Positions 1 to 63,343 of a stretch of DNA of 63,343 nt are shown here, one piece after another. How positions within the stretch are numbered: the first letter of the stretch is position 1; every line of letters begins with the position of its first letter. The translations under genes were made by a program, and so were the position numbers. Below the pieces are notes generated by a model. It did not search any database. It saw nothing but the letters and a program-made list of their open reading frames with translations, and was not told the origin of the DNA. Source of the DNA: Verrucomicrobiota bacterium (GTDB lineage: Bacteria; Verrucomicrobiota; Kiritimatiellia; SS1-B-03-39; UBA6053); the NCBI GenBank assembly GCA_020831635.1, contig JAFIGC010000014.1, positions 1-63,343 of the forward strand, read 5' to 3'.

Positions 1-140
1 AGAGGGCGCAGAGGGAGGGCTGTGTGGGGGGGCTTTGCTCCCTTGGCTTACTTCCCATACCCTTTTCCCTTTTCACCCGCCTTGTTTTTGGGTATGCAGC
101 CGGGCATCCTTTTCAAACCCCTCATCAGGAAGTTTATCCC

Positions 141-1775
141 ATGTCCCGAAAAATCGAACGAGCCCTTATCAGTGTATCCGACAAAACCGGCGTGGTGGCC
201 TTTGCCCGCGGTCTGCATGAACAGGGCGTGGACCTGCTTTCCACCGGCGGAACCGCCAAAGCCATTCGCGATGCCGGCATTCCGGTGCGCGACATTTCGG
301 AATTCACCGGCTTTCCAGAAATGCTGGATGGACGCGTGAAAACCCTGCATCCCAAGGTGCACGCCGGCTTGTTGCATCTGCGCGAAAACGAGGCACATCA
401 ACGCACCATGGCCGAGCACGAGCTTCAATCCATCGATCTGGTTTGCGTGAATCTGTATCCTTTCGAGGCCACCGTGGCCAAGGACGACGTCACCTTCGAA
501 GATGCCATCGAAAACATCGACATTGGCGGACCCACCATGTTGCGTTCCGCCGCCAAAAACATGAAGTACGTGACCGTGGTCACCGATCCCGCCGATTATG
601 ATCCGATTCTGGCGGAAATTTGCGACAACGGGGGCGACACCTTGGAAGCCACCCGGCTGCGTCTGGGCCAAAAAGTGTTTGCCCGGGTGGCGTCCTACAA
701 TGCCGCCATCGCCGATTGGCTTTCCCGCAACGTGCCGAACGCGGACGGTCCTGCCCCGTTTGTGCTCACCTTCAACGATTGTCTCCCGCTCCGTTACGGG
801 GAAAACCCGCATCAGCCCGCGCTGCTGTACCGGGATGCTCCCGGCCAGGAGGCCACCGTGGCCCATGCCGAGCAGTTGCATGGCAAGGACATGTCCTACA
901 ACAACTATCTGGATGGCAATGCCGCCTTGGAAGCCGCCCGCGAATTGGTCGGCAAACCCGGGGCCGCCATCATCAAACACACCAATCCCTGCGGCTTCGC
1001 CACGGGCAACACCCTGCGCGAGGCGCTTGAGGCCGGTTGGGCCGGGGATCCGGTTTCCGCGTTTGGTTCCGTGATCGCGGTGACCGTGCCCGTGGATGCG
1101 GATGCGGCGGAATTTTTGGCCCCCCGCTTCGTGGAGGTCATCATTGCCCCCGACTTTACCCCCGAAGCCCTTGAACGCCTCACCGCCAAGAAAAACCTCC
1201 GTCTGCTCAAACTGCACGCACCGTTCGTGGCCGCCCGCGACGGACGTACCCTGCGCCAGATCGGGGGCGGATTGCTGGTACAGTCCCGCGACAATGCGGT
1301 CATGGCCTCCTGGGAAGTGAAAAGCAAAGCCGAATTTCCCGCGAACATGGCCAAATTGGCCGAATTCGGGGTACGGGCCTGCAAGCATGTCAAATCCAAT
1401 GCCATTTTGCTGGTGCGCGAACACGCGCCCGGACGCTACCAAACCCTGGGCATGGGCGCCGGACAGCCCAACCGCGTGGATTCGGTGAAAAAACTCTCCA
1501 TTGCCCGCGCCCACGAAAACATCCGCCTCATGCACGAAGCCGGGGAGGGCGGGGGATTGGATTTGGACGCGTATCGCGCCAAAATCATGGGCGAATGCAT
1601 CCTCATTTCCGATGCCTTTTTCCCCTTTGCCGACAATATCGAGGCCGCCGCCGAAGCCGGCATCCGGTATATTGTCGAACCCGGCGGCTCCGTCAAAGAC
1701 GACGAAGTCGTGGCCGCCTGCGACGCCCACAACATCGCCATCGCCTTTACCGGCATGAGGCATTTTTTACACTAG
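141..1775 (+). CDS. purH: Bifunctional AICAR formyltransferase / IMP cyclohydrolase
   Basis: Catalyses the last two steps of de novo IMP synthesis in the cytoplasm. The 544-residue product has the N-terminal MGS-like cyclohydrolase domain ([11 protein letters not shown] near residue 5, then [13 protein letters not shown]) and the C-terminal AICAR transformylase domain, with RYGENPHQ near residue 218 and IKHTNPCG near residue 278. Length fits the family, which is usually 510-540. The frame is open back to base 24, but the family homology starts at MSRKIERAL, so the ATG at 141 is chosen. A lipoprotein gene follows after 6 bases and may be co-transcribed. The family call is secure; only the start is a choice. 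Confidence 0.97.
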
Positions 1776-1781
1776 GCCGTT

Positions 1782-2240
1782 ATGAAAAACGCCACCTTTT
1801 TGGTTGTATTGACTTTGTTGCTCGCCGCTTGCGGCGAGGTACGGACCGTGCGTCCGGGACGTGGCGTGGCCGTCGAAGAGCGGGGTCCGGTTGCAAAGGT
1901 CTATCCCAAGGGAGAAGCGTCCCTAGAGGCGCCTCACGGCCTCTGGCGCGGATTTGACGATGTCGGCGTTCGCCGATGGGAAGTGCGCCATACCCGCGGC
2001 AATCCCGCCGGCGCCTACCGGGAATGGGATGAAGACGGTGAACTGTTCGCCTCCTGGACCTACGACTGGGATGGCAACCTCACCGGATGGCTACGATGGT
2101 ATGAACAAGGGGTGGACGGTTTCAAATATCAGTTGAACCCCGAAAATCTGCCCGATTTCGATCCCATCGGCCGCGCCGCCGATCTCAAAGCCTGGGCCCA
2201 AAAACAACTCGCGGATGCTGAACCGGAATCAGGCGAGTGA
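1782..2240 (+). CDS. Small lipoprotein with MORN/YwqK-like repeats
   Basis: Predicted 152-residue lipoprotein. A hydrophobic signal sequence ends in LLLAACGE, a lipobox with Cys about residue 19. The mature part contains aromatic, glycine-rich units of the type HGLWRGF, GAYREWDEDGEL and GNLTGWLRWYEQG, reminiscent of MORN/YwqK antitoxin-like repeats. No enzyme motif is visible. It starts 6 bases after the purH stop and is followed by the inverted repeat at 2262-2423. The role is unknown; surface or periplasmic attachment is inferred only from the lipobox. Confidence 0.75.
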   Translation: MKNATFLVVLTLLLAACGEVRTVRPGRGVAVEERGPVAKVYPKGEASLEAPHGLWRGFDDVGVRRWEVRHTRGNPAGAYREWDEDGELFASWTYDWDGNLTGWLRWYEQGVDGFKYQLNPENLPDFDPIGRAADLKAWAQKQLADAEPESGE

Positions 2241-2261
2241 TAACACTTTTTTTGGCTACAA

Positions 2262-2423
2262 CCTGAATCCGTGAGATCTTTGCTTTGAATCCTCAAAATC
2301 TCATGGGCTGCAAGGGATTTTCAGGAACACACTACAGACCGCATGGGTATGCCTCGGTTCCTGAAAATTCCTTTCGCTCCATGATTTTGCACGCCTTCTT
2401 TGCAAATATCTCACGGTTTCAGG
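2262..2423. repeat. Large imperfect inverted repeat (repeat family A), both arms
   Basis: Arms 2262-2327 and 2357-2423 are imperfect reverse complements. Shared blocks are CCTGAAnCCGTGAGAT at the outer ends and GGATTTTCAGGAAC at the inner ends, with a loop of about 30 bases. The right arm recurs almost unchanged at 25802-25856, and the outer 17 bases recur at 18894-18910. The right arm overlaps the 3' end of the FKBP gene, whose last codons and TGA stop lie inside the repeat. It could act as a bidirectional terminator or be a REP/MITE-like element. Confidence 0.8.
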
Positions 2424-4789
2424 TATAATCCCGTTTCCACAACTTCAATGAGTTCCACTTCAAAATCGAGCACCTGATTGGGGCCAATTGGAGGCGGGGC
2501 GTGTTGGCCGTAGGCGAGATGGGACGGCATCCAGAAACGGTATTTCGCTCCGGGAGACATGAGTTGCAGTCCTTCGGTCCATCCGGGGATCAATTGGTGC
2601 AGGGGGAATGTTGTCGGATCTCCACGATCCCGGCTGCTGTCAAACACGGTTCCGTCAAGGAGTCTTCCGATGTAGTGAACGACAACGGTATCGGTGACGG
2701 CGGGCTTTTCACCCTTCCCGGTTTCGATCACCTGATACTGCAGGCCACTTTCGGTGACATTGACTTCGTCGCGGTCCGCGTTTTCCGCAAGAAAGGCATC
2801 GCCTCTTTCTTTGTTTTCCTTGGCGATTTCCGGGTTGGCCTGCTGTTGACGCCTTTCCTGCAGTTGACGGCGTAATTCCTCTTGCCGCTGCAATTCCTCC
2901 AGAAGCTGCATGGCTTGTTGACGATCTTCATCTTGGGGCGGCGGAGGGGGGATGGGCACGACCATCTCGCCGTCGGTCAGATGAATGCGGGAGATTTCGA
3001 GGTCAACCGGGTTTTCGTCCTCCGGCCACGCAATGTATCCCATCTTGACAATCTTGTCGGTATCTTCGTCCTTTTCAATCGCCAGCATTCCGTCCCCGAC
3101 TTTCCAGAGATGCGTCCAAGTGGATTCGGCGGGGGGATGGGTCATCTCGCCCTTTTCATACTCCGCCAACCTCCGGGATGCCACTTCCATGGTTCCGCCC
3201 ACCTCGACGGTCCCCCGCAATTCGGCGGTCTCCTCGTTGTCGGGGCGGGGAACTGGGCGCATTGTCTTTCGTCCGTTCCGCAGTACAACCTCAAAGGGAC
3301 CGTCTTGTTCGCTTTTGCGAAGAGAGACGGCATAAACACTGTCTTTATTTTCAACGATTAATTTGTGTTTAATATGACTATCGCCTGGCACCAACATGGT
3401 CAATGCGTTACCACTTATACTTCCTGTAACAGGAAATCCTATTTTTTTTGCTTCAACTTTCACAAAATACACTGCACTTTGAAGTATGCCTGCCCCCATG
3501 GAAGCTCCCAATACAAGAGTGCCTTGTCCAATTTTATACGCCTGGAATTGAAACATCCTATTGTCTTCCCGCAGGTTATGGAGTAATTCCTTGTCTATTT
3601 CATATTTTCCCAAATCCTGTATTTCCAGACCAATGTTATTGCGATTCAGTGCTGTTATCACTCCGCTGTTTTCAACGCCTTTTATAGAATAAGACAACCC
3701 TAAGGGACGCGAAATGAAGATGCTTTGGCTTCCATTTATAATCTTCTTCCGCGTGTGATCTTGTGCGGTGTTATTGCCGAAAGAATTATTCTGATCAGGC
3801 AGATTCGATTCCTCCCCTTGTTGGTTTTCTCGCGGGCGGCGAATGTTTTCCAGTGCCTTTTGCAGCCCATCAAGTTGCAACTCGTTAAATCCGCCCCCCT
3901 TTTGATGTCGGCGAATCATGGATTCCTGTTGTTTTTGCATCTCCTCAAACTGTGAAACGGTGAAGCCGCTCTTCTCGTCTTCAAGACCCTGCCATCGTTG
4001 CCGGGCATTCTCAAAATGTCCGCGTCCGTGTTCGCCAACGGGGACTCCGTTCAATTTTTCCATGATCCAAGCCTCGTCCTCAGGACCTGCGGCCTCAAGC
4101 AATGGTCTAAGCCTCAGGTCTACGTCTCTGTCAGCGAAACGTTGAATGGCCTCTTCGGAGAGGTGGGGATTGCCTTCCCGATGGTTTCGCAATACCCTTT
4201 CTCTGTTAAGGGGTCTGTATTTGAGCCAAAGATCAAACATGTGCGGCAGGGATTCCCGGTCCCGCACCCGAATTAGATAGCGATAAAACCAATTCCCATC
4301 AATTCTTGGCATACCGTTTGTGACCGGGATATTCGCGATTTTTTCACGCGCAACATGAATGAGGAAGGGATTTCCCAACTTTTCCGCGTATGCTTTGTCA
4401 CTGATCGTGGACGTTCCGATCCTTGGGATCAGGCTTTGAGGTTCTTTCCAAGCCTTTTCCAAGAAATAATAATTGAGATCCGCTTCCTCAAGCAACCTTT
4501 CGCGACGTTCATAATACCCAAGTGGCACACCGTCACGCCGATCCGCAATCAGAATCTGTTCGATTGCGATCCCGGCCATCGCGCGTTCCCGCCAGTCATT
4601 GCGATCGTCCGCCAGCACCGCCTCCAATTCAGGGACAATGTCCGTTCCCAGGGCAATGATCCGGTTGCGAGCCGAGATGTATTGCGGCCACGAGGCGTCG
4701 GCCGCCTCGCGAAGTCTCTCGCGCAGATCCTGTCCCGCCCCGGGACTGGAAAGCATACCCATCATAAAAATCAGCCAAAATCGTTTCAT
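2411..4789 (-). CDS. Large secreted protein with C-terminal FKBP-type peptidyl-prolyl isomerase domain
   Basis: 792 residues starting at the ATG at 4789, preceded by AAGGAA at good spacing; an upstream in-frame codon at 4846 lacks this support. The N-terminus is a signal peptide (MKRFWLIFMMG). About 650 residues follow with no family I recognise, containing Gln/Arg-rich coiled-coil stretches and a PIPPPPPQ linker. The last ~115 residues are a Mip-like FKBP domain: GLQYQVIETGKGEKP, VVVHYIGRLLDGTVFDSS, AYGQHAPPPIGPNQVLDFEVELIEV. Isomerase activity outside the cytoplasm is expected. The central part (about 3360-3800) is visibly more AT-rich than its surroundings. The last residues are encoded by a dispersed repeat. 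Confidence 0.85.
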   Translation of the reverse strand: MKRFWLIFMMGMLSSPGAGQDLRERLREAADASWPQYISARNRIIALGTDIVPELEAVLADDRNDWRERAMAGIAIEQILIADRRDGVPLGYYERRERLLEEADLNYYFLEKAWKEPQSLIPRIGTSTISDKAYAEKLGNPFLIHVAREKIANIPVTNGMPRIDGNWFYRYLIRVRDRESLPHMFDLWLKYRPLNRERVLRNHREGNPHLSEEAIQRFADRDVDLRLRPLLEAAGPEDEAWIMEKLNGVPVGEHGRGHFENARQRWQGLEDEKSGFTVSQFEEMQKQQESMIRRHQKGGGFNELQLDGLQKALENIRRPRENQQGEESNLPDQNNSFGNNTAQDHTRKKIINGSQSIFISRPLGLSYSIKGVENSGVITALNRNNIGLEIQDLGKYEIDKELLHNLREDNRMFQFQAYKIGQGTLVLGASMGAGILQSAVYFVKVEAKKIGFPVTGSISGNALTMLVPGDSHIKHKLIVENKDSVYAVSLRKSEQDGPFEVVLRNGRKTMRPVPRPDNEETAELRGTVEVGGTMEVASRRLAEYEKGEMTHPPAESTWTHLWKVGDGMLAIEKDEDTDKIVKMGYIAWPEDENPVDLEISRIHLTDGEMVVPIPPPPPQDEDRQQAMQLLEELQRQEELRRQLQERRQQQANPEIAKENKERGDAFLAENADRDEVNVTESGLQYQVIETGKGEKPAVTDTVVVHYIGRLLDGTVFDSSRDRGDPTTFPLHQLIPGWTEGLQLMSPGAKYRFWMPSHLAYGQHAPPPIGPNQVLDFEVELIEVVETGLYLKP

Positions 4790-4942
4790 TGCCGTTCCTT
4801 TGTCATTCATTTTAATCAGGATAGGTTTTGCGATGCGCGGGTGCAACGTTTGATTTGTAAAAAAGATGTCAGCGCGGCGAAGCCGCTTTCGAGTGCGGAG
4901 TGCGGAATTCGGAGTGCGGAGTAAAGAGCGCGGCGGAGCCGC

Positions 4943-5067
4943 TTTGGAGTGCGTGTAGCGAGTGCAACGAAGCTACCGCTTTGCAGAGCCTTGGCCACAT
5001 ACCCTGCCTTTTCATTTGGCATCGGGTAAAGCGGTAGCTTCGCGGAGCTCGCTACACGCACTCCAAA
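4943..5067. repeat. 40-base inverted repeat within a repeat-filled intergenic region (4850-5095)
   Basis: Arms 4943-4982 and 5028-5067 are near-perfect reverse complements (outer ends TTTGGAGTGCGTGTAGCGAG), separated by a 45-base loop. Just upstream, 4871-4953 carries two direct copies of a unit like GCGCGGCGRAGCCGCTTT followed by GAGTGCG. The 340-base gap between the FKBP gene and the next gene holds nothing else I can identify. The structure suggests a MITE/REP-type palindrome or a strong RNA hairpin. Confidence 0.7.
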
Positions 5068-5129
5068 GACGCTTCGCGTCGCAAATCCTCCGCACTTGAA
5101 ATTCCCCGCAAACGGGCTACTTTGGGGTC

Positions 5130-5522
5130 ATGGTTTACAGGATGTTCTCCATTTTGTTGATGTGTTTGCTGGTCCCGGAGGTGAACGCCTCGCCGGGGGA
5201 GGCCCCCTGTGCGGCGCATGCGTCGGGTTGCTGTTGCTTGGAAGAAGTGGTGGCCCAATCTTGTTGCGCGCCGCCGGTGGCGCGTCCGGCGGTTTCCTCC
5301 TGTCGGGAATGTCCTTGTGTCCTGGAGCCTTCACCCTCCGTGGCGAGGATTCTGACGGATGGCGCCATGCCCCGGCCCTTGCAGGCGGTGGCGCTGTATG
5401 TATGGTCTTCGGATTTGACGTTTTCTCCCCGTGCGCAGCCGGGGCTGGTCACCTTGGTTTTGCCCAATGATCATGGGCCACCGTGGCGACAAGGCGCGAT
5501 GCTGCAAAGATGGCGTTGTTGA
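5130..5522 (+). CDS. Small secreted cysteine-rich protein
   Basis: 130 residues. A hydrophobic N-terminus (MFSILLMCLLVPEVNA) resembles a signal peptide. The mature part carries about ten cysteines in clusters (GCCCLEE, QSCCAPP, CRECPC) and ends in RWRC, which suggests metal binding. The ATG at 5130 has GGGG just upstream; ATG 5142 is an alternative. It is followed closely by an HMA-domain lipoprotein and an outer-membrane-like protein, so a periplasmic or envelope metal-handling role is inferred. I do not recognise the family and cannot exclude a chance frame, but signal peptide, Cys clustering and context favour a real gene. Confidence 0.55.
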   Translation: MVYRMFSILLMCLLVPEVNASPGEAPCAAHASGCCCLEEVVAQSCCAPPVARPAVSSCRECPCVLEPSPSVARILTDGAMPRPLQAVALYVWSSDLTFSPRAQPGLVTLVLPNDHGPPWRQGAMLQRWRC

Positions 5523-5579
5523 TGCGTGGGATCTTTTTTGATTTCACAACACACTAACACGCATTTTTTGGAGATGACA

Positions 5580-5921
5580 ATGAAGAAATTTTTGACCGCC
5601 GCCCTTGGGGTGGCTCTGATGACATGGATGACGGGTTGCGCCAGTACGGGTGAAACCCAAACGGATTCCGAAGAGGAATTCGCAAGCACTACCGCTGAAA
5701 TTACCGCCCACGGTTTGAGTTGTCCGCTTTGCGCCAGCAATTTGGATGATCAGATCAAGCGAATTTCCGGGGTGAAAGACAGCCGGATTGATTTTGAAAC
5801 CGGGGTGCTGCACGTTCAGGTGAAAGAAGGACAATTGGTGTCCAAATCCGAATTGTTCCGCGCGGTGCGGGACGCGGGATTCACGCCGCAATCCTTTCGA
5901 ACCCCCGGGGAGGGGCAATGA
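5580..5921 (+). CDS. Lipoprotein with heavy-metal-associated (HMA) domain
   Basis: 113 residues: signal peptide with lipobox WMTGCAS, an acidic linker, then an HMA/CopZ-like ferredoxin-fold domain. The metal-binding loop GLSCPLCASNLD has the CxxC of soft-metal chaperones, followed by GVKDSRIDFETGVLHVQV and AVRDAGF, the usual ends of HMA domains. The ATG at 5580 is chosen because GGAG ends six bases upstream; other in-frame ATGs exist at 5526 and 5574. It overlaps the next gene by 4 bases, so the two are translationally coupled. Being membrane-anchored is unusual for an HMA protein. A Cu/Zn/Hg periplasmic chaperone or sink is the likely role. Confidence 0.85.
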   Translation: MKKFLTAALGVALMTWMTGCASTGETQTDSEEEFASTTAEITAHGLSCPLCASNLDDQIKRISGVKDSRIDFETGVLHVQVKEGQLVSKSELFRAVRDAGFTPQSFRTPGEGQ

Positions 5922-6637
5922 AATCGGTTTGCGCGGCGTTTCTGATGCTCTGGGGGACCGCGCTGTCCGCCCAAGAACCCGCCTTCATGGAGGCGGGCAC
6001 GCATCCGGGTTCCGGTGCCCTGTATTCCCGTTTGTTCTGGACCTCTCCGCCGCTGAGCGGTGGAGAGGGCGGACGGGAGCGCGGGGGACTGTTGGAATCC
6101 ATCAATGCCTATGGGTTTACGGCCCGACGGGCATTGCTTTTTGACTTGGGTCTGGACGTGGACGGCGTTTCCGAGGGAAGCCTGCGACTGAAGCAGCGGT
6201 TTCTGCAATTCGACACCGGTCCCATTGACACCTGGCGGGCCTCCGTGCATGGCGGGGTCCACTGGCGTGAGGACGGGGATCCGGGGGCGCGGCTTGGGCT
6301 GGTCTCGACCACCATTCGCGGACGCCACGGATGGAACCTGCAATTGGAATGGAATGAAGCCGAGATTTCCGAACGCCGGTATGAAGCCAACGCCTCGCAT
6401 CTGTACCGCATCCATCCGGTACGGTATGCGGCGGACACGACCGGCGCGTGGTACACGATGCTGGAATCCCTGAATGCGGTGTCGTCGGATGGAGATGTGG
6501 CCGCCGACGTGGCCATTGGACTGCTCTACGAGGGCCGACGGTGGGCCTGCGAAGCTTCCATCCGCCTGATTGAACCCTCTGAGGGTATTTCCACGGCGGA
6601 TACCGTGCTGGGACTGGGGGCGCGTATGTTGTGGTGA
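5918..6637 (+). CDS. Putative outer-membrane protein coupled to the HMA lipoprotein
   Basis: 239 residues with an N-terminal signal peptide (LMLWGTALSAQEPA). The rest alternates polar and aromatic residues in short strand-like segments and ends in LGLGARMLW, a C-terminal aromatic typical of outer-membrane beta-barrels. No domain is recognised by eye. The ATGA overlap with the HMA lipoprotein indicates one operon, and the third member upstream is Cys-rich. An outer-membrane component of a metal-resistance set is an inference from order; an unrelated small porin-like protein is equally compatible with the sequence. Confidence 0.7.
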   Translation: MKSVCAAFLMLWGTALSAQEPAFMEAGTHPGSGALYSRLFWTSPPLSGGEGGRERGGLLESINAYGFTARRALLFDLGLDVDGVSEGSLRLKQRFLQFDTGPIDTWRASVHGGVHWREDGDPGARLGLVSTTIRGRHGWNLQLEWNEAEISERRYEANASHLYRIHPVRYAADTTGAWYTMLESLNAVSSDGDVAADVAIGLLYEGRRWACEASIRLIEPSEGISTADTVLGLGARMLW

Positions 6638-6701
6638 CGGCTCATGCAGAAACGAGTGTCTCATTTAGAACCGGTTGATTTATTCCAGCATGTATAAAAT
6701 T

Positions 6702-6885
6702 AACCACTGATGACACTGATGAACACTGATATTGAAACGAAAGAGTATATTCACCGCTTATGGACGCTTAACAAACGCTTCTATCCGTTGGACGGCGAAG
6801 CCATCCGTTGGTTCTACTTCTGTTCGGTTGCGAACGGTTTTCTGCATTAGAAAAATCAGCCGTACATCGGTGTCCATCAGAGGTT
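6702..6885. repeat. MITE-like element with ~32-base terminal inverted repeats
   Basis: Left end 6702-6733 begins AACCACTGATGACACTGATG. The right end, about 6853-6885, reads on the minus strand as AACCTCTGATGGACACCGATG. The ends match with a few mismatches and single-base gaps and enclose about 120 bases without an open frame. This accounts for most of the 266-base gap between convergent genes. 'AACCnCTGATnnACACTGAT' repeats are familiar from many bacterial genomes; the copy number here is unknown. Confidence 0.55.
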
Positions 6886-6903
6886 TCATTCATCTACAAG
6901 CCC

Positions 6904-8748
6904 TCAGCGAAGCACAGCAATCACTTGCCCGGATTTCACGCTGTCGCCAATGGCCACGGTGATTTCTTCCACCACGCCGTTTTGCGGAGCTTTCAGGGGC
7001 ACTTCCATTTTCATGGACTCCAGGATGATGACCGGATCGCCGGCTTTGACGCGGGCGCCGGGTTTGGCTTTGATGAGGTACACCACGCCCGCCATTTGCG
7101 CCTGGAGTTCCACTCGGGGCGCTTCCTTGGCCGGGGGTTCGTTGGTCTGCGCTTTCGCCTCATCCCCGCCGCGACCGGCCACTTCAACCTGAAAGGTCTT
7201 GCCATTGACCACCGCTTCCTTGCCGTCAATTTCCACCTTGTATTCGGTGCCGTCGAGGGTGATGGTGTAGCTGCCGGTGGGAGAGGGGGCGCTTGCGGGT
7301 GAAGGGGCGGAACTGGCGGCGGCAGGCGCGGGGGCCGCCGCTTTCGCGGGTTCGTTTTTGCGGACCCCGGTTTTGGCGTCGCCCTTGAGGAAGGAAATGC
7401 CCTTGGCGCCGCAACTGGCGACGATGAAAATGTTTTCTTCGGTCACGGGGAGGTTGTTTTTTTCCAGTTCCGCGGTGACGGCGACCACGCCTTTGGTTTT
7501 GTCGGCGTTGTTGCGGTCAATGGGATGTTCTTCGGTGGGTTCCAATCCCAGTTGTTCGGCGGCGATGCGTACCACTTCCGCGTCGGGGGGCACCGGGGTT
7601 TTGCCAAAATATCCGAGGACCATGCGGCCAAAAGGTTCGGCGATTTGCTTCCAGGGGCCGAACATGACGTTGTTGAAGGCCTGTTGGAAATAGAACTGGG
7701 AAACGGGGGTGACGGAGGTGCCGTAGCCGCCCTTGGCCACCACGTCGCCCATGGCGCGGATGATCTCGGGATATTTGTCCATGATGCCGTTGTCGCGCAG
7801 CATCTGGGTGTTGGCGGTGAGGGCGCCGCCGGGCATGGGACACCAAGGGATCAGGGGCTCGACGGTAATGGCCTCGGGCGGGACGAAATAGTCCTTCATG
7901 CAGTCTTTGAAGACGTTCTCGGCCTTGCGGATTTTGTCGACATCGACGTCGAGGGAATATTCGGTGTGGCGCAGGGCGTGCCACATGGTGAGCACGTTGG
8001 GCTGGCTGGTGCCGCCGGAACAGGGGGAAAGGGAGAGGTCGATGGCGTTGGCTCCGGCTTCCATGGCCGCCTGGTTGCAGATCACGGCGGTGCCGGCGGT
8101 GTCGTGGGTGTGATAATGAATGTAGGTGCCTTCGGGAAGGAATTTCCGGGCCCGTTTGATGGTTTCGTACACCACCCGGGGGGTGGCGGTGCCGCTGGCG
8201 TCTTTGAAGCAAACCGAGTCGAAGGGAATTTCCTTGGCCACGATGTCTTTGAGGGTCATTTCGTAGAAATCCGCGTCATGGGCGCCGCTGCAGCCGGGCG
8301 GCAGGGACATGAGGGTGACGCAGACCTGATGTTTGAGGCCGTGGTCGGTGATCGAACGCCCGGAATCTATGAGGTTGTGGGCGTCGTTGAGGGCGTCGAA
8401 GTTGCGAATGGTGGTGATACCGTGTTTCTTGAACATTTTCGCGTGCAGATCGACGATGTCGGCGGGCTGGGAATCCAGGGCCACCACGTTCACGCCCCGG
8501 GCGAGGGTTTGCAGGTTGGCGTCGGGTCCGGCGGCTTCGCGGAAGCGGTCCATCATCGCGAAGGCGTCTTCGTTGCAGTAAAAATACAAGGACTGGAAAC
8601 GGGCCCCGCCTCCGGCTTCGAAATAGCGGATGCCCGCGTCGCGGGCGGCTTCGACGGCGGGGATGAAATCGTCGGTGAAGACGCGGGCGCCATAGACGGA
8701 TTGAAAGCCGTCGCGAAAGGCGGTGAGCATAAAGTCGATGTTTTTCAT
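6904..8748 (-). CDS. oadA: Oxaloacetate decarboxylase alpha subunit-like biotin carrier / carboxyltransferase
   Basis: 614 residues. An HMGL-like TIM barrel carries the expected metal-site motifs CFKDASG and HYHTHDTAG. An Ala/Pro-rich linker follows, then a biotinyl domain with ESMKMEV, the biotin Lys lying 34 residues from the C-terminus as is usual. With the beta and gamma genes downstream of its promoter side it forms a Na+-translocating decarboxylase that couples oxaloacetate (or a related acid) decarboxylation to Na+ export. The start region (FMLTAFRDGFQS) departs from the classic DTTLRDAHQS, so substrate specificity is uncertain. ATG 8748 has AAGGACC upstream; the frame opens earlier at 8790. 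Confidence 0.88.
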   Translation of the reverse strand: MKNIDFMLTAFRDGFQSVYGARVFTDDFIPAVEAARDAGIRYFEAGGGARFQSLYFYCNEDAFAMMDRFREAAGPDANLQTLARGVNVVALDSQPADIVDLHAKMFKKHGITTIRNFDALNDAHNLIDSGRSITDHGLKHQVCVTLMSLPPGCSGAHDADFYEMTLKDIVAKEIPFDSVCFKDASGTATPRVVYETIKRARKFLPEGTYIHYHTHDTAGTAVICNQAAMEAGANAIDLSLSPCSGGTSQPNVLTMWHALRHTEYSLDVDVDKIRKAENVFKDCMKDYFVPPEAITVEPLIPWCPMPGGALTANTQMLRDNGIMDKYPEIIRAMGDVVAKGGYGTSVTPVSQFYFQQAFNNVMFGPWKQIAEPFGRMVLGYFGKTPVPPDAEVVRIAAEQLGLEPTEEHPIDRNNADKTKGVVAVTAELEKNNLPVTEENIFIVASCGAKGISFLKGDAKTGVRKNEPAKAAAPAPAAASSAPSPASAPSPTGSYTITLDGTEYKVEIDGKEAVVNGKTFQVEVAGRGGDEAKAQTNEPPAKEAPRVELQAQMAGVVYLIKAKPGARVKAGDPVIILESMKMEVPLKAPQNGVVEEITVAIGDSVKSGQVIAVLR

Positions 8749-8805
8749 GGGGACGGGTCCTTGAGGTTTTTGCGAGGGCCTTTCAGGCAATATTTGAAAA
8801 GGGAA

Positions 8806-10017
8806 TTACGGTTGGGCGGTGGTGGTTTCGAGCATCTGTTCGGCCACGACGGGCGGGGGCGGGTCGAGGTCCGGTTCGATGACGGGGGCGCCGCCGAGCA
8901 CGGCCAGCAGCACCCCGGCGGCGATGGCCGAACCGATCACCCCGGCCACATTGGGGGCCATGGCGTGCATGAGCAGGAAGTTCTGTGGATCGGCTTCCTG
9001 GCCGACCTTTTGGACGACGCGGGCGCTTTGCGGCACCGCCGAAACCCCGGCGGCCCCGAGCAAGGGGTTGATTTTTTCTTTGAGGAAAAGATTGAAGAAT
9101 TTGGCGAACAGCACCCCGCAAGCGGTGGCCAACATGAACGCGCTCACGCCCAGCACGAAGATCTTCAAAGAGGACGGGGTGAGAAAGCTTTCGCCATGGG
9201 TGCTGATGCCCACGGCAAAACCCAGCAAAATGGTGACGATATCAATCATGGCGTTGCGCGCGGTATTGGCCAGACGCTCGGTGACCATCGATTCCTTGAG
9301 CAGGTTGCCCAGGAAAAGCATGCCCAACAGCGGCATGGTGGCGGGTACGATCAGCACCGTGATGAGCACGCAGGCAATGGGGAAAATGATGAGTTCGCGG
9401 CGGCTGACCTCCCGGGAAGGCGGCATGTGGATTTTGCGTTCCTTTTTGGTGGTCAGCAGCTTCATGATGGGCGGCTGGATGATGGGCACCAGGGACATGT
9501 AGCTGTAGGCGGCGATGGCCACGGGGCCCATGAGTTCGGGGGCCATCATGGAAGACAGGAAAATCGCGGTAGGTCCATCGGCCCCGCCAATAATGGCGAT
9601 GGAGGCGGCTTGGTGCACTTCGAACCCCAAAAACAGGGCCCCGATCAGGGTGACGAAAATACCGATTTGGGCGGCGGCGCCGAGGAGGATCAGTTTCGGA
9701 TTGGCGATCATGCTGGAAAAGTCGGTCATGGCGCCGATCCCCAGGAAAATCAGTGGGGGATAAATGCCCAGCTTCACGCCTTGGTAGATGTAATGAAAGA
9801 CGCTGCCCGGGTCATCGGAGCCTAGGGCCGGGCCGTCGGCGGGGTAGGGGATATTGCCCAGAATCATCCCCAGGCCGATGGGCACCAGCAACAGGGGTTC
9901 GTATTTCATGCGGATGGCGAGGAACAGGAACACCAGGCCAATGACGATCATGAGTACGCTCTGGCCGTTCATGGAGGCGAAGCCGGTGGTTTCGTAGAAT
10001 TGAAGGAGCATTTCCAT
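8806..10017 (-). CDS. oadB: Na+-translocating decarboxylase beta subunit
   Basis: 403 residues, about ten hydrophobic segments, cytoplasmic membrane. It shows the family's conserved stretches: GIYPPLIFLGIGAMTDFS, IIGGADGPTAIFL, and near the C-terminus LGAAGVSAVPQSARVV and MHAMAPNVAGVIGSA. This is the Na+-transporting subunit that decarboxylates carboxybiotin. It sits between the gamma subunit (3 bases upstream) and the alpha subunit, giving operon order gamma-beta-alpha. Length agrees with the family (about 380-430). Confidence 0.95.
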   Translation of the reverse strand: MEMLLQFYETTGFASMNGQSVLMIVIGLVFLFLAIRMKYEPLLLVPIGLGMILGNIPYPADGPALGSDDPGSVFHYIYQGVKLGIYPPLIFLGIGAMTDFSSMIANPKLILLGAAAQIGIFVTLIGALFLGFEVHQAASIAIIGGADGPTAIFLSSMMAPELMGPVAIAAYSYMSLVPIIQPPIMKLLTTKKERKIHMPPSREVSRRELIIFPIACVLITVLIVPATMPLLGMLFLGNLLKESMVTERLANTARNAMIDIVTILLGFAVGISTHGESFLTPSSLKIFVLGVSAFMLATACGVLFAKFFNLFLKEKINPLLGAAGVSAVPQSARVVQKVGQEADPQNFLLMHAMAPNVAGVIGSAIAAGVLLAVLGGAPVIEPDLDPPPPVVAEQMLETTTAQP

Positions 10018-10020
10018 GGG

Positions 10021-10266
10021 TTATTTTCCAGTGCGATTCAGGTGTTCATGCATGGCGGCGGCTGCGGCTGCGAGTTCGAAATCCAGCGTGTCCTCCTCGT
10101 CTTCTTGCGTCTTGCGATCCAACATGGGGCCGACCCAGGCGAGCAATTTGGGGAGGACGGAAATACAGAGGCTGACCAGAATGAGGACTGCAAATACCAG
10201 CAAAATGCCGGCCGCGGCCAATTCCAAGCCCTGGTTGGAGGTAATGTTATGCCAAAGTTCTTTCAT
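10021..10266 (-). CDS. oadG: Decarboxylase gamma subunit (OadG family)
   Basis: 81 residues: a single N-terminal transmembrane helix (GLELAAAGILLVFAVLILVS) followed by a charged, acidic tail ending in an Ala-rich segment. This is the typical shape of the OadG membrane anchor that holds alpha and beta together. It ends 3 bases before oadB. The ATG at 10266 puts MKELWHNITSNQ at the N-terminus; the in-frame codon at 10305 would add a non-homologous stretch. Identification rests on size, topology and position. Confidence 0.82.
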   Translation of the reverse strand: MKELWHNITSNQGLELAAAGILLVFAVLILVSLCISVLPKLLAWVGPMLDRKTQEDEEDTLDFELAAAAAAMHEHLNRTGK

Positions 10267-10413
10267 GGTGCGGGTGTTTCTAACCGGAGCGATTCGATTT
10301 GGCAATCAAAAGTCGTTACCGATTTGTACGGAATTTTGTCATGCGGGGCATGACGTGGCTCGCATGGGCGGATGTTGGATTGACAGTCCCCGTCGGAAAT
10401 GTATGGTAGGGAT

Positions 10414-11805
10414 ATGAAATTTCCGATTTTGTTGTCTCTGGTCTGGCTGTCCGGCTGGACGGCCCGGGGAGGGACATTGTATCTTTTAAATGGTGACCGG
10501 CTGCATGGCGCTCCCCTGGGACTAAAGGGAACGCGTTTGCTTTGGCGGGCTTCCGGGCAGGAGGGTCCCCTGAAAATTCCGGCCGCCTATGTGCACGGCA
10601 TTGAGTTCGATGCCTCCACCCGATCCCCGGACACGAGGCCGCCCGTCCAAGTCAAGTTTGCCAACGGTGACGTGTTTCATGCCGACGCGCTGCGCCTCAC
10701 GGAGAAAGGGTTGCAGGTCAAGGGAGGGGAGCAAACACTCACCGCCCGGGTGAAAATGCTGCGGGAACTCAACTTTCAGCCGCAGAGAGGCCGTGTGCTC
10801 ATGGATGGGTTGGACGACCCGAATGCCTGGACGAAAAGCGCTTCCGCTTCGGGCGCTCCCTCGGAAGAACCGCTGGGATATCAGGACCTGATGGTTCGTC
10901 AACGGCAGTTTTTGAGCCGGAAATTGCCGGATGTCCCGGATCGATTTTTCATTGAAGTTCATGCCCACACGGGCGAAGGCCCCCCGACCGCGCGTTTATC
11001 CCTTTTCGCGGAGCGGGCGTCCCCCACGCATCACGCCTCGTTACACTACAACTTCGCCGCCACCGGCATCACCATCAATCAGACGTTTGCGGGAAGCAAC
11101 CGGCAGCTGCTTCATGAACCATTCAATTGGCAACGGCGAATGGGGTCTGAAATTTCTTTTTATTTGTACGTGGACCAAAAAAAGCGGGAAATGTATTTTC
11201 ATTTTCCCGACCTTTCGATTCTGCGGCGCGTGGAGATGGATGACGTCCTGAGAAGACAGTTGGCCAAGGATTCGTGGGTGCACCTCACGGCATTCATGGG
11301 GGAAGTTGGGTTACAGCAGATGTTGGTCGCCCCGTGGGACGGGCATTTGCCCAAGATCCCCGCGCCCGACATCCCCGAGGGCAAGGTACGGCTGGAGCTA
11401 TGGGGGGGACCGCCGCGTACGGGGGTCTTGTCGGCCTTGGATGCCAAACGGTTGATCTTGAATCTTGAAGACGGGACGCAAAAGCATGTTGACTTAGCCG
11501 AGATCCGGACGGTCTCCTTTTCCCAAGCAGGGGCCATTCGGGCCGGCCTGCAACTTCGCGACGTTCGGGTGGTGGACGGGCGGCATGGCCACCAATTGAC
11601 GTTTGCGCTCATGGAAATGGATGAAACCGAACTGCGCGGCGAAAGCGAAAATTGGTTGCATCCATTCGGGCTTCCGGTCGCGGATCTGGCCCGATTGAAG
11701 TTCAATGTGCACAGTCCCCTGCGCACCGACAAAATCCCGGAGGGCATTCGTCCCGGATTTTTGCCGCATAATCCCAACTCGCGTCCCGCGTCCCGAAGGC
11801 CATGA
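10414..11805 (+). CDS. Secreted NGD-repeat protein, first of a tandem paralogous pair
   Basis: 463 residues from ATG 10414 (upstream GTAGGG; an earlier ATG at 10399 precedes the signal peptide). A signal peptide is followed by two short beta units, LYLLNGDRLHGAP and VKFANGDVFHADAL. The middle ~200 residues resemble a concanavalin/LamG-like beta sandwich (for example FYLYVDQKKREMYFHF). The C-terminus has two more NGD-like units (LILNLEDGTQKHVDLAEIRTVSF). It overlaps the next gene by 4 bases. I cannot name the family; the product of the next gene has the same plan, so the pair probably acts together outside the cytoplasm. Confidence 0.75.
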   Translation: MKFPILLSLVWLSGWTARGGTLYLLNGDRLHGAPLGLKGTRLLWRASGQEGPLKIPAAYVHGIEFDASTRSPDTRPPVQVKFANGDVFHADALRLTEKGLQVKGGEQTLTARVKMLRELNFQPQRGRVLMDGLDDPNAWTKSASASGAPSEEPLGYQDLMVRQRQFLSRKLPDVPDRFFIEVHAHTGEGPPTARLSLFAERASPTHHASLHYNFAATGITINQTFAGSNRQLLHEPFNWQRRMGSEISFYLYVDQKKREMYFHFPDLSILRRVEMDDVLRRQLAKDSWVHLTAFMGEVGLQQMLVAPWDGHLPKIPAPDIPEGKVRLELWGGPPRTGVLSALDAKRLILNLEDGTQKHVDLAEIRTVSFSQAGAIRAGLQLRDVRVVDGRHGHQLTFALMEMDETELRGESENWLHPFGLPVADLARLKFNVHSPLRTDKIPEGIRPGFLPHNPNSRPASRRP

Positions 11806-13106
11806 AAACACTTTTGATTTGGTTGATGCTGTTTGGCCCGGGCGTTGTGCGCGGCGGCGCCGAGTTTTGGCAAATCACCTTGCGGGGGGGCGAGGAAATT
11901 CAGGGCGTTTTTTTGGAAGAGGCGTCGGAGATGTTGCATTTTCAGCCACGTTGGTCCGCGGATCCGCTCCGTTTTTCGCCGGACGAACTGCGTTCCGGCT
12001 TTCGCATCCGCAAAGAGCCCTCGCCCCCTTCGCCGCCCCATCGACTGACGTTTGCCAACGGTGATGAAATCTCCGGGACGGTGACACGCATCGACGGGAC
12101 CCACCTGCACATCGATTTGCCCTGGGGCCAGTCGCTTTCCGCCAATCGCAAAGATGTGCTCGGCTTGGAAGTCTTGGCGCCGAAAGAGCATCGGCTTGCC
12201 GACGGCATTATCGCACTTCCCGAAGCCTTTCAAGATCCCCCCGGGTCCGAACCAAGCCAAACCCTGAGAATTGGCAATGAACTCCACCTGTTGAATGAGT
12301 CGTCGAAATCCTTTTCCTTGCCGCTGCCTGCCCTGAATCAGTCGTTTGTGATTGATTTCCGGGTGCGAGGCGGACATCAAGAGCCTCGATACAATCTTAC
12401 GTTTTTCGCGTCCCGCCCCGGGGCAAACCGTGAATTGGGCAGCATGTTGTTGCTATTGCAAAGGAACCAACTGCGCCTCGTATGGCGTCCGGCCAACATC
12501 CCGTCCATGGTCACGAATTTTTCGGTGACTTTGCCCATGGATGTGCTGCCTTCGCAGCATTGGCGGGTGGCCTACGATCATAAAAGCGCCGGATTTCGTC
12601 TCAGTGTCAATGGCATTCTCGTAGACGAGTGGTTGCACCCGGAAGATGGGGAAGCCGGATTTTTGGACCCCAGTTGGATTCGACTGAATCTCCTGGCCGA
12701 TACGACCCTGGTGGTGGATCTGTTTCAGGTGCAGAGCTTTCCGCATGGACCGCCCCCGGAACTGCCTCCGGCCAGTGAAGTGAAATCGGGGGAACGGGTC
12801 CTCTTGCAAAATACGGATCAGTATGCCGGAGAAATTCTGGGAATGGAAGAGGGGGTGCTGACCATGAAAACGCCTGCCGCGGGGACCTTGAACCTTCCCC
12901 TGCGGGTCATCTCTGGCATTCGCTTCTCCGCCAATCGGAGACCCCGGACCCCTGAAAACACCATGGAGGTTCGCCTCGGGCCCGCCCGAAGTCGGCTGAC
13001 CCTGTCCAACGTGCGTTTTGACGGCAAAACCCTGCAAGGGGAGGCCACCCAATTGGATCAACCCGTCCGCATCGATTTGGATGAGATCGACTTGATTTTA
13101 TTTTAA
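11802..13106 (+). CDS. Secreted NGD-repeat protein, second of the tandem pair
   Basis: 434 residues with a signal peptide (LIWLMLFGPGVVRGG) and the same architecture as its upstream neighbour. Two N-terminal units include LTFANGDEISGTV. A central beta-rich domain contains GFRLSVNGILVDEW, a typical LamG-like core strand. C-terminal units include AGEILGMEEGVLTMKTPAAG followed by a second repeat ending IDLILF. The ATGA overlap at 11802 implies coupled translation. Sequence identity with the paralog is low but the motif order is the same, which argues for an old duplication. Function unknown. Confidence 0.75.
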   Translation: MKTLLIWLMLFGPGVVRGGAEFWQITLRGGEEIQGVFLEEASEMLHFQPRWSADPLRFSPDELRSGFRIRKEPSPPSPPHRLTFANGDEISGTVTRIDGTHLHIDLPWGQSLSANRKDVLGLEVLAPKEHRLADGIIALPEAFQDPPGSEPSQTLRIGNELHLLNESSKSFSLPLPALNQSFVIDFRVRGGHQEPRYNLTFFASRPGANRELGSMLLLLQRNQLRLVWRPANIPSMVTNFSVTLPMDVLPSQHWRVAYDHKSAGFRLSVNGILVDEWLHPEDGEAGFLDPSWIRLNLLADTTLVVDLFQVQSFPHGPPPELPPASEVKSGERVLLQNTDQYAGEILGMEEGVLTMKTPAAGTLNLPLRVISGIRFSANRRPRTPENTMEVRLGPARSRLTLSNVRFDGKTLQGEATQLDQPVRIDLDEIDLILF

Positions 13107-13136
13107 GGAATAACCCAAACCCAATAGGAAACAAAC

Positions 13137-14135
13137 ATGAACGTTAAACATACCCGACTTGGAAAACACGGCGTGGTGGTCAGTAATCTTTGCCTGGGCA
13201 CCATGAATTTCGGTGCCCGCACCGAAGAAAAAGAAGCCTTTGCCATCATGGACCGCGCCCTAGAGCTGGGCATCAACTTTTTTGATACCGCCGACGTGTA
13301 CGGGGGTGACGCCGGACGTGGGGCAACGGAACGCATTCTCGGACGTTGGTTCGCCCAAGGGGGCGGACGCCGCGAGGCGGTGGTGCTGGCCACCAAGGTC
13401 TACAATGCCGCCGATTCCGGGGACGATCTTCCCGAACCCAACCACAACAGCCGCAATCTCTCCGCAATGAAGATCAAACGCCATTGCGAGGACAGCCTGC
13501 GGCGTCTGCAAACCGATGTCATCGACCTCTATCAGATGCATCACGTGGATCGCGACTGTCCTTGGGACGAGGCCTGGCAGGCCTTTTCCGCGCTCGTGAA
13601 CCAGGGCAAGATTGTCTATGTGGGATCGAGCAATTTCGCGGGCTGGGACATCGCCACCGCCTGTCAGGAGGCGGATCGTCGGGGGATGTGCGGATTGGTC
13701 AGCGAACAAAGCATTTACAACCTCACAAACCGGCACGTTGAACTTGAAGTGGTGCCCGCCTGTCGTGGCTATGGCCTGGGGTTGATTCCCTGGAGTCCGC
13801 TGGGCGGCGGATTGTTGGGCGGCGCCCTGAAAGGAGAATCCGGCGGACGCCGCAGCGGAAAGGGATTCGCGGACCGTGTGGAAAAACATCGCGATCAACT
13901 GGAGCGCTACGAGGCGCTTTGCAAAGAATTGGGCGAAAGCCCCGGCGTGGTGGCCCTGGCCTGGTTGTTGCACAATCCCGTGGTCACCGCTCCCATTATC
14001 GGACCGCGCACCGTGGCACAATTGGATTCGGCGGTTCGCGCCACCGAAATTACTCTGGATAAAGACACCATGAACGCCCTCGACGAAATCTGGCCCGGCC
14101 CCGGCGGGGAAGCACCGAACGCTTACGCCTGGTAA
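13137..14135 (+). CDS. Aldo/keto reductase
   Basis: 332 residues, NAD(P)H-dependent oxidoreductase of the AKR (YghZ/Kv-beta-like) type, cytoplasmic. The catalytic tetrad is present: Asp50 and Tyr55 in FFDTADVYGG, Lys87 in LATKVYN, His135 in LYQMHHVD. Cofactor-binding stretches GSSNFAGWD, SEQSIYNLTNR and PWSPLGGGLLGG follow, and the C-terminus has the usual APIIGPRTVAQLDSAV. The gene stands alone, 30 bases after the NGD-protein pair. Physiological substrate cannot be read from sequence. Confidence 0.93.
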   Translation: MNVKHTRLGKHGVVVSNLCLGTMNFGARTEEKEAFAIMDRALELGINFFDTADVYGGDAGRGATERILGRWFAQGGGRREAVVLATKVYNAADSGDDLPEPNHNSRNLSAMKIKRHCEDSLRRLQTDVIDLYQMHHVDRDCPWDEAWQAFSALVNQGKIVYVGSSNFAGWDIATACQEADRRGMCGLVSEQSIYNLTNRHVELEVVPACRGYGLGLIPWSPLGGGLLGGALKGESGGRRSGKGFADRVEKHRDQLERYEALCKELGESPGVVALAWLLHNPVVTAPIIGPRTVAQLDSAVRATEITLDKDTMNALDEIWPGPGGEAPNAYAW

Positions 14136-14252
14136 ACCCAAAAAGGACCCGAAAAGGTGTCAGCCATTCGGGTTGGATCCGTTCGGGTCAGTTCCTTGAT
14201 GAGCATGAATTATGCTGATGATTCCGGCGCAAGATACGCCACCCCTGGCCCG

Positions 14253-15149
14253 TTAGATTTTCCCGGCGGCGTTTGCGTCGCCGCGAATGACGTGGACGGT
14301 TTGCGCGGCGAGGACGCGATTCGGCACAATGGTCAAAGCCTCGTCATGGCGGATGTGGGTGGCGGCGGCTTCAATTTTCACGACTTTGCCTTCGCAGGCT
14401 TCACAGCGAATGAAATCGCCTTTGTTGTATGTTGATTTGATAAAGGGATGGTTGAGCAGGCTTTCGGTAAGGTTTCTGGCGGCAAAGGTCAGCAGAAGGG
14501 CCAGTCCCACCGCCAAGCCAATGACCAAGGCGAACCCGCCCAGCAAAACCGATTGCGAGGCCCATTCCAGATAGTTCAAGGCCAGAAAAGAAGCGAAGAT
14601 CACCACCGCGATGCGGCAGAAACCTCCCAGAAGATCGGGTACGGGAAGTCCGCCAATCCGCGCCGCCTTGGAGGTCAGTTTTTGGGCGATTTTGCCGAGT
14701 CCCACGCCCAAGGCCAGCATCAGAATGACCACGCCCGCCCTGGGAATAATGGAGGCGACTTGCCTGAGGAAATCCGCCACCGTGTGCAAGCCCATGCGTT
14801 CGCAGGCGGCCAAGGTGCTGGCGTAGAGGATCAAGGCAAAAATAATCCAGCCCAAATAACGGGAGGGCGCTTGGTGGATCTCGTTTTTGCGCATGAATCG
14901 GCGGAGTCCGCTGCGGTCGGCAATGATATCGACCCCCATGGCCCGGGCCAATTTCGAGGCGGTGCCGCGGAGCACCGAAGCCAGGATCCAACCGATCAAC
15001 AAGGTGAGCACGCCGAGCAGAAAATCCATGGCGTGTTCGGCAACCAAACGCTGGGTTGAATCCAGAACCCCTCCGAGGATTTCAGCGAAGGTCTGAAAGA
15101 TTTTCGCGGGCAAACTCTGGTCTTCCGTGACGGATATGGGTGTGTTCAT
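14253..15149 (-). CDS. MscS-family mechanosensitive channel-like membrane protein
   Basis: 298 residues with four or five hydrophobic helices. The last one, GFALVIGLAVGLALLLTFAA, corresponds to the Gly/Ala-rich pore helix TM3 of MscS, followed by a short beta domain (YNKGDFIRCEACEGKVVKIE, then VPNRVLAAQTV). The family's long C-terminal alpha/beta domain is missing, so it is a short form. It overlaps the upstream MFS gene by 4 bases (ATGA), so the two are co-translated. Role in osmotic release is inferred from the family. Confidence 0.82.
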   Translation of the reverse strand: MNTPISVTEDQSLPAKIFQTFAEILGGVLDSTQRLVAEHAMDFLLGVLTLLIGWILASVLRGTASKLARAMGVDIIADRSGLRRFMRKNEIHQAPSRYLGWIIFALILYASTLAACERMGLHTVADFLRQVASIIPRAGVVILMLALGVGLGKIAQKLTSKAARIGGLPVPDLLGGFCRIAVVIFASFLALNYLEWASQSVLLGGFALVIGLAVGLALLLTFAARNLTESLLNHPFIKSTYNKGDFIRCEACEGKVVKIEAAATHIRHDEALTIVPNRVLAAQTVHVIRGDANAAGKI

Positions 15150-16684
15150 GATGCGGGAGGGGGTGGGAGGTCCAAGAGATAACGAATCGGACGGCGGAAA
15201 CGTCGAATGAGGGCATCGATGATCCTGGCGACGCGTTTTTCACAACGCGCGGCCCAATCGTCGGTTTTGTAGTCGATTTTCTGAAAGACGCGGGTGGTTT
15301 TTCCGGCGCGGATGGTGACAAAATCCGTGGCGCTGGCGATGCCGGTTTGTGGGTCCAAATCATTGCGAAGCTGCAGGAGGACGGTGCGCGCATTGGCCGC
15401 GCCGGTTTCTTTCAAACGGGCCAAGAGGAGCAACACCATGATTTGAAGTCCGCCGGAAGTCAGAAACAGCAAATGCAGATTGTTGAGCTGCCACTGTCCG
15501 ATTTGGACGCGCACCGCCGAAAAAAGTTCCAACAGGAAGCCGCCCACGATGGGGGCCAAGGCCACGGAAAGGCCAATGATGGTGTTGAAGGCGGCAATGT
15601 AGAAGGATCTGCCGTTTTCCGGCGCCAGCTTAATGAGGATGTTGACGTGCGCAAGCATGATGGCGGCAAAGAACATGCCGGAAAGGACGTGGGCCAGCAC
15701 CAGGGCTTCATAGTATAGGTTGTCCTGGGCCACGATCCAGACCAAGGGAATCATGGCATGGGCGAAGCCCGCGACCATGAGAATCGGTTTGTTGCCCATC
15801 TGATCCGAGATCGGCCCCCAGATCCGCAACATGAACAGGGAGGCGAGGGTGGCAAAGGTGATGAGCAGGGTGATGGTGCTGAAATCGATTTCCAAAAACT
15901 CGATCATGTAAACGGAATAAAAGGGCCCGGCCATTTGGGTGACGAACATGAACGCGCCCGCATAGGCCAGCAGGCTTCTGAAATTCGCGTCACCCAATGG
16001 CGCGGTGATGGTTTTCCATGACAGCTTGGATTTTTCATCTTTTTGGGCTTTGGCCTTGGGATCGGGCACCCGTGACAGAAAGAAACTGGACACCATGCCA
16101 AACAGGATGCCGATGCCAAAGAGGGTAAGGTATCCATAGGGGTCTTCTCGACCATGGCCTCTTTCCCAATAATTCAAAAAAGCGCCGGCGGAGAGGGTAG
16201 CGACCATGCCCGCGGAGGCGGCCACGATATTGCGCTTGGCAAAAAAACGGCCCCGGGTGTTCATGGGGATCAAATCGCTCATCCACCCCAGCCAAGCCAC
16301 GCCTGACATGGAGCCGTGCATGCAGGAAAGGCCCACCATGATCACCAATCCCCAAATGCGCCAGTCCCCCCATCCCGCGAACATGGGCAAGGGCAGAAAA
16401 ATGATGGGCACCCAGAGCAGCCGGGCAATCAGCACCCAGGCCATGCAGAAGCGTCTGCGGTGTCCCAACCGTTCGATGAGAATGGACCCCAGCAACTGGG
16501 CCATGTTCGCGGAAACGGGCAATGCCGCCAAAATGCCCACTTGCACGGTGGTGGCGGACAAAACGTTCAGGGCAAAACCAACTAAAAAGATTCCCCCGCA
16601 AAGGGAACCCATGACCGTGGCAAAAGCACCATCAAATATTGACATGCGCAAGGCGCGGTTGGTTTCTGCTTCTGTAAGCTTCAT
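15146..16684 (-). CDS. Major facilitator superfamily transporter
   Basis: 512 residues, about twelve hydrophobic helices and a cytoplasmic loop rich in Lys (DPKAKAQKDEKSKLS) after helix 6, the MFS layout. The C-terminal ~80 residues are a soluble tail ending in a Pro run. ATG 16684 is preferred: GGAG lies upstream, and the frame's earlier candidate at 16702 is a TTG. It is the first gene of a two-gene unit with the MscS-like channel. Substrate not predictable by eye. Confidence 0.87.
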   Translation of the reverse strand: MKLTEAETNRALRMSIFDGAFATVMGSLCGGIFLVGFALNVLSATTVQVGILAALPVSANMAQLLGSILIERLGHRRRFCMAWVLIARLLWVPIIFLPLPMFAGWGDWRIWGLVIMVGLSCMHGSMSGVAWLGWMSDLIPMNTRGRFFAKRNIVAASAGMVATLSAGAFLNYWERGHGREDPYGYLTLFGIGILFGMVSSFFLSRVPDPKAKAQKDEKSKLSWKTITAPLGDANFRSLLAYAGAFMFVTQMAGPFYSVYMIEFLEIDFSTITLLITFATLASLFMLRIWGPISDQMGNKPILMVAGFAHAMIPLVWIVAQDNLYYEALVLAHVLSGMFFAAIMLAHVNILIKLAPENGRSFYIAAFNTIIGLSVALAPIVGGFLLELFSAVRVQIGQWQLNNLHLLFLTSGGLQIMVLLLLARLKETGAANARTVLLQLRNDLDPQTGIASATDFVTIRAGKTTRVFQKIDYKTDDWAARCEKRVARIIDALIRRFRRPIRYLLDLPPPPAS

Positions 16685-16783
16685 GCTTACAACATTCTCC
16701 AATTTTGATTTGCTTCAAATAATTAAGTACAAAATTATACCCAATATCAAGCTGAACCACAAATTTGTACTTTACCGGACTTC

Positions 16784-17884
16784 TTAGACGCGTCCTGGAC
16801 GCACCCGGGATTGCTGAATGAGGGCCATATCCATGAGCACCAGGGCGGCCATGGTTTCCACGATGGGGACGGCGCGGTTGACCACGAAGGGGTCGTGGCG
16901 GCCTTTGGCGGCCAATACTTGGGGGGTTCCGTCGAAATCGGCGGTGGATTGGGCTTTGCTGATGGTGGCGGGCGGTTTGATGGCCAGGCGGAAGAGGATG
17001 GGTTCGCCATTGCTGATGCCCCCTTGGATGCCACCACTGTGATTGGTGAGGGTGCCCAAGCGGGTGCCCTTCATTACAAAGGGATCGTTGTGGTCGGACC
17101 CGGTCATGCGGGCGGCGGCAAAGCCGGTGCCGACTTCAAAACCTTTGGTGGCGGGAATGGACATCATCGCTTGGGCGAGTTTTGCCTCCAATTTGTCAAA
17201 GACGGGCTCGCCCCAGCCGGCGGGAACGTTGCGGGCCACGCAGGTCAGCACCCCGCCGATGGAGTCGCCTTCGTCACGCAATTGCGTGACTTTTTGGATC
17301 ATGGTATCGGCGGCGGCAAGATCGGGGCAACGGATGATGTTGGCGTCCACTTCTTCGCGGCGAATGGTTTCCGGGTTGATGTTTTGGGCTTCGATTTCGC
17401 CGCAGGCGCTGACCCAGGCCACGATTTCCACGCCAAAGGTTTCCCGCAACCATTTTTCCGCGATGGCGCCGGCGGCCACGCGTCCGATGGTTTCGCGGGC
17501 GCTGCTTCTGCCGCCGCCGCTGCTGGCCCGAACGCCGTATTTCATTTGGTAGGTGTAATCGGCGTGGGAAGGGCGGGGAATGGTGTTCATTTCCCCGTAG
17601 TCCTTGGGCCGTTGGTCCTCGTTGGCGACGAGCAGGCCGATGGGGGTGCCGAGGGTGACCCCGTTTTCGGTGCCGGACAGGATGGTCACCCGGTCTTTTT
17701 CATCCCGGGGGGTATTGACTTTGCTCTGTCCGGGACGACGCCGGGTCAATTGCGTTTGCAGATCGTCCTCGGTGAGGTTCAATCCGGGCGGACAGCCGTC
17801 CACAATCGCGCCGACTCCCGCGCAATGGGATTCGCCGAAGGTGGTGACACGATATAAGGTTCCAAAACTGCTTCCTGATGACAT
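16784..17884 (-). CDS. aroC: Chorismate synthase
   Basis: 366 residues; converts EPSP to chorismate with reduced FMN in the last shikimate step. Diagnostic motifs are all present: [19 protein letters not shown] at the N-terminus, [51 protein letters not shown] and, near the C-terminus, [18 protein letters not shown]. Length matches the family. It lies 34 bases downstream of the prenyltransferase gene on the same strand and may share its transcript. Confidence 0.98.
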
Positions 17885-17918
17885 GAGGGTCTTTTACGGT
17901 GACGAGCGGAATTCGCAA

Positions 17919-18845
17919 TCAAAAATCCCGCATTAAGAGATGCCGGGTGAGGTCTTGCAAGCGTCCGGCGGGGCATTCGAGTTGTTCGAGCAAGTCCAGG
18001 GCCATGCGGGTATGGCGTTCCGCCTCGGCCCGGCTTTTCTCCAGTCCCCAGAGGCGGACGGTGGTGAGCTTTTGGTTTTTGGCGTCGCTTCCTGCGGGTT
18101 TTCCGAGGGCCCGGGTGTCGGCAGTGGCGTCGAGGAGGTCGTCGATCATTTGAAAGGCCAGTCCCAGATGCAGTCCGTAGCGTCCCAGCAAATCCACTTT
18201 CGAGGCGCAGGCGCCGGCGGAGATGGCCCCCATGCGGCAGGCGCAGGCGATGAGGCGGGCGGTTTTTTCGGTGTGGATGTACACCAACATTTCTTCATCC
18301 GGGGGCAGGGTCTCGGCGGCTAGGTCCTCGACTTGTCCGCCGATCACGCCCTGACTGCCGCCGGCGGTGGTGAGTTCGGTGACCAAAGCGGCGGGCGGAT
18401 GAGGCAGGGGGGCGTGGGTTTCGGCCAGCCATTGGCAGGCCAGGGTCAGGAGCGCGTCCCCGGCCAACAAGGCGTTGGCCTCGCCGAATTGAATGTGGGT
18501 GGCGGGTTTGCCGCGCCGGATGTCGTCGTCATCCATGCAGGGCAGATCGTCGTGAATGAGGGTGTAGGCGTGGAAGGCCTCCAGGGCCAGGGCCGGACGG
18601 AGGGCGCGGCGGGCCTCCGCGCCCAGGGTTTGGCAAATGGTCATGGCGAGAATGCCGCGGAGTCGTTTGCCGCCGCCGAGGCAGGCGTAGCGCATGGCTT
18701 CGTGCAAAATCCGCGGGCGTTGGTCGGCGGCGGGAAGGGCCTCCCCCAGCGCCGATTCGATCCAGCTTTTGCCGTGGGAGAGCCACTCTTGCAGGGGAAC
18801 GGCATCATTCTGAAAGGGTTTGACATACGGTGCGTTGACATTCAT
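17919..18845 (-). CDS. ispA: Polyprenyl synthetase, farnesyl/geranylgeranyl diphosphate synthase type
   Basis: 308 residues of the trans-isoprenyl diphosphate synthase family. The first Asp-rich motif is DDLPCMDDDD (residues 99-108, the DDx4D form of bacterial short-chain enzymes) followed by RRGKPATH. The second is FQMIDDLLD (Asp235, 236, 239). The substrate-binding GGGKRLRG (57-64) is also present. Product length (C15 or C20) cannot be fixed from sequence alone. The start is the ATG at 18845, with the family's N-terminal helix beginning soon after. aroC follows on the same strand. Confidence 0.92.
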   Translation of the reverse strand: MNVNAPYVKPFQNDAVPLQEWLSHGKSWIESALGEALPAADQRPRILHEAMRYACLGGGKRLRGILAMTICQTLGAEARRALRPALALEAFHAYTLIHDDLPCMDDDDIRRGKPATHIQFGEANALLAGDALLTLACQWLAETHAPLPHPPAALVTELTTAGGSQGVIGGQVEDLAAETLPPDEEMLVYIHTEKTARLIACACRMGAISAGACASKVDLLGRYGLHLGLAFQMIDDLLDATADTRALGKPAGSDAKNQKLTTVRLWGLEKSRAEAERHTRMALDLLEQLECPAGRLQDLTRHLLMRDF

Positions 18846-18893
18846 GCCGGATCGTCATATAATTTCATTTGGATTTTACAATCTTTCAACTCA

Positions 18894-18910
18894 CCTGAAT
18901 CCGTGAGATC
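18894..18910. repeat. Fragment of repeat family A
   Basis: The 17 bases CCTGAATCCGTGAGATC are identical to the outer end of the left arm at 2262 and match the reverse complement of the outer end of the 25802-25856 copy. It lies in the short divergent gap between ispA and the FmdB gene; only the tip of the element is present. Confidence 0.55.
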
Positions 18911-18977
18911 ATGTGGATTCACAACAGAGATCATGGATTCAAGTCTCACCCAACTTTCCCAATTTCAGGAGAACTTC

Positions 18978-19310
18978 ATGCCCACTTACGATTATTATTG
19001 CACCGAGTGCGCCCACGAATTGGAGGCCTTTCACGCCATGAGCGCCGCACCTTTGAAGGATTGTCCGGCTTGTGGCAAGCCGGCATTGAAGCGCAAAATC
19101 GGCACGGGCGCCGGTTTGATTTTCAAAGGGTCCGGCTTTTATCAGACCGATTATCGGAGTGACAGCTATCAAAAATCCGCCAAAGCGGAGAAAAATGGTG
19201 GCGGGGAAGGAAAGAAATCCGAGTCTTCTTCCGAGTCGAAAGGTGAAAGCAAACCCAAGACGGAGTCCGCCCCGAAACCGCAAGCCGCCGCGCCCGCCGC
19301 GAAAACCTGA
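18978..19310 (+). CDS. FmdB-family zinc-ribbon protein
   Basis: 110 residues. The N-terminus MPTYDYYCTECAHELEAF with DCPACGKPALKRKIG forms the FmdB zinc ribbon (two CxxC knuckles), followed by FKGSGFYQTDYRS, also typical. The rest is a low-complexity Lys/Ser/Glu/Pro/Ala tail. ATG 18978 has an AGGAG directly upstream; the frame is open long before but antisense to ispA there. It overlaps the next zinc-ribbon membrane protein gene by one base. The molecular role of FmdB proteins is poorly defined. Confidence 0.9.
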   Translation: MPTYDYYCTECAHELEAFHAMSAAPLKDCPACGKPALKRKIGTGAGLIFKGSGFYQTDYRSDSYQKSAKAEKNGGGEGKKSESSSESKGESKPKTESAPKPQAAAPAAKT

Positions 19311-20011
19311 TGGCCGCCCCCTCCAAAAACAAACCCTGGGTTCGCTGTCCCGCTTGCGGGGCCGCGAATGATGTCGGGCGTCCCTTTTGCACAAAGTGCG
19401 GGGCCCGGATGTATTCCGGGGAGGGGCCGCCGCCACTGGTGAATCAACCCCGCAAACATACCCTGCGCCATGCCTTGCTGGCCATGGTGGTCTCTTTTTG
19501 CGTGATCACCGCCGTTGTTTTCACAGGGTTGGTGCTTTGGCCGTTCGCGCTTTCCGGGGACGTGGGGTCTCCTGCGGTGGCGGAGGAGATGTCCCGAACC
19601 CTTTCCCTTTTTAATCATGCCGTGGAAAACCAACGTTTTCTGCCGGCCCAGATCGTAACCGAAGCGCAATTCAACGCCTACGCTCGGGAACGGGCAGAGA
19701 GGGGGCGGGAAATGAAAATCGACATTTTTCCCTCACGCATTGTCTTGGTGGCCGGGGAACCTTTTCTGGGACTGACCGTGACCACGCGGGTGGTGCTGAC
19801 CCGGGAAAACCGGGGCGACCCTTTTTCTTTGGATGGGGTCTGGTGGGGGCATTTGCCTTTGCCCAAAGCCGCGGCCCGCTCCAAAACCCTTGCCCTGGCC
19901 CGTCGATTTAACATCGAAACCGATCCCGAACTTTGGGACAGATTGCAAATCGAAAACGCCGAAAGCGGACGCATGGTGGTGGGGCTTCGTTCTGGCCGCG
20001 GGGGAGAATAG
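19310..20011 (+). CDS. Zinc-ribbon membrane protein of unknown function
   Basis: 233 residues. An N-terminal zinc ribbon has VRCPACGAAND and FCTKCGARMY. One transmembrane helix follows (LLAMVVSFCVITAVVFTGLVLW, residues about 55-75), then a ~150-residue extracytoplasmic domain I do not recognise (FNAYARERAERG, VTTRVVLTREN). The start codon overlaps the FmdB stop, and the dtd gene follows 2 bases after its end, so the three form a tight operon. Orientation with the zinc ribbon inside the cell is inferred. Confidence 0.75.
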   Translation: MAAPSKNKPWVRCPACGAANDVGRPFCTKCGARMYSGEGPPPLVNQPRKHTLRHALLAMVVSFCVITAVVFTGLVLWPFALSGDVGSPAVAEEMSRTLSLFNHAVENQRFLPAQIVTEAQFNAYARERAERGREMKIDIFPSRIVLVAGEPFLGLTVTTRVVLTRENRGDPFSLDGVWWGHLPLPKAAARSKTLALARRFNIETDPELWDRLQIENAESGRMVVGLRSGRGGE

Positions 20012-20013
20012 TC

Positions 20014-20460
20014 GTGCGCGTGCTTTTGCAAAGGGTCCTGGAGGCCCGGGTGGAGGTGGACGACGAAACCGTCGGAAGGATTGGACGGGGTTTTCTTCTT
20101 TTCGTGGGCATGGGGAAAGGCGATACCGAGGCGGAGTGGACGTGGATGGCCCGCAAAATCGCGGGATTGCGGGTGTTTGAAGACGAGGCGGGAAAAATGA
20201 ACCTGCCCTTGTCGGCGGTGGAGGGGGCCTGTCTGGTGGTCAGTCAATTCACCCTGTATGGGGATTGCCGGAAGGGATTTCGTCCGGGTTTCACCGATGC
20301 CGCGCCTCCCGAGATCGCGCGCGAAGGCGTGGCCCGGTTTGCGCGGGCCTTGCGGGACCTGGACGTTCCCGTGGAAACCGGCACCTTCCAGGCGCATATG
20401 CGGGTTTCGCTGGTCAATGACGGGCCCGTGACCCTGATGCTTGAACGAGAACCCGGGTAA
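20014..20460 (+). CDS. dtd: D-aminoacyl-tRNA deacylase
   Basis: 148 residues; hydrolyses D-aminoacyl-tRNA (and Gly-tRNA-Ala) to protect translation. Both catalytic signatures are present: SQFTLYGDCRKGFRP and NDGPVTLML (the NxGP[VI]T motif). GTG at 20014 is the start, giving MRVLLQRV as in the family, with GGGGGAG 8-9 bases upstream; no ATG fits. The upstream gene ends 2 bases before. Length is normal (about 145-150). Confidence 0.95.
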   Translation: MRVLLQRVLEARVEVDDETVGRIGRGFLLFVGMGKGDTEAEWTWMARKIAGLRVFEDEAGKMNLPLSAVEGACLVVSQFTLYGDCRKGFRPGFTDAAPPEIAREGVARFARALRDLDVPVETGTFQAHMRVSLVNDGPVTLMLEREPG

Positions 20461-20464
20461 GATC

Positions 20465-21619
20465 ATGCGCAAACTTCTCGCTGTAATACTTTTGGCGTGT
20501 GGTTTGCCCCTGTGGGGCGTGGACGAATCCGAATGGCGCACGGTGTTCAGTCCCAACCAACGTTTTGTCGTCCAAAGCATCCATCCGGAGTGGTCCCAAG
20601 GGTTGTCGGTATGGGCGGGAAAAAGCGTGCGGCTGCTGGAGCGCGAAACCGGAACGAGCATCCCCTTTGCCCGTCATGTGCCCATGCGCATCATTGTACA
20701 TCCGGATGCGGAGAAAACGCAATTGCGGGAAGCACAGGGCAGGGGACTGCCCCGTCAGGAAATCGTGACCCCGGAATTGGATCAATTGGACCACCATTCC
20801 TTGGCCGACGCCTTCGTGCGGGCCTGTTTACATCGGATTTTCGTGCAATACAAAAGCGATTCCGCGCAAAAAGTGCATGCGCCGGATGGGCTCGTGTACG
20901 GGTTGTCCCATCATCTGTTGCAAGGGGAGACCGCGCGCACCACACAATTGGGTTTGAAGATGTGGCAAGAGGGCCGTCTCCCGCCGCCTTGGCGAACCTT
21001 GGGGCAATCCCGTCTTTCCGCGGAGCCGGAAACCCGCGCGGCCGCGACCATGGCCGTTCGTTGGGCCCTTTCCTCCGGCGTGGACAATGAAACCCTGTGG
21101 CGGCAATATGCGAGTGGTCACCCCCCGGGACATCTTTGGTGGATTCAGCAATTTCCGAATGTACGGGACCTGCGCGAGTTGCAGATCGAGTGGGAATTAT
21201 GGCTGTCCCAGCGGTCCCGGACGTTATTGACCGATGGGTCGGCGGAAACGTTGGCCCACGACCGGTTGCGGCAGTTGCTGCGCTTTCGTCCCGGTGAATT
21301 TGGCTTGGATGGAGACCTTCCCCGTTACGAATTTCTCGATTTCCGGGATCTGGAGGAGGTGGTGGATGAAAAATGGGTGCGTCCCATGCTGGAGCAGTGG
21401 ATGGTGAGAGTGCAACCGCTTCGATTCCGGCAGTCGCCGGAATTCAACGAAATCGTGGACCACTATTTGGAAGCCGCCCGGCAGTTGCTGACCGTTGGTC
21501 GATCCACCGGTCGCACTCGGGCGGAAGCCCTCGAAGCGTTTCACCAAAACCTGCGGGATGCGGAGCATTCCATCAACTTGCAAAAAGAAAGTTTGCAGGA
21601 AGAACCCGCTTTGTTGTAG
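20465..21619 (+). CDS. Secreted protein of unknown function
   Basis: 384 residues from ATG 20465, four bases after dtd; signal peptide KLLAVILLACGLPLWGVD. The first third (MRIIVHPDAEKTQ, DHHSLADAFVRACLHRIF) has the look of a peptidase-MA-like lead-in domain, but no HExxH motif is visible, so no activity is claimed. The remainder is helical and Arg-rich. It may share an operon with the next secreted protein (9-base gap). Not recognised. Confidence 0.65.
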   Translation: MRKLLAVILLACGLPLWGVDESEWRTVFSPNQRFVVQSIHPEWSQGLSVWAGKSVRLLERETGTSIPFARHVPMRIIVHPDAEKTQLREAQGRGLPRQEIVTPELDQLDHHSLADAFVRACLHRIFVQYKSDSAQKVHAPDGLVYGLSHHLLQGETARTTQLGLKMWQEGRLPPPWRTLGQSRLSAEPETRAAATMAVRWALSSGVDNETLWRQYASGHPPGHLWWIQQFPNVRDLRELQIEWELWLSQRSRTLLTDGSAETLAHDRLRQLLRFRPGEFGLDGDLPRYEFLDFRDLEEVVDEKWVRPMLEQWMVRVQPLRFRQSPEFNEIVDHYLEAARQLLTVGRSTGRTRAEALEAFHQNLRDAEHSINLQKESLQEEPALL

Positions 21620-21628
21620 ACTGAAACC

Positions 21629-22747
21629 ATGAAATTCAGAATAGTTTTTACGATGCTCCGGCTGATTGCCATTTGCCATGTTTCCGTGGGTCTCCTGTAT
21701 GCGGAGGATCCGGCGGCCTCTTTGCAGGCTACCTATCAGGCCCATCTGGATGAAGCGGAGTTGGAAGAGGAGTTGGAGCTCACCCGTCTGGGACGGCAGT
21801 ATGTCGATCAGTTGGACCTGTTGTTCGATCAGGCCCGTGAATCCGCGAACCTGGAGAATGCCAGGGCGGTTTACGTGGAACGCAACCGCTTTCGGGACGA
21901 GGGGAAGGTGGCGTTTGCGGATGCCGATCTCCCCGCTCTCCGGCGTCTGCAGAACGTATATCTCGATTCGGCCTTTCGAATCCGTCGCGAACGGGCCCGC
22001 AAGGTGATGCGGTTGACCGGACAAATGAACCAGGCCCTCGCAAATTTGGAACGGCAACTCACCAGCGAAAACCGGATCGATGAGGCCTTGCGTATTCGAC
22101 AAACCCGAGAAGCGTTGACGACTTCGGACCAATTTTCCCGTTTCAGAAAGCTGGCCTCCGCGAGTGGACGTTTTTCGTCCCCGGCGGCCATCGAGGGCAT
22201 TTGGCATGTTTTGCGTCCGCAATCTTTCCATACCCCATTGGAGGCAAAAGGAGAAATCGGCGAGGAAGGCGTTGTTTTAGTGTCCGGCGAAACCGGACAG
22301 GACACCTATCAACTCGAATTCGTTCCCTCGTTGCAACGAATCACCGCCGTTCGACTGGATGCGCTTGCGGATGACCGTTTGCCCAATGGTGGGCCGGGTC
22401 GCGCCCATAACGGAAATTTTGTTTTGAACCGCTTCAGGCTATTTGTGGAATCCGGTGAAAACGCGTGGGAGGAAGTTGGCTTCCAAGGCGCGTCCGCCGG
22501 TTTTTCCCAAACCAATTGGCCGGTCGAGGGTGCGATCGACGACAACAACGCCAGCGGTTGGGCGGTCTCCCCGGAAACCGGACGGAATCACCAGGCGATT
22601 TTCATTCTCGCCGCCCCCCTGCAAGTCCCGCCCGGCAGCCGAATCCAGCTTCGGATGGTGCACAATTATCAAAGTGGAGACCATTCGCTGGGAAAATTCA
22701 GGATCTCCATCACGGATGCGGCGAATCCTTTGGCGGATAGGGAATAA
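21629..22747 (+). CDS. Secreted protein: coiled coil plus discoidin-like domain of the type attached to PSD1 proteins
   Basis: 372 residues. Signal peptide to about residue 25, then a long charged helical/coiled-coil region (about 30-180). The C-terminal ~160 residues contain LPNGGPGRAHNGNFVLNRFRL, then FSQTNWPVEGAIDDNNASGW, NHQAIFILA and HSLGKFRISIT. That series is the galactose-binding-like module often found next to PSD1/cytochrome domains in Planctomycetes and Verrucomicrobia. Here it stands alone without PSD1 or haem motifs. A carbohydrate-binding role outside the cytoplasm is inferred. Confidence 0.75.
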   Translation: MKFRIVFTMLRLIAICHVSVGLLYAEDPAASLQATYQAHLDEAELEEELELTRLGRQYVDQLDLLFDQARESANLENARAVYVERNRFRDEGKVAFADADLPALRRLQNVYLDSAFRIRRERARKVMRLTGQMNQALANLERQLTSENRIDEALRIRQTREALTTSDQFSRFRKLASASGRFSSPAAIEGIWHVLRPQSFHTPLEAKGEIGEEGVVLVSGETGQDTYQLEFVPSLQRITAVRLDALADDRLPNGGPGRAHNGNFVLNRFRLFVESGENAWEEVGFQGASAGFSQTNWPVEGAIDDNNASGWAVSPETGRNHQAIFILAAPLQVPPGSRIQLRMVHNYQSGDHSLGKFRISITDAANPLADRE

Positions 22748-22849
22748 CCTACAACACGTTTAAGTTACGCTTTAAATCAATGAATCCGGTTCTTGTAAGC
22801 GTTCTTTTAGCCTCCTTAAGCGTTTTTTTGAACAGGAGGGCGCAGAGAT

Positions 22850-22943
22850 GACAAAGCTTGAGACAAAGGTTTGGGCAGCGTTTGGGGCAGAGCAAAGGCA
22901 GTCCCCCTTCGCCCTGTGCCGATGCGGAGATCGGCGCTCCCGT
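22850..22943 (+). repeat. Dispersed repeat family C, copy 1
   Basis: Contains GACAAAGCTTGAGACAAAG, then about 20 variable bases, TCCCCCTTCGCCC, a small hairpin-like stretch and GGCGCTCCCGTCCCC. The same ordered blocks occur at 56049-56135, where the hairpin bases are changed on both sides (CGATGC..GATCG here, CAATAC..GATTG there), which looks compensatory. It lies in the 411-base gap between the secreted protein and hldE, together with the tandem repeat that follows. Confidence 0.6.
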
Positions 22944-23079
22944 CCCCCTTCGCCCCGTCGGTATTCGTTCAAGGTTCGAAGTTGGACGTTCGATGTTCGG
23001 CGTTCTCTTTTCCCCCTTCGCCCCGTCGGTATTTGTTCATGGTTCGAAGTTGGACGTTCGATGTTCGAAGTTCGTTTTC
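22944..23079 (+). repeat. Two tandem 68-base direct repeats
   Basis: 22944-23011 and 23012-23079 are direct copies starting CCCCCTTCGCCCCGTCGGTA and both containing GGTTCGAAGTTGGACGTTCG. They differ at only a few positions near the end. They sit immediately before hldE; the frame of hldE runs through them but this is not considered coding. Confidence 0.75.
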
Positions 23080-23158
23080 GCCCCTTTCCCCTTCTGCGTT
23101 CTTCAGTTCAAACCCCTCTTCCCCATTTTTCTTTCTCGAAAATTTCCGCGATTCGAAT

Positions 23159-24199
23159 ATGGCCTTGCTCATGAGCCATTTATCCCTGTCCCGGGCCCGG
23201 GCACTTCTCGACCGTTTTTCCAATCACCGCGTTTTGGTGGTGGGGGATTTGATGCTGGACCGGTATGTGCATGGTCGGGTGGACCGGATCAGCCCCGAGG
23301 CTCCCGTGCCGGTCGTGAAGGTGGTGCGCGAGCATTGTGTGCCCGGGGGCGCGTGCAACGTGGCCCTCAATATTCAGGCCCTTGGGGGGCGGGCGTCCGT
23401 TTGTGGCCTGGTGGGAACCTGCATCCATGCCGAGGTGCTGATGGATCAACTGCAAAAGGCGGGCGTGGATGTGCGTCCCGTGACCGCCGATTCGGGGGTG
23501 ACCACGGTGGTAAAAACCCGGATCTTGGCCGACCGTCAGCAAATGCTGCGGGTGGACAGGGAAAACGCGGACATGGGCGACAAGGTGGATTCCGCTGAAT
23601 TTTTGGCCAAGTTGGATGCGGCCCTGGAAAAGGCGGACGGCATGATTCTGGAGGATTATGGCAAGGGGGTGTTGACCCCGTCATTGGTACGACGCGCACT
23701 CGACCATGCAAAAGCCCAAGGCATTCCCAGCGGGTACGACCCCAAAGACAATCATGAACTGGACGTGGCCGGGGTCACTTTCGCCACCCCCAACCGCAAG
23801 GAGGCCTTTCATGTGGCCGGCATGAGGGACCGTAATCCGGAAAGGGAACCGCTGGAAGACGATGATCTTTTGCGCGCGGCCCAACGCCTTCGGGACATGT
23901 GGCAACCCCTTCATCTGATGGTCACCTTGGGGCCGCAAGGCATGTTTTTGCTCAGTGGCGAGGCCGCCCCGCAACACGTGAGCACCCGGGCGCGAGAGGT
24001 ATTCGATGTCAGTGGGGCCGGCGATACGGTGATTGCCACGACCATGTTGGCACTTGCGGCGGGCGCGAGTTTTCGCGAGGCGGCGGAACTGGCCAATGCG
24101 GCGGCGGGCATCGTGGTGGCCAAAGTCGGCACCGCCACCACCAGTCCGGCGGAACTTTTGGCGGCTTTGGAACAGGATACGGGGGAGGGGGCGGTATGA
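23159..24199 (+). CDS. hldE: D-glycero-beta-D-manno-heptose-7-phosphate kinase (RfaE domain I)
   Basis: 346-residue PfkB/ribokinase-family kinase that makes heptose 1,7-bisphosphate for LPS inner core. Motifs: VLVVGDLMLDRYVHG, RISPEAPVPVVKV, GGACNVALNIQALGG and the C-terminal VFDVSGAGDTVIA with GAGDT near residues 286-290. Only the kinase half is encoded; the nucleotidyltransferase half (RfaE domain II) is not attached, so it must be elsewhere. ATG 23159 is chosen as the first Met before homology; ATG 23171 is possible and neither has a clear ribosome site. It overlaps kdsB by 4 bases. Confidence 0.9.
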   Translation: MALLMSHLSLSRARALLDRFSNHRVLVVGDLMLDRYVHGRVDRISPEAPVPVVKVVREHCVPGGACNVALNIQALGGRASVCGLVGTCIHAEVLMDQLQKAGVDVRPVTADSGVTTVVKTRILADRQQMLRVDRENADMGDKVDSAEFLAKLDAALEKADGMILEDYGKGVLTPSLVRRALDHAKAQGIPSGYDPKDNHELDVAGVTFATPNRKEAFHVAGMRDRNPEREPLEDDDLLRAAQRLRDMWQPLHLMVTLGPQGMFLLSGEAAPQHVSTRAREVFDVSGAGDTVIATTMLALAAGASFREAAELANAAAGIVVAKVGTATTSPAELLAALEQDTGEGAV

Positions 24200-24966
24200 C
24201 AGACTTCAAAGCCGTCGGCGTGATCCCGGCCCGGTATGGGAGCACCCGCTTTCCGGCGAAAATGCTGGCGGACCTCTGCGGCAAACCTTTGGTGGTGCGA
24301 ACCGTCGAGCGGGTTCGTCAGGCCCGGAGCCTGTCGGACGTCCTGTTGGCCACGGACGACGAACGCATCGCCGAGGCCGCCCGCGCTGAAAACATTTCCG
24401 TGGTGCTCACCCGCGCCGATCATCCCAGTGGAACCGACCGCATTGCCGAAGCCGTGTCCGGAATCGACGCCGACATCGTGGTGAACATCCAGGGCGACGA
24501 GCCGTTTATGGACGCGGCCTTGATCGATGCCCTGGTGGAGCGCATGATCGCGGAACCCGGTCTGGAAATGGCCACGGCGGCCACGCCCATCCGCGATATT
24601 ACCGAATTGCACGCCGCCTCGGTGGTGAAAGTGGTTTGCAGCAATTCCGGTCATGCCTTGTATTTCAGCCGCAGTCTGATTCCGTTCGCGCGGGACGTGT
24701 CCCCTGAAACGCTGCTGGATCAGAATTTGTACCTGCGTCATTTGGGCATTTACTCCTATCGACGTGATTTTCTACTTAAATTGGTGTCGCATCCCCCACA
24801 TCCCCTCGAAGAAACCGAAAAGCTGGAACAACTCCGCGCCCTGGCCCTGGGCGCGAAAATCGCGGTACTTATCACCGATCAGCCCGCCCCAGGGGTCGAT
24901 ACCCCCGAAGATTTGACCGCCGCCCGCAAATTTTACCAAGCCCGAACCGGAGACAACCGATTATGA
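24196..24966 (+). CDS. kdsB: 3-deoxy-manno-octulosonate cytidylyltransferase
   Basis: 256 residues; activates Kdo as CMP-Kdo. N-terminal VIPARYGSTRFPAKML (residues 9-24) is the CMP-Kdo synthetase signature. Further motifs are LLATDDERI, NIQGDEPF, YFSRSLIPFAR, LRHLGIYSYRRDFL and the C-terminal PAPGVDTPEDL. Start and stop overlap the neighbouring hldE and kdsA genes by 4 bases each (ATGA), making a coupled heptose/Kdo operon. Confidence 0.97.
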   Translation: MTDFKAVGVIPARYGSTRFPAKMLADLCGKPLVVRTVERVRQARSLSDVLLATDDERIAEAARAENISVVLTRADHPSGTDRIAEAVSGIDADIVVNIQGDEPFMDAALIDALVERMIAEPGLEMATAATPIRDITELHAASVVKVVCSNSGHALYFSRSLIPFARDVSPETLLDQNLYLRHLGIYSYRRDFLLKLVSHPPHPLEETEKLEQLRALALGAKIAVLITDQPAPGVDTPEDLTAARKFYQARTGDNRL

Positions 24967-25796
24967 ACGTTAAAACCACTCGCAAAGTTGATTTGGGGCC
25001 TTTCGCCGTCGGGGGCGGGCACGGCCTGTTTCTCATTTGCGGTCCCTGCGTGATTGAAAGCCGGGACGTGGTCATGGAAATTGCGGAAATGTTGGCCGAA
25101 TGGTCGCAAAAAGAGGCGGTGCCACTGATTTTCAAGGCCAGTTACGACAAAGCCAACCGCACATCGCTGGGCGGATTTCGCGGACCGGGGTTGGAGGAAG
25201 GTCTTGCCATTCTTCAGGAGGTGAAGAGCGCGTTTGGCCTGCCGATTCTCACCGACATTCATTTGCCCGAGCAGGCCGCGCCCGTTTCGGAAGTGGCCGA
25301 CATCCTGCAAATTCCCGCTTTTCTCTGTCGGCAGACCGATCTGTTGCTGGCTGCCGCGGCCACAAAAGCGGTGGTGAATGTGAAAAAGGGTCAATTTCTC
25401 GCCCCCGGCGACATGGGCCCCGTGGTGGAGAAACTGGAAGAGGGGGGGGGGAAGCGGATTATGCTCACCGAGCGTGGCAGTTCCTTTGGGTACAACAACC
25501 TGGTTGTGGATATGCGGGGACTCGTGGAAATGCGTGAATTCGGATATCCGGTGATTTTTGACGCCACCCACAGCGTGCAACGCCCCGGAGCCGGCAAAGG
25601 TTATACCGCCGGGGACGGCGATTTGGCGCCCTATTTGGCCCGGGCCGCCGCCGGGGTGGGGGTGGATGGATTCTTCATCGAAACCCATGTCCGCCCCGAA
25701 GAAGCCCAATCCGACCGGGAAAATCTCATTCCCTTTGCCCGACTGCCCCGTTTGTGGGGCCAGTTGCAAGCAATCGCGGAAATTTTGCAATCTTAA
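24963..25796 (+). CDS. kdsA: 2-dehydro-3-deoxyphosphooctonate (Kdo8P) aldolase, metal-dependent type
   Basis: 277 residues; condenses PEP and arabinose 5-phosphate to Kdo8P. Motifs: ICGPCVIES, FKASYDKANRTS, FRGPGLEEGL, IPAFLCRQTDLLLAAA, LTERGSSFGYNNLVVDMR and FDATHSVQRPG. Cys29 in GPCVIES replaces the Asn found in E. coli-type metal-free enzymes, which places it in the metal-dependent (Aquifex-like) class. It overlaps kdsB and is followed directly by a family A repeat. Confidence 0.97.
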   Translation: MNVKTTRKVDLGPFAVGGGHGLFLICGPCVIESRDVVMEIAEMLAEWSQKEAVPLIFKASYDKANRTSLGGFRGPGLEEGLAILQEVKSAFGLPILTDIHLPEQAAPVSEVADILQIPAFLCRQTDLLLAAAATKAVVNVKKGQFLAPGDMGPVVEKLEEGGGKRIMLTERGSSFGYNNLVVDMRGLVEMREFGYPVIFDATHSVQRPGAGKGYTAGDGDLAPYLARAAAGVGVDGFFIETHVRPEEAQSDRENLIPFARLPRLWGQLQAIAEILQS

Positions 25797-25801
25797 GCTT
25801 T

Positions 25802-25856
25802 TCCCTTTCGCTCCATGATCTTGCACGCCTTCTTTGCAAATATCTCACGGATTCAG
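25802..25856. repeat. Repeat family A, single arm
   Basis: TTCGCTCCATGAT, TTGCACGCCTTCTTTGCAAA and TATCTCACGG follow each other exactly as in the right arm at 2357-2423, with about two substitutions over 50 bases. The partner arm is absent. It starts 6 bases after the kdsA stop, so, as at the FKBP gene, it marks a gene 3' end. Confidence 0.8.
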
Positions 25857-25901
25857 GCTTTTCCCATTGGACCTTCGCGAAAGGCGTGGTAAGATTGTCC
25901 C

Positions 25902-26513
25902 ATGGTCAACAGACACGCAGTACACAAGATGAACAGGGAATCTGACAATTGGACTTGTCGCAAAAATTTACGAATTCGCCCCTGCTTGGGGGTTTTGGCG
26001 TTTTTCGCCGTGATATCACTCACTTTGCCCTTGGCCCTCATGGCCCAGAACACCACCCCGGCCCCGCAAGTGCGGCGGTTCCGGGTACCGGAAATCGATG
26101 AAAACGGGGTCATGACCTCCATGCTTACCGGGCAATCCGCCCGCATGGTGGTGGGGAAACCGCTGGAGATCCAAGAACTGGCCATTTTGTTCTATGCGGA
26201 GGACGGGGAAACCGTGCGCATGAAAATCACCTCGCCCACTTGTTTGTACGATGATCGGCGGGGCATTGCCACTTCGGAAGACGAAGTGAAGATCGAAGGG
26301 GATCAATTCACGATCGAGGGCAAGAGATTTGAATACCGGGCCAACGCCCAACGTTTGGAAATCTTTGAGGACGTCACCGTAGAATTGCGCAATGTCATGT
26401 CCGCTTCCCGTGGCGTTTTGCCTGAACGCAATGGGGAAGCCGACCCTGAAGAAACCAATTCCGCGTCCGAAACCGAATCCTCCGAAAATGAAACGGAAAC
26501 CCCGAATCCATGA
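25902..26513 (+). CDS. LptC-like LPS export periplasmic protein
   Basis: 203 residues: short cytoplasmic N-terminus, one hydrophobic helix (LGVLAFFAVISLTLPLALMA, about 30-50), then a beta-rich jellyroll-like region (RFRVPEIDENGVMTSMLTG, CLYDDRRGIATSEDEVKIEG) as in LptC/OstA domains. A Glu/Ser/Asn-rich tail ends the protein. Position is the strongest argument: it overlaps lptA by 4 bases, followed by lptB. ATG 25902 or 25929 could be the start. Divergence from classic LptC leaves the exact name uncertain. Confidence 0.72.
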   Translation: MVNRHAVHKMNRESDNWTCRKNLRIRPCLGVLAFFAVISLTLPLALMAQNTTPAPQVRRFRVPEIDENGVMTSMLTGQSARMVVGKPLEIQELAILFYAEDGETVRMKITSPTCLYDDRRGIATSEDEVKIEGDQFTIEGKRFEYRANAQRLEIFEDVTVELRNVMSASRGVLPERNGEADPEETNSASETESSENETETPNP

Positions 26514-27067
26514 AAATATCCCGCCCCAGTCTTTTTTTGATTCTAATGAGTTTTATCCTGTTCAAGCCCACGTGGGCACAGCAGGCGCCCCGTCCCGCAA
26601 CGCCGCGACAACCGGCTCGTCAATCGGCGCCTCGGGCCGCGAATGGTCAACAAGTGCCCGAAGGGGACCGGATCACGGAAATCACCAGTGACCGACTGCT
26701 TTTTGATTACGGAAACAAAATTGCCATTTTCACCGGCAACGTGGTCGTATCCGATCCGGACATGCAATTGAATGCCGATAAAATGACCATTCATCTCACC
26801 CGAACCGACGAGGTGGAAAAAATCGTGGCCATAGGCAACGTCGTGATCCGCATGGAGGGTCTGAACAGTCGTTCCGGCTCCGCCGTGTACCATTTGGCGG
26901 AGCAGAAAATCGTGTTGGAAGACGAGCCCCAGGTGTTCCGGGAGCAATCCGTGCTCATGGCCGAACGCATCACCTATTTCCGCCTGGAGGAACGCATGAC
27001 CGCCGAACCCCGTCCCCGCCTTTTGATGTTTCAGGATGCCGAACGTGAACGAAACCTACAATTCTAA
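26510..27067 (+). CDS. lptA: LPS transport periplasmic protein LptA (OstA-like)
   Basis: 185 residues: signal peptide, a Pro/Arg/Gln-rich linker, and an OstA domain with ITSDRLLFDYGNKIAIFTGN, VVVSDPDMQLNADKMTIHL, KIVAIGNVVI and AVYHLAEQKIVLEDEPQV. These form the repeating beta units that bridge the periplasm for LPS. Overlaps its neighbours on both sides: 4 bases with the LptC-like gene and about 30 bases with the lptB start as annotated. Confidence 0.9.
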   Translation: MKISRPSLFLILMSFILFKPTWAQQAPRPATPRQPARQSAPRAANGQQVPEGDRITEITSDRLLFDYGNKIAIFTGNVVVSDPDMQLNADKMTIHLTRTDEVEKIVAIGNVVIRMEGLNSRSGSAVYHLAEQKIVLEDEPQVFREQSVLMAERITYFRLEERMTAEPRPRLLMFQDAERERNLQF

Positions 27068-27875
27068 GACCGTCGGATCGAAGAACAATGGTCCGCCAAA
27101 CACGGGTAACACCGCCGTGATGGATGCACCGGAATCCCCGCGCCGGGAAATCAACCCCGTGATTCAAACGGAGGGGTTGGTTAAAATCTATGGCGGCAAA
27201 CGGGTGGTCAATGAAGTGGACATCCGAGTGGAGCGCAACGAAATCGTGGGCCTGCTGGGGGCGAACGGGGCCGGGAAAACCACGACCTTTTACATGATCA
27301 CCGGGCTGATCAAACCCAACGCGGGCAAGGTGTTTTTCGATGGCCGGGAAATCACCGCCATGCCCATGTTTGAGCGGGCGCGTTTGGGAATGGGGTATCT
27401 GGCCCAGGAGCCTTCGGTCTTCCGCCGCCTGACCGTCGAAGACAACATCAAAGCCATTTTGGAAACCCTTCCCCTGAGTCCGTCCGCCCGCAAGGAACGG
27501 CTGGCCAAGTTGCTGGATGACCTCAAGATCACCCACTTGGCCAAGCAAAAAGCCTTTACCCTCAGCGGTGGCGAGCGCCGCCGTTTGGAGATTGCCCGGG
27601 CGCTGGTCAGCGAGCCCGCCGTACTTTTGTTGGATGAACCGTTCAGCGGAGTGGACCCCAAGGCTGTCAATGATGTACAGGAGATCATTTTGGAACTCAA
27701 GGAACGCGGATTGGGCATTCTCATTACCGACCACAACGTTCGGGAAACCCTGACGGTGACCGACCGCGCCTATATCATTTTCGAAGGGAAAGTTTTGCGT
27801 GAAGGCACGCAAGAGTTTCTCGTCACAGACCAGGTGAGCCGGGATCTCTATCTTGGAGACCGGTTTTCCATGTAA
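27036..27875 (+). CDS. lptB: LPS export ABC transporter ATP-binding protein
   Basis: 279 residues. Walker A GANGAGKTTT (75-84), Q-loop YLAQEPSVFRRLTVEDN, signature LSGGERRRLEIARAL, Walker B LLLDEPFSGVDP and switch DHNVRET all match LptB closely (SVFRRLTVxxN is LptB-specific). The N-terminus is ~40 residues longer than usual; ATG 27120 would shorten it to the normal size. With lptA and the LptC-like gene it supplies three parts of the Lpt machine; LptFG/D/E are not in this window. Confidence 0.95.
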   Translation: MPNVNETYNSKTVGSKNNGPPNTGNTAVMDAPESPRREINPVIQTEGLVKIYGGKRVVNEVDIRVERNEIVGLLGANGAGKTTTFYMITGLIKPNAGKVFFDGREITAMPMFERARLGMGYLAQEPSVFRRLTVEDNIKAILETLPLSPSARKERLAKLLDDLKITHLAKQKAFTLSGGERRRLEIARALVSEPAVLLLDEPFSGVDPKAVNDVQEIILELKERGLGILITDHNVRETLTVTDRAYIIFEGKVLREGTQEFLVTDQVSRDLYLGDRFSM

Positions 27876-27901
27876 ACAAACCCCAAATGAAGGATGAGCA
27901 C

Positions 27902-28237
27902 ATGAACATCACAGTAACCTGCCGGCATATGGATATGACTGACGCCCTGCGAGACCACGCCACCGCGCGTGTGAGCGAATCGCTTGGAGAATTCCCCCGA
28001 GTCGAGGACGTGCACGTGATTCTGGACGTGCAACGGAAAATCCATCACATCGCCGAAGTCGTGGTACACGCAAAAAATCATGTGCATGCGGAAGGCAAAG
28101 AAGAAACCACCGACATGTATGCCAGCATTGACGGCGCCGTGGACAAGGTTCACCGCCAACTGCGTAAAAAGCGCGACAAGATTCAGGACCACAAACACAT
28201 CGCGGGACTTGGAGAAATGGAAGCACAAACCGTTTAA
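27902..28237 (+). CDS. hpf: Ribosome hibernation-promoting factor (HPF/YfiA family)
   Basis: 111 residues, the short form. It reads MNITVTCRHMDMTDALRDHA, then RVEDVHVILDVQRK, HHIAEVVVHAKNH, DMYASIDGAVDKVHRQLRK: the beta-alpha-beta-beta-beta-alpha S30AE fold that binds the 30S decoding region when growth stops. ATG 27902 is chosen; AAGGATG lies just upstream. It follows lptB by 26 bases, a common arrangement, and precedes a strong terminator. Confidence 0.94.
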   Translation: MNITVTCRHMDMTDALRDHATARVSESLGEFPRVEDVHVILDVQRKIHHIAEVVVHAKNHVHAEGKEETTDMYASIDGAVDKVHRQLRKKRDKIQDHKHIAGLGEMEAQTV

Positions 28238-28271
28238 TCTCCGCCCGGATTGATCCGCGAGATTGACCGAG

Positions 28272-28310
28272 AGCCCCGGGGAACCTTGAAAGGTTGCCCC
28301 GGGCTTTTTT
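28272..28310 (+). terminator. Rho-independent terminator after hpf
   Basis: Stem arms 28272-28286 and 28291-28305 (AGCCCCGGGGAACCT against AGGTTGCCCCGGGCT, with one bulge each) around a TGAA loop, followed by six T. It ends the hldE-to-hpf transcription unit and separates it from hprK. Confidence 0.88.
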
Positions 28311-28377
28311 CGCGTCGCCACCCACACTCGTCACTCTCCACTTCCTCTTCTTCTCCCCCTCTCTCCTTCTCTTCCAC

Positions 28378-29352
28378 ATGGCCTCAGAAAAGCTTCAAGC
28401 CGTCACCGTCGGCACATTTTTGAACCACGCGCAAACCCTCATGCCGTTGAAGTTGCTGTTTGGCGAGGAAGACTTGGATACGGTGATTCCCGAAGAGGCC
28501 ATCAACCGCCCCGGCTTGGCCCTGGCCGAATTTTATCAGTATTTTGCCAACAAACGCATTCAGGTGTTTGGTCTTGCGGAAATGACCTACTTGAAATCCC
28601 TGCCCATGCTGGAACGGGAGACGCGATTGGAAAAACTTTTCCAGGAACACATTCCCTGTGTGGTGCTGACCCGAAACCGCACCGCCCCTCCGGAATTGGA
28701 GCGCGTGGCCACCCGCCATCGGGTTCCGGTACTGCGCACCCCGCTGATCACCAGTCGGTTTATCAACTTGGCCACCTTGGCCATGGAGCATTTGTCCACA
28801 CCGCAATTGCGCATCCCCGGCACCACCTTGGACGTGATGGGCGTGGGCGTGCTGATCGAAGGAAAAGCGGGCATTGGCAAAAGCGAAGCCGCCCTCGGTT
28901 TGATCGAACGCGGTTACAGCCTGGTGGCCGACGACCTCACCCTCATTCGTCGTGACGCCCAGGCCCGACTGATGTGCACCTCCACCGAAATGACCCGCTA
29001 TCACATGGAGATACGCGGATTGGGCATCATTCACGTCCCCAGTTTGTTTGGCATGGCCTCGGTCACCCTGGAGCACCGTCTCGACATGGTGGTTTCCCTT
29101 TATCCGGCCGAACCCACCCGGGAAGGGGACCGATCCGGTCTCACGAAAAACAGCCGGAAAATTCTTGACGTTCCCGTTCCATTAGTGGAATTACCCGTTG
29201 CCCCCGGTCGGGATATGGCCGGGGTCATCGAAGTGGCGGCCATGAATCAGAAACTCGCCAATCTGGGACATGAAGCCGCCAAGGAATTTGATCAACATGT
29301 CATTCGGACCCTGCAACGGAAACGTTCGGGTTCCATTCAACAACCCAAATAA
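28378..29352 (+). CDS. hprK: HPr kinase/phosphorylase
   Basis: 324 residues. The C-terminal catalytic domain has Walker A GKAGIGKSE (162-170), GYSLVADD, and the family signature MEIRGLGIIHVPSLFG. The N-terminal domain (about 1-130) is the HprK_N type. It phosphorylates HPr on Ser in response to ATP/bisphosphate and removes it with Pi. ATG 28378 is the first plausible start after a pyrimidine-rich leader. HPr is encoded immediately downstream with a TAATG overlap, so enzyme and target are made together. Confidence 0.95.
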   Translation: MASEKLQAVTVGTFLNHAQTLMPLKLLFGEEDLDTVIPEEAINRPGLALAEFYQYFANKRIQVFGLAEMTYLKSLPMLERETRLEKLFQEHIPCVVLTRNRTAPPELERVATRHRVPVLRTPLITSRFINLATLAMEHLSTPQLRIPGTTLDVMGVGVLIEGKAGIGKSEAALGLIERGYSLVADDLTLIRRDAQARLMCTSTEMTRYHMEIRGLGIIHVPSLFGMASVTLEHRLDMVVSLYPAEPTREGDRSGLTKNSRKILDVPVPLVELPVAPGRDMAGVIEVAAMNQKLANLGHEAAKEFDQHVIRTLQRKRSGSIQQPK

Positions 29353-29630
29353 TGTCCACCTCAGACCCCATCACAAAAGAATTTACCATCGGCAACGAAT
29401 ACGGGATGCATGCGCGTCCCGCGGCCTTGTTTGTCAAGTGCGCCAGCCAATTCGAAGCTGAAATTCAGGTCATCAAGGACGGCATTGAGGTTTCCGGCAA
29501 AAGCATTATGGGTTTATTGACCCTGGAAGGGCATCAGGGCAGCGTCATCACCCTGCAAATCCAGGGACCGGATGCGGAGGAGGCCATGTCGTCACTTTCG
29601 GAACTGATCGAAGCCAAATTCGGCGAATAA
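29352..29630 (+). CDS. ptsH: HPr-family phosphocarrier protein
   Basis: 92 residues. It has the active-site His20 in GMHARPAALF and the regulatory Ser51 in GKSIMGLLTL, the site HprK would phosphorylate, with SVITLQIQGPDAEEAM as the C-terminal beta-alpha part. Its start overlaps the hprK stop. No EI or EII genes lie in this window, so whether it serves sugar transport or only regulation cannot be told. Confidence 0.95.
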   Translation: MSTSDPITKEFTIGNEYGMHARPAALFVKCASQFEAEIQVIKDGIEVSGKSIMGLLTLEGHQGSVITLQIQGPDAEEAMSSLSELIEAKFGE

Positions 29631-29705
29631 GCATGTTTTTGGGCGTACGTTCCGGGAATTTTTCAAAAACCGGCAAGGTTTTGGGCGCGGACGCGAATCT
29701 TTCCC

Positions 29706-30371
29706 ATGATCCACAGAAAACCATTTTTGGCGTTTGAATGCGCGGTGCTGTTTCTCGGCATCCCCGGCGTATTGATATATTTCCAATTACAGGGCGGCAT
29801 TCATTTTTTTGAAACGCTTTTCGGGATGTTTTTTTTCACCCTGCTGCTTGGATATTTGGACCCCTCGGTGCGGTTTCGCGTCAAAGGCAGTTGGCGGCGG
29901 GCCGTGCCGTTGCTCCCCGGGATTCTGCTGCGGGCCCTGCTGTCGGGGGTCTTGTTGCTTGTGGCCGTGCGGTTGATTTGGCCCGAACAATTTTTGAGTC
30001 TGCTCCGCGAGCGGCCCCGTCTTTGGCTGGCGATCATGATCCTTTACCCGCTGTTGTCCGTGGCCCCGCAGGAATATTTGTTCCGGATCTATTTTATGCA
30101 ACGCTATCGGCCTCTTTTTGGCGACGGCAAGCGGATGATTGCGGTTAACGCCCTAATTTTTGGATGGGCCCACGCCTTTATGCTCAATCCCATTGCCCCC
30201 ATACTTTCGGTGATTGCCGGATGGTTTTTTGCCGAAACTTGGCACCGCAGCCGAAACCTGCGCGCCGTCTGGCTGGAACATGCGCTTTACGGACAGATCG
30301 TGTTTACGGTCGGACTCGGCACATTTTTTTACAACGCCTCCGCGCAAGCTTTGCAAAACGCCGCACCCTGA
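29706..30371 (+). CDS. CPBP-family intramembrane protease
   Basis: 221 residues with about six hydrophobic helices. Conserved active-site motifs of the CPBP/Abi (CAAX protease) family appear in order: PQEYLFRIYF (variant of EExxxR, with Gln in the first position), FGWAHAF (FxxxH), and a third helix with WLEHALYGQ. The Gln variant still keeps the second Glu. Stands alone between HPr and the convergent iron transporter genes. Substrate unknown. Confidence 0.78.
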   Translation: MIHRKPFLAFECAVLFLGIPGVLIYFQLQGGIHFFETLFGMFFFTLLLGYLDPSVRFRVKGSWRRAVPLLPGILLRALLSGVLLLVAVRLIWPEQFLSLLRERPRLWLAIMILYPLLSVAPQEYLFRIYFMQRYRPLFGDGKRMIAVNALIFGWAHAFMLNPIAPILSVIAGWFFAETWHRSRNLRAVWLEHALYGQIVFTVGLGTFFYNASAQALQNAAP

Positions 30372-30374
30372 CCT

Positions 30375-31334
30375 TCAGCTTATGTGCTTCAGTCGCACCC
30401 AGCCGGTGCCGCCGACTTTGAGGCCGTGCAATTCGGCGTTGTGGATGATCCAGGTTTCGGCGGGATCGGCTTCCTGGGGGGCAACCACGATTTCCCGGTG
30501 GCGTCCGGCGTCGCGAATTTCCCGTACCACCACGGGATGGGTTTCGGGGGCGTAGGCGGGCAGCAATTCCATTTGTTCGGGGCGTATCCATCTGTTGCCC
30601 AAAAGGTTGGCGGGTCCGAAAAGCCGGGCGCAATACCCGTTGACCGGATTTTGATACACTTCGGTGGCACTGCCGATTTGCTCGATTCTGCCGTCTTTGA
30701 ATACGGCCACGCGATCCCCGACGGTGAGGGCGTCGTCGGTGTCGTGGGTCACCATGATGGCGGTGGTATTGAGTTCTTTGATGATGCGGTGAATGTCCCC
30801 GCGCAAATTGCGGCGCAGGGCGGGGTCGAGGTTGCTGAAGGGTTCGTCCAGCAGCACGACCTTGGGTTCGGGGGCGAGGGCACGAATGACGGCGAGACGC
30901 TGCCGTTCGCCGCCGGAAAGTTCGTGGGGATAGCGTTTTTGAAAGCCGTCCAAGCCCACCAAGCAGAGCAGGGATTCGATTTTGGCGGCGCATTCGCTTT
31001 TGCCCAGATGTCGGAGGCCGTAGCGGATATTTTTTTCGACGGTGAGGTGCGGGAACAGGGCACCATCCTGAAACACCATGCCGATGTTGCGTTTTTCGGG
31101 GGGGATCCATGTGATGGCGTTGGCCACGGCCTCGTCCCCGACCAGGACTTCACCCGCGTCGGGTCGTTCGAGTCCGGAAACCAAGCGCAAGAGGGTGGTT
31201 TTGCCGCTGCCGCTTTGTCCCACCAGGGCCAGCAGTTCGCCCGCTTCCACGCGGAGGCTGACATGGTCGACGGCGGGATCGGCGTGGGGGGTGTAGCGCT
31301 TGAGGACGGCGTTGAGTTCGAGGGAAGTGCTCAT
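30375..31334 (-). CDS. fbpC: Iron(III)-type ABC transporter ATP-binding protein
   Basis: 319 residues. ATPase domain with Walker A GQSGSGKTT (39-47), Q-loop MVFQDGALFPHLTVEKNI, signature LSGGERQRLAVIRAL, Walker B VVLLDEPFSNLDP and VTHDTDDAL, followed by a C-terminal TOBE-like regulatory domain. The start ATG 31334 overlaps the permease stop by 4 bases; the frame is open upstream but antisense to the permease gene. Third gene of the fbpA-fbpB-fbpC operon. Confidence 0.92.
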   Translation of the reverse strand: MSTSLELNAVLKRYTPHADPAVDHVSLRVEAGELLALVGQSGSGKTTLLRLVSGLERPDAGEVLVGDEAVANAITWIPPEKRNIGMVFQDGALFPHLTVEKNIRYGLRHLGKSECAAKIESLLCLVGLDGFQKRYPHELSGGERQRLAVIRALAPEPKVVLLDEPFSNLDPALRRNLRGDIHRIIKELNTTAIMVTHDTDDALTVGDRVAVFKDGRIEQIGSATEVYQNPVNGYCARLFGPANLLGNRWIRPEQMELLPAYAPETHPVVVREIRDAGRHREIVVAPQEADPAETWIIHNAELHGLKVGGTGWVRLKHIS

Positions 31335-32956
31335 GTGATTGCGTTTCGGATCAAACGGTTCAATGCCACCAACCCGATGGCGGCAAGCAGGATGATGACC
31401 AGGGAGGGGACGGCGCATTCGTGAATGCGGCCTTCTTTGGCGAGGCCAAAGGAGAGGGTGGCCAGGGTTTCGAAATTGACGGGGCGAAGGATCATGGTGA
31501 GGGGCAGTTCCTTGAGGATGTCCACGAACACCAGGATGGTCGCGGAGATCAGGGTGCCTTTGATGAGGGGAAGGTTGATGCGGAAGAGGGTGGGGGCGGG
31601 GGAGTGGCCCAACAGCCGGGAGGCTTCGTCCAAACTGCCGCACACCCGGGTCATGGCGGCTTTGATGGGATGGGTCGGCACCGCGAAAAATCGGACGAGG
31701 TAGGCAAAACCGATGGCGAAAAGGGTGCCGCTCAAATGGAGGGGCATTTTCAGAAATTCAAATTGTCGGTCCAAAAAGCCGAAGGTGACCATGACGCCGA
31801 CGGCAACCACCGCCCCGGGGGCCGCATACCCGAGCGTGGCCAAACGTCCCAGGGTTTCCAAACGACGCGAGGCGTGCAGACGAAGGGTGTAGACCACGAG
31901 GACCGCCATGAAGGTAAGGACGATGGCAGTGCCCATGGAGAGCATGAGGCTGTGTCCCATGCGTTGCCACATGCCGGAGTCGGCGAAGGTTTCCCGGCTC
32001 ATCCAGGCCCAGCGGATCAGGCGCTGAACCGGATACAAAAAACCGAGGAAAAAAGGCGGCAGGCAAGTCAAAACGGCTCCGGTGGCGGCGAGGGGACGGA
32101 GGCGGCGGTGGGCGAGGGGCGTGGTGTCGTTTGCATGTTCGGAAAAACGGGCCCGACCGCGCTGGGCCTTTTCGAGCAGGAGCAGGATCAAGACCACCAA
32201 CATCATGATGCCGGCCAGGCGCATGGCCGAGGGAGTGTCCTGCAATCCGAACCAGGTGCGGAAAATGCCCTCGGTGAGGGTGGGGACGCCGAAAAAATTG
32301 ACGGCGCCGTAGTCATTGATCAGTTCCATGATAATGAGACTCAGTCCGGCGATAATGGCCGGGCGGGCGAGGGGAAGGGCCACCGTGAAAAAAACCGAGG
32401 CGGGGCCACGTCCCAACAACTGGGCGGCTTCGATGACTCCGCGACGCTGTACCAGAAACGAAGCCCGGACGCTGAGGTAGAGATAGGGATAGAGTACGCT
32501 CGCCAACAGCAAGGTGAGCAATCCATAACGGAGAAACGTTTCCGACATTAAAAAGGCATCGATGCCCCAATTCGTGCGTATCCAGATTTGCATGGGCAAG
32601 GCCGATTCCTTGACGTGCATGTACACGAATGCATTCACATACGTCGGGATTGCCAACGGCAGGACCATGGCCCATTCCAACCATTTCCGCCCGGGAAATT
32701 CGAAAGCGCTGAGCAGCCAGGCGGCGGGAACGGCCATGAACACGCACAGGATGCTCACGGTGATGACCAACAGCACCGTGTTGCCCACATACGACCAAAG
32801 GACGGTCTCGGAAATGTGGGACCATTCGGGTCCGGCCCGTGCGAGCCCGGCCAACACCACCACCAAGGGCGTGAGGATCAGCAGGGCCAGCACCACCGTG
32901 GAAACCGACCAGATGTCCTCATGCCGGGGCGTGTATTTTCCCTTGGCAAGCTTCAA
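31331..32956 (-). CDS. fbpB: Iron(III)-type ABC transporter permease (fused, two BPD modules)
   Basis: 541 residues, about twelve helices in two repeated permease halves, each with an EAA loop: the first at GVIEAAQLLGRGPASVFFTVALPLARP, the second at SLDEASRLLGHSPAPTLFRINLPLIKG (only part of each is quoted as motif). This is the FbpB/ThiP-type fused permease. Translation apparently begins at TTG 32956, two bases after the fbpA stop; no ATG fits the N-terminus. Cytoplasmic membrane. Confidence 0.92.
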   Translation of the reverse strand: MKLAKGKYTPRHEDIWSVSTVVLALLILTPLVVVLAGLARAGPEWSHISETVLWSYVGNTVLLVITVSILCVFMAVPAAWLLSAFEFPGRKWLEWAMVLPLAIPTYVNAFVYMHVKESALPMQIWIRTNWGIDAFLMSETFLRYGLLTLLLASVLYPYLYLSVRASFLVQRRGVIEAAQLLGRGPASVFFTVALPLARPAIIAGLSLIIMELINDYGAVNFFGVPTLTEGIFRTWFGLQDTPSAMRLAGIMMLVVLILLLLEKAQRGRARFSEHANDTTPLAHRRLRPLAATGAVLTCLPPFFLGFLYPVQRLIRWAWMSRETFADSGMWQRMGHSLMLSMGTAIVLTFMAVLVVYTLRLHASRRLETLGRLATLGYAAPGAVVAVGVMVTFGFLDRQFEFLKMPLHLSGTLFAIGFAYLVRFFAVPTHPIKAAMTRVCGSLDEASRLLGHSPAPTLFRINLPLIKGTLISATILVFVDILKELPLTMILRPVNFETLATLSFGLAKEGRIHECAVPSLVIILLAAIGLVALNRLIRNAIT

Positions 32957-32959
32957 CGC

Positions 32960-33982
32960 TTATTCCCACCCGGACATATTGAAAAGGCGGACGGCGGTCA
33001 CATTGAGATCGCCCAGCTTGCCCAGATTCAGGGTGTCCGCTTTGAACGCGCCCCAGCTTTTCTGCAAGTCGGATAATTCGATTCCTTCAACCACCGGAAA
33101 TTCGCTGGTGGTGAGCGGAAAGGTTTTTTGGGCTTCTTCGGAGACCAGGAATTCCAGGAATTTTTGGGCTTGTTCCGGACGGCGGGACGCTTTGATGACC
33201 CCGCCGCCGCTGACGTTCACATGGATGCCGCGATCCTCTTGGTTCGGAAAATGGACGGCCAGACGACCCGCGAGTTCCCGGTCTTGCGGATCGGGGGAAT
33301 TGTGCATGAGTCCAAGATAGTAGGTATTGACGATGGCCACGTCGGCCAGGCCACGGGCCACGGCCCGCATCTGGTCGCGGTCACTCCCTTGGGGCGCACG
33401 GGCCAAATTTCCCCGCACGGCCCGGGCCCAGGCGAGGGCCTCGGCTTCCCCGTGGGCGGCAATCATGGAGGCGAGCAGGGATTGATTGTAGATATGGGAA
33501 GAGGAGCGGGCCAGAAGACGTCCGCGCCATTTGCGGTTGGCCAAATCCTCATAGGTGGTGAGTTCCCCGGCCTGCACTCGGTCCTTGGCGTAAATCATCA
33601 CCCGGGCGCGTAGAGTGAACCCAAACCAAGTGTTGTCCGGGTCACGGTAGGGTTCGGGTATGCTTTCGGTTAAAATTTCCGACTCCAGGGGCAATAGCAA
33701 CCCGGCGGTCTTCGCAATGTGCAATCGACCGGCGTCGGCAGTGATCAACACGTCCGCACGAGTGTTATCGCCTTCGGCCCGCAAACGCTCAATGAGTTCA
33801 TCGGCGCCGGCCTTGACCACACGGACGCGGATACCGGTTTGTTCCGTGAATTTCTCGAATAAAACGTCATCCGAGGGATAATGGCGATGGCTGTATACGG
33901 TAATTTCATCCGCCATCGTCGGAAAAAAAATGGGGCAAAGGCCCGCGAGCAAAAACAGGAGAAGGGAATGGAGTGATTTCAT
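32960..33982 (-). CDS. fbpA: Iron(III)-type ABC transporter substrate-binding protein
   Basis: 340 residues: signal peptide (SLLLFLLAGLCPIFFPTMA) then a periplasmic binding protein with ITVYSHRHYPSDDVLFEKF, VLITADAGRLHIAK, GLADVAIVNTYYLGLM, VSGGGVIKASRRPEQA and the FbpA-type paired Tyr in NTYY that coordinates Fe3+. ATG 33982 gives a normal signal peptide; several in-frame ATGs lie upstream (33994, 34012) and the choice is uncertain. First gene of the operon; a palindrome lies about 35 bases upstream. Confidence 0.9.
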   Translation of the reverse strand: MKSLHSLLLFLLAGLCPIFFPTMADEITVYSHRHYPSDDVLFEKFTEQTGIRVRVVKAGADELIERLRAEGDNTRADVLITADAGRLHIAKTAGLLLPLESEILTESIPEPYRDPDNTWFGFTLRARVMIYAKDRVQAGELTTYEDLANRKWRGRLLARSSSHIYNQSLLASMIAAHGEAEALAWARAVRGNLARAPQGSDRDQMRAVARGLADVAIVNTYYLGLMHNSPDPQDRELAGRLAVHFPNQEDRGIHVNVSGGGVIKASRRPEQAQKFLEFLVSEEAQKTFPLTTSEFPVVEGIELSDLQKSWGAFKADTLNLGKLGDLNVTAVRLFNMSGWE

Positions 33983-34014
33983 TTGGGTGGCCATCAAGCA
34001 TATGGTTGACATGT

Positions 34015-34028
34015 AAAGCACATGCTTT
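34015..34028. promoter_or_regulatory. Possible operator upstream of the iron transporter operon
   Basis: AAAGCA-CA-TGCTTT, a 6+6 inverted repeat, 33 bases upstream of the fbpA start and next to the related AAGCATATG at 33997-34005. An iron-responsive regulator site is plausible by position, but it does not match the classic Fur box well. Confidence 0.35.
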
Positions 34029-34450
34029 ATTCGCATCATTCCGGCAAACTTCAAGCCAAAATCATGGCTTATTCCTTTCGCGGACGCATCCCCGAATGGG
34101 TGTATGGTCATTTTTCATCCAAAAGAGGATTGCCTTTCCAGGCTGTCACAGTGCCTCTTCGCCGTGTCAGGCTAAAAGCCTAACCTCCGTTTTTCCGACA
34201 TCTCGTCGCCATACTCGTCACTCCAGCTTGTCGTTTACCTGTGCCGCAAGGGCACGGGGTTCTTCAGAACATCCGTAGGATTTCCAGCGAAGGACTTGTA
34301 ATCCCTCTATAATCTTGCGGCGGAGAGGAACGGCACTCGCGGCGTTCTCATGGCTTGTCGGAGTTCTTGTGAATGAGTTCATGTGTTATGCACACACGTT
34401 ATCAACAGATTATGTAATCTACTCATTATAAAGTATTTACGGGATATAGT

Positions 34451-34478
34451 GTTATACATAATATATATTATGCGACGT
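34451..34478 (-). other. dif: Candidate dif (XerC/XerD recombination) site at the replication terminus
   Basis: Read on the minus strand, the 28 bases are ACGTCGCATAA, TATATA, TTATGTATAAC: an 11-base XerC-type arm, a 6-base centre and an 11-base XerD-type arm. By my alignment 20 of 28 positions equal the E. coli dif site, including CGCATAAT and TATATTATGT. It lies in a 712-base gap between divergent fbpA and pheS, in an AT-rich stretch that also has a perfect palindrome at 34407-34420. G/C strand bias changes sign around here: the + strand is G-rich in leftward and rightward genes to the left, C-rich in both to the right, as expected at a terminus. Confidence 0.75.
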
Positions 34479-34577
34479 TGTTATGTCGGAGGGATATTCG
34501 GGATGGAACCCGGGCGAAACAGTTTCTTTGCCTTGAATCTTGAAACCTGTGGATACCACCAAGACACGGCCAGTGAT

Positions 34578-34656
34578 CCCATCATTCTGTCCTCACCCAA
34601 TCCCCACATCATTCTGTCATCCCATCATTCTGTCCTCCAGACAAACATCATTTTGC
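34578..34656 (+). repeat. Array of CATCATTCTGTC units, copy 1
   Basis: ATCATTCTGTC occurs at 34581, 34609 and 34624, then a diverged ATCATTTTGCT near 34647, with C-rich spacers. A matching array lies at 62766-62836 and ends with the same ACATCATTyTGCT. Spacers are short and irregular, so this is not a CRISPR. It occupies the leader of pheS. Confidence 0.7.
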
Positions 34657-34694
34657 TTTGCGTTTCGCTCATTTCCTTTTATAAGCCGTGCCCT

Positions 34695-35708
34695 ATGCAA
34701 CTTGAAGACATCCAACATCTCACCGACACCGCCGTTGCCGACATTGCCGCCGCCGCGGACGAGACCGCGCTGGAAGCGGCCCGCGTCCGCTATCTGGGCC
34801 GCAAAGGAAAATTGCCGGACATCATGGCGGCCCTGAAGACCGCAGCCCCCGAGCAACGTCCCCAATACGGACAGGCCGCCAACCAATTCAAAACCCGGGT
34901 CGGCGAAGCCCTGGATGCCCGGAAATCCGCGCTCGCGGCCACGGCCACCCCGGCAAACGCCCTCGACGTCACCCGTCCAGGCGATCTGCCGCCGCTGGGC
35001 AGCATCCACCCCATCCGCCAAATCATCGGACGGGTCACGGAAATCTTCGACCGCATCGGCTTCACCGTGGCCACCGGGCCCGATATTGACAGCGTCTTCA
35101 ACAATTTCGATGCCCTCAACACCCCCGCCGACCACCCGTCCCGCGATCCGCAGGACACTTTTTACCTGGAGGACGGTTCCCTGTTGCGCTGTCACACCAG
35201 CCCCGTGCAGGTGCGTCACATGCTTAAACATCCGCCCCCCGTCCGCATCATCGCGCCCGGACGCGCTTATCGTCGCGACACCCCCGACGCCACCCACAGC
35301 GCCAATTTCCACCAAGTGGAAGGTCTTTACGTCGACAAAAAGGTCTCCATGGCCGATCTCAAGAGCGATCTCACCTATTTCGCCGGCGAAGTGCTCGGAC
35401 CCGGCGCCAAAGCCCGTTTCCGTCCCCATTTTTTCCCCTTCACCGAACCCAGCGTGGAAGTCGATTTCACCTGCCACGTCTGCAAAGGCAAAGGCTGCCG
35501 GGTGTGCAAGAATTCCGGATGGATCGAAATCGCGGGCGCGGGCATGGTCGATCCCAACGTCTTCCAAGCCGTGAACTACGATCCCGACGCCGTCACCGGC
35601 TATGCCTTCGGCATGGGCCTGGAACGCATTGCCATGATTCTCCTCGAAATCGACGATATCCGCCGTCTCTACGACAACGACGTGCGCTTCCTCCGTCAAT
35701 TCGCCTGA
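34695..35708 (+). CDS. pheS: Phenylalanyl-tRNA synthetase alpha subunit
   Basis: 337 residues, catalytic subunit of the (alpha-beta)2 enzyme. N-terminal coiled coil with ARVRYLGRKGKLPDIMAAL; catalytic core motif 2 region with LLRCHTSPVQVRHM and RAYRRDTPDATHSANFHQVEG; HFFPFTEPSVEVDFTC; CKGKGCRVCKNSGWIEIAGAG; and motif 3 GYAFGMGLERIAM. ATG 34695 gives the family start MQLEDIQ; earlier in-frame codons run through the repeat array and dif region. pheT follows after 29 bases. Confidence 0.98.
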   Translation: MQLEDIQHLTDTAVADIAAAADETALEAARVRYLGRKGKLPDIMAALKTAAPEQRPQYGQAANQFKTRVGEALDARKSALAATATPANALDVTRPGDLPPLGSIHPIRQIIGRVTEIFDRIGFTVATGPDIDSVFNNFDALNTPADHPSRDPQDTFYLEDGSLLRCHTSPVQVRHMLKHPPPVRIIAPGRAYRRDTPDATHSANFHQVEGLYVDKKVSMADLKSDLTYFAGEVLGPGAKARFRPHFFPFTEPSVEVDFTCHVCKGKGCRVCKNSGWIEIAGAGMVDPNVFQAVNYDPDAVTGYAFGMGLERIAMILLEIDDIRRLYDNDVRFLRQFA

Positions 35709-35737
35709 ACCCCCTTTTCCCTTTTTAGAGGTCCCCC

Positions 35738-38140
35738 ATGTTGATTCCCCTCAGTTGGTTGAAAGACTACATCGAACTCCACGAAGACGTGGACGCCCTG
35801 CGCGAACTCCTCACCTTTTCCGGTCTGGAAGTCGAAGCCGTGGAAACCCACGGTTCCGATTTCGAGCAGATCGTGGTCGCGGAAATCACCGCCATCTCCC
35901 CCCACCCCAATGCCGACAAACTGACCCTCTGCACCATTGAAGACGGCTCCGGCGTCCCGCAAACCGTGGTCTGCGGCGCCCCCAACGTCCGCGTGGGCAT
36001 GAAAACCATCTTCGCCCCCGTCGGCGTGACCCTCCCCAACGGCCTCACCCTCAAAAAGGCGAAAATCCGGGGCGTGGAAAGCCTGGGCATGCTCTGCGCC
36101 GAAGACGAACTCGGCTTGTCCAAAGCTCACGACGGCATCATGGACCTCGCCGCAGATCTGTCCCCCGGCACCCCGGCGGTGGACGTGCTCGGCGGCCCGG
36201 AAATTGTTTTCGACCTCGAAGTCACCCCCAACCGTCCCGACTGCCTGAGTGTGATCGGCGTGGCCCGCGAACTGGCGGCCATCACCGGACGCGAACTCAA
36301 ACTGCCGGAAACGCCTTTGCGCGAAGGACGTGAATCTACGGCGGACCGCGCAAAGGTGCGCATTGACGATCCCGAGGCCTGTCCCCGCTACACCGCCCGC
36401 GTCCTCACCGGCGCCCATGTGGGGCCCAGCCCCGACTGGATGCAAAAACGCCTGCGCCTCTGCGGCATCCGCCCCATCAACAATCTCGTGGACATCACCA
36501 ACTACGTGATGCTGGAAACCGGACAGCCCTTGCACGCCTTCGATCAAAGCCTACTGCACGGCGACACCGTCATCGTCCGCCGCGCCGCTGAAGGCGAGGT
36601 CATGCAAACCCTCGACGACAAGCCCCGCAAATTGTCCGCCGAACATCTCGTCATTGCCGACGCCGGCCGGGCCGTGGCCGTGGCCGGAGTCATGGGTGGC
36701 GCCGACAGCGAAATCCGCGATAACACCACCACGGTGCTGCTGGAAAGCGCCGCCTTCCAGTCCAGCCGCGTTCGCGCCACCGCCAAATCCCTGGGCATGC
36801 ACACCGATTCTTCTTACCGCTTCGCCCGCGGCTGCGACATGAACAACGTCGAATGGGTCAGCCGCCGCGCCGCCTCGCTCATGCAGCAACACGCCGGCGC
36901 CACCCCGCTCAAGGGCGTGGTCGATGTTTGGCCCGGCGAACGCAGTCCCGTACAAGTCTCCTGCCGCTGGAAAAAAATCACCGATCTCATCGGCGTGGAC
37001 ATTCCCGTGGACACCATGCGCGGGTATTTCCACCGCCTCGGACTCAAAGACGTGGAGAGCAGCGACGAAGGATGCACCTTGGAAATCCCCAGCTTCCGAG
37101 ACGATTTGCGGCGCGAGGTGGACCTCATCGAAGAAATCGCCCGCCTCAACGGTCTCGACAAAATTCCCGCCCGCGATCCCATCGGACGCATCGTGCCCAC
37201 CGCCAATGACCGCCCCACCCGTCGGCTCATGAACCTTTGGAGCCGCGTGGCCGCCATGGGCTTCAACGAGATCATGAACTACAGTCTCACCGCCCCCGAG
37301 TCCCTCAACGCCCTCGATCCCAACGCCGCCGCGCGTCAGGAACATCTCCCCAACCCCATCAGCCAGGATCAGGCCGTGCTCCGCACCTCCCTGATCCCGC
37401 AGATGGCGGAAACCCTGGCCCGCAATTACGCCCGCCAAAATCACGAACTCTCCCTCTTCGAAATCGGCACCATCTTCCTCAAAGCCGAAACCGGCGTGGA
37501 AGAGCAAACCCGAATTGCCTTCGGACAACTCGGACCCGTCCACCGCCCTGCCCTCGACAAACAGCGCCCCGTCAGCGACACCGAAGCCTTCTACGGACTC
37601 AAAGGCGTGGTCGAAACCTTTTTGAAGAGCGAAGGGGTCCATGAGGTCACCTTCATTCCCCTCGAAGACAAAAGTTTCGCCCCCGGACAGGCCGCGGACA
37701 TTCTTTTGGGCAAAACCCATTTGGGACGCATCGGACTGCTCGCGCGCGAATTGCGGGAAGACTGGAAAATCCACGAGCCCGTCGCCCTCGCCGAGATCAT
37801 TCTCGACGTACTGCCCAAGCGCAAAACGCCGGTGATGAAGCCCGTGCCCACCATGCCCGCCACCGCCCGCGACACCGCCCTGATTTTGGACCGCGCCGTC
37901 ACCCACGCCGAAATCCTGGCCTGCATCCAAAAAGCCGCCCCCTACGAATTGGAAGACGTGCAATTGTTCGACGTGTTCGAAGGCAAAAAACTAGGTGAAA
38001 ACCGGAAAAGCATGGCCTACCGCTTCACGTACCGAAATCCCAAAAAGACCCTCACCGACAAAGCCGTGGAAAAATTCCACGGCAAAATCGAAGCCCGCCT
38101 CATGCAGGACCTCGGCGCGGAAATCGTTGGGCGGGGCTGA
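35738..38140 (+). CDS. pheT: Phenylalanyl-tRNA synthetase beta subunit
   Basis: 800 residues with all expected domains. Motifs are MLIPLSWLKDYIEL at the N-terminus, an OB-type tRNA-binding domain (ISPHPNADKLTLC, VVCGAPNVRVGMK), the B3/B4 editing region (NNLVDITNYVMLETGQPLHA, VMGGADSEI), the B5 domain, the catalytic-like core, and a C-terminal anticodon-binding FDX domain (VPTMPATARDTALILDRAV, YRFTYRNPKKTLTD). Full length for the family. Co-transcribed with pheS. Confidence 0.98.
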   Translation: MLIPLSWLKDYIELHEDVDALRELLTFSGLEVEAVETHGSDFEQIVVAEITAISPHPNADKLTLCTIEDGSGVPQTVVCGAPNVRVGMKTIFAPVGVTLPNGLTLKKAKIRGVESLGMLCAEDELGLSKAHDGIMDLAADLSPGTPAVDVLGGPEIVFDLEVTPNRPDCLSVIGVARELAAITGRELKLPETPLREGRESTADRAKVRIDDPEACPRYTARVLTGAHVGPSPDWMQKRLRLCGIRPINNLVDITNYVMLETGQPLHAFDQSLLHGDTVIVRRAAEGEVMQTLDDKPRKLSAEHLVIADAGRAVAVAGVMGGADSEIRDNTTTVLLESAAFQSSRVRATAKSLGMHTDSSYRFARGCDMNNVEWVSRRAASLMQQHAGATPLKGVVDVWPGERSPVQVSCRWKKITDLIGVDIPVDTMRGYFHRLGLKDVESSDEGCTLEIPSFRDDLRREVDLIEEIARLNGLDKIPARDPIGRIVPTANDRPTRRLMNLWSRVAAMGFNEIMNYSLTAPESLNALDPNAAARQEHLPNPISQDQAVLRTSLIPQMAETLARNYARQNHELSLFEIGTIFLKAETGVEEQTRIAFGQLGPVHRPALDKQRPVSDTEAFYGLKGVVETFLKSEGVHEVTFIPLEDKSFAPGQAADILLGKTHLGRIGLLARELREDWKIHEPVALAEIILDVLPKRKTPVMKPVPTMPATARDTALILDRAVTHAEILACIQKAAPYELEDVQLFDVFEGKKLGENRKSMAYRFTYRNPKKTLTDKAVEKFHGKIEARLMQDLGAEIVGRG

Positions 38141-38166
38141 GACACAGACCTCAAATTCAGAACGAA

Positions 38167-38296
38167 AATCCCGTTGGGATGCTGTATGCGGGAACCCATT
38201 CCCGAAAGACCCCAACGGGGTCACACCCGTCAGCCCGGCGGCAACGCCCCGGGAAACGTATCCACCTCGTTTGCCGACCCCAACGGGGTCGCACCC
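38167..38296. repeat. Short palindromic repeats downstream of pheT
   Basis: GACCCCAACGGGGTCrCACCC occurs twice (38208-38228 and 38276-38296, 68 bases apart), with a related palindrome ATCCCGTTGGGAT at 38168-38180. Each unit can form a small hairpin. They fill the gap between pheT and the toxin-antitoxin region. Confidence 0.7.
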
Positions 38297-38380
38297 CCTT
38301 TGCAACGAGTTATGTCGAAAGCTTTGTCTGGGTTTATTTTTTTGAAACACATTTGAACTTGCGATCAAACCACATCAAAA

Positions 38381-38398
38381 GTAATGTCATACATTACA
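38381..38398. promoter_or_regulatory. Palindromic operator candidate before the toxin-antitoxin genes
   Basis: GTAATG-TCATA-CATTAC, a 6+6 inverted repeat 38 bases upstream of the HigA-like gene. Antitoxins of this class usually bind such palindromes in their own promoters. Confidence 0.4.
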
Positions 38399-38435
38399 GA
38401 CATGAACTGGTAAACTTCCCCAAACGGAGCCCACC

Positions 38436-38729
38436 ATGCACCCCAAAATCCTGCATACCGAAGGGGAATATGAAGAAGCCCTCTCCCATGTGGAAATCCT
38501 CATGGATGCGGAGCCCGGAACCCCTGCCGAGCAGGAATTGGAGCTGTGGACCCTGCTCATCGAAAACTATGAAGCGTCCCATCACCCCATTCCTCCACCC
38601 TACCCCGTGGAAGCCATTCGTTTTCGTATGGATCAAATGGGGCTGAAGCCCGTGGACCTCACCCCCTACATCAAAAGCGGACGTATAGCGAAGGAACCCG
38701 CATCGGATTCACACAAGCCGAAAGTATGA
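38436..38729 (+). pseudogene. Truncated HigA-type antitoxin
   Basis: 97 residues. The first ~80 match the N-terminal half of HigA-family antitoxins (EGEYEEALSHVEILMDAEPGT, then HPIPPPYPVEAIRFRMDQMGL and DLTPYI). The family then continues through the rest of the helix-turn-helix and a C-terminal segment (about 40 residues more), which are missing here; instead it ends in an unrelated tail. No HigB toxin lies upstream. Probably a decayed antitoxin, though a stable truncated DNA-binding protein cannot be excluded. Its stop overlaps the open frame leading into the VapB gene. Confidence 0.7.
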
Positions 38730-38770
38730 TTTTCCTTGCCTTGGGATCAGAGAATGCGAGCATAGTTGTT

Positions 38771-39013
38771 ATGAAAATCACCGTGGAACTGCCCGAAGAG
38801 GAAATGATGGAGATCTGCGAACTGAGTGGAACCCAAAAGAAAGGACCCGCCATTCGCATCCTGCTGGATGACGCCCTGCAACTGCGGCGGCGCTCCAAAA
38901 TTTCACAGAAGTTCCTCACCGGCGAATGGTCGTCGGAACTCGACGGCTACGAAGTCGCCAAAGCCGCCGAAAAACAAAGTGCCCGCACCCTCGCCGAACA
39001 ATGGCGCGACTGA
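38771..39013 (+). CDS. VapB-like antitoxin
   Basis: 80 residues. N-terminal ribbon-helix-helix-like part (MKITVELPEEEMMEICELSG, RILLDDALQLRRR), followed by a C-terminal toxin-binding tail (GEWSSELDGYEVAKAAEKQ) of the type seen in VapB antitoxins paired with PIN toxins. The start at 38771 is preferred over 38726 because homology begins there. The broken vapC starts inside its last codons (12-base overlap), the usual coupled arrangement. Confidence 0.72.
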   Translation: MKITVELPEEEMMEICELSGTQKKGPAIRILLDDALQLRRRSKISQKFLTGEWSSELDGYEVAKAAEKQSARTLAEQWRD

Positions 39014-39250
39014 TCGAAACCTCGCTTTGGATCGATTTTACCCGGGCCAAAACGCCCCCCCGGGCGCAAGCTCGAAATTCAGCGGTGGATCCTCTCGCCC
39101 GACTCCTGCCTCTGCGAGCCGGTGGCCTTCGAGGTTTTGCGCCACGCCACCGCGCGGGAACGCCCCCTCATCGAAGCGCAATTCGCAACCCTCCCTCTAA
39201 CGAGGTGTCCACAAACTCGCACTCGTAACATCAGGCAAACCAGGAAATAG
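39001..39250 (+). pseudogene. Frameshifted and truncated VapC (PIN-domain) toxin
   Basis: Starts MARLIETSLWIDFTRAKTPP, the PIN N-terminus with its first catalytic Asp. At the run of seven C (39054-39060) the frame must shift by one to continue GRKLEIQRWILSPDSCLCEP, VAFEVLRHATARERPLIEAQ and so on, which carries the second acidic residue. The frame then ends at TAG 39248 without the C-terminal Asp motifs of the PIN fold. So it is broken twice: a homopolymer frameshift (mutation or sequencing error) and loss of the C-terminus where the helicase region begins. Confidence 0.75.
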
Positions 39251-39361
39251 GCAAACATTTTGCGCTCCCTAATCAACGAATGCGCCGCCTCCAGCATTGA
39301 CAAGCCGATTTTCTCACATAGCCATCAGTGGTATGATGATAAAGCAAACGGGGAACCCTTT

Positions 39362-42300
39362 ATGTCCAGCAGCCTGAAAGACAATCGACCCGCCCGGGGA
39401 ACGGTGGGAGACTTTCTTCGCACCCAAATTCAGCCAAACAGCGAACTGTCTTTCACCTCGGCTTATTTCACCGTCAGCGCCTTCGAGACCCTCCGCTCCG
39501 AACTCGAATCCGCAAATCGCCTCCGCTTTCTATTTGGGGAACCGTCGTTCATCTCCGAAATCGACGTCGACAAAGACGAAAAGAAAAACTTCCGGCTCAC
39601 CGAGGACGGACTTGAGCTTACCCACGCCCTCACCCAGCGGCTCGCCGCCAAAGCCTGCGCGGATTGGATGAAAGAGCAGGTGGAAGTGCGCTCGATACGC
39701 CAATCCGGCTTTTTGCACGGCAAAGCCTATCATATACTCAACGGGAACGCATCCAGTGCCATTCTCGGCAGTTCGAACTTCACTGTTCCGGGGCTGGGCT
39801 TGCGTGAAAGGGGTAATAATATTGAGCTGAACCTCGTGGTGGATTCCGACCGGGACCGCCAGGATCTGCTGGCCTGGTTTGAGGAGGTTTGGCAGGACGA
39901 CACGCTGACCAAGGATGTCAAAGAAGAAGTCCTGCGCCACTTGGAACGTCTCTACGCCAACCACGCCCCGGAATTCATTTACTATCTCACCCTCTTTCAC
40001 ATTTTCCGGGAGGAACTCGAAGGCGCGGGCGAAATCGATGACACCCTCAAACAAACCACCCTCTTGGAGTCCAGTGTCTGGAAAATGCTCTTCAGCTTCC
40101 AAAAAGACGGTGTCAAAGGGGCCATCAACAAAATTCTCGCCTACAACGGTTGCATCCTTGCCGACAGCGTCGGCCTGGGCAAAACCTTCGAAGCTCTCGC
40201 GGTCATCAAATATTTCGAACTCCGCAACGAGCGCGTGCTGGTGCTCTGCCCCAAAAAGCTCCGCCAAAACTGGACGACCTACCGGACCAACAGCCGTCTC
40301 AACCCCCTGCTCGAAGACCGTTTCGCCTACGATGTCCTCTCCCACACCGACCTGTCCCGCATGGAAGGAACCAGCGGTGATCTGGATCTCGCGAACCTGA
40401 ACTGGGGCAATTATGGTCTCATCGTCATCGATGAATCCCACAATTTCCGAAACAACGCCTTGGGCAAAGAAAAAGACGACGGCACCCGCCGCCGTAGCCG
40501 CTACGAACGCCTCCTCGAAGATGTCATCCAGTCCGGGGTCAAAACCAAAGTGCTGCTCCTCTCCGCCACCCCGGTCAACAATCAGATCGCGGACATCCGC
40601 AATCAGATTTCCTTTATCGCCGGCGGCGATGTCGCCCGCTCCGATAATCCCGCCCACGACGGCGCCTTTCGCGAAAGCCTTGGCGTGGCCAGCGTCCGCG
40701 AAACCGCCCGACAGGCTCAAAGCAAATTCACCACCTGGACGAAAAAACCCGTCGCCGAGCGCAAAACCCGCGAATTGATCAACCAACTCGGCAGCGACTT
40801 CTTCAAATTGCTCGACGGACTTTCCATCGCCCGCTCACGCGCCCAGATCAAACGCTACTACGCCAAGGAACTCGCCACCCTCGGCGGGTTTCCCGAACGC
40901 GACAAACCCCGCGCCGAATATCCGGAAATCGACTCCCAAAACAAGTTTCTCAGCTTTCAGCAGCTCGACCACGAAATCAGCAACCTGACCCTGAGTCTCT
41001 ACCACCCCAGTTCTTACCTGCGCGACGATTTGCCCGCCACCATCCGGGAACAATACGCCCTCCGCATCGGAAACTTCACTCAGGAAGGCAGGGAACGCAT
41101 CTTGATTTCCATGATGAAGGTGAATTTCCTCAAACGGCTGGAAAGCTCCATCGATTCCTTCCGCCTCACCCTCAGCCGCACCATCCAAAAAATCGACGAC
41201 CTGACCCAGCGCATCGATACTTTTCAGCAGCTCCAAAACCAAAACCCCGAAATCGACTTCGCCAACCTCTGCGACGCGGATTTTGACGACTTGGATCTCG
41301 ACCCCGAGGAACTCAAGATCGGCGGCAAACACAAAATCAGCCTCGATCACCTCGATCTCCCCAAATGGAAACAGGCCATCAGCCACGACCGAAGTCAATT
41401 GCAATACCTTCTCGACTGCGCCAACCCCATCGCGCCCGCCCGGGACGCGAAGCTGACCCGTCTCCGCAAACTCGTTGAACACAAGCTCGACCACCCCTCC
41501 ACCAACCGCGAGGGCGAACCCATCCGCAAAGTGCTCGTATTCACCGCCTTCGCCGACACCGCCGACTACCTCTGGCGCAACCTCGCACAGCCCCTGCACC
41601 AGGCCCGCGGCACCCACACCGCCCTCATCTCCGGCGGCGGCACCTATCGCACCACCCTCGGCAAAGCCGATTTCGAACACATCCTCACCCACTTCTCCCC
41701 CCGCTCCAAGTCCCGTGACCGCCAGCCGGAACTCTTCCAAAACGAAGAAATCGACCTCCTCATCGCCACCGACTGTATTTCCGAAGGCCAAAACCTGCAG
41801 GACTGCGATCTGCTCATCAATTACGACATCCACTGGAATCCCGTGCGCATCATCCAGCGATTCGGGCGCATTGACCGCATTGGCTCCCGCAATCCCCGCG
41901 TTTCCCTCGTCAATTTCTGGCCCACCCAAGACCTCGACGCTTACCTCAACGTCAAACACCGCGTCGAAGCCCGCATGGCCCTGGTCGACCTCACCGCCTC
42001 CGGCGAGGACAACCTCCTCAACTCCGAGCAATTCGAAGATCTCATCGCCTCCGATCTACACTACCGAAACAAACAACTCAAACGCCTGCAAAACGAAATT
42101 CTCGACCTCGAAGACCTCGACGAGGAAACCCTCTCTCTGGCCGACTTTTCCCTCGCCGACTTCCGCCTCGACCTCCTCCGTTTTCTCGAGTCCAACCGCG
42201 CCGCCCTCGAAGCCGCCCCCCTCGGACTCTACGCCGTGGCGCCCCCCGATCCGCAACTCCCCGCCTCCCAGCCCGGCATCCTCTTCTGCTTCCGACAGCG

Positions 42301-42673
42301 CGACGACCGCCGCCCCACCCAGGTCAACCCCCTCGCCCCCCACTACCTCGTCTACGTCCTCGACGACGGTAACGTCCGCCTCACCTTCGCCCAGCCCAAG
42401 CAAAACCTGGAACTCTTCCGCACCCTTGCCGCCGGACATCCCGCCCCCCTCAACGCCCTCTGCGACGCCTTTGACGACCGCACCCGCAACGGCACCGACA
42501 TGACCCGCGAAAACCAGCTCCTCGCCAACGCCGTAGAGTCCATCAAAACCACCTTCGGCAAACGTGCCGCCGCCGCTCTCTTCTCCGGACGCGACGGCAT
42601 TCTCCCCACCCGAACCGACACCCCCGCCTCCAGCGCCGACCTCGAACTCGTCACCTGGCTGCTCATCATCTAA
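39362..42673 (+). CDS. SNF2-type helicase with N-terminal PLD-like nuclease domain
   Basis: 1103 residues. N-terminal PLD-like domain with HGK (119-121) and GSSNF (136-140), the half-motif pattern of PLD nucleases. Then a superfamily 2 helicase: DSVGLGKT (268-275), DESH (357-360), SATPVNN (401-407) and, in the C-terminal lobe, TDCISEGQNLQDCD and QRFGRIDRIGS (about 832). It probably couples ATP-driven DNA translocation to cleavage, as in PLD-family restriction systems such as NgoAVII/CglI. ATG 39362 has GGGGAA eight bases upstream. With the large methyltransferase downstream it forms the core of a likely defence module. Codon use is very C-rich, like pheT. Confidence 0.87.
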   Translation: MSSSLKDNRPARGTVGDFLRTQIQPNSELSFTSAYFTVSAFETLRSELESANRLRFLFGEPSFISEIDVDKDEKKNFRLTEDGLELTHALTQRLAAKACADWMKEQVEVRSIRQSGFLHGKAYHILNGNASSAILGSSNFTVPGLGLRERGNNIELNLVVDSDRDRQDLLAWFEEVWQDDTLTKDVKEEVLRHLERLYANHAPEFIYYLTLFHIFREELEGAGEIDDTLKQTTLLESSVWKMLFSFQKDGVKGAINKILAYNGCILADSVGLGKTFEALAVIKYFELRNERVLVLCPKKLRQNWTTYRTNSRLNPLLEDRFAYDVLSHTDLSRMEGTSGDLDLANLNWGNYGLIVIDESHNFRNNALGKEKDDGTRRRSRYERLLEDVIQSGVKTKVLLLSATPVNNQIADIRNQISFIAGGDVARSDNPAHDGAFRESLGVASVRETARQAQSKFTTWTKKPVAERKTRELINQLGSDFFKLLDGLSIARSRAQIKRYYAKELATLGGFPERDKPRAEYPEIDSQNKFLSFQQLDHEISNLTLSLYHPSSYLRDDLPATIREQYALRIGNFTQEGRERILISMMKVNFLKRLESSIDSFRLTLSRTIQKIDDLTQRIDTFQQLQNQNPEIDFANLCDADFDDLDLDPEELKIGGKHKISLDHLDLPKWKQAISHDRSQLQYLLDCANPIAPARDAKLTRLRKLVEHKLDHPSTNREGEPIRKVLVFTAFADTADYLWRNLAQPLHQARGTHTALISGGGTYRTTLGKADFEHILTHFSPRSKSRDRQPELFQNEEIDLLIATDCISEGQNLQDCDLLINYDIHWNPVRIIQRFGRIDRIGSRNPRVSLVNFWPTQDLDAYLNVKHRVEARMALVDLTASGEDNLLNSEQFEDLIASDLHYRNKQLKRLQNEILDLEDLDEETLSLADFSLADFRLDLLRFLESNRAALEAAPLGLYAVAPPDPQLPASQPGILFCFRQRDDRRPTQVNPLAPHYLVYVLDDGNVRLTFAQPKQNLELFRTLAAGHPAPLNALCDAFDDRTRNGTDMTRENQLLANAVESIKTTFGKRAAAALFSGRDGILPTRTDTPASSADLELVTWLLII

Positions 42674-42695
42674 ACATGTCCAAAGATTGACAGGA

Positions 42696-42711
42696 ATGCA
42701 TTTTTATGCAT
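42696..42711. promoter_or_regulatory. Paired ATGCAT boxes before vapB2
   Basis: Two palindromic ATGCAT hexamers separated by TTTT, followed by TATATTG, 11 bases before the antitoxin start. A likely autoregulatory operator for the VapBC pair. Confidence 0.4.
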
Positions 42712-42721
42712 ATATTGTTTT

Positions 42722-42943
42722 ATGAGAACAACTCTGGATTTACCCAACGACCTTTTAGAACGCACAAAAATTGAGGCGGTAAAACGCCGAACCACCATCA
42801 AACAACTCGTGATGGACGGACTGCAGCACGTTCTCGCACAGCAGGACATGCCCACCCCACCCCCGCAAGCGTTGAAGCGCCTTCAAAGCGGCTATCGACT
42901 CGGCGGAACGCCCTTGAGTCGCGGGGAGACTCATGAGCGTTAA
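42722..42943 (+). CDS. VapB-type antitoxin (intact pair)
   Basis: 73 residues, starts MRTTLDLPNDLLERTKIEA with a ribbon-helix-helix-like N-terminus (KRRTTIKQLVMDGLQHVL) and a short toxin-binding tail (GYRLGGTPLSRGETHER). It overlaps the PIN toxin gene by 11 bases. It would neutralise and co-repress the pair through the ATGCAT boxes upstream. Confidence 0.82.
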   Translation: MRTTLDLPNDLLERTKIEAVKRRTTIKQLVMDGLQHVLAQQDMPTPPPQALKRLQSGYRLGGTPLSRGETHER

Positions 42944-43346
42944 GCGCTTTTTCGACACCAATGTCCTGCTCTACGCCTACGATCTGGATGCAGGATCCAA
43001 GCGTGAAAAGGCACTCGTTCTGCTCAGCGAAGCCCTTCGAGTTCCATCGGAAACAGCCATCAGCGTCCAGGTTCTACAGGAATTTCACGCCAATTTCACC
43101 CGCTTTGGGAACATGGACGAGGATGCGGCCACCTTGATTCAGGACCTGTCCATCTTTCATGTCGTCGATAACACCCTGTCTCTTCTGCGCCGAGGCCTGG
43201 AGGAAAAGGCCCGATGGCAGCTTTCACTTTGGGACGCCATGATCCTTGCCGCCGCCAGACAGTCGAGATCCTCCGAACTGCTGACCGAAGATTTCAATTC
43301 CGGCCAGGACTACGGCGGCATCCGCGCGGTAAACCCTTTCACCTAG
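42933..43346 (+). CDS. VapC-type PIN-domain toxin
   Basis: 137 residues, predicted Mg2+-dependent ribonuclease. The acidic residues of the PIN site are present: Asp8 (FFDTNVLLY), Glu50 (LQEFHANF), Asp101 (LWDAMILAAA) and Asp120 (LLTEDF). It ends at YGGIRAVNPFT. The stop TAG (43344-43346) consists of the TA target duplication plus the first base of the IS630 element, so the original C-terminus may have been slightly different. Otherwise intact. Confidence 0.88.
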   Translation: MSVKRFFDTNVLLYAYDLDAGSKREKALVLLSEALRVPSETAISVQVLQEFHANFTRFGNMDEDAATLIQDLSIFHVVDNTLSLLRRGLEEKARWQLSLWDAMILAAARQSRSSELLTEDFNSGQDYGGIRAVNPFT

Positions 43347-44542
43347 TGTTCTGTCGCAGAAATGACTAGACATTATTTCCTGATTGCATATACAGGATGC
43401 ATGACTAGAAAAACCACTGTGCTCACATTATCAGATGAAGACCGTAAGACGCTCGAATGCTGGGTTGCCGCACATGGCACTCCTCAACAAGTTGCGTTGC
43501 GCTGTCGTATCATTCTCTACAAATCTGAAGGTCTTACGGACCAGGAAATCGCTCAAAAGCTTGACGTGAACCGTCACACCTGCCGTCTCTGGCGCCAACG
43601 AATGAGTGAGGAGGGTCCTTCTTCTCTGTGGGAAGTGGCTTCTGGACGAGGGCGCAAACCCCAGCAGGGACTTGCCGCAAGCATTCTGGACGCAACCACG
43701 AAAACCAAACCCAAAGGGCAAACCCACTGGAGTAGCCGTGCAATGGCCAAGGAGAAAGGGGTGCATCATTCCACGGTTGCACGGGTCTGGAGCGACAATC
43801 AAATCAAGCCCCACCGCCATAAGACTTTCAAACTGTCCAAGGACCCAGACTTCGTTCCCAAACTTGTGGATGTTGTCGGCGTGTATTTGAGTCCTCCGCA
43901 AAATGCGGTGGTACTTTGCATTGACGAAAAAAGCCAAATTCAAGCCCTGGACAGAACGCAACCGGGTCTGCCGATGAAAAAAGGCAGGTGCGGCACATGG
44001 ACCCACGATTATGTTCGCCATGGTACCACCACCCTGTTTGCGGCACTGGAGGTCGCCAGCGGAAGGGTGATTGGCGAGTGCTACGGACGTCACCGCCACC
44101 AGGAGGTTCTGAAATTCCTGCGAAAGATTGACAAGGAATACGAGAACGGGGAGGAGCTGCATCTGATCATGGACAATTATTGCACCCACAAACACACCAA
44201 GGTCCGAGCCTGGCTGGAGAAAAGGCCTCGTTTCCGTGTCCACTTTATTCCGACAAGCTCCAGTTGGCTGAATCTCGTCGAACGCTGGTTTGCGGAATTG
44301 ACACAAAAAGCCGTTAGAAGAGGAAGTTTTACGAGTGTTCCCGACCTCATTGAAAAAGTCATGGAGTTTATCGAGTCACACAATGAGGATGCCACCCCGT
44401 TTGTGTGGACGGCCACTGCGGAAAGCATACTGGAAAAAATCGAGAAATGCAGACGTCGTCTTGAGGAAATCAGCCCGGGGTGCACCAGCAGAAAAAAACG
44501 GGCGGCAACTTAATATGTCTAGTCATTTCTGCGACAGAACAC
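43346..44542 (+). mobile_element. IS630-family insertion sequence (element 1), 1197 bases
   Basis: Perfect or near-perfect terminal inverted repeats of about 28 bases, starting GTGTTCTGTCGCAGAAATGA (left 43346 on; right, in reverse, from 44542). Flanked by TA on each side (43344-43345, 44543-44544), the TA duplication characteristic of IS630/Tc1. Encodes one transposase. It landed at the vapC2 stop, and a HigA/DUF1016 remnant lies on its far side. Confidence 0.92.
43401..44513 (+). CDS. IS630-family transposase (element 1)
   Basis: 370 residues. N-terminal helix-turn-helix domain (LTDQEIAQKLDVNRHTCRLW) and a DDE catalytic domain: first Asp in LCIDEKSQIQAL, second in IMDNYCTHKH, Glu in LNLVERWFAELT. 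Appears full length and uninterrupted, so probably active. ATG 43401 is the start; an earlier ATG at 43362 lies within the terminal repeat region. Confidence 0.92.
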   Translation: MTRKTTVLTLSDEDRKTLECWVAAHGTPQQVALRCRIILYKSEGLTDQEIAQKLDVNRHTCRLWRQRMSEEGPSSLWEVASGRGRKPQQGLAASILDATTKTKPKGQTHWSSRAMAKEKGVHHSTVARVWSDNQIKPHRHKTFKLSKDPDFVPKLVDVVGVYLSPPQNAVVLCIDEKSQIQALDRTQPGLPMKKGRCGTWTHDYVRHGTTTLFAALEVASGRVIGECYGRHRHQEVLKFLRKIDKEYENGEELHLIMDNYCTHKHTKVRAWLEKRPRFRVHFIPTSSSWLNLVERWFAELTQKAVRRGSFTSVPDLIEKVMEFIESHNEDATPFVWTATAESILEKIEKCRRRLEEISPGCTSRKKRAAT

Positions 44543-44554
44543 TAGATCTCAGCC

Positions 44555-44661
44555 ATGCACCCGAAAATCATCCTACCGAAGAGGAATACGATGCCGCGCT
44601 TGCGCATGTGGAGCCTCTGATGAGACAATTGACATGGATCCAACTCAAGACCCTGATTTAG
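44555..44661 (+). pseudogene. Chimeric remnant: HigA antitoxin start joined to DUF1016 (YhcG) fragment
   Basis: ATG 44555 begins MHPKI, then after a frame change reads HPTEEEYDAALAHVEPLM, parallel to the HigA-like gene at 38436 (MHPKI...EYEEALSHVEILM). It then passes into RQLTWIQLKTLI, which resembles the DUF1016 N-terminal stretch RQLTWSHFKELLPIEDLLKR seen at 45503. Neither part is complete. It marks a deletion or recombination joint next to the IS630 element. A 38-residue frame at 44634-44750 follows and is not recognisable. Confidence 0.6.
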
Positions 44662-44794
44662 TTTTCGAACCGATAAAACAACTTGTCGCGGAAAATTCCG
44701 CCGCTAAACAAAAACCAAAACCCCGCATCGGTTTTCACCTCGACACCTGAAATCAATGATTGACTATTTTTCTGGTCAGACGTAATGGTAAGAC

Positions 44795-45073
44795 ATGGAC
44801 ATCAAAGAAGAAAACTCAGTCGGGATTTCGGATTTCAAAGCTCATTGCACCGAGCATTTGCGGCGGGTGGAACAAACCGGTGCCTCCCTGCGTGTCACCC
44901 GGCACGGGAAAGTCGTGGCCGTGGTGAACCCGCCTGACGACGAATCGCCCACCATTGCGGAGTGGATGGGCCGCGGCGCGGGCCTCTCCAAACCGGGCTC
45001 CGGGGCCTTGTTTGACGAACCCACCTGGCAACCGGGCGACTGGGACATGGAACGGGATGACACCGAACTGTGA
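44795..45073 (+). CDS. Phd/YefM-type antitoxin
   Basis: 92 residues. GISDFKAHCTEHLRRVEQTG and LRVTRHGKVVAVVNPPDD are the Phd/YefM N-terminal fold; the C-terminal tail (GDWDMERDDTEL) is acidic and likely wraps the toxin. It overlaps the PIN toxin gene by 4 bases. Promoter-side bases 44700-44790 show no clear operator. Confidence 0.87.
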   Translation: MDIKEENSVGISDFKAHCTEHLRRVEQTGASLRVTRHGKVVAVVNPPDDESPTIAEWMGRGAGLSKPGSGALFDEPTWQPGDWDMERDDTEL

Positions 45074-45468
45074 ACTACCTGCTTGATACCAATGTTTGGT
45101 TTCGGCTGTTCGACAGTCCCCATGAAATCAACGAAGCGGTGCGCCGCACCCTCCAAAGCGAAAAACGATTGGCGGTTTCCAGTTTCAGCTTAATCGAAGT
45201 CGCGCAAAAGCAGTCCAAACACAACTTCCTCGCCGTCCCGGTCCGGGATTGGTTCAAGATCGCCATCCCCAGAGGCAGAATCGAAGTCCTGACCGTCACC
45301 CCCGAAATCGCGGTCCGTTCTTACAATTTGGGCGATCATTTTCATGGCGACCCCGCCGACCGCATCATCACCGCCACCGCGCTTGTCCACAACCTCACCC
45401 TCGTGACATCCGACCGAAAACTTTTGGCCGAGACCCAAATTCAAACCCTCTCCACCCGGCAACCCTAA
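45070..45468 (+). CDS. PIN-domain toxin paired with the Phd-type antitoxin
   Basis: 132 residues starting with GTG 45070 inside the antitoxin stop. PIN motifs: Asp6 in YLLDTNVWFR, Glu43 in SLIEVAQKQSK, Asp97 in GDPADRIITATAL and Asp115 in TSDRKLL. A complete, probably active RNase toxin of the YefM/Phd-PIN type. Confidence 0.88.
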   Translation: MNYLLDTNVWFRLFDSPHEINEAVRRTLQSEKRLAVSSFSLIEVAQKQSKHNFLAVPVRDWFKIAIPRGRIEVLTVTPEIAVRSYNLGDHFHGDPADRIITATALVHNLTLVTSDRKLLAETQIQTLSTRQP

Positions 45469-45502
45469 CAAACACCATGCCCAACCTCCACCGATCTTTC
45501 CG

Positions 45503-45736
45503 ATGAATTCAGATCGCAACCAGTTTGAATACCGCCAAATTGTCGCTACACTGTCGCGACAATTGACATGGTCTCATTTCAAAGAGCTTTTGCCTATTGA
45601 AGACCTCTTGAAACGAGGCATTTCCCAATGCAGAAAAAGTCTCCGCACTGCGGAGACTTTTGACACGAGTCCACCAAATGATTTACATCATCCCCTTCCG
45701 CGAACTTCTGCTCAACCCCTATCACAAAACCATTGA
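45503..45736 (+). pseudogene. N-terminal fragment of a DUF1016 (YhcG-type) nuclease-family gene
   Basis: YRQIVATLSRQLTWSHFKEL followed by LPIEDLLKR is the conserved N-terminal core of DUF1016 proteins, normally 330-370 residues; here about 45 residues survive. After that the frame is unrelated. The 314-base gap between the PIN toxin and the methyltransferase is made of this remnant and the hairpin at 45635-45661. Confidence 0.65.
45635..45661. terminator. Perfect 13-base hairpin
   Basis: AAAAGTCTCCGCA-C-TGCGGAGACTTTT, arms perfectly complementary with a one-base centre and A/T ends on both sides. Could act as a bidirectional terminator before the methyltransferase gene; one-base loop makes a palindromic protein site an alternative. 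Confidence 0.4.
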
Positions 45737-45782
45737 CATCAACCGCAACTGCATACAAAACGTACCAGATTGACTTCCGCCC

Positions 45783-48700
45783 ATGCCCGACCTCCGCACT
45801 TCCATCCAAACCGCCCTCCAAGCTTTCCAAACCCGCCCTCTCCGCGAGGCAGCCACCGAACTGCTCGCCACCCTCAGCTATCGAAGCGACCGCACTTTGG
45901 CGATTGATAACTTGGAAATCCTCAGGGATCATTTAGACCCACACGATTTCCTAAGAGAAGAAAACGCCCATATTTCTTTGTGGAAATCCGTCCATTTGCT
46001 CTTCCAGCTTACCAAGTCGGAACTCGCCCCATCCGCAGGCAATGACCTGGGACTCATCCTCGAAAATCCTCTGAAACTACACCACGAGGGGAAAGTCATT
46101 GAGTCCTATATCTTCTTTGCCGTGGACCTCCATTCCCGCGACGATGGACAGCCCCATACCCGCGAAACCTACGGCAACATCACCCGGGCCCTCAACCGCC
46201 TGGTGCCGCAACCCGTGCTGGTTCTCTTCCGCGAGAGTTCCCGCCTCTCCCTTGCTGTCATCAACCGCCGCCGCAATCTCCGGGACGGCACTCGCGACGT
46301 GCTTACCCGCGTCTCGCTGATCCGGGACATTGAGGTTGATTCCCCGCACCGCGCCCACCTCGACCTCCTCCAGCGCTTTTCACTCGTCTCCCTGTCCGCC
46401 GAATCCGCGATCCGCACCTTTGCGGATCTCGACACCGCCTGGCAGAAAATTTTCTCCGTCCAGGAACTCAAGAACCGCTTTTACAAATCCCTCTCCGCCT
46501 GGTTCCGCTGGGCCCGGCAGGAAATCCAACTCGCTCAACTCCCCGACCAAACCCCCGACACTCCGGCGGCCAGGGGCCGGGCCACCGACGAGTTTACCGT
46601 CCGACTCATCTGCCGCACCCTGTTCACCTGGTTCCTCAAGGAAATGCGGCTCATCCCCGCCGAGTTGCTTGAACTCTACGACACCGCCGAAAACCGGCGT
46701 GTCCTCACCAGAGACGGCGTGGACCCACATTATCTGGAAGGTAACCACTACTATCGCGGCATCCTTCAAAACATCTTTTTTCAATCGCTGAATCGCCCCA
46801 TGGACCAACGGCGTAAATCCGGACAGGAAGCCGCCAATGACCGCGAAGTCTCGGACTCCGAACTCAAAAAACTCGCCTACATCGGCAAACAGAATCTTCC
46901 CGAGGACTTCGACTATAGTCTCTTTGATCGCATTCCCTACCTCAATGGCGGACTTTTTGATGCCTTGCCCGAGGACAACCTTAAATTCACCCATGAGGAA
47001 GGCACCGCCTTCAACGTTCCCAACAAACTCTTTTATGCCCGCCGGGAGGATGGATTCACACTTCCCGGTGAGGGCCGCCGCGCCACCGCGCAGCCCATGG
47101 AGGGGCTGAACCGAATCTTTGACCGCTACCGCTTCACTGTCGCGGAAAACACTCCGCTGGAAGAGGATGTGGCTCTAGATCCCGAACTGCTGGGACTCGT
47201 CTTCGAAAACCTGCTCGCCGAAATCGACCCTGATGACGAAGCCGCCGCCAATACCGCCCGCAATGAGTCTGGATCCTACTACACCCCCCGCCGCATCGTG
47301 GACTACATGGTCAACGAGGCCCTGCACCTCCATCTCCGCACTGAATTCGAAAAAGACGGTGCCACGCCCGCCGATCTCCAACTTCTTGGTCAACTCTGCT
47401 ATGATCTCGAGCCCGGGGCGGATTTTTCCCCCATCGCCTCTCGGGTGGTGGACAGCTTGGAAGCCGTTCGCGTGCTCGACCCCGCCTGCGGCTCCGGCGC
47501 GTTCCCCATGGGCATGCTCCACCGCATGGTTGAACTGCTGCGCCGAGTCGATCCCGACAACCGGCTCTGGATTGAGCGCCTCCTCTCCCGCATTCCGGCG
47601 GGAATGCGGGAAGACGCCGCCCGCGGGCTGGAGGGCAAAAGCTACAACTACCTCCGCAAGCTCGGGCTCATTCAGAAAAACCTCTACGGCCTCGACATCC
47701 AGCCGTTAGCCACCCTCATCGCCAAACTCCGCTTTTTCCTCACCCTCGTCGTCGAACAGGAAGTCCACCTCGCCGACCCCGCACACAATTACGGCCTCTC
47801 CTCCCTGCCGAATCTTGAAACCAACCTGATCTGCGCCAACACCCTCGCCGATACCGGACACGGCCTGCTCAGCGGACCGATCCTCGCCGATCTCCGCCAA
47901 GCCCGCGAGGAATACTATCAGCCCGCCACCACCCGTGAGCGCCGCGACGAACTCGCCCGCGCGATCGGCGACAAACTCGCCACCCTGTTCCCCGGTTTCG
48001 CCGAATCCGCCAAAGGCGTGAAACCCGTCGGCGAAACCCGGATGGATCGGGAGAACATGCGCCACCATCAGGATGCCTACTGGCTGGCCGAATGGTTCAA
48101 ACACGCCACCCTCGCCGCCCCTTTCTTCAATGTGGAAACCTTCTTTCCCGAACTGATTACCGAAGGCGAACGCGATCCCGCCCCCTTTCATATCGTCATA
48201 GGCAACCCGCCCTACGGGGGCACCAAGATTCCGGATCAAGTCAAAAACGCTCTCGGTCTCGGGTCCAAAGATCCTTACGGTGCCTTCATCGCCCGCTTTC
48301 TGGGGAATCCTCGACGTGCCAGCCCGCTCGCCGAGGACGGGGTGCTCGCCTTCATCGTCAGCGACACCTTCATGACCATCAAAACGCACCGCCCCCTGCG
48401 GGAGCAAATGCTTCGAAACCGTATCCACAAAATGCTACGCGTTTCCGGGGACACCTTCAAGGCTACCGTCAACTGCGCCGTCATCCTCTGTCAACGCGGA
48501 GCCGCCTCGGAAACCCATACCTGCCAGATGGCCGACCTCACCAACGTCTCCATCCAGGAGCAGTACGAGCGCTTCCTTCACCTGCTCTACCAAACCGAAG
48601 GCTTCACCCGGCGCACCAATATCTCCAACCAGACCTACGCGATTTACCACTACCGCCAGCGCCTGATCGAAACGAATTCGAACCTCCCGTTCTTCGTGGC

Positions 48701-49544
48701 ATCACCGAAGCTCTTTGCGTTGATGAATGATACCACCGCGCCCGTTTCACAGGAGGTGATCGGTGGAAAGCGGGTGCCAGTGCGGACCGTGCAACTGAAT
48801 GGGAACGGTGTGCGGCTGATCAAGCTCGGGGATATTGCGGAAGTAAAAGTCGGTTTGCAGACGGGTGATAACGAAGCTTATTTGTTCCAGAACCCAGACG
48901 CCCGTGGTTCCTACCGTTCGATTGAAGAATACCGTGATTTCCTTTTGACCGATGCGGATCTTGCGGAAATTCATTCGGATGAAAATTTGAGAATGGATGT
49001 CATCAACCATGGTATTTCAAAGACCGAAACGACCTCACCACGATACTTTGGCGGTCGTTATATTGCACCCTATGACAAAGGCGGTGAATCTGATTCGGAG
49101 GAGGGATGGATGCCTTGTTACTGGGTGCCTACGAACTACTTCATTGATTGGAGTGAAGAGGCTGTTACTGCAATTAGAACGGTAACAATCGCTGATGCTT
49201 ATCGAAGAAAGGGAAAACCCGTACCTCAGGGGAAGCCTCATTACGAAAATACCGTCGCAGGGTTAATTCGCAATCCAGATTTCTATTTCAAGGATGGCAT
49301 CACTTTTTCAGATACCGGATTTTACGCGCCAACTTTTCGACTAAATAGCGCCGGAACATTCGATGTCATGGGAATGACGCTTTTCGCCGAAACTGATTCA
49401 AAACAGCTCTGCGGATTTCTCGCTTCGCGAATTACCAGATTCTTTGTTAAAACTTTTGTAAATTCTACTGTACACACTCAAGTCGAGGGACTCAAGCCGA
49501 TCCCTTTTCCAAAACTGCAACTAGTGCTTAGTTGCATAGATTAA
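45783..49544 (+). CDS. Eco57I-type DNA adenine methyltransferase, 3' end replaced by an IS
   Basis: 1253 residues as it stands. N-terminal ~350 residues are the helper region of type IIG/PglX-like enzymes (RETYGNITRALNRL, LTRVSLIRDIEVD). SAM-binding motif I DPACGSGAF lies near 565, catalytic NPPY near 807, followed by a target-recognition-like region. Predicted to make N6-methyladenine. The last seven residues (from CTA 49521 on) are IS630 sequence. Without the IS and one TA copy, the frame joins exactly to 50641 and runs to 51603. The loss of about 320 C-terminal residues, including a DUF3800 domain, may or may not have inactivated it. Confidence 0.88.
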   Translation: MPDLRTSIQTALQAFQTRPLREAATELLATLSYRSDRTLAIDNLEILRDHLDPHDFLREENAHISLWKSVHLLFQLTKSELAPSAGNDLGLILENPLKLHHEGKVIESYIFFAVDLHSRDDGQPHTRETYGNITRALNRLVPQPVLVLFRESSRLSLAVINRRRNLRDGTRDVLTRVSLIRDIEVDSPHRAHLDLLQRFSLVSLSAESAIRTFADLDTAWQKIFSVQELKNRFYKSLSAWFRWARQEIQLAQLPDQTPDTPAARGRATDEFTVRLICRTLFTWFLKEMRLIPAELLELYDTAENRRVLTRDGVDPHYLEGNHYYRGILQNIFFQSLNRPMDQRRKSGQEAANDREVSDSELKKLAYIGKQNLPEDFDYSLFDRIPYLNGGLFDALPEDNLKFTHEEGTAFNVPNKLFYARREDGFTLPGEGRRATAQPMEGLNRIFDRYRFTVAENTPLEEDVALDPELLGLVFENLLAEIDPDDEAAANTARNESGSYYTPRRIVDYMVNEALHLHLRTEFEKDGATPADLQLLGQLCYDLEPGADFSPIASRVVDSLEAVRVLDPACGSGAFPMGMLHRMVELLRRVDPDNRLWIERLLSRIPAGMREDAARGLEGKSYNYLRKLGLIQKNLYGLDIQPLATLIAKLRFFLTLVVEQEVHLADPAHNYGLSSLPNLETNLICANTLADTGHGLLSGPILADLRQAREEYYQPATTRERRDELARAIGDKLATLFPGFAESAKGVKPVGETRMDRENMRHHQDAYWLAEWFKHATLAAPFFNVETFFPELITEGERDPAPFHIVIGNPPYGGTKIPDQVKNALGLGSKDPYGAFIARFLGNPRRASPLAEDGVLAFIVSDTFMTIKTHRPLREQMLRNRIHKMLRVSGDTFKATVNCAVILCQRGAASETHTCQMADLTNVSIQEQYERFLHLLYQTEGFTRRTNISNQTYAIYHYRQRLIETNSNLPFFVASPKLFALMNDTTAPVSQEVIGGKRVPVRTVQLNGNGVRLIKLGDIAEVKVGLQTGDNEAYLFQNPDARGSYRSIEEYRDFLLTDADLAEIHSDENLRMDVINHGISKTETTSPRYFGGRYIAPYDKGGESDSEEGWMPCYWVPTNYFIDWSEEAVTAIRTVTIADAYRRKGKPVPQGKPHYENTVAGLIRNPDFYFKDGITFSDTGFYAPTFRLNSAGTFDVMGMTLFAETDSKQLCGFLASRITRFFVKTFVNSTVHTQVEGLKPIPFPKLQLVLSCID

Positions 49545-50638
49545 CGATAGTATTGCGTAGTTGGGTCCCTTTTACCTCCCGCTTTCTCCATTTAAATGGC
49601 TTCGCGGTAGCATTGTATACCTCGATGAATTCGTTAATCGCCCTCCCCAGTTCCTCGACACTCTGGAAGCTTGCTCCTCTCAAGGCCTTTCTCGACATGA
49701 TGCCGAACCAGATTTCCACTTGGTTAAGCCAACTGGCCGATGTGGGAGTAAAGTGAAAATAGACGTTTGGATGTTTCTCAAGCCATGTGTCGCACTTTTT
49801 GTGGGTGCAGTAGTTGTCCAGGATGACATGTATTTCCTGTTCTGGCGGAGCATCCGCGACAATTTCGTCCATGAACTTCAGGAATTCCTCCCGTCGCTTG
49901 AGGGTGGTTTGACTCGTTTTGATTTCGCCGGTAGCCACCTGCAGCGCAGCAAACAGATTGAGCGTTCCATGCCGTTTATAGGTGCTCTTGTAGCCGCGGA
50001 CTATTTTTCCGCTGTCCGTTTCCACATACCCAGTGGCCCGCTCCAAAGCTTGAATGCTTGGTTTCTCGTCCACGCTGATTACCAGAGCTTTCTCCGGTGG
50101 ATTCAGATACAAGCCAATAATATCGGCTGCTTTAGCGGCGAACTGCTTGTCAGTGCTCACGCACCACGAACGTTGACGTGCCAAGCAGATCCCCTCTTTC
50201 CGCAGTACACGCCAAACGGCATGGACCGAACCTCCGACCGCATTAGCCACAGACGGGCCATCCCATTCGGCCTGTCCCCGAGGTGGCGGTTCTTCGAGCT
50301 TTGCCAGTACCTTGTTGCGAAAAGACTCGCCGTAGACGGGTTTAGCTCCGGGGCGAGGCAAATCCTCGAGGCCCTTCAGGCCTTGTTGAGCAAAGCGTTG
50401 ACGCCATTTTATCACAGTATTGGGTCGGGTCTGACAGCGCTTGGCTATATCTTTAACCTGCTCACCGGCTGCGCAACCCAGGATGATGCGCGCACGGTCA
50501 ACAACCTGTTTCGCTTCGGTGCGACTCGTCGCACGACGTTCGAGAACTTGTTGTTCCTTTTCATCAAGTATGATTCGTGGTGATTTTCGTGCCATGCCAT
50601 CAGCATACACTATATCGTATATCAATGCAAGTAAGCAC
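49524..50638 (-). mobile_element. IS630-family insertion sequence (element 2), 1115 bases, splitting the methyltransferase gene
   Basis: Imperfect terminal inverted repeats: left GTGCTTAGTTGCATAGATTA, right (reversed) GTGCTTACTTGCATTGATAT. TA duplications at 49522-49523 and 50639-50640. One transposase gene on the minus strand. A different element from the one at 43346 (transposases clearly divergent), although both share the GTG tip and CTAG surroundings. Confidence 0.92.
49528..50595 (-). CDS. IS630-family transposase (element 2)
   Basis: 355 residues. Helix-turn-helix part VKDIAKRCQTRPNTVIKWRQ, then a DDE domain with Asp in VISVDEKPSIQAL, Asp in VILDNYCTHKK and Glu in WLNQVEIWFGIM. Intact. 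ATG 50595 starts MARKSPRIILDEKEQ. Its 3' end reaches to within 4 bases of the IS end. Confidence 0.93.
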   Translation of the reverse strand: MARKSPRIILDEKEQQVLERRATSRTEAKQVVDRARIILGCAAGEQVKDIAKRCQTRPNTVIKWRQRFAQQGLKGLEDLPRPGAKPVYGESFRNKVLAKLEEPPPRGQAEWDGPSVANAVGGSVHAVWRVLRKEGICLARQRSWCVSTDKQFAAKAADIIGLYLNPPEKALVISVDEKPSIQALERATGYVETDSGKIVRGYKSTYKRHGTLNLFAALQVATGEIKTSQTTLKRREEFLKFMDEIVADAPPEQEIHVILDNYCTHKKCDTWLEKHPNVYFHFTPTSASWLNQVEIWFGIMSRKALRGASFQSVEELGRAINEFIEVYNATAKPFKWRKREVKGTQLRNTIVNLCN

Positions 50639-50745
50639 TAGAATGTGGAGAAATTGCTGAATTAGTTCAATCAATTTCACAAAATCAGCGTACCAAACCC
50701 CGATACGACTACGCCAGCAATGAGCAGCTCGAGATCGACCGCCTC

Positions 50746-51603
50746 GTGTATGCCGCCTACGGGCTGAATGAAGCCGACATCAAGGAGGTGGAGAACTGGT
50801 ATGCGCGGAGGTATCCCAAGCTGGCGGAGGCGCAGCGGCGCAATCTGGCCGCCAAACAGGGCAAGACCGAGGAGGAGATCCTCAACCGTCCCGTGTACCA
50901 TCTGTACTGCGATGAGTCCTGCCATCTCCCCGCCGACGGCGAACCGAACATGCTGCTGGGTCTGGTGTCCAGTCCTGCGGAATGTGTTCGCACCTTGCAT
51001 CTGGACCTGAAAACTCTCTGGTCAAGTCACGGTATGCCGGAGAGTTTTGAGGTGAAATGGACCAAGGTCAGTCCCGCCAAGCTGGATTTCTATCTGGCAG
51101 TGCTTGATTGGTTTTTCGCACAGCCCGACCTGAGTTTCCGCTGTGTGGTGCTTTCAGATAAAGCCGCCGCCTACCAACGTCTCCCAGATGAAAGTCAGGA
51201 TCAGGTTTATTACAGCCTATATTATGAACTCTTACGTCACGCCACCGAACCGGAAAGCAGCTATCGAGCGTTCCTGGACATCAAGGATACCCGTGGCCGC
51301 GAAAAACTGCGGGCTTTGCATGAAATCCTGAAAGTGGATGCCAATGATCCCATGGGCGAACGCGTGGCACAGTTGCAGCATGTCCGTTCCCATGAAATAC
51401 GCCTTTTGCAACTTGCGGATTTGTTGCTCGGGATTGTTGCCCACGCCCGCCGCCCCCGTTCCCCAACGGATTCCAAGGCCAAGAGGGAGTTGATCCACGC
51501 TTTTGAAGACAAGGCGGGTTTCATGCTTTCCGGGGATTCGTTGCCGGGAACTGACAAGGTGCGAGTACTCACCATCCATGACAACCATGAGGTGACCCCA
51601 TGA
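50746..51603 (+). CDS. 3' part of the split gene: methyltransferase tail plus DUF3800 domain
   Basis: Open without stop from the IS edge (50641); first usable start is GTG 50746, giving 285 residues. The first part, including EIDRLVYAAYGLNEADIKEVE from 50731, is the C-terminal tail of Eco57I/PglX-type methyltransferases. From about residue 50 (YHLYCDESCHLPADGE) it is a DUF3800 domain: FEVKWTKVSP, CVVLSDKAA, FLDIKDTRGREKL and HEIRLLQLADLLLGIV. The two are continuous in one frame, so this is the C-terminus of a natural fusion and not an independent gene. The next gene overlaps its stop by 4 bases. Confidence 0.82.
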   Translation: MYAAYGLNEADIKEVENWYARRYPKLAEAQRRNLAAKQGKTEEEILNRPVYHLYCDESCHLPADGEPNMLLGLVSSPAECVRTLHLDLKTLWSSHGMPESFEVKWTKVSPAKLDFYLAVLDWFFAQPDLSFRCVVLSDKAAAYQRLPDESQDQVYYSLYYELLRHATEPESSYRAFLDIKDTRGREKLRALHEILKVDANDPMGERVAQLQHVRSHEIRLLQLADLLLGIVAHARRPRSPTDSKAKRELIHAFEDKAGFMLSGDSLPGTDKVRVLTIHDNHEVTP

Positions 51604-52103
51604 GCCCTCTCCCCACTTGGCTGCCGACAGCCTTGGCGCTCGCTGATTTTACAGATCTGAATGCTCTGGAAGCTGCGGCCTACGCCCATTTCAGGTCTGC
51701 CTGGGCCTCGCATCCCAACTTTCGTGGGGACGAGGTGCGAGTTCATCGCCACCCCCATCTTGCCAACTCAAACCGTTGGAACACCTACTGGCACTGCGTG
51801 ACGGAGGGGCACCCGGAATCGACCCGTACGAACCCCATTCCAGACCGATTGGAACGCATCCCTTGGGCGCGTCCCATTATTGAAAACGAGACGGAAGCTC
51901 ATTCAGGCATCAAAGTATGGGCGAATATACGGGGGCGGGATCGGCATGTCTGCATATGGTTTGAGCCGGAGAATTACCTCATCGTACTAAAAGTGGCCAA
52001 AGACCACTTTGTTCTCAAGACCACCTATCGTCCGGAAAGTCGGCGGCGTTCCCAGCTGCACCGGGATTACGCCAACTGGAAAAAAACGGGCCGCGACATT
52101 TAA
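51600..52103 (+). CDS. Small protein, possible BECR/RelE-fold ribonuclease
   Basis: 167 residues, translationally coupled (ATGA) to the methyltransferase-DUF3800 gene. The second half (IPWARPIIENE, GRDRHVCIWFEPENYLIVL, DHFVLKTTYRPE, RRSQLHRDYANWKK) has the strand pattern and terminal basic/aromatic motif seen in BECR-type (barnase/EndoU/RelE-like) toxins. That assignment is by eye only. Coupling to the fusion gene suggests a functional link. Confidence 0.6.
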   Translation: MSPLPTWLPTALALADFTDLNALEAAAYAHFRSAWASHPNFRGDEVRVHRHPHLANSNRWNTYWHCVTEGHPESTRTNPIPDRLERIPWARPIIENETEAHSGIKVWANIRGRDRHVCIWFEPENYLIVLKVAKDHFVLKTTYRPESRRRSQLHRDYANWKKTGRDI

Positions 52104-52221
52104 TCGCGGCCTAATGCACCTTCCACACATGGTGGATGTGACATAGTGATTATAGCCGCATCGGGCAACCTTATCAACGGTAAATTTAATAAATTTTAAC
52201 ATTTTTTAAGTTTTTTTAAGT

Positions 52222-52644
52222 ATGCAAACCCCTCAACTCTGGCTGATCAAATTCGCGCCTTTCCGAACCGCTTGGGAGGAAATCGTTGCCCGAGGGAACT
52301 TTACTCTTCGTGGGGTTCGTAATCTGGAAGCCCGTAAAAACTTGAATGATATGCGTCTGGGTGATCATGTGCTCTTTTATAGAAGCCAAAAAGACCAAGC
52401 CGTCGTTGGCATTCTGGAAGTTAGTCAGGAGGCCTATCCCGACCCCACCAGTGCCGCTGACATATGGTTAACCTGTGATTTCAAACCCATCCGCACCCTC
52501 TCCCGCCCCGTGACCCTCACCACCCTTCGCCAAGACCCGCGTCTTGAGGACATCCCCCTTTTGCGTCAGCCCCGCCTGGCTGTGATGCCCTTAAGTCAGA
52601 TTGCCTTTGCGCTAATTCTGGAAAAAAGCCATGAACCATCCTAA
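52222..52644 (+). CDS. EVE-domain protein
   Basis: 140 residues, a single EVE (PUA-like) domain: LWLIKFAPFRTAWEEIV, FTLRGVRNLEARKNLNDM, GDHVLFYRSQKDQAVVGILE, EAYPDPTSA, then LARLAVMP-like C-terminal strand LAVMPLSQIAF. EVE domains bind modified bases in DNA or RNA and are often found with restriction and other defence genes. After an AT-rich 118-base gap (promoter-like) it starts a second run of overlapping genes; the HEPN gene begins inside its last codons. Confidence 0.9.
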   Translation: MQTPQLWLIKFAPFRTAWEEIVARGNFTLRGVRNLEARKNLNDMRLGDHVLFYRSQKDQAVVGILEVSQEAYPDPTSAADIWLTCDFKPIRTLSRPVTLTTLRQDPRLEDIPLLRQPRLAVMPLSQIAFALILEKSHEPS

Positions 52645-53383
52645 CTCGGACACGCTGAATTTCGATCCCGAAGAGCTTTGTCAGCGAATTGCCGCCCTGA
52701 CGCGGAGCATGATGGATTTTTGGGAGGATGGCGGATGGGCTCCGGGGGAGGCTGCTCTGTTGCTGGATAAGTCCATGCTTCATTGGCAATCCTCACTGGC
52801 AGAAAGCCTCACCCGTTGGATGAATGCGACATCTGAGGGGGATCTTATTTTGGCCTGGGCGAATTTGGGGGCCTTGATCGAGGGGCAATTGAAACTGTTC
52901 CTCTGTGTTTACTACCATGATTACACTAACGATCTTGAAGGCATTCGTCGGCGAGGAAAACGCATCGACCCGGACGGCAGTCAACTGGAGGAGTTGCGGC
53001 AGTTTTTTGTGAAGAGGATCTGGGATGTGGGCACAAACTGGAACCCTTACGTCCAACTCGTCCAACAGAGGCGAAATGCGGTCCATGCCTTTCAACATCG
53101 GGAACTCGGAACCCACACCGAATGGATGGATGCTCTTCGCCTGCACCTTTCCTTCATTCGGGATCTGAACGGCAGTCTTCCTTATCCGGATGAAATCAGT
53201 TTTTGTGGATGTGAAACCAAAGGCAGACACGCGGGCAGTTCCCATAATCACGATGGTCACCCCGGAAGATACCCCGGAAGTCACCCCGGATGTGGCGAGG
53301 TTTCTAAAAAAGATTTTTCCCTACAACCCGCGCAGCCGCAACTAAAAATATCGACTGACAACCGCCGGGAAAATAATCTCTGA
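52631..53383 (+). CDS. HEPN-type protein with RX4H motif
   Basis: 250 residues, overlapping the EVE gene by 14 bases. The helical body (LILAWANLGALIEGQLKLFL, LEELRQFFVKRIW) leads to QQRRNAVHAFQHRE with Arg147 and His152 in RX4H spacing, the catalytic motif of HEPN ribonucleases. Residues after about 190 (CETKGRHAGSSHNHDGHPG...) are low-complexity and look like a frame that runs out of the domain; the alternative frame from 53210 reads TPEDTPEVTPDVARF, a linker type seen in AAA_4/Fic proteins. The gene may therefore have acquired a foreign 3' end. Confidence 0.72.
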   Translation: MNHPNSDTLNFDPEELCQRIAALTRSMMDFWEDGGWAPGEAALLLDKSMLHWQSSLAESLTRWMNATSEGDLILAWANLGALIEGQLKLFLCVYYHDYTNDLEGIRRRGKRIDPDGSQLEELRQFFVKRIWDVGTNWNPYVQLVQQRRNAVHAFQHRELGTHTEWMDALRLHLSFIRDLNGSLPYPDEISFCGCETKGRHAGSSHNHDGHPGRYPGSHPGCGEVSKKDFSLQPAQPQLKISTDNRRENNL

Positions 53384-53480
53384 AACTCATTTGCACCGTC
53401 ATACAAAAAATTAAGGCCTACAAACCATGACCACCATCATCCGCGACATCCTGAACGACCTCGAACGCACTCGGTAGAAC

Positions 53481-54104
53481 ATGCTGGCGTTGTCGGACGA
53501 CATTTGGTTGAGTATTGATCACAATGATTCGGAGGCGCTGCGGGAGGGGGTGGCGTTCAAAGAGGAATACAATCAGCGCATGACCGCCTTTGACCGTCTG
53601 TCCAAGGAGATTTCCGAGCTGGTGCAGCAGTATACCCAAGTTCGTTTGGAGGTACCGGAGTCGGAGGAAGAGGAGGAGGAAAGCGAACAAGAACGCAACG
53701 CGCGGGTGGTGCGGGAACTGAACAGGGAGGAGGCCCACCGACTGGACGAGGATTTCACCTTCAAACGCCCCTGCGGATATGCCTTGCAAGAAAAAGCATT
53801 CAACGGACTGACCACCTGGCGGCGGTTGTTTGACCATGTTTGCCGTCAGCTTCACGAGCGGGATGCCGACTTGTTCAAACGGCTTCCCGACCTCCCCGCC
53901 TTCAAAACCCGCCGCGGCAATCCGTTTTTCGCTCGCGATCCCAAGGCACTTCGCGTGGATTCGGAAGTGGTTCCCGGCATCCACGCCGAAATCAATCTTT
54001 CCGCCAAAGGCCTCTGCAATGTGATCCGCCTCCTCCTTGAAACCTACAAAATCCCGGAATCGGAAATGACCGTCTATCTGCGTGAAGACCGGGATGCGGT
54101 GTGA
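53481..54104 (+). CDS. Conserved protein of unknown function; 5' end cut by an in-frame amber codon
   Basis: 207 residues from ATG 53481. Upstream and in frame, ATG 53427 reads MTTIIRDILNDLERTR, then TAG (53475-53477), then N and this start. The duplicate at 55339 has GAA (Glu) at that position, so the original gene began at 53427 and TAG is a nonsense mutation, possibly bypassed by restart. The protein has an acidic Glu-rich hinge (about 60-75) and a C-terminal domain beginning DEDFTFKRPCGYALQEKAF and ending VYLREDRDAV, which I have no name for. It overlaps the next gene by 4 bases. Confidence 0.7.
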   Translation: MLALSDDIWLSIDHNDSEALREGVAFKEEYNQRMTAFDRLSKEISELVQQYTQVRLEVPESEEEEEESEQERNARVVRELNREEAHRLDEDFTFKRPCGYALQEKAFNGLTTWRRLFDHVCRQLHERDADLFKRLPDLPAFKTRRGNPFFARDPKALRVDSEVVPGIHAEINLSAKGLCNVIRLLLETYKIPESEMTVYLREDRDAV

Positions 54105-54334
54105 ATACAATGTACCAACCCTCCCGCATCCTCATCTATGGCCTGCTGAACCCGCTGAATGCGGAGCTGTTTTACGTGGGGCAGACTCGGAAGCGGCGGG
54201 AGTTTTGGTTGCTGGAGCAAGCCGCCCAACATCCCGATACCAAAATCCAATCCCAAGCGCGTGCTATCGTAAATCTGATTGGATCCATGAGTCACTTGGA
54301 GTTCCGGGAATTGCTGAAGGAGTCAAATGGGTGA
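54101..54334 (+). CDS. Small GIY-YIG-like protein
   Basis: 77 residues, starting at GTG 54101 within the previous stop (ATG 54110 is an alternative). ILIYGLLNPLNAELFYVGQT has the spacing of GIY-YIG nuclease cores (YGL about ten residues before YVG), followed by basic RKRREF. The remainder of a GIY-YIG domain, including its Glu/Asn, is not evident, so it may be a truncated or non-catalytic version. Overlaps the DUF3800 gene by 8 bases. Confidence 0.6.
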   Translation: MNTMYQPSRILIYGLLNPLNAELFYVGQTRKRREFWLLEQAAQHPDTKIQSQARAIVNLIGSMSHLEFRELLKESNG

Positions 54335-55172
54335 CGTGATTCACAGCTATGTCGATGAAGCCGGTGATCCGATCCTGTTTGGTCGAAAACGGGGAAGCGG
54401 GCCTATCGTTGGGACCGAGGGTTGCTCGAATTTCTTTTTCATGGGCAAATTGGAAGTGGATGACCCGGAGCTGCTTTCATCGAAACTGTCCACCCTGCGA
54501 CTTGAGCTGATCGCGGATCCGTATTTCGCGGGGGTTGAATCCTTCAAACCCGAGCGGAAACGCACGGCCCACGGCTTCCATGCCAACAACGACCTACCCG
54601 AGGTTCGGTATCTGGTGTTTAAGTTGCTGCGGGAAATGGGCGCGGCCGTTAGGTTTCACGCCGTGATCGCGGACAAGACAATACTCGCGCGAGAGGAAAT
54701 GAAACGGCGTGAGGTGGATCCGAAGGCCCGGTATCAGGAGAATTCCCTCTATGACGTTCTGATTCGGGAGCTTTACGGAAAATTTCATCGTCTGGCGGAT
54801 GAATACCACATCTGGGTTGCACGGCGGGGCAAGAGTGACCGCAACAAGGCCCTGAAGGAGGCCATTGAACACGCCGAGCGTGATTTTGAAGCAAGATTCG
54901 GCTTCAGCCGAAACGCCGAGTGGCACATTAACGTCTCCGATCCCAATGCCACCGTCTGTCTCCAAGCTGTGGATTATTTTCTCTGGGCCCTGCAGCGGTT
55001 CTACGAGCGCAAGGAGGCCCGCTTTCTGGACATGATGTGGCCCCAAATCGGAGAAATCCATGATCTTCACCATGGAAATGCGGGTGGTGTGTTCTTTAAA
55101 GGCCAGGACAGACCCACCCTCGAAAGCGCTTTCCCCCGAAAGTATGAAGACAAAAAAAAGCCACGGATATAG
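54327..55172 (+). CDS. DUF3800 protein
   Basis: 281 residues. N-terminal SYVDEAGDP (residues 7-15) is the hallmark first strand of DUF3800. FHANNDLPEVRYLVFKLL, FHAVIADKTIL, LYDVLIRELYGKFH and the C-terminal NATVCLQAVDYFLWALQRFY complete the domain. DUF3800 has been linked to RNase H-like folds, which I cannot confirm here. It is the second DUF3800 in the region, distinct in sequence from the fused one at 50746. Last gene of the overlapping run. Confidence 0.87.
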   Translation: MGDVIHSYVDEAGDPILFGRKRGSGPIVGTEGCSNFFFMGKLEVDDPELLSSKLSTLRLELIADPYFAGVESFKPERKRTAHGFHANNDLPEVRYLVFKLLREMGAAVRFHAVIADKTILAREEMKRREVDPKARYQENSLYDVLIRELYGKFHRLADEYHIWVARRGKSDRNKALKEAIEHAERDFEARFGFSRNAEWHINVSDPNATVCLQAVDYFLWALQRFYERKEARFLDMMWPQIGEIHDLHHGNAGGVFFKGQDRPTLESAFPRKYEDKKKPRI

Positions 55173-55338
55173 GAGCCCGAGGGGCACTCACGGCACGAGG
55201 CCGAATTTCATCCGCAGCGATATAGGGAATATGCTTGTAAAACCTTGGATAATCAAGACATTTTTCGATTTTTCTGAAACGAATTCAGCCAGAAGCTTTT
55301 CATCATATATTATTGAGATATAAAGGAGTATTTTCATC

Positions 55339-55461
55339 ATGACCACCATTATCCGCGAAATCTTAACTGATCTCGAACGCACCCGCGAAAACATGCTGGC
55401 GTTGTCGGGTGACGTCTGGCTGAGTATTGATCACAATGTTTCAAGGGAGAACCGCTTATGA
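55339..55461 (+). pseudogene. Truncated duplicate of the gene at 53427/53481
   Basis: 40 residues. MTTIIREILTDLERTRENML followed by ALSGDVWLSIDHN repeats the N-terminus of the gene at 53427 with few substitutions and without the amber codon. After ...IDHN it diverges and stops, overlapping the RhuM start by 4 bases. AAAGGAGTATTTTCATC gives it a good ribosome site. Similarity is restricted to the coding part; the sequence upstream of the two copies is unrelated. Confidence 0.75.
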
Positions 55462-55829
55462 ATGACCCCAACCAATTTCTCCTCTACACCGCGGCGGACG
55501 GGGCGGTGAAGGTGGAGGTGGAGGTGGTGCTCCGTGATGAGTCCGTCTGGCTTACCCAGAAGGCCTTGGCGGAGCTGTTTGGCGTGAAGGTGCCGGCCAT
55601 CAACAAGCATCTCAAAAACATTTTTGAGTCGGGTGAGTTGTCCCGTGCGGCAACTGTTTCCAAAATGGAAATAGTTCGGAATGAGGGCGTACGAGAGGTC
55701 TCCCGCGAGATGGAGTTCTACAACCTGGATGCCATTATTGCGGTGGGCTATCGGGTGAACAGCTTCCAGGCCACGCGGTTCCGCATCTGGGCCACCAAGA
55801 CGTTGCGGGAGTTTATTCATTCCCAATGA
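55458..55829 (+). pseudogene. N-terminal fragment of a RhuM-family gene
   Basis: 123 residues. FLLYTAADGAVKVEV, SVWLTQKALAELFGVKVPAI, KHLKNIFESGELS and YNLDAIIAVGYRVNSFQATR with FRIWATKTLREFI match RhuM-family proteins. Those usually continue for another ~200 residues. Here a stop follows at IHSQ. It could still make a small DNA-binding protein. It closes the accessory island; 55830-56457 beyond it holds only repeats and palindromes. Confidence 0.8.
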
Positions 55830-56048
55830 AGCTTGGGTTATCGTGCGGCCCTTCGGGACGCTCAAATTCCCCATATTTTTCCCGGGGTGTTGAGGGGCTC
55901 GCAGAACTCGCCCCCACACACCCCGGGCTACGACCGTTTGCTCCTCCGGAGCGGGGTCTACTGAAAATGCCCCGGCGGGGCAGACGGCCGTAGCTCGACC
56001 CCGCTCGAAAAGCCTTTCAAAGTGAGAAAGTACAGTCGTAACCATAAT

Positions 56049-56135
56049 CGACAAAGCTTGAGACAAAGTTCAGGACAAAGCAAGGTCATCCCCCTTCGCC
56101 CCGCCAATACGGCGATTGGCGCTCCTGTCCCCGTG
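56049..56135 (+). repeat. Dispersed repeat family C, copy 2
   Basis: GACAAAGCTTGAGACAAAG, TCCCCCTTCGCCCC, a small hairpin and GGCGCTCCTGTCCCC in the same order as at 22850-22943. It lies in the 628-base gap 55830-56457. The first part of that gap (55860-56020) contains further GC-rich palindromes such as CTCCTCCGGAG and CCCGGGGTGTTG facing CACACCCCGGG. Confidence 0.65.
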
Positions 56136-56202
56136 GCCCCGCAAAAACCATGCACCACACTAACTTTAACTGGGTATCCCGAGCGGGGGCTCGGGTGTAA
56201 CT

Positions 56203-56383
56203 GGGAAAAGCCTTCGGCCACTTTCGCTACAACCCTTCAGGCTTGTGGGAGACCGGGCGCTTCAGCTTGCGTCGGATTTTGCGATTTCGGGGGGCTAACG
56301 CATCTTCTGATGGTGACGTCCCCCCGAAAGCGCAAAAGGCGGCGTGAGATCAAGCGTCCGGTCTCCCCCGAAGGCTTTTCCCC
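56203..56383. repeat. Long interrupted inverted repeat
   Basis: Left arm 56203-56295 and right arm 56318-56383 pair through GGGAAAAGCCTTCGG, GGAGACCGGrCGCTT and TTTTGCGnTTTCGGGGGG; the left arm has an extra ~28 bases between the first two blocks. Short central loop. Suggests a mobile palindromic element or a structured transcript; no open frame is evident. Confidence 0.6.
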
Positions 56384-56457
56384 TTTTCAGGATCTACAAC
56401 CACTCTTTCGCCCTTCTCAACAGCGAATCCACACGCAAATAACCTTATATAACCACT

Positions 56458-57693
56458 TCATTCCTCTTGGGCCAAGGACTCCAACACCGCCGCCCGGCGG
56501 TTGTAGAGATTGTGGTGTCCAAGCCACAGTTCCAACAGCTTCCGCGTCGGAACCCACATGTAATTGCCCCGCTCTTCTTCGGGAACTTCATGGGCGGCAC
56601 GGACCAGATCCTCGACAGGTAGCACGCCTTGCTCCGCATCAAACACCGGGGTGACTTCATCCGGCCAGGGTATGGTTTGAAACCGTCCGGCTTCGTTTTG
56701 ACGCAGCGCGAACCACTTGCTCCCCAACAATTCCTCGGGGGCGCGGGGGTGAATGAGGTATCCGCTCTCCCTCGAGACTTTGTTCAATGTCACCGGTCCC
56801 TCGTCGGGGGGCGGACCCGCCGGCACCCGCAGAGTGATGGCGGCGTCCATGAAATGGGCGATATAATCCCACACTTCGGTGACCCGGGTGAAGTTGTGAT
56901 CTTTTTCCAACCGGGCTCCGTGGTTGGGATACAGGAAATAGTCCATGTAATATCCATGGTCCACCCCGTAAATAACCATCTGATGCGCCAGCCAGTCGGT
57001 TTCACGGTTGTAGTTCAGCAAGGCGGGACGCACATGGCGGTACCAAGTGCCGTCCCATTCGCGCAAGCCCTGAATATTCAGGTGCATCACGCTTTCCGAG
57101 GCGTCCGCATTTTCGCCAACCTTGGACCAATTGGCCATGGGCCAGGTGGGGGTTTCCCCGTGGTAGGAAATCGAGGCGATCACCCGCTCCGGAAACCACC
57201 AGGTGGTCCGAAAGGGAAAACGCCCTCTTGAGGATTTGCCCAGGGTGATCCAGGGTGCCTGATGAAAATCGTCGATCCCGGTTTCTTTGGCGGCAAGCTC
57301 CATGACGATCTCAAAACTCCGGTCCGCCAATTCCGGCGGGTCGCGGCTTTCAATGGCGCTGCCCGCAAAATGTTTCAAATACAGAATGGCCATCCCCTGC
57401 CGCGCGGCCATTTCGCGGACGGTGCGATGTTCGCCGATCAAGACGGAATCGGTATTGTTGGCGATGAGCATCACCGCGCGAATGCGTTCCGCATCCGGCG
57501 GGACCCAGAGCAAAATGTCCGGCGCATTGCTTTGCAAAGAGCGCAGCGACCGCGCGTCCCCCCAAAGTTCACCGATTTCTTCCGGCAGCTTCAACTGCAA
57601 GGGCCAATTTTCAAGGTTTTCAGCGGGTTGCGCCATCAGGGTTGGCATCAGTAAAAGACCAAAGATCAAGAGAAGGAATTTCATGTTTTTCAT
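56458..57693 (-). CDS. Secreted alpha/beta-hydrolase-like protein
   Basis: 411 residues with a signal peptide (KFLLLIFGLLLMPTLMAQ). The fold shows alpha/beta-hydrolase features: RAVMLIANNTDS early strand, WITLGKSSRGRFPFRTTWWFPE as nucleophile elbow region with Ser in GKSSRG, VIASISYHG as next strand, then a long C-terminal part containing YGVDHGYYMDYF with a candidate His. The classical GxSxG is not exact, so activity is uncertain. Downstream of, and 5 bases from, the heparinase-like gene, suggesting joint action on a polysaccharide. Confidence 0.68.
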   Translation of the reverse strand: MKNMKFLLLIFGLLLMPTLMAQPAENLENWPLQLKLPEEIGELWGDARSLRSLQSNAPDILLWVPPDAERIRAVMLIANNTDSVLIGEHRTVREMAARQGMAILYLKHFAGSAIESRDPPELADRSFEIVMELAAKETGIDDFHQAPWITLGKSSRGRFPFRTTWWFPERVIASISYHGETPTWPMANWSKVGENADASESVMHLNIQGLREWDGTWYRHVRPALLNYNRETDWLAHQMVIYGVDHGYYMDYFLYPNHGARLEKDHNFTRVTEVWDYIAHFMDAAITLRVPAGPPPDEGPVTLNKVSRESGYLIHPRAPEELLGSKWFALRQNEAGRFQTIPWPDEVTPVFDAEQGVLPVEDLVRAAHEVPEEERGNYMWVPTRKLLELWLGHHNLYNRRAAVLESLAQEE

Positions 57694-57698
57694 GGGGG

Positions 57699-60179
57699 TT
57701 ACCGTTCACGGGTTTCGTATTCTAAAAAGCCATCCGCGATCTGTGCGCGGGTCAGACGGCCATTGTGGTAATAGCGGGTTTCGTCCCCCGCAGGCGCGGG
57801 CAGACGGATGTGTTGAACATCGCCGAACACTTGTACCGATTCTTCGTCCACGCGAACCAGGGCATGATCGCGGAACTGGACTTCGGTTTGGGTTTCGGGA
57901 TCGTTGACGACAATCTTGCTGCCATCGTCGATGTATTGGACCAGGGCCAAATCCCGTACCGGTTGATCCGGTCCGCCAATGCCCACCACCAGATGTTGCT
58001 CATCCTCTACCACCCGGCGAAATCCGCTGATGCGTCCCCCTCCCCCTTCAAAAGGTTCGTGCAGGGCCGCGAAAACGGCGGCGGGGACGCGCCGTTGCAC
58101 CAGCACGCTGGTGCCGCCGACTTCATGGTGCTGCGGATGTTCCTCCATCGATGGCGTCTCCTCCGGGTCGAATGTCAACGGCGTGTCCCCCACCGCGACG
58201 CCCGTCTCCGCCTCACCCAGCATCCGGAGATCGACCCCGATTTCACGCGCGAACCATTCGGGAGCGAGCATGCGATTTTCCTCTGGAACCGGGGAGCGCT
58301 GCACCACCCGGAGATGCCAACCCTCATCCGTTTCCCGAACCCGCATGTCGCCAAACACATCCAGAATTTCCTGGGGACCGGGCAGCAGACGATGCCGGGT
58401 GGCGTTTTCGGCCTCGGCATTCGTTGCCCCCCATTCGCCGGTGAGACGACGGGGCTCCGACCAAGTTCCCTCTTCCAACTCCGCGAGACCCAGGGGATGC
58501 ACCGTCCAGCGGAAGGTGCGGTCGTTTTCCTGGCGATCCCGCAAATGATACAGATCCAGCAAATAGTCGTCGGTCAGAAACAAGAAACGCGTGGCATCGA
58601 TGTCCGGGTAAAGCTCCGGGGAATGCATGGCCATGAATTTCAGTTCGGACTGCAAATTGGAACGCACCGTGGTCATGCGGGTGAACCCGGGTTCGTGTCC
58701 GTCCACCTTCACCCCGCCATGACTGAGAATACTGCGGGTCCAGCTTTGCGCGTAGCCGCCAATTTGGCGGTTAAGGTAGATAGGACGGTTGAAGGCATAA
58801 AAGCCGGTGATGGCAAAATTATCGAACACATCGTGCGCATAGGGCGTGGCCAAACGGACGCCCAGGGCGGGCGCGGCGGACATCCAATGGTCCGGGGACT
58901 CATCGGCCCGCAACATCACCAGCCCCCGGGCTTCGGCAATGCGCGAGGGCGCCCGCGGGGGACGGGTATCATCGGGATGAATGGGATCGATTCCAAAATA
59001 CAGGGTGGGTTGATAGGCCTCCTGTCCCGGCGCCCGCATTTGGGCGAGAAAATAATCGAAACCCGCATCCGGCCAGCGCCGGTGGGCCACCTCAAACCAA
59101 AGGGGAATGTTCCATTTGGGGGTAAAGCCGGAGTAACCGTCCCACTGGGGATGGTGGCCGCGAATTTCGCCGCCCCAGGCACCGGCGGCGGTCCAGCGGG
59201 CCAGGGTCCCCTCCCCGTTCGGCAAATATCCGGGAATCACCGCATCTTGAAAGGCGCGCAAATTTTGCTTGTCGCGGGCGGGGCCCCGCAAATCCCCGGA
59301 GGTCATCCGAGGAAGGTGGGGCTGATCGGTGTGCAGGTCCACAAAAGGATACGCGAGATCCAGATTGGTGGCCACGTGTCCGCGCAGAGTGGCGCCGCGC
59401 CGACCCTGGTAGTCAAAACCCAGTTCGCCCAGCCCCAGGTTATCCAGCGCGAGGGCGTACAACAGTTTTTCGCCGACCAAGGCGTGTTGCTTGCCGACTT
59501 CCTCCCCGTAAAATCCCCAGTCGGTCAGATAGTCGTCAAAATACCAACGCCAGGAGCCGTAGTGGTCCCAGACCCGGCGGATGAGATCTTCCTCCCCCAG
59601 GGCCGCCGCCATCAGGTTGGCGCTGAGTACCCGGGGGAAGGTGATGTTGGGCAGCCAGTTGTTGATGCGGTGATAGTGGGCGTGATAGCGGGAATAGTTC
59701 CGCTCGTCGTTAAACACCTCGCCATCAAAAATGGAATTGCGGAACACGGCGTGATCGATGTAGGTGCGGAAAAAATCCTCCACCTCCTCCCGTTCTTCGT
59801 CGCTGAGTTCATCATAGAGCAAATCGTAGCGCAAAACCGTGAGCCATTGCGCGGCTCCACGGGGAACCGCGGAACGGGTCACTTGCAACAGGCGCGCCTT
59901 TTGGGCGTCGCGCGCGCTTTCATCTTCCAGAACCGCCCAGCGCCAAAGAGCCAGCAGATGTGTCTCCTGGCTTTCAGGGTTTGCGAGGGTCCGTTCCACC
60001 CGTTCCGCATATTCCCCTCCCGCCTCCACGTCCGCGCGCATGCGGTCAATATCGGACTGCGTCCACAACAGAAATGGCCGCTGGATTTCCGCGTTTCCAT
60101 GAAAAGAAAAACCAAATCCGATGAGCAACCAGAGGAACGTGCGAAAAAAGAGGCAGGGATAAAAATGCGGATAATTCAT
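57699..60179 (-). CDS. Secreted heparinase II/III-like (polysaccharide lyase-type) protein
   Basis: 826 residues with a signal peptide (FLWLLIGFGFSFHGNA). The N-terminal half is an (alpha/alpha) toroid-like helical region, including NDERNYSRYHAHYHRINNW, TDWGFYGEEVGKQHALVGEK and WDGYSGFTPKWNIPLWFEVA. The second half is beta-rich (DVFDNFAITGFYAFNRPIYL, FRWTVHPLGLAELEEGTW), the layout of heparinase II/III and alginate-lyase-like enzymes. Tyr/His/Arg-rich segments in the toroid could supply the active site. ATG 60179 starts at the signal peptide. Probably degrades an acidic polysaccharide in the periplasm or outside. Confidence 0.68.
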   Translation of the reverse strand: MNYPHFYPCLFFRTFLWLLIGFGFSFHGNAEIQRPFLLWTQSDIDRMRADVEAGGEYAERVERTLANPESQETHLLALWRWAVLEDESARDAQKARLLQVTRSAVPRGAAQWLTVLRYDLLYDELSDEEREEVEDFFRTYIDHAVFRNSIFDGEVFNDERNYSRYHAHYHRINNWLPNITFPRVLSANLMAAALGEEDLIRRVWDHYGSWRWYFDDYLTDWGFYGEEVGKQHALVGEKLLYALALDNLGLGELGFDYQGRRGATLRGHVATNLDLAYPFVDLHTDQPHLPRMTSGDLRGPARDKQNLRAFQDAVIPGYLPNGEGTLARWTAAGAWGGEIRGHHPQWDGYSGFTPKWNIPLWFEVAHRRWPDAGFDYFLAQMRAPGQEAYQPTLYFGIDPIHPDDTRPPRAPSRIAEARGLVMLRADESPDHWMSAAPALGVRLATPYAHDVFDNFAITGFYAFNRPIYLNRQIGGYAQSWTRSILSHGGVKVDGHEPGFTRMTTVRSNLQSELKFMAMHSPELYPDIDATRFLFLTDDYLLDLYHLRDRQENDRTFRWTVHPLGLAELEEGTWSEPRRLTGEWGATNAEAENATRHRLLPGPQEILDVFGDMRVRETDEGWHLRVVQRSPVPEENRMLAPEWFAREIGVDLRMLGEAETGVAVGDTPLTFDPEETPSMEEHPQHHEVGGTSVLVQRRVPAAVFAALHEPFEGGGGRISGFRRVVEDEQHLVVGIGGPDQPVRDLALVQYIDDGSKIVVNDPETQTEVQFRDHALVRVDEESVQVFGDVQHIRLPAPAGDETRYYHNGRLTRAQIADGFLEYETRER

Positions 60180-60243
60180 AGTGATGCCATGTATTAACAC
60201 CAATTCACATTGAGATCAATGCAAAGGCAACATATTCCGCTCC

Positions 60244-62163
60244 TCAGTCCTTCATGGCAAGGACGTGATGGAACTGTTGCTCAAACAGGGTGCTGTAGAG
60301 TCCTTCGCGGGAGATCAGCTCCTCATGGCGTCCGCGGTCCACGATCCGTCCGGCATCCATGACCAAAATTTGATCGGCGCTGAGAATGGTGGACAGGCGG
60401 TGTGCAATCACCAACGACGTACGCCCTCTCAACAAAGTCTCCAGCGCACCCTGAATGAGATACTCACTGGTGGCGTCCAAATTGCTGGTGGCCTCGTCGA
60501 GAATCAGTATCGCCGGATTTTTTAACAAAGCCCTGGCGATGGAGACCCGTTGTTTTTCACCGCCGGACAGGCGAAAGCCCCGCTCACCCACCAAGGTGTC
60601 GTATCCCTCCGGTAGCCCCTCGATAAACTCATGGATATTCGCGGCCCGACATGCCTCGATCATTTGGGTTTCATCGGCATCCGGCCGCGCATACAGCAAA
60701 TTGGTGCGCAGGGTGTCATGAAACAGAAACGTTTCCTGCGTGACCATGCCGATGTGCCGCCGCAATTCCTCTTGGTCCAGCTCCCGCAGATCCATGCCGT
60801 CCAAAGTGATTCGTCCCTTCACCGGATCGTAAAAGCGAGGCAGCATGTAGGTGATCGTGCTTTTTCCCGCTCCGCTGAGTCCAACCAGGGCGACGCGTTG
60901 ACCAGGGGCGATTTCAAAACTGACATCCGACAATGCCGGGCGGGGTGTCGGAGACTCCGCCGCATCCGTCTCCGACAGTTCCCGACCGATGGGGGCCACG
61001 GTCGGGTACACGAAACTGACCTTGTCAAACACCACATGTCCCCGGGTGGATTGCAGGGGTTTGGTTTTCGGAGGATTCCGTACGTCCGGCACCATGTCCA
61101 AATATTCAAAAATCCGGTCGAAAACCGCGAAAGATCCTTGAATATCCACATACACGGTCGCCAATTGCATGAGCGGACGGTATAAAAGGGTCAGCAACGC
61201 CGCAAAGGCGATCAATTGACCCACCGAAAGCGCCTCGCGCATCACCTGCATGCCGCCGTACCAGAAAATCAGGGCCGGCCCCAGGGCGCTGAAGACACTG
61301 AGGATGACGAACAACCAGCGTCCCACCACCGTTTGCCGCACGTGCAGGTCCCGCACTTCGCCGCTGTGTCGGGAGAAAATTTTCGCATCCGCTTCCCGTT
61401 GGCCGAAAATATGCATCAGCATCGCCCCGGCCATATGCAGTCTTTCGCCCATGAAGCCCAACAAGGCCGCATGGCGGTCCTGGGTTTCCGCGGAAAGCCG
61501 GCGGCGAATCCTGCCCACGACTTTCGAGGGAATATAAAACGCGGGCACCACCACCACCGCCAAGAGCGTTAACCGCCAATTCATGGACAACAGGGCAATC
61601 GAGGTGGCGATCAGCGTGGCGATGTTGCTGAGAATGGAGACGAACGTACCCGTGGCCACGCCCTGGACGGCGCTGACATCATTGTTGATGCGCGAGATGA
61701 TTTCCCCGGAGCGATTGGTCATGAAAAAATTCAGGGACATGCGTTGCAAATGGCGGTACAACTGTTGCCGAATATCGTACATGATCCCCTGCCCCACCCG
61801 CGCGGTCAAAGCCTGTTGCAGCACCCCGATCAGCCCCGAGACCACCGCAAGTCCCACCATGGCCCCGGCCAAAGCCACCAAAAGCCCCTCGCGCTTTTCG
61901 GGAATGGCCACGTCCACGATACCGGCCACACAAAACGGTGGCAAAACCGAAAGCCCCGCCGAAAGAATGATGCAAACCACCACCACCAGCCATTTGCCCC
62001 AATACGGTTTGAAATAGCCGGAAATTCGGCGGAATGAGGCGCGGTTGATCCTTTGGCCTTTTACGAGTTCCTCCTTGCCAAAGGCACGGTGCAAACCAAA
62101 AGTGCGGGGAATGCCCCCCACCGTACTCATGGGACCACGCATCCCGCCACCGCCCATCCTCAT
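60244..62163 (-). CDS. ABC exporter (permease fused to ATPase)
   Basis: 639 residues, MsbA/LmrA-type half-transporter. Six-helix membrane domain (about 50-340) followed by an ATPase with Walker A LVGLSGAGKST (about 425-435), Q-loop MVTQETFLFHDTLRTNL, signature RLSGGEKQRVSIARAL, Walker B LILDEATSNLD and switch VIAHRLST. Start overlaps the MarR stop by 4 bases. Regulation by the MarR repressor is expected. Drug, lipid or peptide export are all possible. Confidence 0.93.
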   Translation of the reverse strand: MRMGGGGMRGPMSTVGGIPRTFGLHRAFGKEELVKGQRINRASFRRISGYFKPYWGKWLVVVVCIILSAGLSVLPPFCVAGIVDVAIPEKREGLLVALAGAMVGLAVVSGLIGVLQQALTARVGQGIMYDIRQQLYRHLQRMSLNFFMTNRSGEIISRINNDVSAVQGVATGTFVSILSNIATLIATSIALLSMNWRLTLLAVVVVPAFYIPSKVVGRIRRRLSAETQDRHAALLGFMGERLHMAGAMLMHIFGQREADAKIFSRHSGEVRDLHVRQTVVGRWLFVILSVFSALGPALIFWYGGMQVMREALSVGQLIAFAALLTLLYRPLMQLATVYVDIQGSFAVFDRIFEYLDMVPDVRNPPKTKPLQSTRGHVVFDKVSFVYPTVAPIGRELSETDAAESPTPRPALSDVSFEIAPGQRVALVGLSGAGKSTITYMLPRFYDPVKGRITLDGMDLRELDQEELRRHIGMVTQETFLFHDTLRTNLLYARPDADETQMIEACRAANIHEFIEGLPEGYDTLVGERGFRLSGGEKQRVSIARALLKNPAILILDEATSNLDATSEYLIQGALETLLRGRTSLVIAHRLSTILSADQILVMDAGRIVDRGRHEELISREGLYSTLFEQQFHHVLAMKD

Positions 62164-62660
62164 ATTGCCCCCGTTTTGCGTTGCCGCAGTATGCGACGAA
62201 GTTTGGTCAGGAGCGTGATCAGGGTCTTTTTTTCCGTCTCGGTCAGCCCGTCGGTGAGTTCAACCAGCAGGCGTTGATGGCGGGGAATGACATCCTGAAG
62301 CAGTGACAGTCCCGACGGGGTAATGCCCACACTCGTGGCCCGCCGATCCGGACGCTCCGTACGGCAAACCAGTTTTTGGCGTTCCAAACGGTCCACCAAA
62401 CCGGTGACATTGGATTTCGTCACCACCAGTCGTTCTCCGATTTCCCCCATTTTCAACCCTTCCTCCCCCGCATCCCGCAAGACCAGCAGCGCATTGAACT
62501 GGGCAGCGGTGACCCGCTGTTGCCGCAAATCCGCATCCAAAAAAGGGCCCAAATAACTGTGCGTGCGCAACAGATTGAACACCAACATGGTTTCCAGGGC
62601 ATCGCCCATGCCGGTTTCAATGAACCCCAGCTCATTTTCAACGGTTTCCAGAGCGTTCAT
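62160..62660 (-). CDS. MarR-family transcriptional regulator
   Basis: 166 residues with the winged-helix core of MarR proteins: VTAAQFNALLVLRDAG, MGEIGERLVVTKSNVTGLVD, RLERQKLVCRTERPDRRATS (wing), VGITPSGLSLLQ and a C-terminal dimerisation helix. Coupled by ATGA to the ABC exporter, the classic regulator-pump pairing. Confidence 0.93.
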   Translation of the reverse strand: MNALETVENELGFIETGMGDALETMLVFNLLRTHSYLGPFLDADLRQQRVTAAQFNALLVLRDAGEEGLKMGEIGERLVVTKSNVTGLVDRLERQKLVCRTERPDRRATSVGITPSGLSLLQDVIPRHQRLLVELTDGLTETEKKTLITLLTKLRRILRQRKTGAI

Positions 62661-62676
62661 CCAACCCCCCGGCCAT

Positions 62677-62718
62677 AATGGTACATATATTGACTATCCA
62701 TAAGCAAACCATTGTACC
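62677..62718 (-). promoter_or_regulatory. Inverted repeat in the marR promoter region
   Basis: AATGGTACA (62677-62685) and ACCATTGTACC (62708-62718) share the words AATGGT/ACCATT and GGTACA/TGTACC in opposite orientation. They lie 17-58 bases upstream of the marR start, with an AT-rich TATATGTACC-like stretch between. Fits a MarR autoregulatory operator. Confidence 0.4.
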
Positions 62719-62765
62719 CTTTCAGCGAAAAGTCAAGGAAATCCCTCTCACCCCTTCATCCTCGC

Positions 62766-62836
62766 ATCATTTTGTCCCCCTCAACCTCGCATCATTCTGT
62801 CATCATATCATTCTGTCCCATCCAACATCATTCTGC
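62766..62836. repeat. Array of CATCATTCTGTC units, copy 2
   Basis: ATCATTTTGTC near 62767, ATCATTCTGTC near 62791, ATCATTCTGTC near 62807 and a last ACATCATTCTGCT at 62825-62837, matching the array at 34578-34656 in unit, irregular spacing and end. The final unit abuts the stop codon of the following minus-strand gene. Confidence 0.7.
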
Positions 62837-63343
62837 TAGCGGATGGCCCTGCGATACCAAACGCCCAAGCCGATGAAAACCAACACGCCGGTCACCAACC
62901 AGAGTGCAAGATAGGTGAGCGGGCGCGAAATGCCTTCAAAGACCTCTATTTCCGCGGCGCTGCGATGGCCGGTGAATTCCAGGGGGAGACTGCGTTCCAA
63001 TAAATTCGCATCCCGACTCTGCGTCGCGGGGACGAAATCGTTTTCCCGGTCGGCAAAACCATACACCACGCGAAACGGCCCCTTGGAATGGGGTTCAAAC
63101 CAAAGGAAAAGGCCTTCCGTTGTTTCCAACACCGTAAACGGCCATCGCATTTTGTTCCGCTCGGTCAGCAGCAGATTTTGCCCGGCCAGTTCGGGCGGAA
63201 GGGCCACATGATAGGCGGAGGCGTTTTCGTCCACTTCCGGGAGGATGTAGTACCCTTCCGCGGTTTCGTAGGGATCGGGAAACACGGAAAGGACGCGGGC
63301 GGCGCAAAAAAAGAGGCCCCAAAAAAGTTCCGAGCGGGGGGGG
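62836..63343 (-). CDS. Membrane-anchored extracytoplasmic protein, 5' end outside the window
   Basis: At least 169 codons. The frame stays open to the window edge, and residues just inside it (SELFWGLFFCAARVLSVF) look like a signal peptide, so the GTG at 63285 is probably not the true start. The mature part is beta-rich (AYHVALPPELAGQNLLL, WPFTVLETTEGLFLWFEP). The C-terminus is one helix (YLALWLVTGVLVFIGLGVWY) and a basic end, a type I membrane topology. Not recognised. Confidence 0.65.
   Translation of the reverse strand, partial: PPRSELFWGLFFCAARVLSVFPDPYETAEGYYILPEVDENASAYHVALPPELAGQNLLLTERNKMRWPFTVLETTEGLFLWFEPHSKGPFRVVYGFADRENDFVPATQSRDANLLERSLPLEFTGHRSAAEIEVFEGISRPLTYLALWLVTGVLVFIGLGVWYRRAIR

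Follow-up and report, generated by a model that had tools for sequence, protein, structure and literature searches.

The stretch of DNA studied here (the window, 63,343 nucleotides) is contig 277 of a 6.0-Mb Kiritimatiellia (Kiritimatiellota) draft genome in 308 contigs (G000). At positions 34451-34478 it contains a 28-mer that the initial annotation, made from the letters only, had taken for a dif site at the replication terminus. The question raised by this locus is whether the 28-mer is a true chromosomal dif, or whether it belongs to a mobile element or resembles dif by chance. By PheS similarity, the nearest named relatives were Verrucomicrobia/Kiritimatiellota metagenome bins and the complete genome CP120722.1 (74% identity). 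The latter, Kiritimatiellota bacterium B12222 (4,432,027 bp; G008), is of the same family as the window genome. Prediction of dif sites across phyla has been reported previously (Carnoy and Roten, 2009, PMC2731167; Kono et al., 2011, PMC3025954); in the latter study the table of phyla, taken by itself, includes Verrucomicrobia, with three genomes, and does not name Kiritimatiellota.

The + strand of the site reads GTTATACATAATATATATTATGCGACGT. On the minus strand it consists of a XerC arm (ACGTCGCATAA), the centre TATATA and a XerD arm (TTATGTATAAC), that is, two 11-bp arms, partly palindromic, on either side of a 6-bp centre, 28 bp in all, in the arm-centre-arm order initially described. The XerD-binding arm (34451-34461; + strand, GTTATACATAA) has an inner CATAA that is near-invariant in the site alignment and outer bases that differ by lineage. 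The central region occupies 34462-34467, and chromosomal centres are nearly all of the form [G/T/C]AT[A/G]TA. The XerC-binding arm (34468-34478; + strand, TTATGCGACGT) comprises 11 highly conserved positions. The arms are assigned to XerC and XerD by analogy with E. coli dif. The count of 20 positions shared with E. coli dif was correct (20/28 against its reverse complement, the best score in the window). Nevertheless, the best scores in 10 shuffled windows were 16-21, so this similarity is not significant by itself and serves only as a lead. A search with the exact E. coli dif allowing up to 3 mismatches gave no match, and the XerC arm ends differently in the two sites (GCGCACC in E. coli and GCGACGT in the window).

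More informative was the conservation of the site among relatives, a comparison that the initial annotation had proposed. Of 58 relatives, 49 had the 18-bp core (at most 2 mismatches), essentially as a single copy per genome, and the arm pattern was matched in 210 of 288 genomes of the class. When the approximately 49 relative sites were aligned, information fell to background outside positions −6 to +21, which correspond to 34451-34478, and the flanks were random; the boundaries of the site are thus exact. Taken together, about one copy of the chromosomal type was found per chromosome, conserved among relatives. Some additional candidates were discarded: the two copies of an apparent duplicate dif in G024 had identical flanks and lay at contig ends, and are an assembly overlap; weak extra matches in G004 (contig 26) and G040 (contig 166) were without the outer arms; and arm-pattern matches with two mismatches, including one on contig 269 of G000, occurred at the level expected by chance according to a reversed-pattern control.

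With respect to base composition, the counts originally reported on both sides of the site (27 G and 14 C at 8641-8700; 13 G and 26 C at 61801-61860) were exact, and the flip in strand composition at the site is real. Cumulative GC skew in the window was maximal at 34018 (1011, compared with 995 at 34464), within 450 bp of dif, and its 200 top positions lay between 33966 and 34577; none of 10,000 block shuffles of the window matched the observed range of the cumulative sum. Given that the genome of the window is divided into 308 contigs, global skew was assessed in the complete relative G008 only. In sampled 20-kb tiles of this chromosome the skew was below zero as far as 0.46 Mb and above zero between 0.66 and 2.67 Mb; it was negative once more from about 2.87 Mb, the switch back falling between 2.67 and 2.87-3.1 Mb. 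The dif of G008, at 2.932 Mb, is inside the switch interval, where the local skew goes from +0.04/+0.08 to −0.06. The site is therefore located at a GC-skew switch both in the window and, by the sampled tiles, in a complete chromosome. Most of ten relatives sampled 20 kb to either side of dif also changed skew sign there; in these samples there was no sign flip in G007 and G030 and only a weak one in G023 and G033. It must be noted that the orientation of dif relative to the skew is uninformative, because a terminus looks identical from both strands.

The polarity of KOPS-like motifs, another check suggested at the outset, gave a concordant picture. The E. coli KOPS consensus GGGNAGGG showed a leading to lagging ratio of 114:7 in the G008 samples, and in the window it pointed towards dif in 19 cases against 3. 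In addition, the recombinases that had been proposed for a search are encoded in the window genome: XerD (342 bits, cut-off 329.6) and a XerC-like recombinase, which scored slightly below the equivalog cut-off of TIGR02224 (321.5 bits; cut-off 335.15), exceeded that of the general NF001399 family and was the best match for XerC. An FtsK with a gamma domain (FtsK_gamma, 103 bits) is also present. The site thus shares with the dif/XerCD system of E. coli its length, its 11-bp arms around a 6-bp centre and its location at a skew switch, and the genome shares XerD, a XerC-like recombinase, FtsK-gamma and KOPS polarity; the enzymatic activities of XerC, XerD and FtsK are predicted from homology.

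Conservation, skew, KOPS polarity and gene content all support the original interpretation, and we consider it nearly certain that 34451-34478 is the Kiritimatiellia chromosomal dif site at the replication terminus. The locus is a standard FtsK-XerCD-dif terminus, ordinary in kind, and adds to the dif family a member from a class that has received little study. By extension from the E. coli system, recombination that fuses sister chromosomes would produce a dimer, and FtsK would pump the terminus DNA along the KOPS-like motifs towards dif. There it would activate XerD and then XerC, each presumably bound to one of the 11-bp arms, and the strands would be exchanged across the 6-bp centre, restoring two monomers.

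The initial annotation had placed the site between fbpA and pheS. The second of these stood, as pheS lies on the + strand (34695-35708; TIGR00468, 300 bits) and is followed by pheT (35738-38140; TIGR00472, 776 bits). The gene on the other side (32960-34111, minus strand) encodes an ABC transporter substrate-binding protein of the thiamine/2-aminoethylphosphonate/iron type that was below every equivalog cut-off, and the name fbpA is warranted in a generic sense only. None of 80 pheS loci of relatives had dif near pheS, and in CP120722.1 the two are approximately 0.3 Mb apart. Therefore, what is conserved is the 28-mer and not its gene neighbourhood; a role of the pheS surroundings in the dif system was rejected for lack of synteny, the location being lineage-specific. 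Between dif and pheS, at 34573-34655, there are three to four near-copies of CATCATTCTGTC spaced by 16-27 bp. The description of an accessory island with insertion sequences to the right of the site was fair, with defence-type genes and a transposase at 39-55 kb. This defence-like region (39260-55170) starts about 5 kb from dif and contains a defence-type HKD+Snf2-type helicase (PADLOC C3a139, 424 bits), a PIN protein, a DDE_3 transposase (43362-44513), a type IIG restriction-methylation enzyme (45783-49544) and two DUF3800 proteins, one of which matches PADLOC PDC-M04A.

Only one other site with perfect arms was found in G000, at 9644-9671 of contig 149. It reads GTTATACATAA-GCTATA-TTATGCGACGT, identical to the window dif in both arms and changed in two bases of the centre (GCTATA instead of TATATA). 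This second site is inside an integrative element of 8188 bp (within 8914-17129) that occupies the 3' end of ssrA; the final 28 bases of the tmRNA, which terminates at 8941, are repeated at 17102-17129. A congener, G001, has the empty site, in which ssrA is directly followed by the sequence found beyond the element in G000 (96% identity over 74 bp). Among the proteins encoded by the element are a tyrosine integrase, a CHC2 zinc-finger primase and an AlpA/excisionase-like helix-turn-helix protein. Single-protein queries with element proteins found no relatives in viral contigs. In another congener, G002, a second 29-bp copy of the ssrA 3' end (contig 161, 31435-31463) may mark the distal boundary of a further element integrated in ssrA.

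The presence of this near-identical site in a mobile element of the same genome, together with the accessory region to the right of dif, could suggest that the window site is itself an attachment or resolution site of mobile DNA (an IMEX att site or a plasmid xrs) and not the chromosomal dif. We regard this as very improbable. The housekeeping genes pheST directly adjoin the window site, there is no adjacent integrase, and neither a second copy nor a second bounding dif-like repeat, as an IMEX would have, was found in the window. Moreover, the centre TATATA is of the type seen in chromosomal sites, which is conserved throughout the class, and the skew peak coincides with the site. The contig 149 site, being part of a mobile element and changed in its centre, is no better dif than that of the window. 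Still less probable is a chance likeness to E. coli dif beside an ordinary skew flip due to gene orientation, since, even though shuffled sequence attains 20/28 and gene orientation does switch near the site, this reading is refuted by the class-wide conservation of 28 bp between random flanks, with the core in 49/58 relatives, and is also opposed by the KOPS polarity and the whole-chromosome position in G008.

The element-borne sites, which have the arms of the host and a different centre, are the more interesting part of these results. A search in which the centre was left free revealed extra dif-like sites in 11 further genomes of the class (13 element sites in 12 genomes, G000 included). 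Seven of them, that of G000 among them, were in elements of 6.2-8.2 kb delimited by direct repeats of tRNA or tmRNA ends and with an integrase at the boundary. These elements occupied ssrA (8188 bp, G000) and the genes for tRNA-Arg (6212 and 7868 bp), tRNA-Pro (6498 bp), tRNA-Tyr (6496 bp), tRNA-Leu (6984 bp) and tRNA-Cys (6729 bp). One extra site was on a 7.2-kb contig with a terminal overlap of 99 bp, which is probably circular. DnaB-like helicases, primases or a topoisomerase-like protein were encoded in most of the elements scanned. Exact matches of the 17 fixed bases occurred in nine genomes; by estimate, chance would yield approximately 0.1 such matches among the genomes sampled from the class (288 genomes × 3.3 Mb × 2 / 4^17).

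All 13 element sites differed from the dif of their own host in the centre, by 2-6 of the 6 bases. On average, centres differed by 1.2 bases between hosts and by 3.8 bases between elements. The outer XerD arm, in contrast, followed the host: elements and their own host dif had 13 differences over 12 genomes, compared with 38.5 expected when pairs were shuffled, and none of 20,000 shuffles gave a value as low as 13. The closest known counterparts are the plasmid xrs (cer, psi and the 28-bp xrs of large plasmids), in which the arms are conserved and the centre is not (PMC11724359). In arms and centres the element sites fit a putative site of this type with a private centre, and one of the contigs is probably circular. 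Unlike plasmid xrs, however, they are located in elements of 6-8 kb that encode an integrase and are integrated into the chromosome at tRNA/tmRNA genes. They also recall the IMEXs (CTXphi, VGJphi, TLCphi and GGI, PMC5357621; Legionella LME-1, PMC9765430) in being mobile DNA with a mimic of dif. Nevertheless, IMEXs integrate at dif by means of the host Xer recombinases, whereas the Kiritimatiellia elements have their own tyrosine integrase, lie in tRNA or tmRNA genes and have centres that always differ from the host dif; in particular, the element of contig 149 is inserted in ssrA, is bounded by a direct repeat and has its own integrase, which is not the arrangement of an IMEX.

From these comparisons, the likeliest role of the element sites would be to allow the host XerCD to resolve multimers that the element forms when excised or in tandem. 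Strand exchange occurs in the centre (PMC5357621), and the centres of plasmid XerCD sites are likewise non-conserved (PMC11724359). We lean, by a small measure, towards the view that these small elements, with host-like arms and a private centre, would borrow XerCD for their multimers and at the same time be barred from the chromosomal dif. For G000, an alternative is that the ssrA-element site works as an attP like that of VGJphi, also able to integrate at dif by a XerC-only exchange. The two G000 centres, TATATA and GCTATA, differ only in two bases on the XerD side and match in the TATA of the XerC side, and it is also on the XerD side that the attP of VGJphi departs from dif1 (PMC5357621). 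Against it, the element has its own integrase, is inserted in ssrA and is flanked by a repeat of 28 bp or more; no element was found at a dif site; and the elements of G093, G124 and G090 have no identity on the XerC side, with 1-3 bases in the others. The G000 element could conceivably integrate in this way, though on the whole this is unlikely, and for elements devoid of a XerC-side match it is not conceivable; multimer resolution by the host XerCD is the reading that we prefer.

The results locate the terminus and the dimer-resolution site for a mostly uncultured class of the PVC superphylum and supply a reliable 28-bp dif pattern for Kiritimatiellia. A limited search of the open-access full-text literature found no paper describing such a pattern in this class, nor any on sites of this kind in integrase-bearing tRNA elements. 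That the elements copy the arms of the host dif and never its centre suggests, as a hypothesis, a compatibility-tag function for the crossover region. Sites with perfect arms (ACATAA-N6-TTATGCGACGT) were also observed in 30 IMG/VR contigs, a few of which could be due to chance; nearly all of their centres were unlike those of chromosomal dif, and only one of the contigs had a clearly chromosomal-type centre.

Follow-up and report, generated by a model that had tools for sequence, protein, structure and literature searches.

A methyltransferase–DUF3800 fusion gene split by an IS630 element, and its RlfB-like partner, in an operon of a Verrucomicrobiota bacterium

The window, meaning the whole 63,343-nucleotide stretch that was analysed (contig JAFIGC010000014.1 of assembly GCA_020831635.1), contains an operon in which a helicase gene, a large adenine-type methyltransferase gene, a DUF3800 domain, a small RlfB-like gene and an EVE-domain gene follow one another on the plus strand. 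An insertion sequence lies within the methyltransferase frame. The features are:

39260–42673, plus strand: HKD(PLD)-SNF2 helicase (Pfam SNF2-rel_dom, Helicase_C and PLDc_2; PADLOC C3a139 HKD+Snf2, E = 4.5e-127)
45783–49523, plus strand: N-terminal part of the fused gene, encoding an adenine-type DNA methyltransferase whose probable target-recognition region is at about aa 1141–1247, near its end (motifs DPACGSG and NPPY; Pfam Eco57I, E = 2e-14)
49522–49523 and 50639–50640, no strand: the two copies of the TA target duplication, read from the sequence
49524–50638, minus strand: IS630-family element (Pfam DDE_3 and HTH, terminal repeats, TA duplication)
50641–50880, plus strand: conserved C-terminal tail of the methyltransferase (YDYASNEQLEIDRLVYAAYGLNEADIKEVENWYARRYPKLAEAQRRNL) and linker, severed by the IS
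50881–51603, plus strand: DUF3800/RlfA domain with a predicted RNase HII-like fold (Pfam DUF3800, E = 1.6e-9; PADLOC PDC-M04A, E = 2.7e-66)
51600–52103, plus strand: RlfB-like protein (PADLOC PDC-M04B, E = 2.2e-37; AF2 pLDDT 96)
52222–52644, plus strand: EVE-domain protein (Pfam EVE, E = 3e-32)

The interrupted frame (45783–49544) passes through CTA at 49521–49523 and continues for six IS-encoded residues, VLSCID, before reaching a stop at 49542–49544. The original prediction held that an IS630 element splits one open frame here, and the boundaries 49524–50638 proved exact to the base. Joining position 49523 to position 50641, as had also been proposed, gave a frame of 1567 residues with zero internal stops. 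The element encodes an intact DDE transposase of 365 aa on the minus strand (49528–50625), and its terminal repeats are imperfect, with 18–19 of 22 positions matching. A whole-genome search of the 6.0-Mb host assembly detected the element in a single copy; the sole other match (187 bp, 66%) fell within an IS630 at 43.4–44.5 kb. Since the element is single-copy, repeat-driven misassembly is unlikely, and an assembly chimera as the source of the split gene was rejected on the same ground. Chance continuation of the frame across the IS was excluded by the end-to-end alignment of the rebuilt frame with uninterrupted homologues. The insertion deprives the DUF3800 part of its start and the methyltransferase of its tail and, because it detaches this conserved tail together with the nuclease, the window copy of the system is probably disabled, that is, inactive or altered. 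Judging from the sequence, the detached DUF3800 part could possibly be translated from GTG 50746 or from GTG 50893, the latter with AGGAGGAG about 15 nt upstream.

Homologues of the methyltransferase were 48–78% identical to the window protein, and the tail YDYASNEQLEIDRLVYAAYGLNEADIKEVENWYARRYPKLAEAQRRNL was common to all of those in the junction alignment, including three (L069, L072 and L076) that carry the tail and no DUF3800. Just 5' of the IS, residues ~1141–1260 of the rebuilt protein (49200–49523) showed 30–41% identity to three fused relatives (L019, L020 and L021) and a G+C content of 39–46%, whereas identity in the flanking segments was mostly 60–90%. Since identity and G+C fall there while both flanks stay high, this segment near the methyltransferase end is suggested to be an exchanged target-recognition region. 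The label 'PglX-type' that had been given to the enzyme is loose, as it scored far under the PglX model cut-off (92 versus 500 bits). Identity with BREX PglX was rejected on this NCBIfam cut-off.

Uninterrupted frames combining the methyltransferase, its C-terminal tail and DUF3800 in a single chain of 1572–1687 aa were found in five other genomes. Three came from scanning a single genome for each species: L019 from Akkermansiaceae, the closest relative (1573 aa, 78% identity to the rebuilt frame over 1550 residues), L020 from Cytophagaceae (1572 aa, 66% identity) and L021 from Verrucomicrobiota (1687 aa measured stop to stop, 75% identity). Whole-genome searches yielded the other two, L093 in genome G401 (1593 aa) and L094 in genome G274 (1613 aa). 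These frames bear out the proposal of a natural fusion; the pattern named beforehand as contrary to it, with the methyltransferase always ending at its own stop and DUF3800 always a separate gene, was not what the five intact fusions presented. On this sequence comparison the fusion is natural and existed before the IS landed. In the DUF3800 tree, five of the six fused copies formed one fully supported group; the G274 copy was long-branched and its placement unsure, and a single clade for all six was not rejected (p-AU 0.82). Related operons at L030 and L064 carry DUF3800 as a separate gene which, together with the tail-only methyltransferases and the fusions, indicates that adjacency and fusion both occur in the core system. 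A genome of the same genus (G581) has at L083 a DUF3800 copy that is diverged and interrupted by an in-frame TGA, and this copy is apparently a pseudogene. A scan of IMG/VR returned seven DUF3800 relatives, and all matches began at query residue 83 or later, so the methyltransferase tail is present in none of the seven. A literature search for DUF3800 together with methyltransferase and defence found no paper.

The gene order at the fusion loci was helicase, methyltransferase–DUF3800, small RlfB-like gene, EVE gene. Four loci whose contigs extend far enough (L019, L020, L021 and L093) have the HKD-SNF2 helicase on the 5' side of the fused gene, and the RlfB-like and EVE genes were found on its 3' side at L019, L020, L093 and L094. 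L021 has a diverged RlfB-like ORF, identified by direct reading, with the EVE gene behind it; the EVE gene thus comes after the RlfA/RlfB pair at all five loci. The helicase is predicted to be the restriction effector of the core system and the EVE protein a reader of modified bases. An HKD-SNF2 helicase, an N6-methyltransferase and an EVE protein likewise share one operon in Type-2 BR/Hma systems (PMC12839542) and in COG1743-DUF499-helicase-EVE operons (PMC7641849), but the window operon has DUF3800 and an RlfB-like gene instead of the DUF499 ATPase. The Pfam scan of ten window proteins (39260–55172) gave no match to DUF499, and membership in Hma/Type-2 BR was rejected because the required DUF499 ATPase (HmaC) was not found in the operon. 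DISARM membership was rejected as well, since the helicase scored 157.6 bits against the DrmD cut-off of 610.

The DUF3800 domain is homologous to RlfA of phage P1 (35% over 96% of the query). Its AF2 model (pLDDT 93) gave RNase HII/H2 as the best fold matches in Foldseek (E = 2e-4, probability 1.00), and residues D11, E12, E57, K59, D133 and D180 (domain numbering) were identical in 60 of 60 DUF3800 sequences. The modelled domain thus shows an RNase HII/H2-like fold with the invariant D-E...D...D acids of the RlfA family, and both this fold and the PDC-M04A profile place it among RlfA proteins. An RNase H fold for RlfA was already proposed in 2013 (PMC3710099). The gene at 51600–52103 starts within the DUF3800 stop, with an overlap of 4 bases (ATGA). 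Its product is homologous to P1 RlfB (35% over 64% of the query), and it was assigned to RlfB (PDC-M04B) by the matched profile and its position directly 3' of RlfA. The model of this protein has four strands following helices, and BECR toxins dominated its top PDB matches, though each was weak (RelE, HigB and colicin D, best E = 0.17). Residues H65, R76 and R83 were kept in 53 of 53 RlfB-like sequences, and one member of the family gave a marginal match to Pfam PBECR2 (E = 0.012). Given the weak RelE, HigB and colicin D matches and the marginal PBECR2 match, the model makes a BECR-fold RNase likely. A viral-fold search with the RlfB-like model found one phage relative. Sequence searches of solved structures with the DUF3800 and RlfB-like profiles returned nothing meaningful, and NCBIfam contained no model matching either protein.

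The window pair resembles P1 RlfA/RlfB (RapA/RapB of P7) in the homology of both proteins, their order and the overlap of the genes. The P1 proteins differ in that neither is fused and in that their adjacent, overlapping genes lie beside repL rather than in a restriction-modification (R-M) operon. No R-M gene was found in the 7 kb viewed around them, which shows that an R-M neighbour is not a requirement for the pair. The PADLOC candidates PDC-M04A and PDC-M04B matched the two window genes strongly, but the PDC-M04A models describe a lone domain of about 190–232 residues, whereas the window domain is a methyltransferase C-terminus; a literature search on this candidate found no attached mechanism. 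The list of NamA RNase H folds includes P1 RlfA, in neighbourhoods with HEPN proteins and some R-M genes; the part of that source available to us contained neither a methyltransferase fusion nor an RlfB partner (PMC3710099). DUF3800 proteins found with Cas12a2 and type VI-F systems (PMC10910872, PMC12669027) are also RNase H-fold accessory nucleases in defence but, unlike the window protein, have a CRISPR context and a TPR fusion.

Unfused pairs were often found within R-M operons, typically in the order hsdM-hsdS-rlfA-rlfB with hsdR on either side. Outside the fused clade, the immediate upstream gene was Methylase_S (HsdS) in 16 of 41 cases, the second-upstream gene carried N6_Mtase in 12 of 31, and HSDR_N was detected among the sampled downstream genes in 11 of 47. 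With the fused loci included, R-M genes were in view at 34 of 53 DUF3800 loci (23 with hsdS), a count from which contig ends conceal further neighbours. These genes were on the same strand as the DUF3800 copy, save one weak helicase match in L068. The original prediction had DUF3800 acting on or with methylated or unmethylated DNA, and this was not established: the RlfA-type fold, the RlfB-type partner and the unfused copies beside hsdS point away from a methylation reader and towards an effector that docks on R-M complexes.

In the R-M operon of EcoprrI, too, a ribonuclease gene follows the one for specificity: the order is hsdM-hsdS-prrC-hsdR, and the anticodon nuclease PrrC stays latent on the R-M complex (PMC3014915). 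In a guard of this type an anti-restriction factor sets the latent nuclease free. For RlfA/RlfB the likeness is one of gene placement, with the order hsdM-hsdS-rlfA-rlfB-hsdR in many loci; several others have hsdR on the upstream side of hsdM, and only part of the loci therefore match the prrC slot. PrrC is a sequence-unrelated ABC-ATPase-HEPN protein, whereas RlfA/RlfB are two proteins without an ATPase, and an ATPase gene was not generally adjacent to them. Membership in the PrrC family was rejected, as neither window protein has HEPN or ABC domains. We consider it somewhat probable that RlfA/RlfB form a nuclease pair that guards the R-M complex on which it is docked, here tethered covalently to the methyltransferase. 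Before the IS landed, the locus would have been an R-M operon in which the HKD-SNF2 helicase attacks unmodified DNA and the large adenine methyltransferase shields the host. The two-protein nuclease module would ride on the methyltransferase, with RlfA joined at its C-terminus right behind the specificity region and RlfB, the predicted BECR-fold RNase, produced by coupled translation. We infer that the pair is kept on the R-M complex and that a phage block or saturation of the complex would release or activate it. Like PrrC on EcoprrI, the activated pair might then provide a second line of defence, probably an abortive one, by cutting RNA or RNA-DNA hybrids.

The other explanations were judged less likely. 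The overlap of stop and start, the tight co-occurrence of RlfA and RlfB, and the BECR-like fold modelled for the small protein would also suit a toxin-antitoxin pair stabilising the R-M locus, in which RlfB is an RNase toxin and RlfA, active or structural, its neutraliser anchored to the methyltransferase. This is unlikely, as all catalytic acids of RlfA are invariant, which is unexpected in a plain antitoxin, and RlfA was found without a detectable RlfB at five loci (L009, L011, L012, L013 and L016). Distinctly unlikely is a type IIG-like enzyme whose C-terminal RNase H/RuvC-fold nuclease restricts or nicks unmethylated DNA. The covalent link directly behind the specificity region, the invariant acidic residues and the presence of DNA nucleases such as RuvC among RNase H folds would agree with it, but the top fold match is RNase HII/H2 and not RuvC, a helicase-nuclease is already in the operon and is retained by the DUF3800-less relative L069, and the pair coexists with hsdR in type I loci. 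A replication role in processing RNA-DNA hybrids, with hitch-hiking in defence islands accounting for the R-M operons, is very unlikely despite the annotation of the P1 genes beside repL as 'possibly associated with lytic replication', since these are non-essential by CRISPRi (PMC10695390) and the repeated hsdS adjacency across many phyla and the methyltransferase fusion favour a functional link.

When two proteins are covalently fused, this strongly indicates that they act together, and here the fusion connects an unexplained nuclease pair, known so far from P1 and as a mere defence candidate, with the subunit of restriction systems that modifies DNA. It suggests that the P1 pair is one form of a nuclease module carried by R-M systems, and that the 'replication' genes rlfA/rlfB serve defence or exclusion instead. 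More tentatively than for the docked pair of the window, RlfA/RlfB might be a general two-nuclease guard of type I and helicase-methyltransferase systems, also in P1. The position of the fusion would then mean that RlfA docks where the methyltransferase has its C-terminus and specificity region, and there it could sense an engaged or blocked complex.

Between the helicase and the fused gene the window contains a second, distantly related IS630 element (43362–44513, 37% transposase identity), flanked by two VapBC-like pairs (42722–43346 and 44795–45468), and, immediately 5' of the methyltransferase (45503–45736), what is left of a DUF1016_N (PDC-S02) gene, 77 aa long. At L019 a Schlafen/AlbA_2-HATPase protein (2526–4040) lies between helicase and fused gene, and at L021 a PIN protein; this position seems to hold changing toxin-like cargo. 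On the 3' side of the EVE gene, 52631–54334 contains three genes of 250, 207 and 77 aa, the first two of which were scanned and gave no family match. At 54327–55172, 2.7 kb downstream of the first DUF3800 domain, lies the gene for another DUF3800 protein, which belongs to a different subfamily (PADLOC DUF3800_VII).
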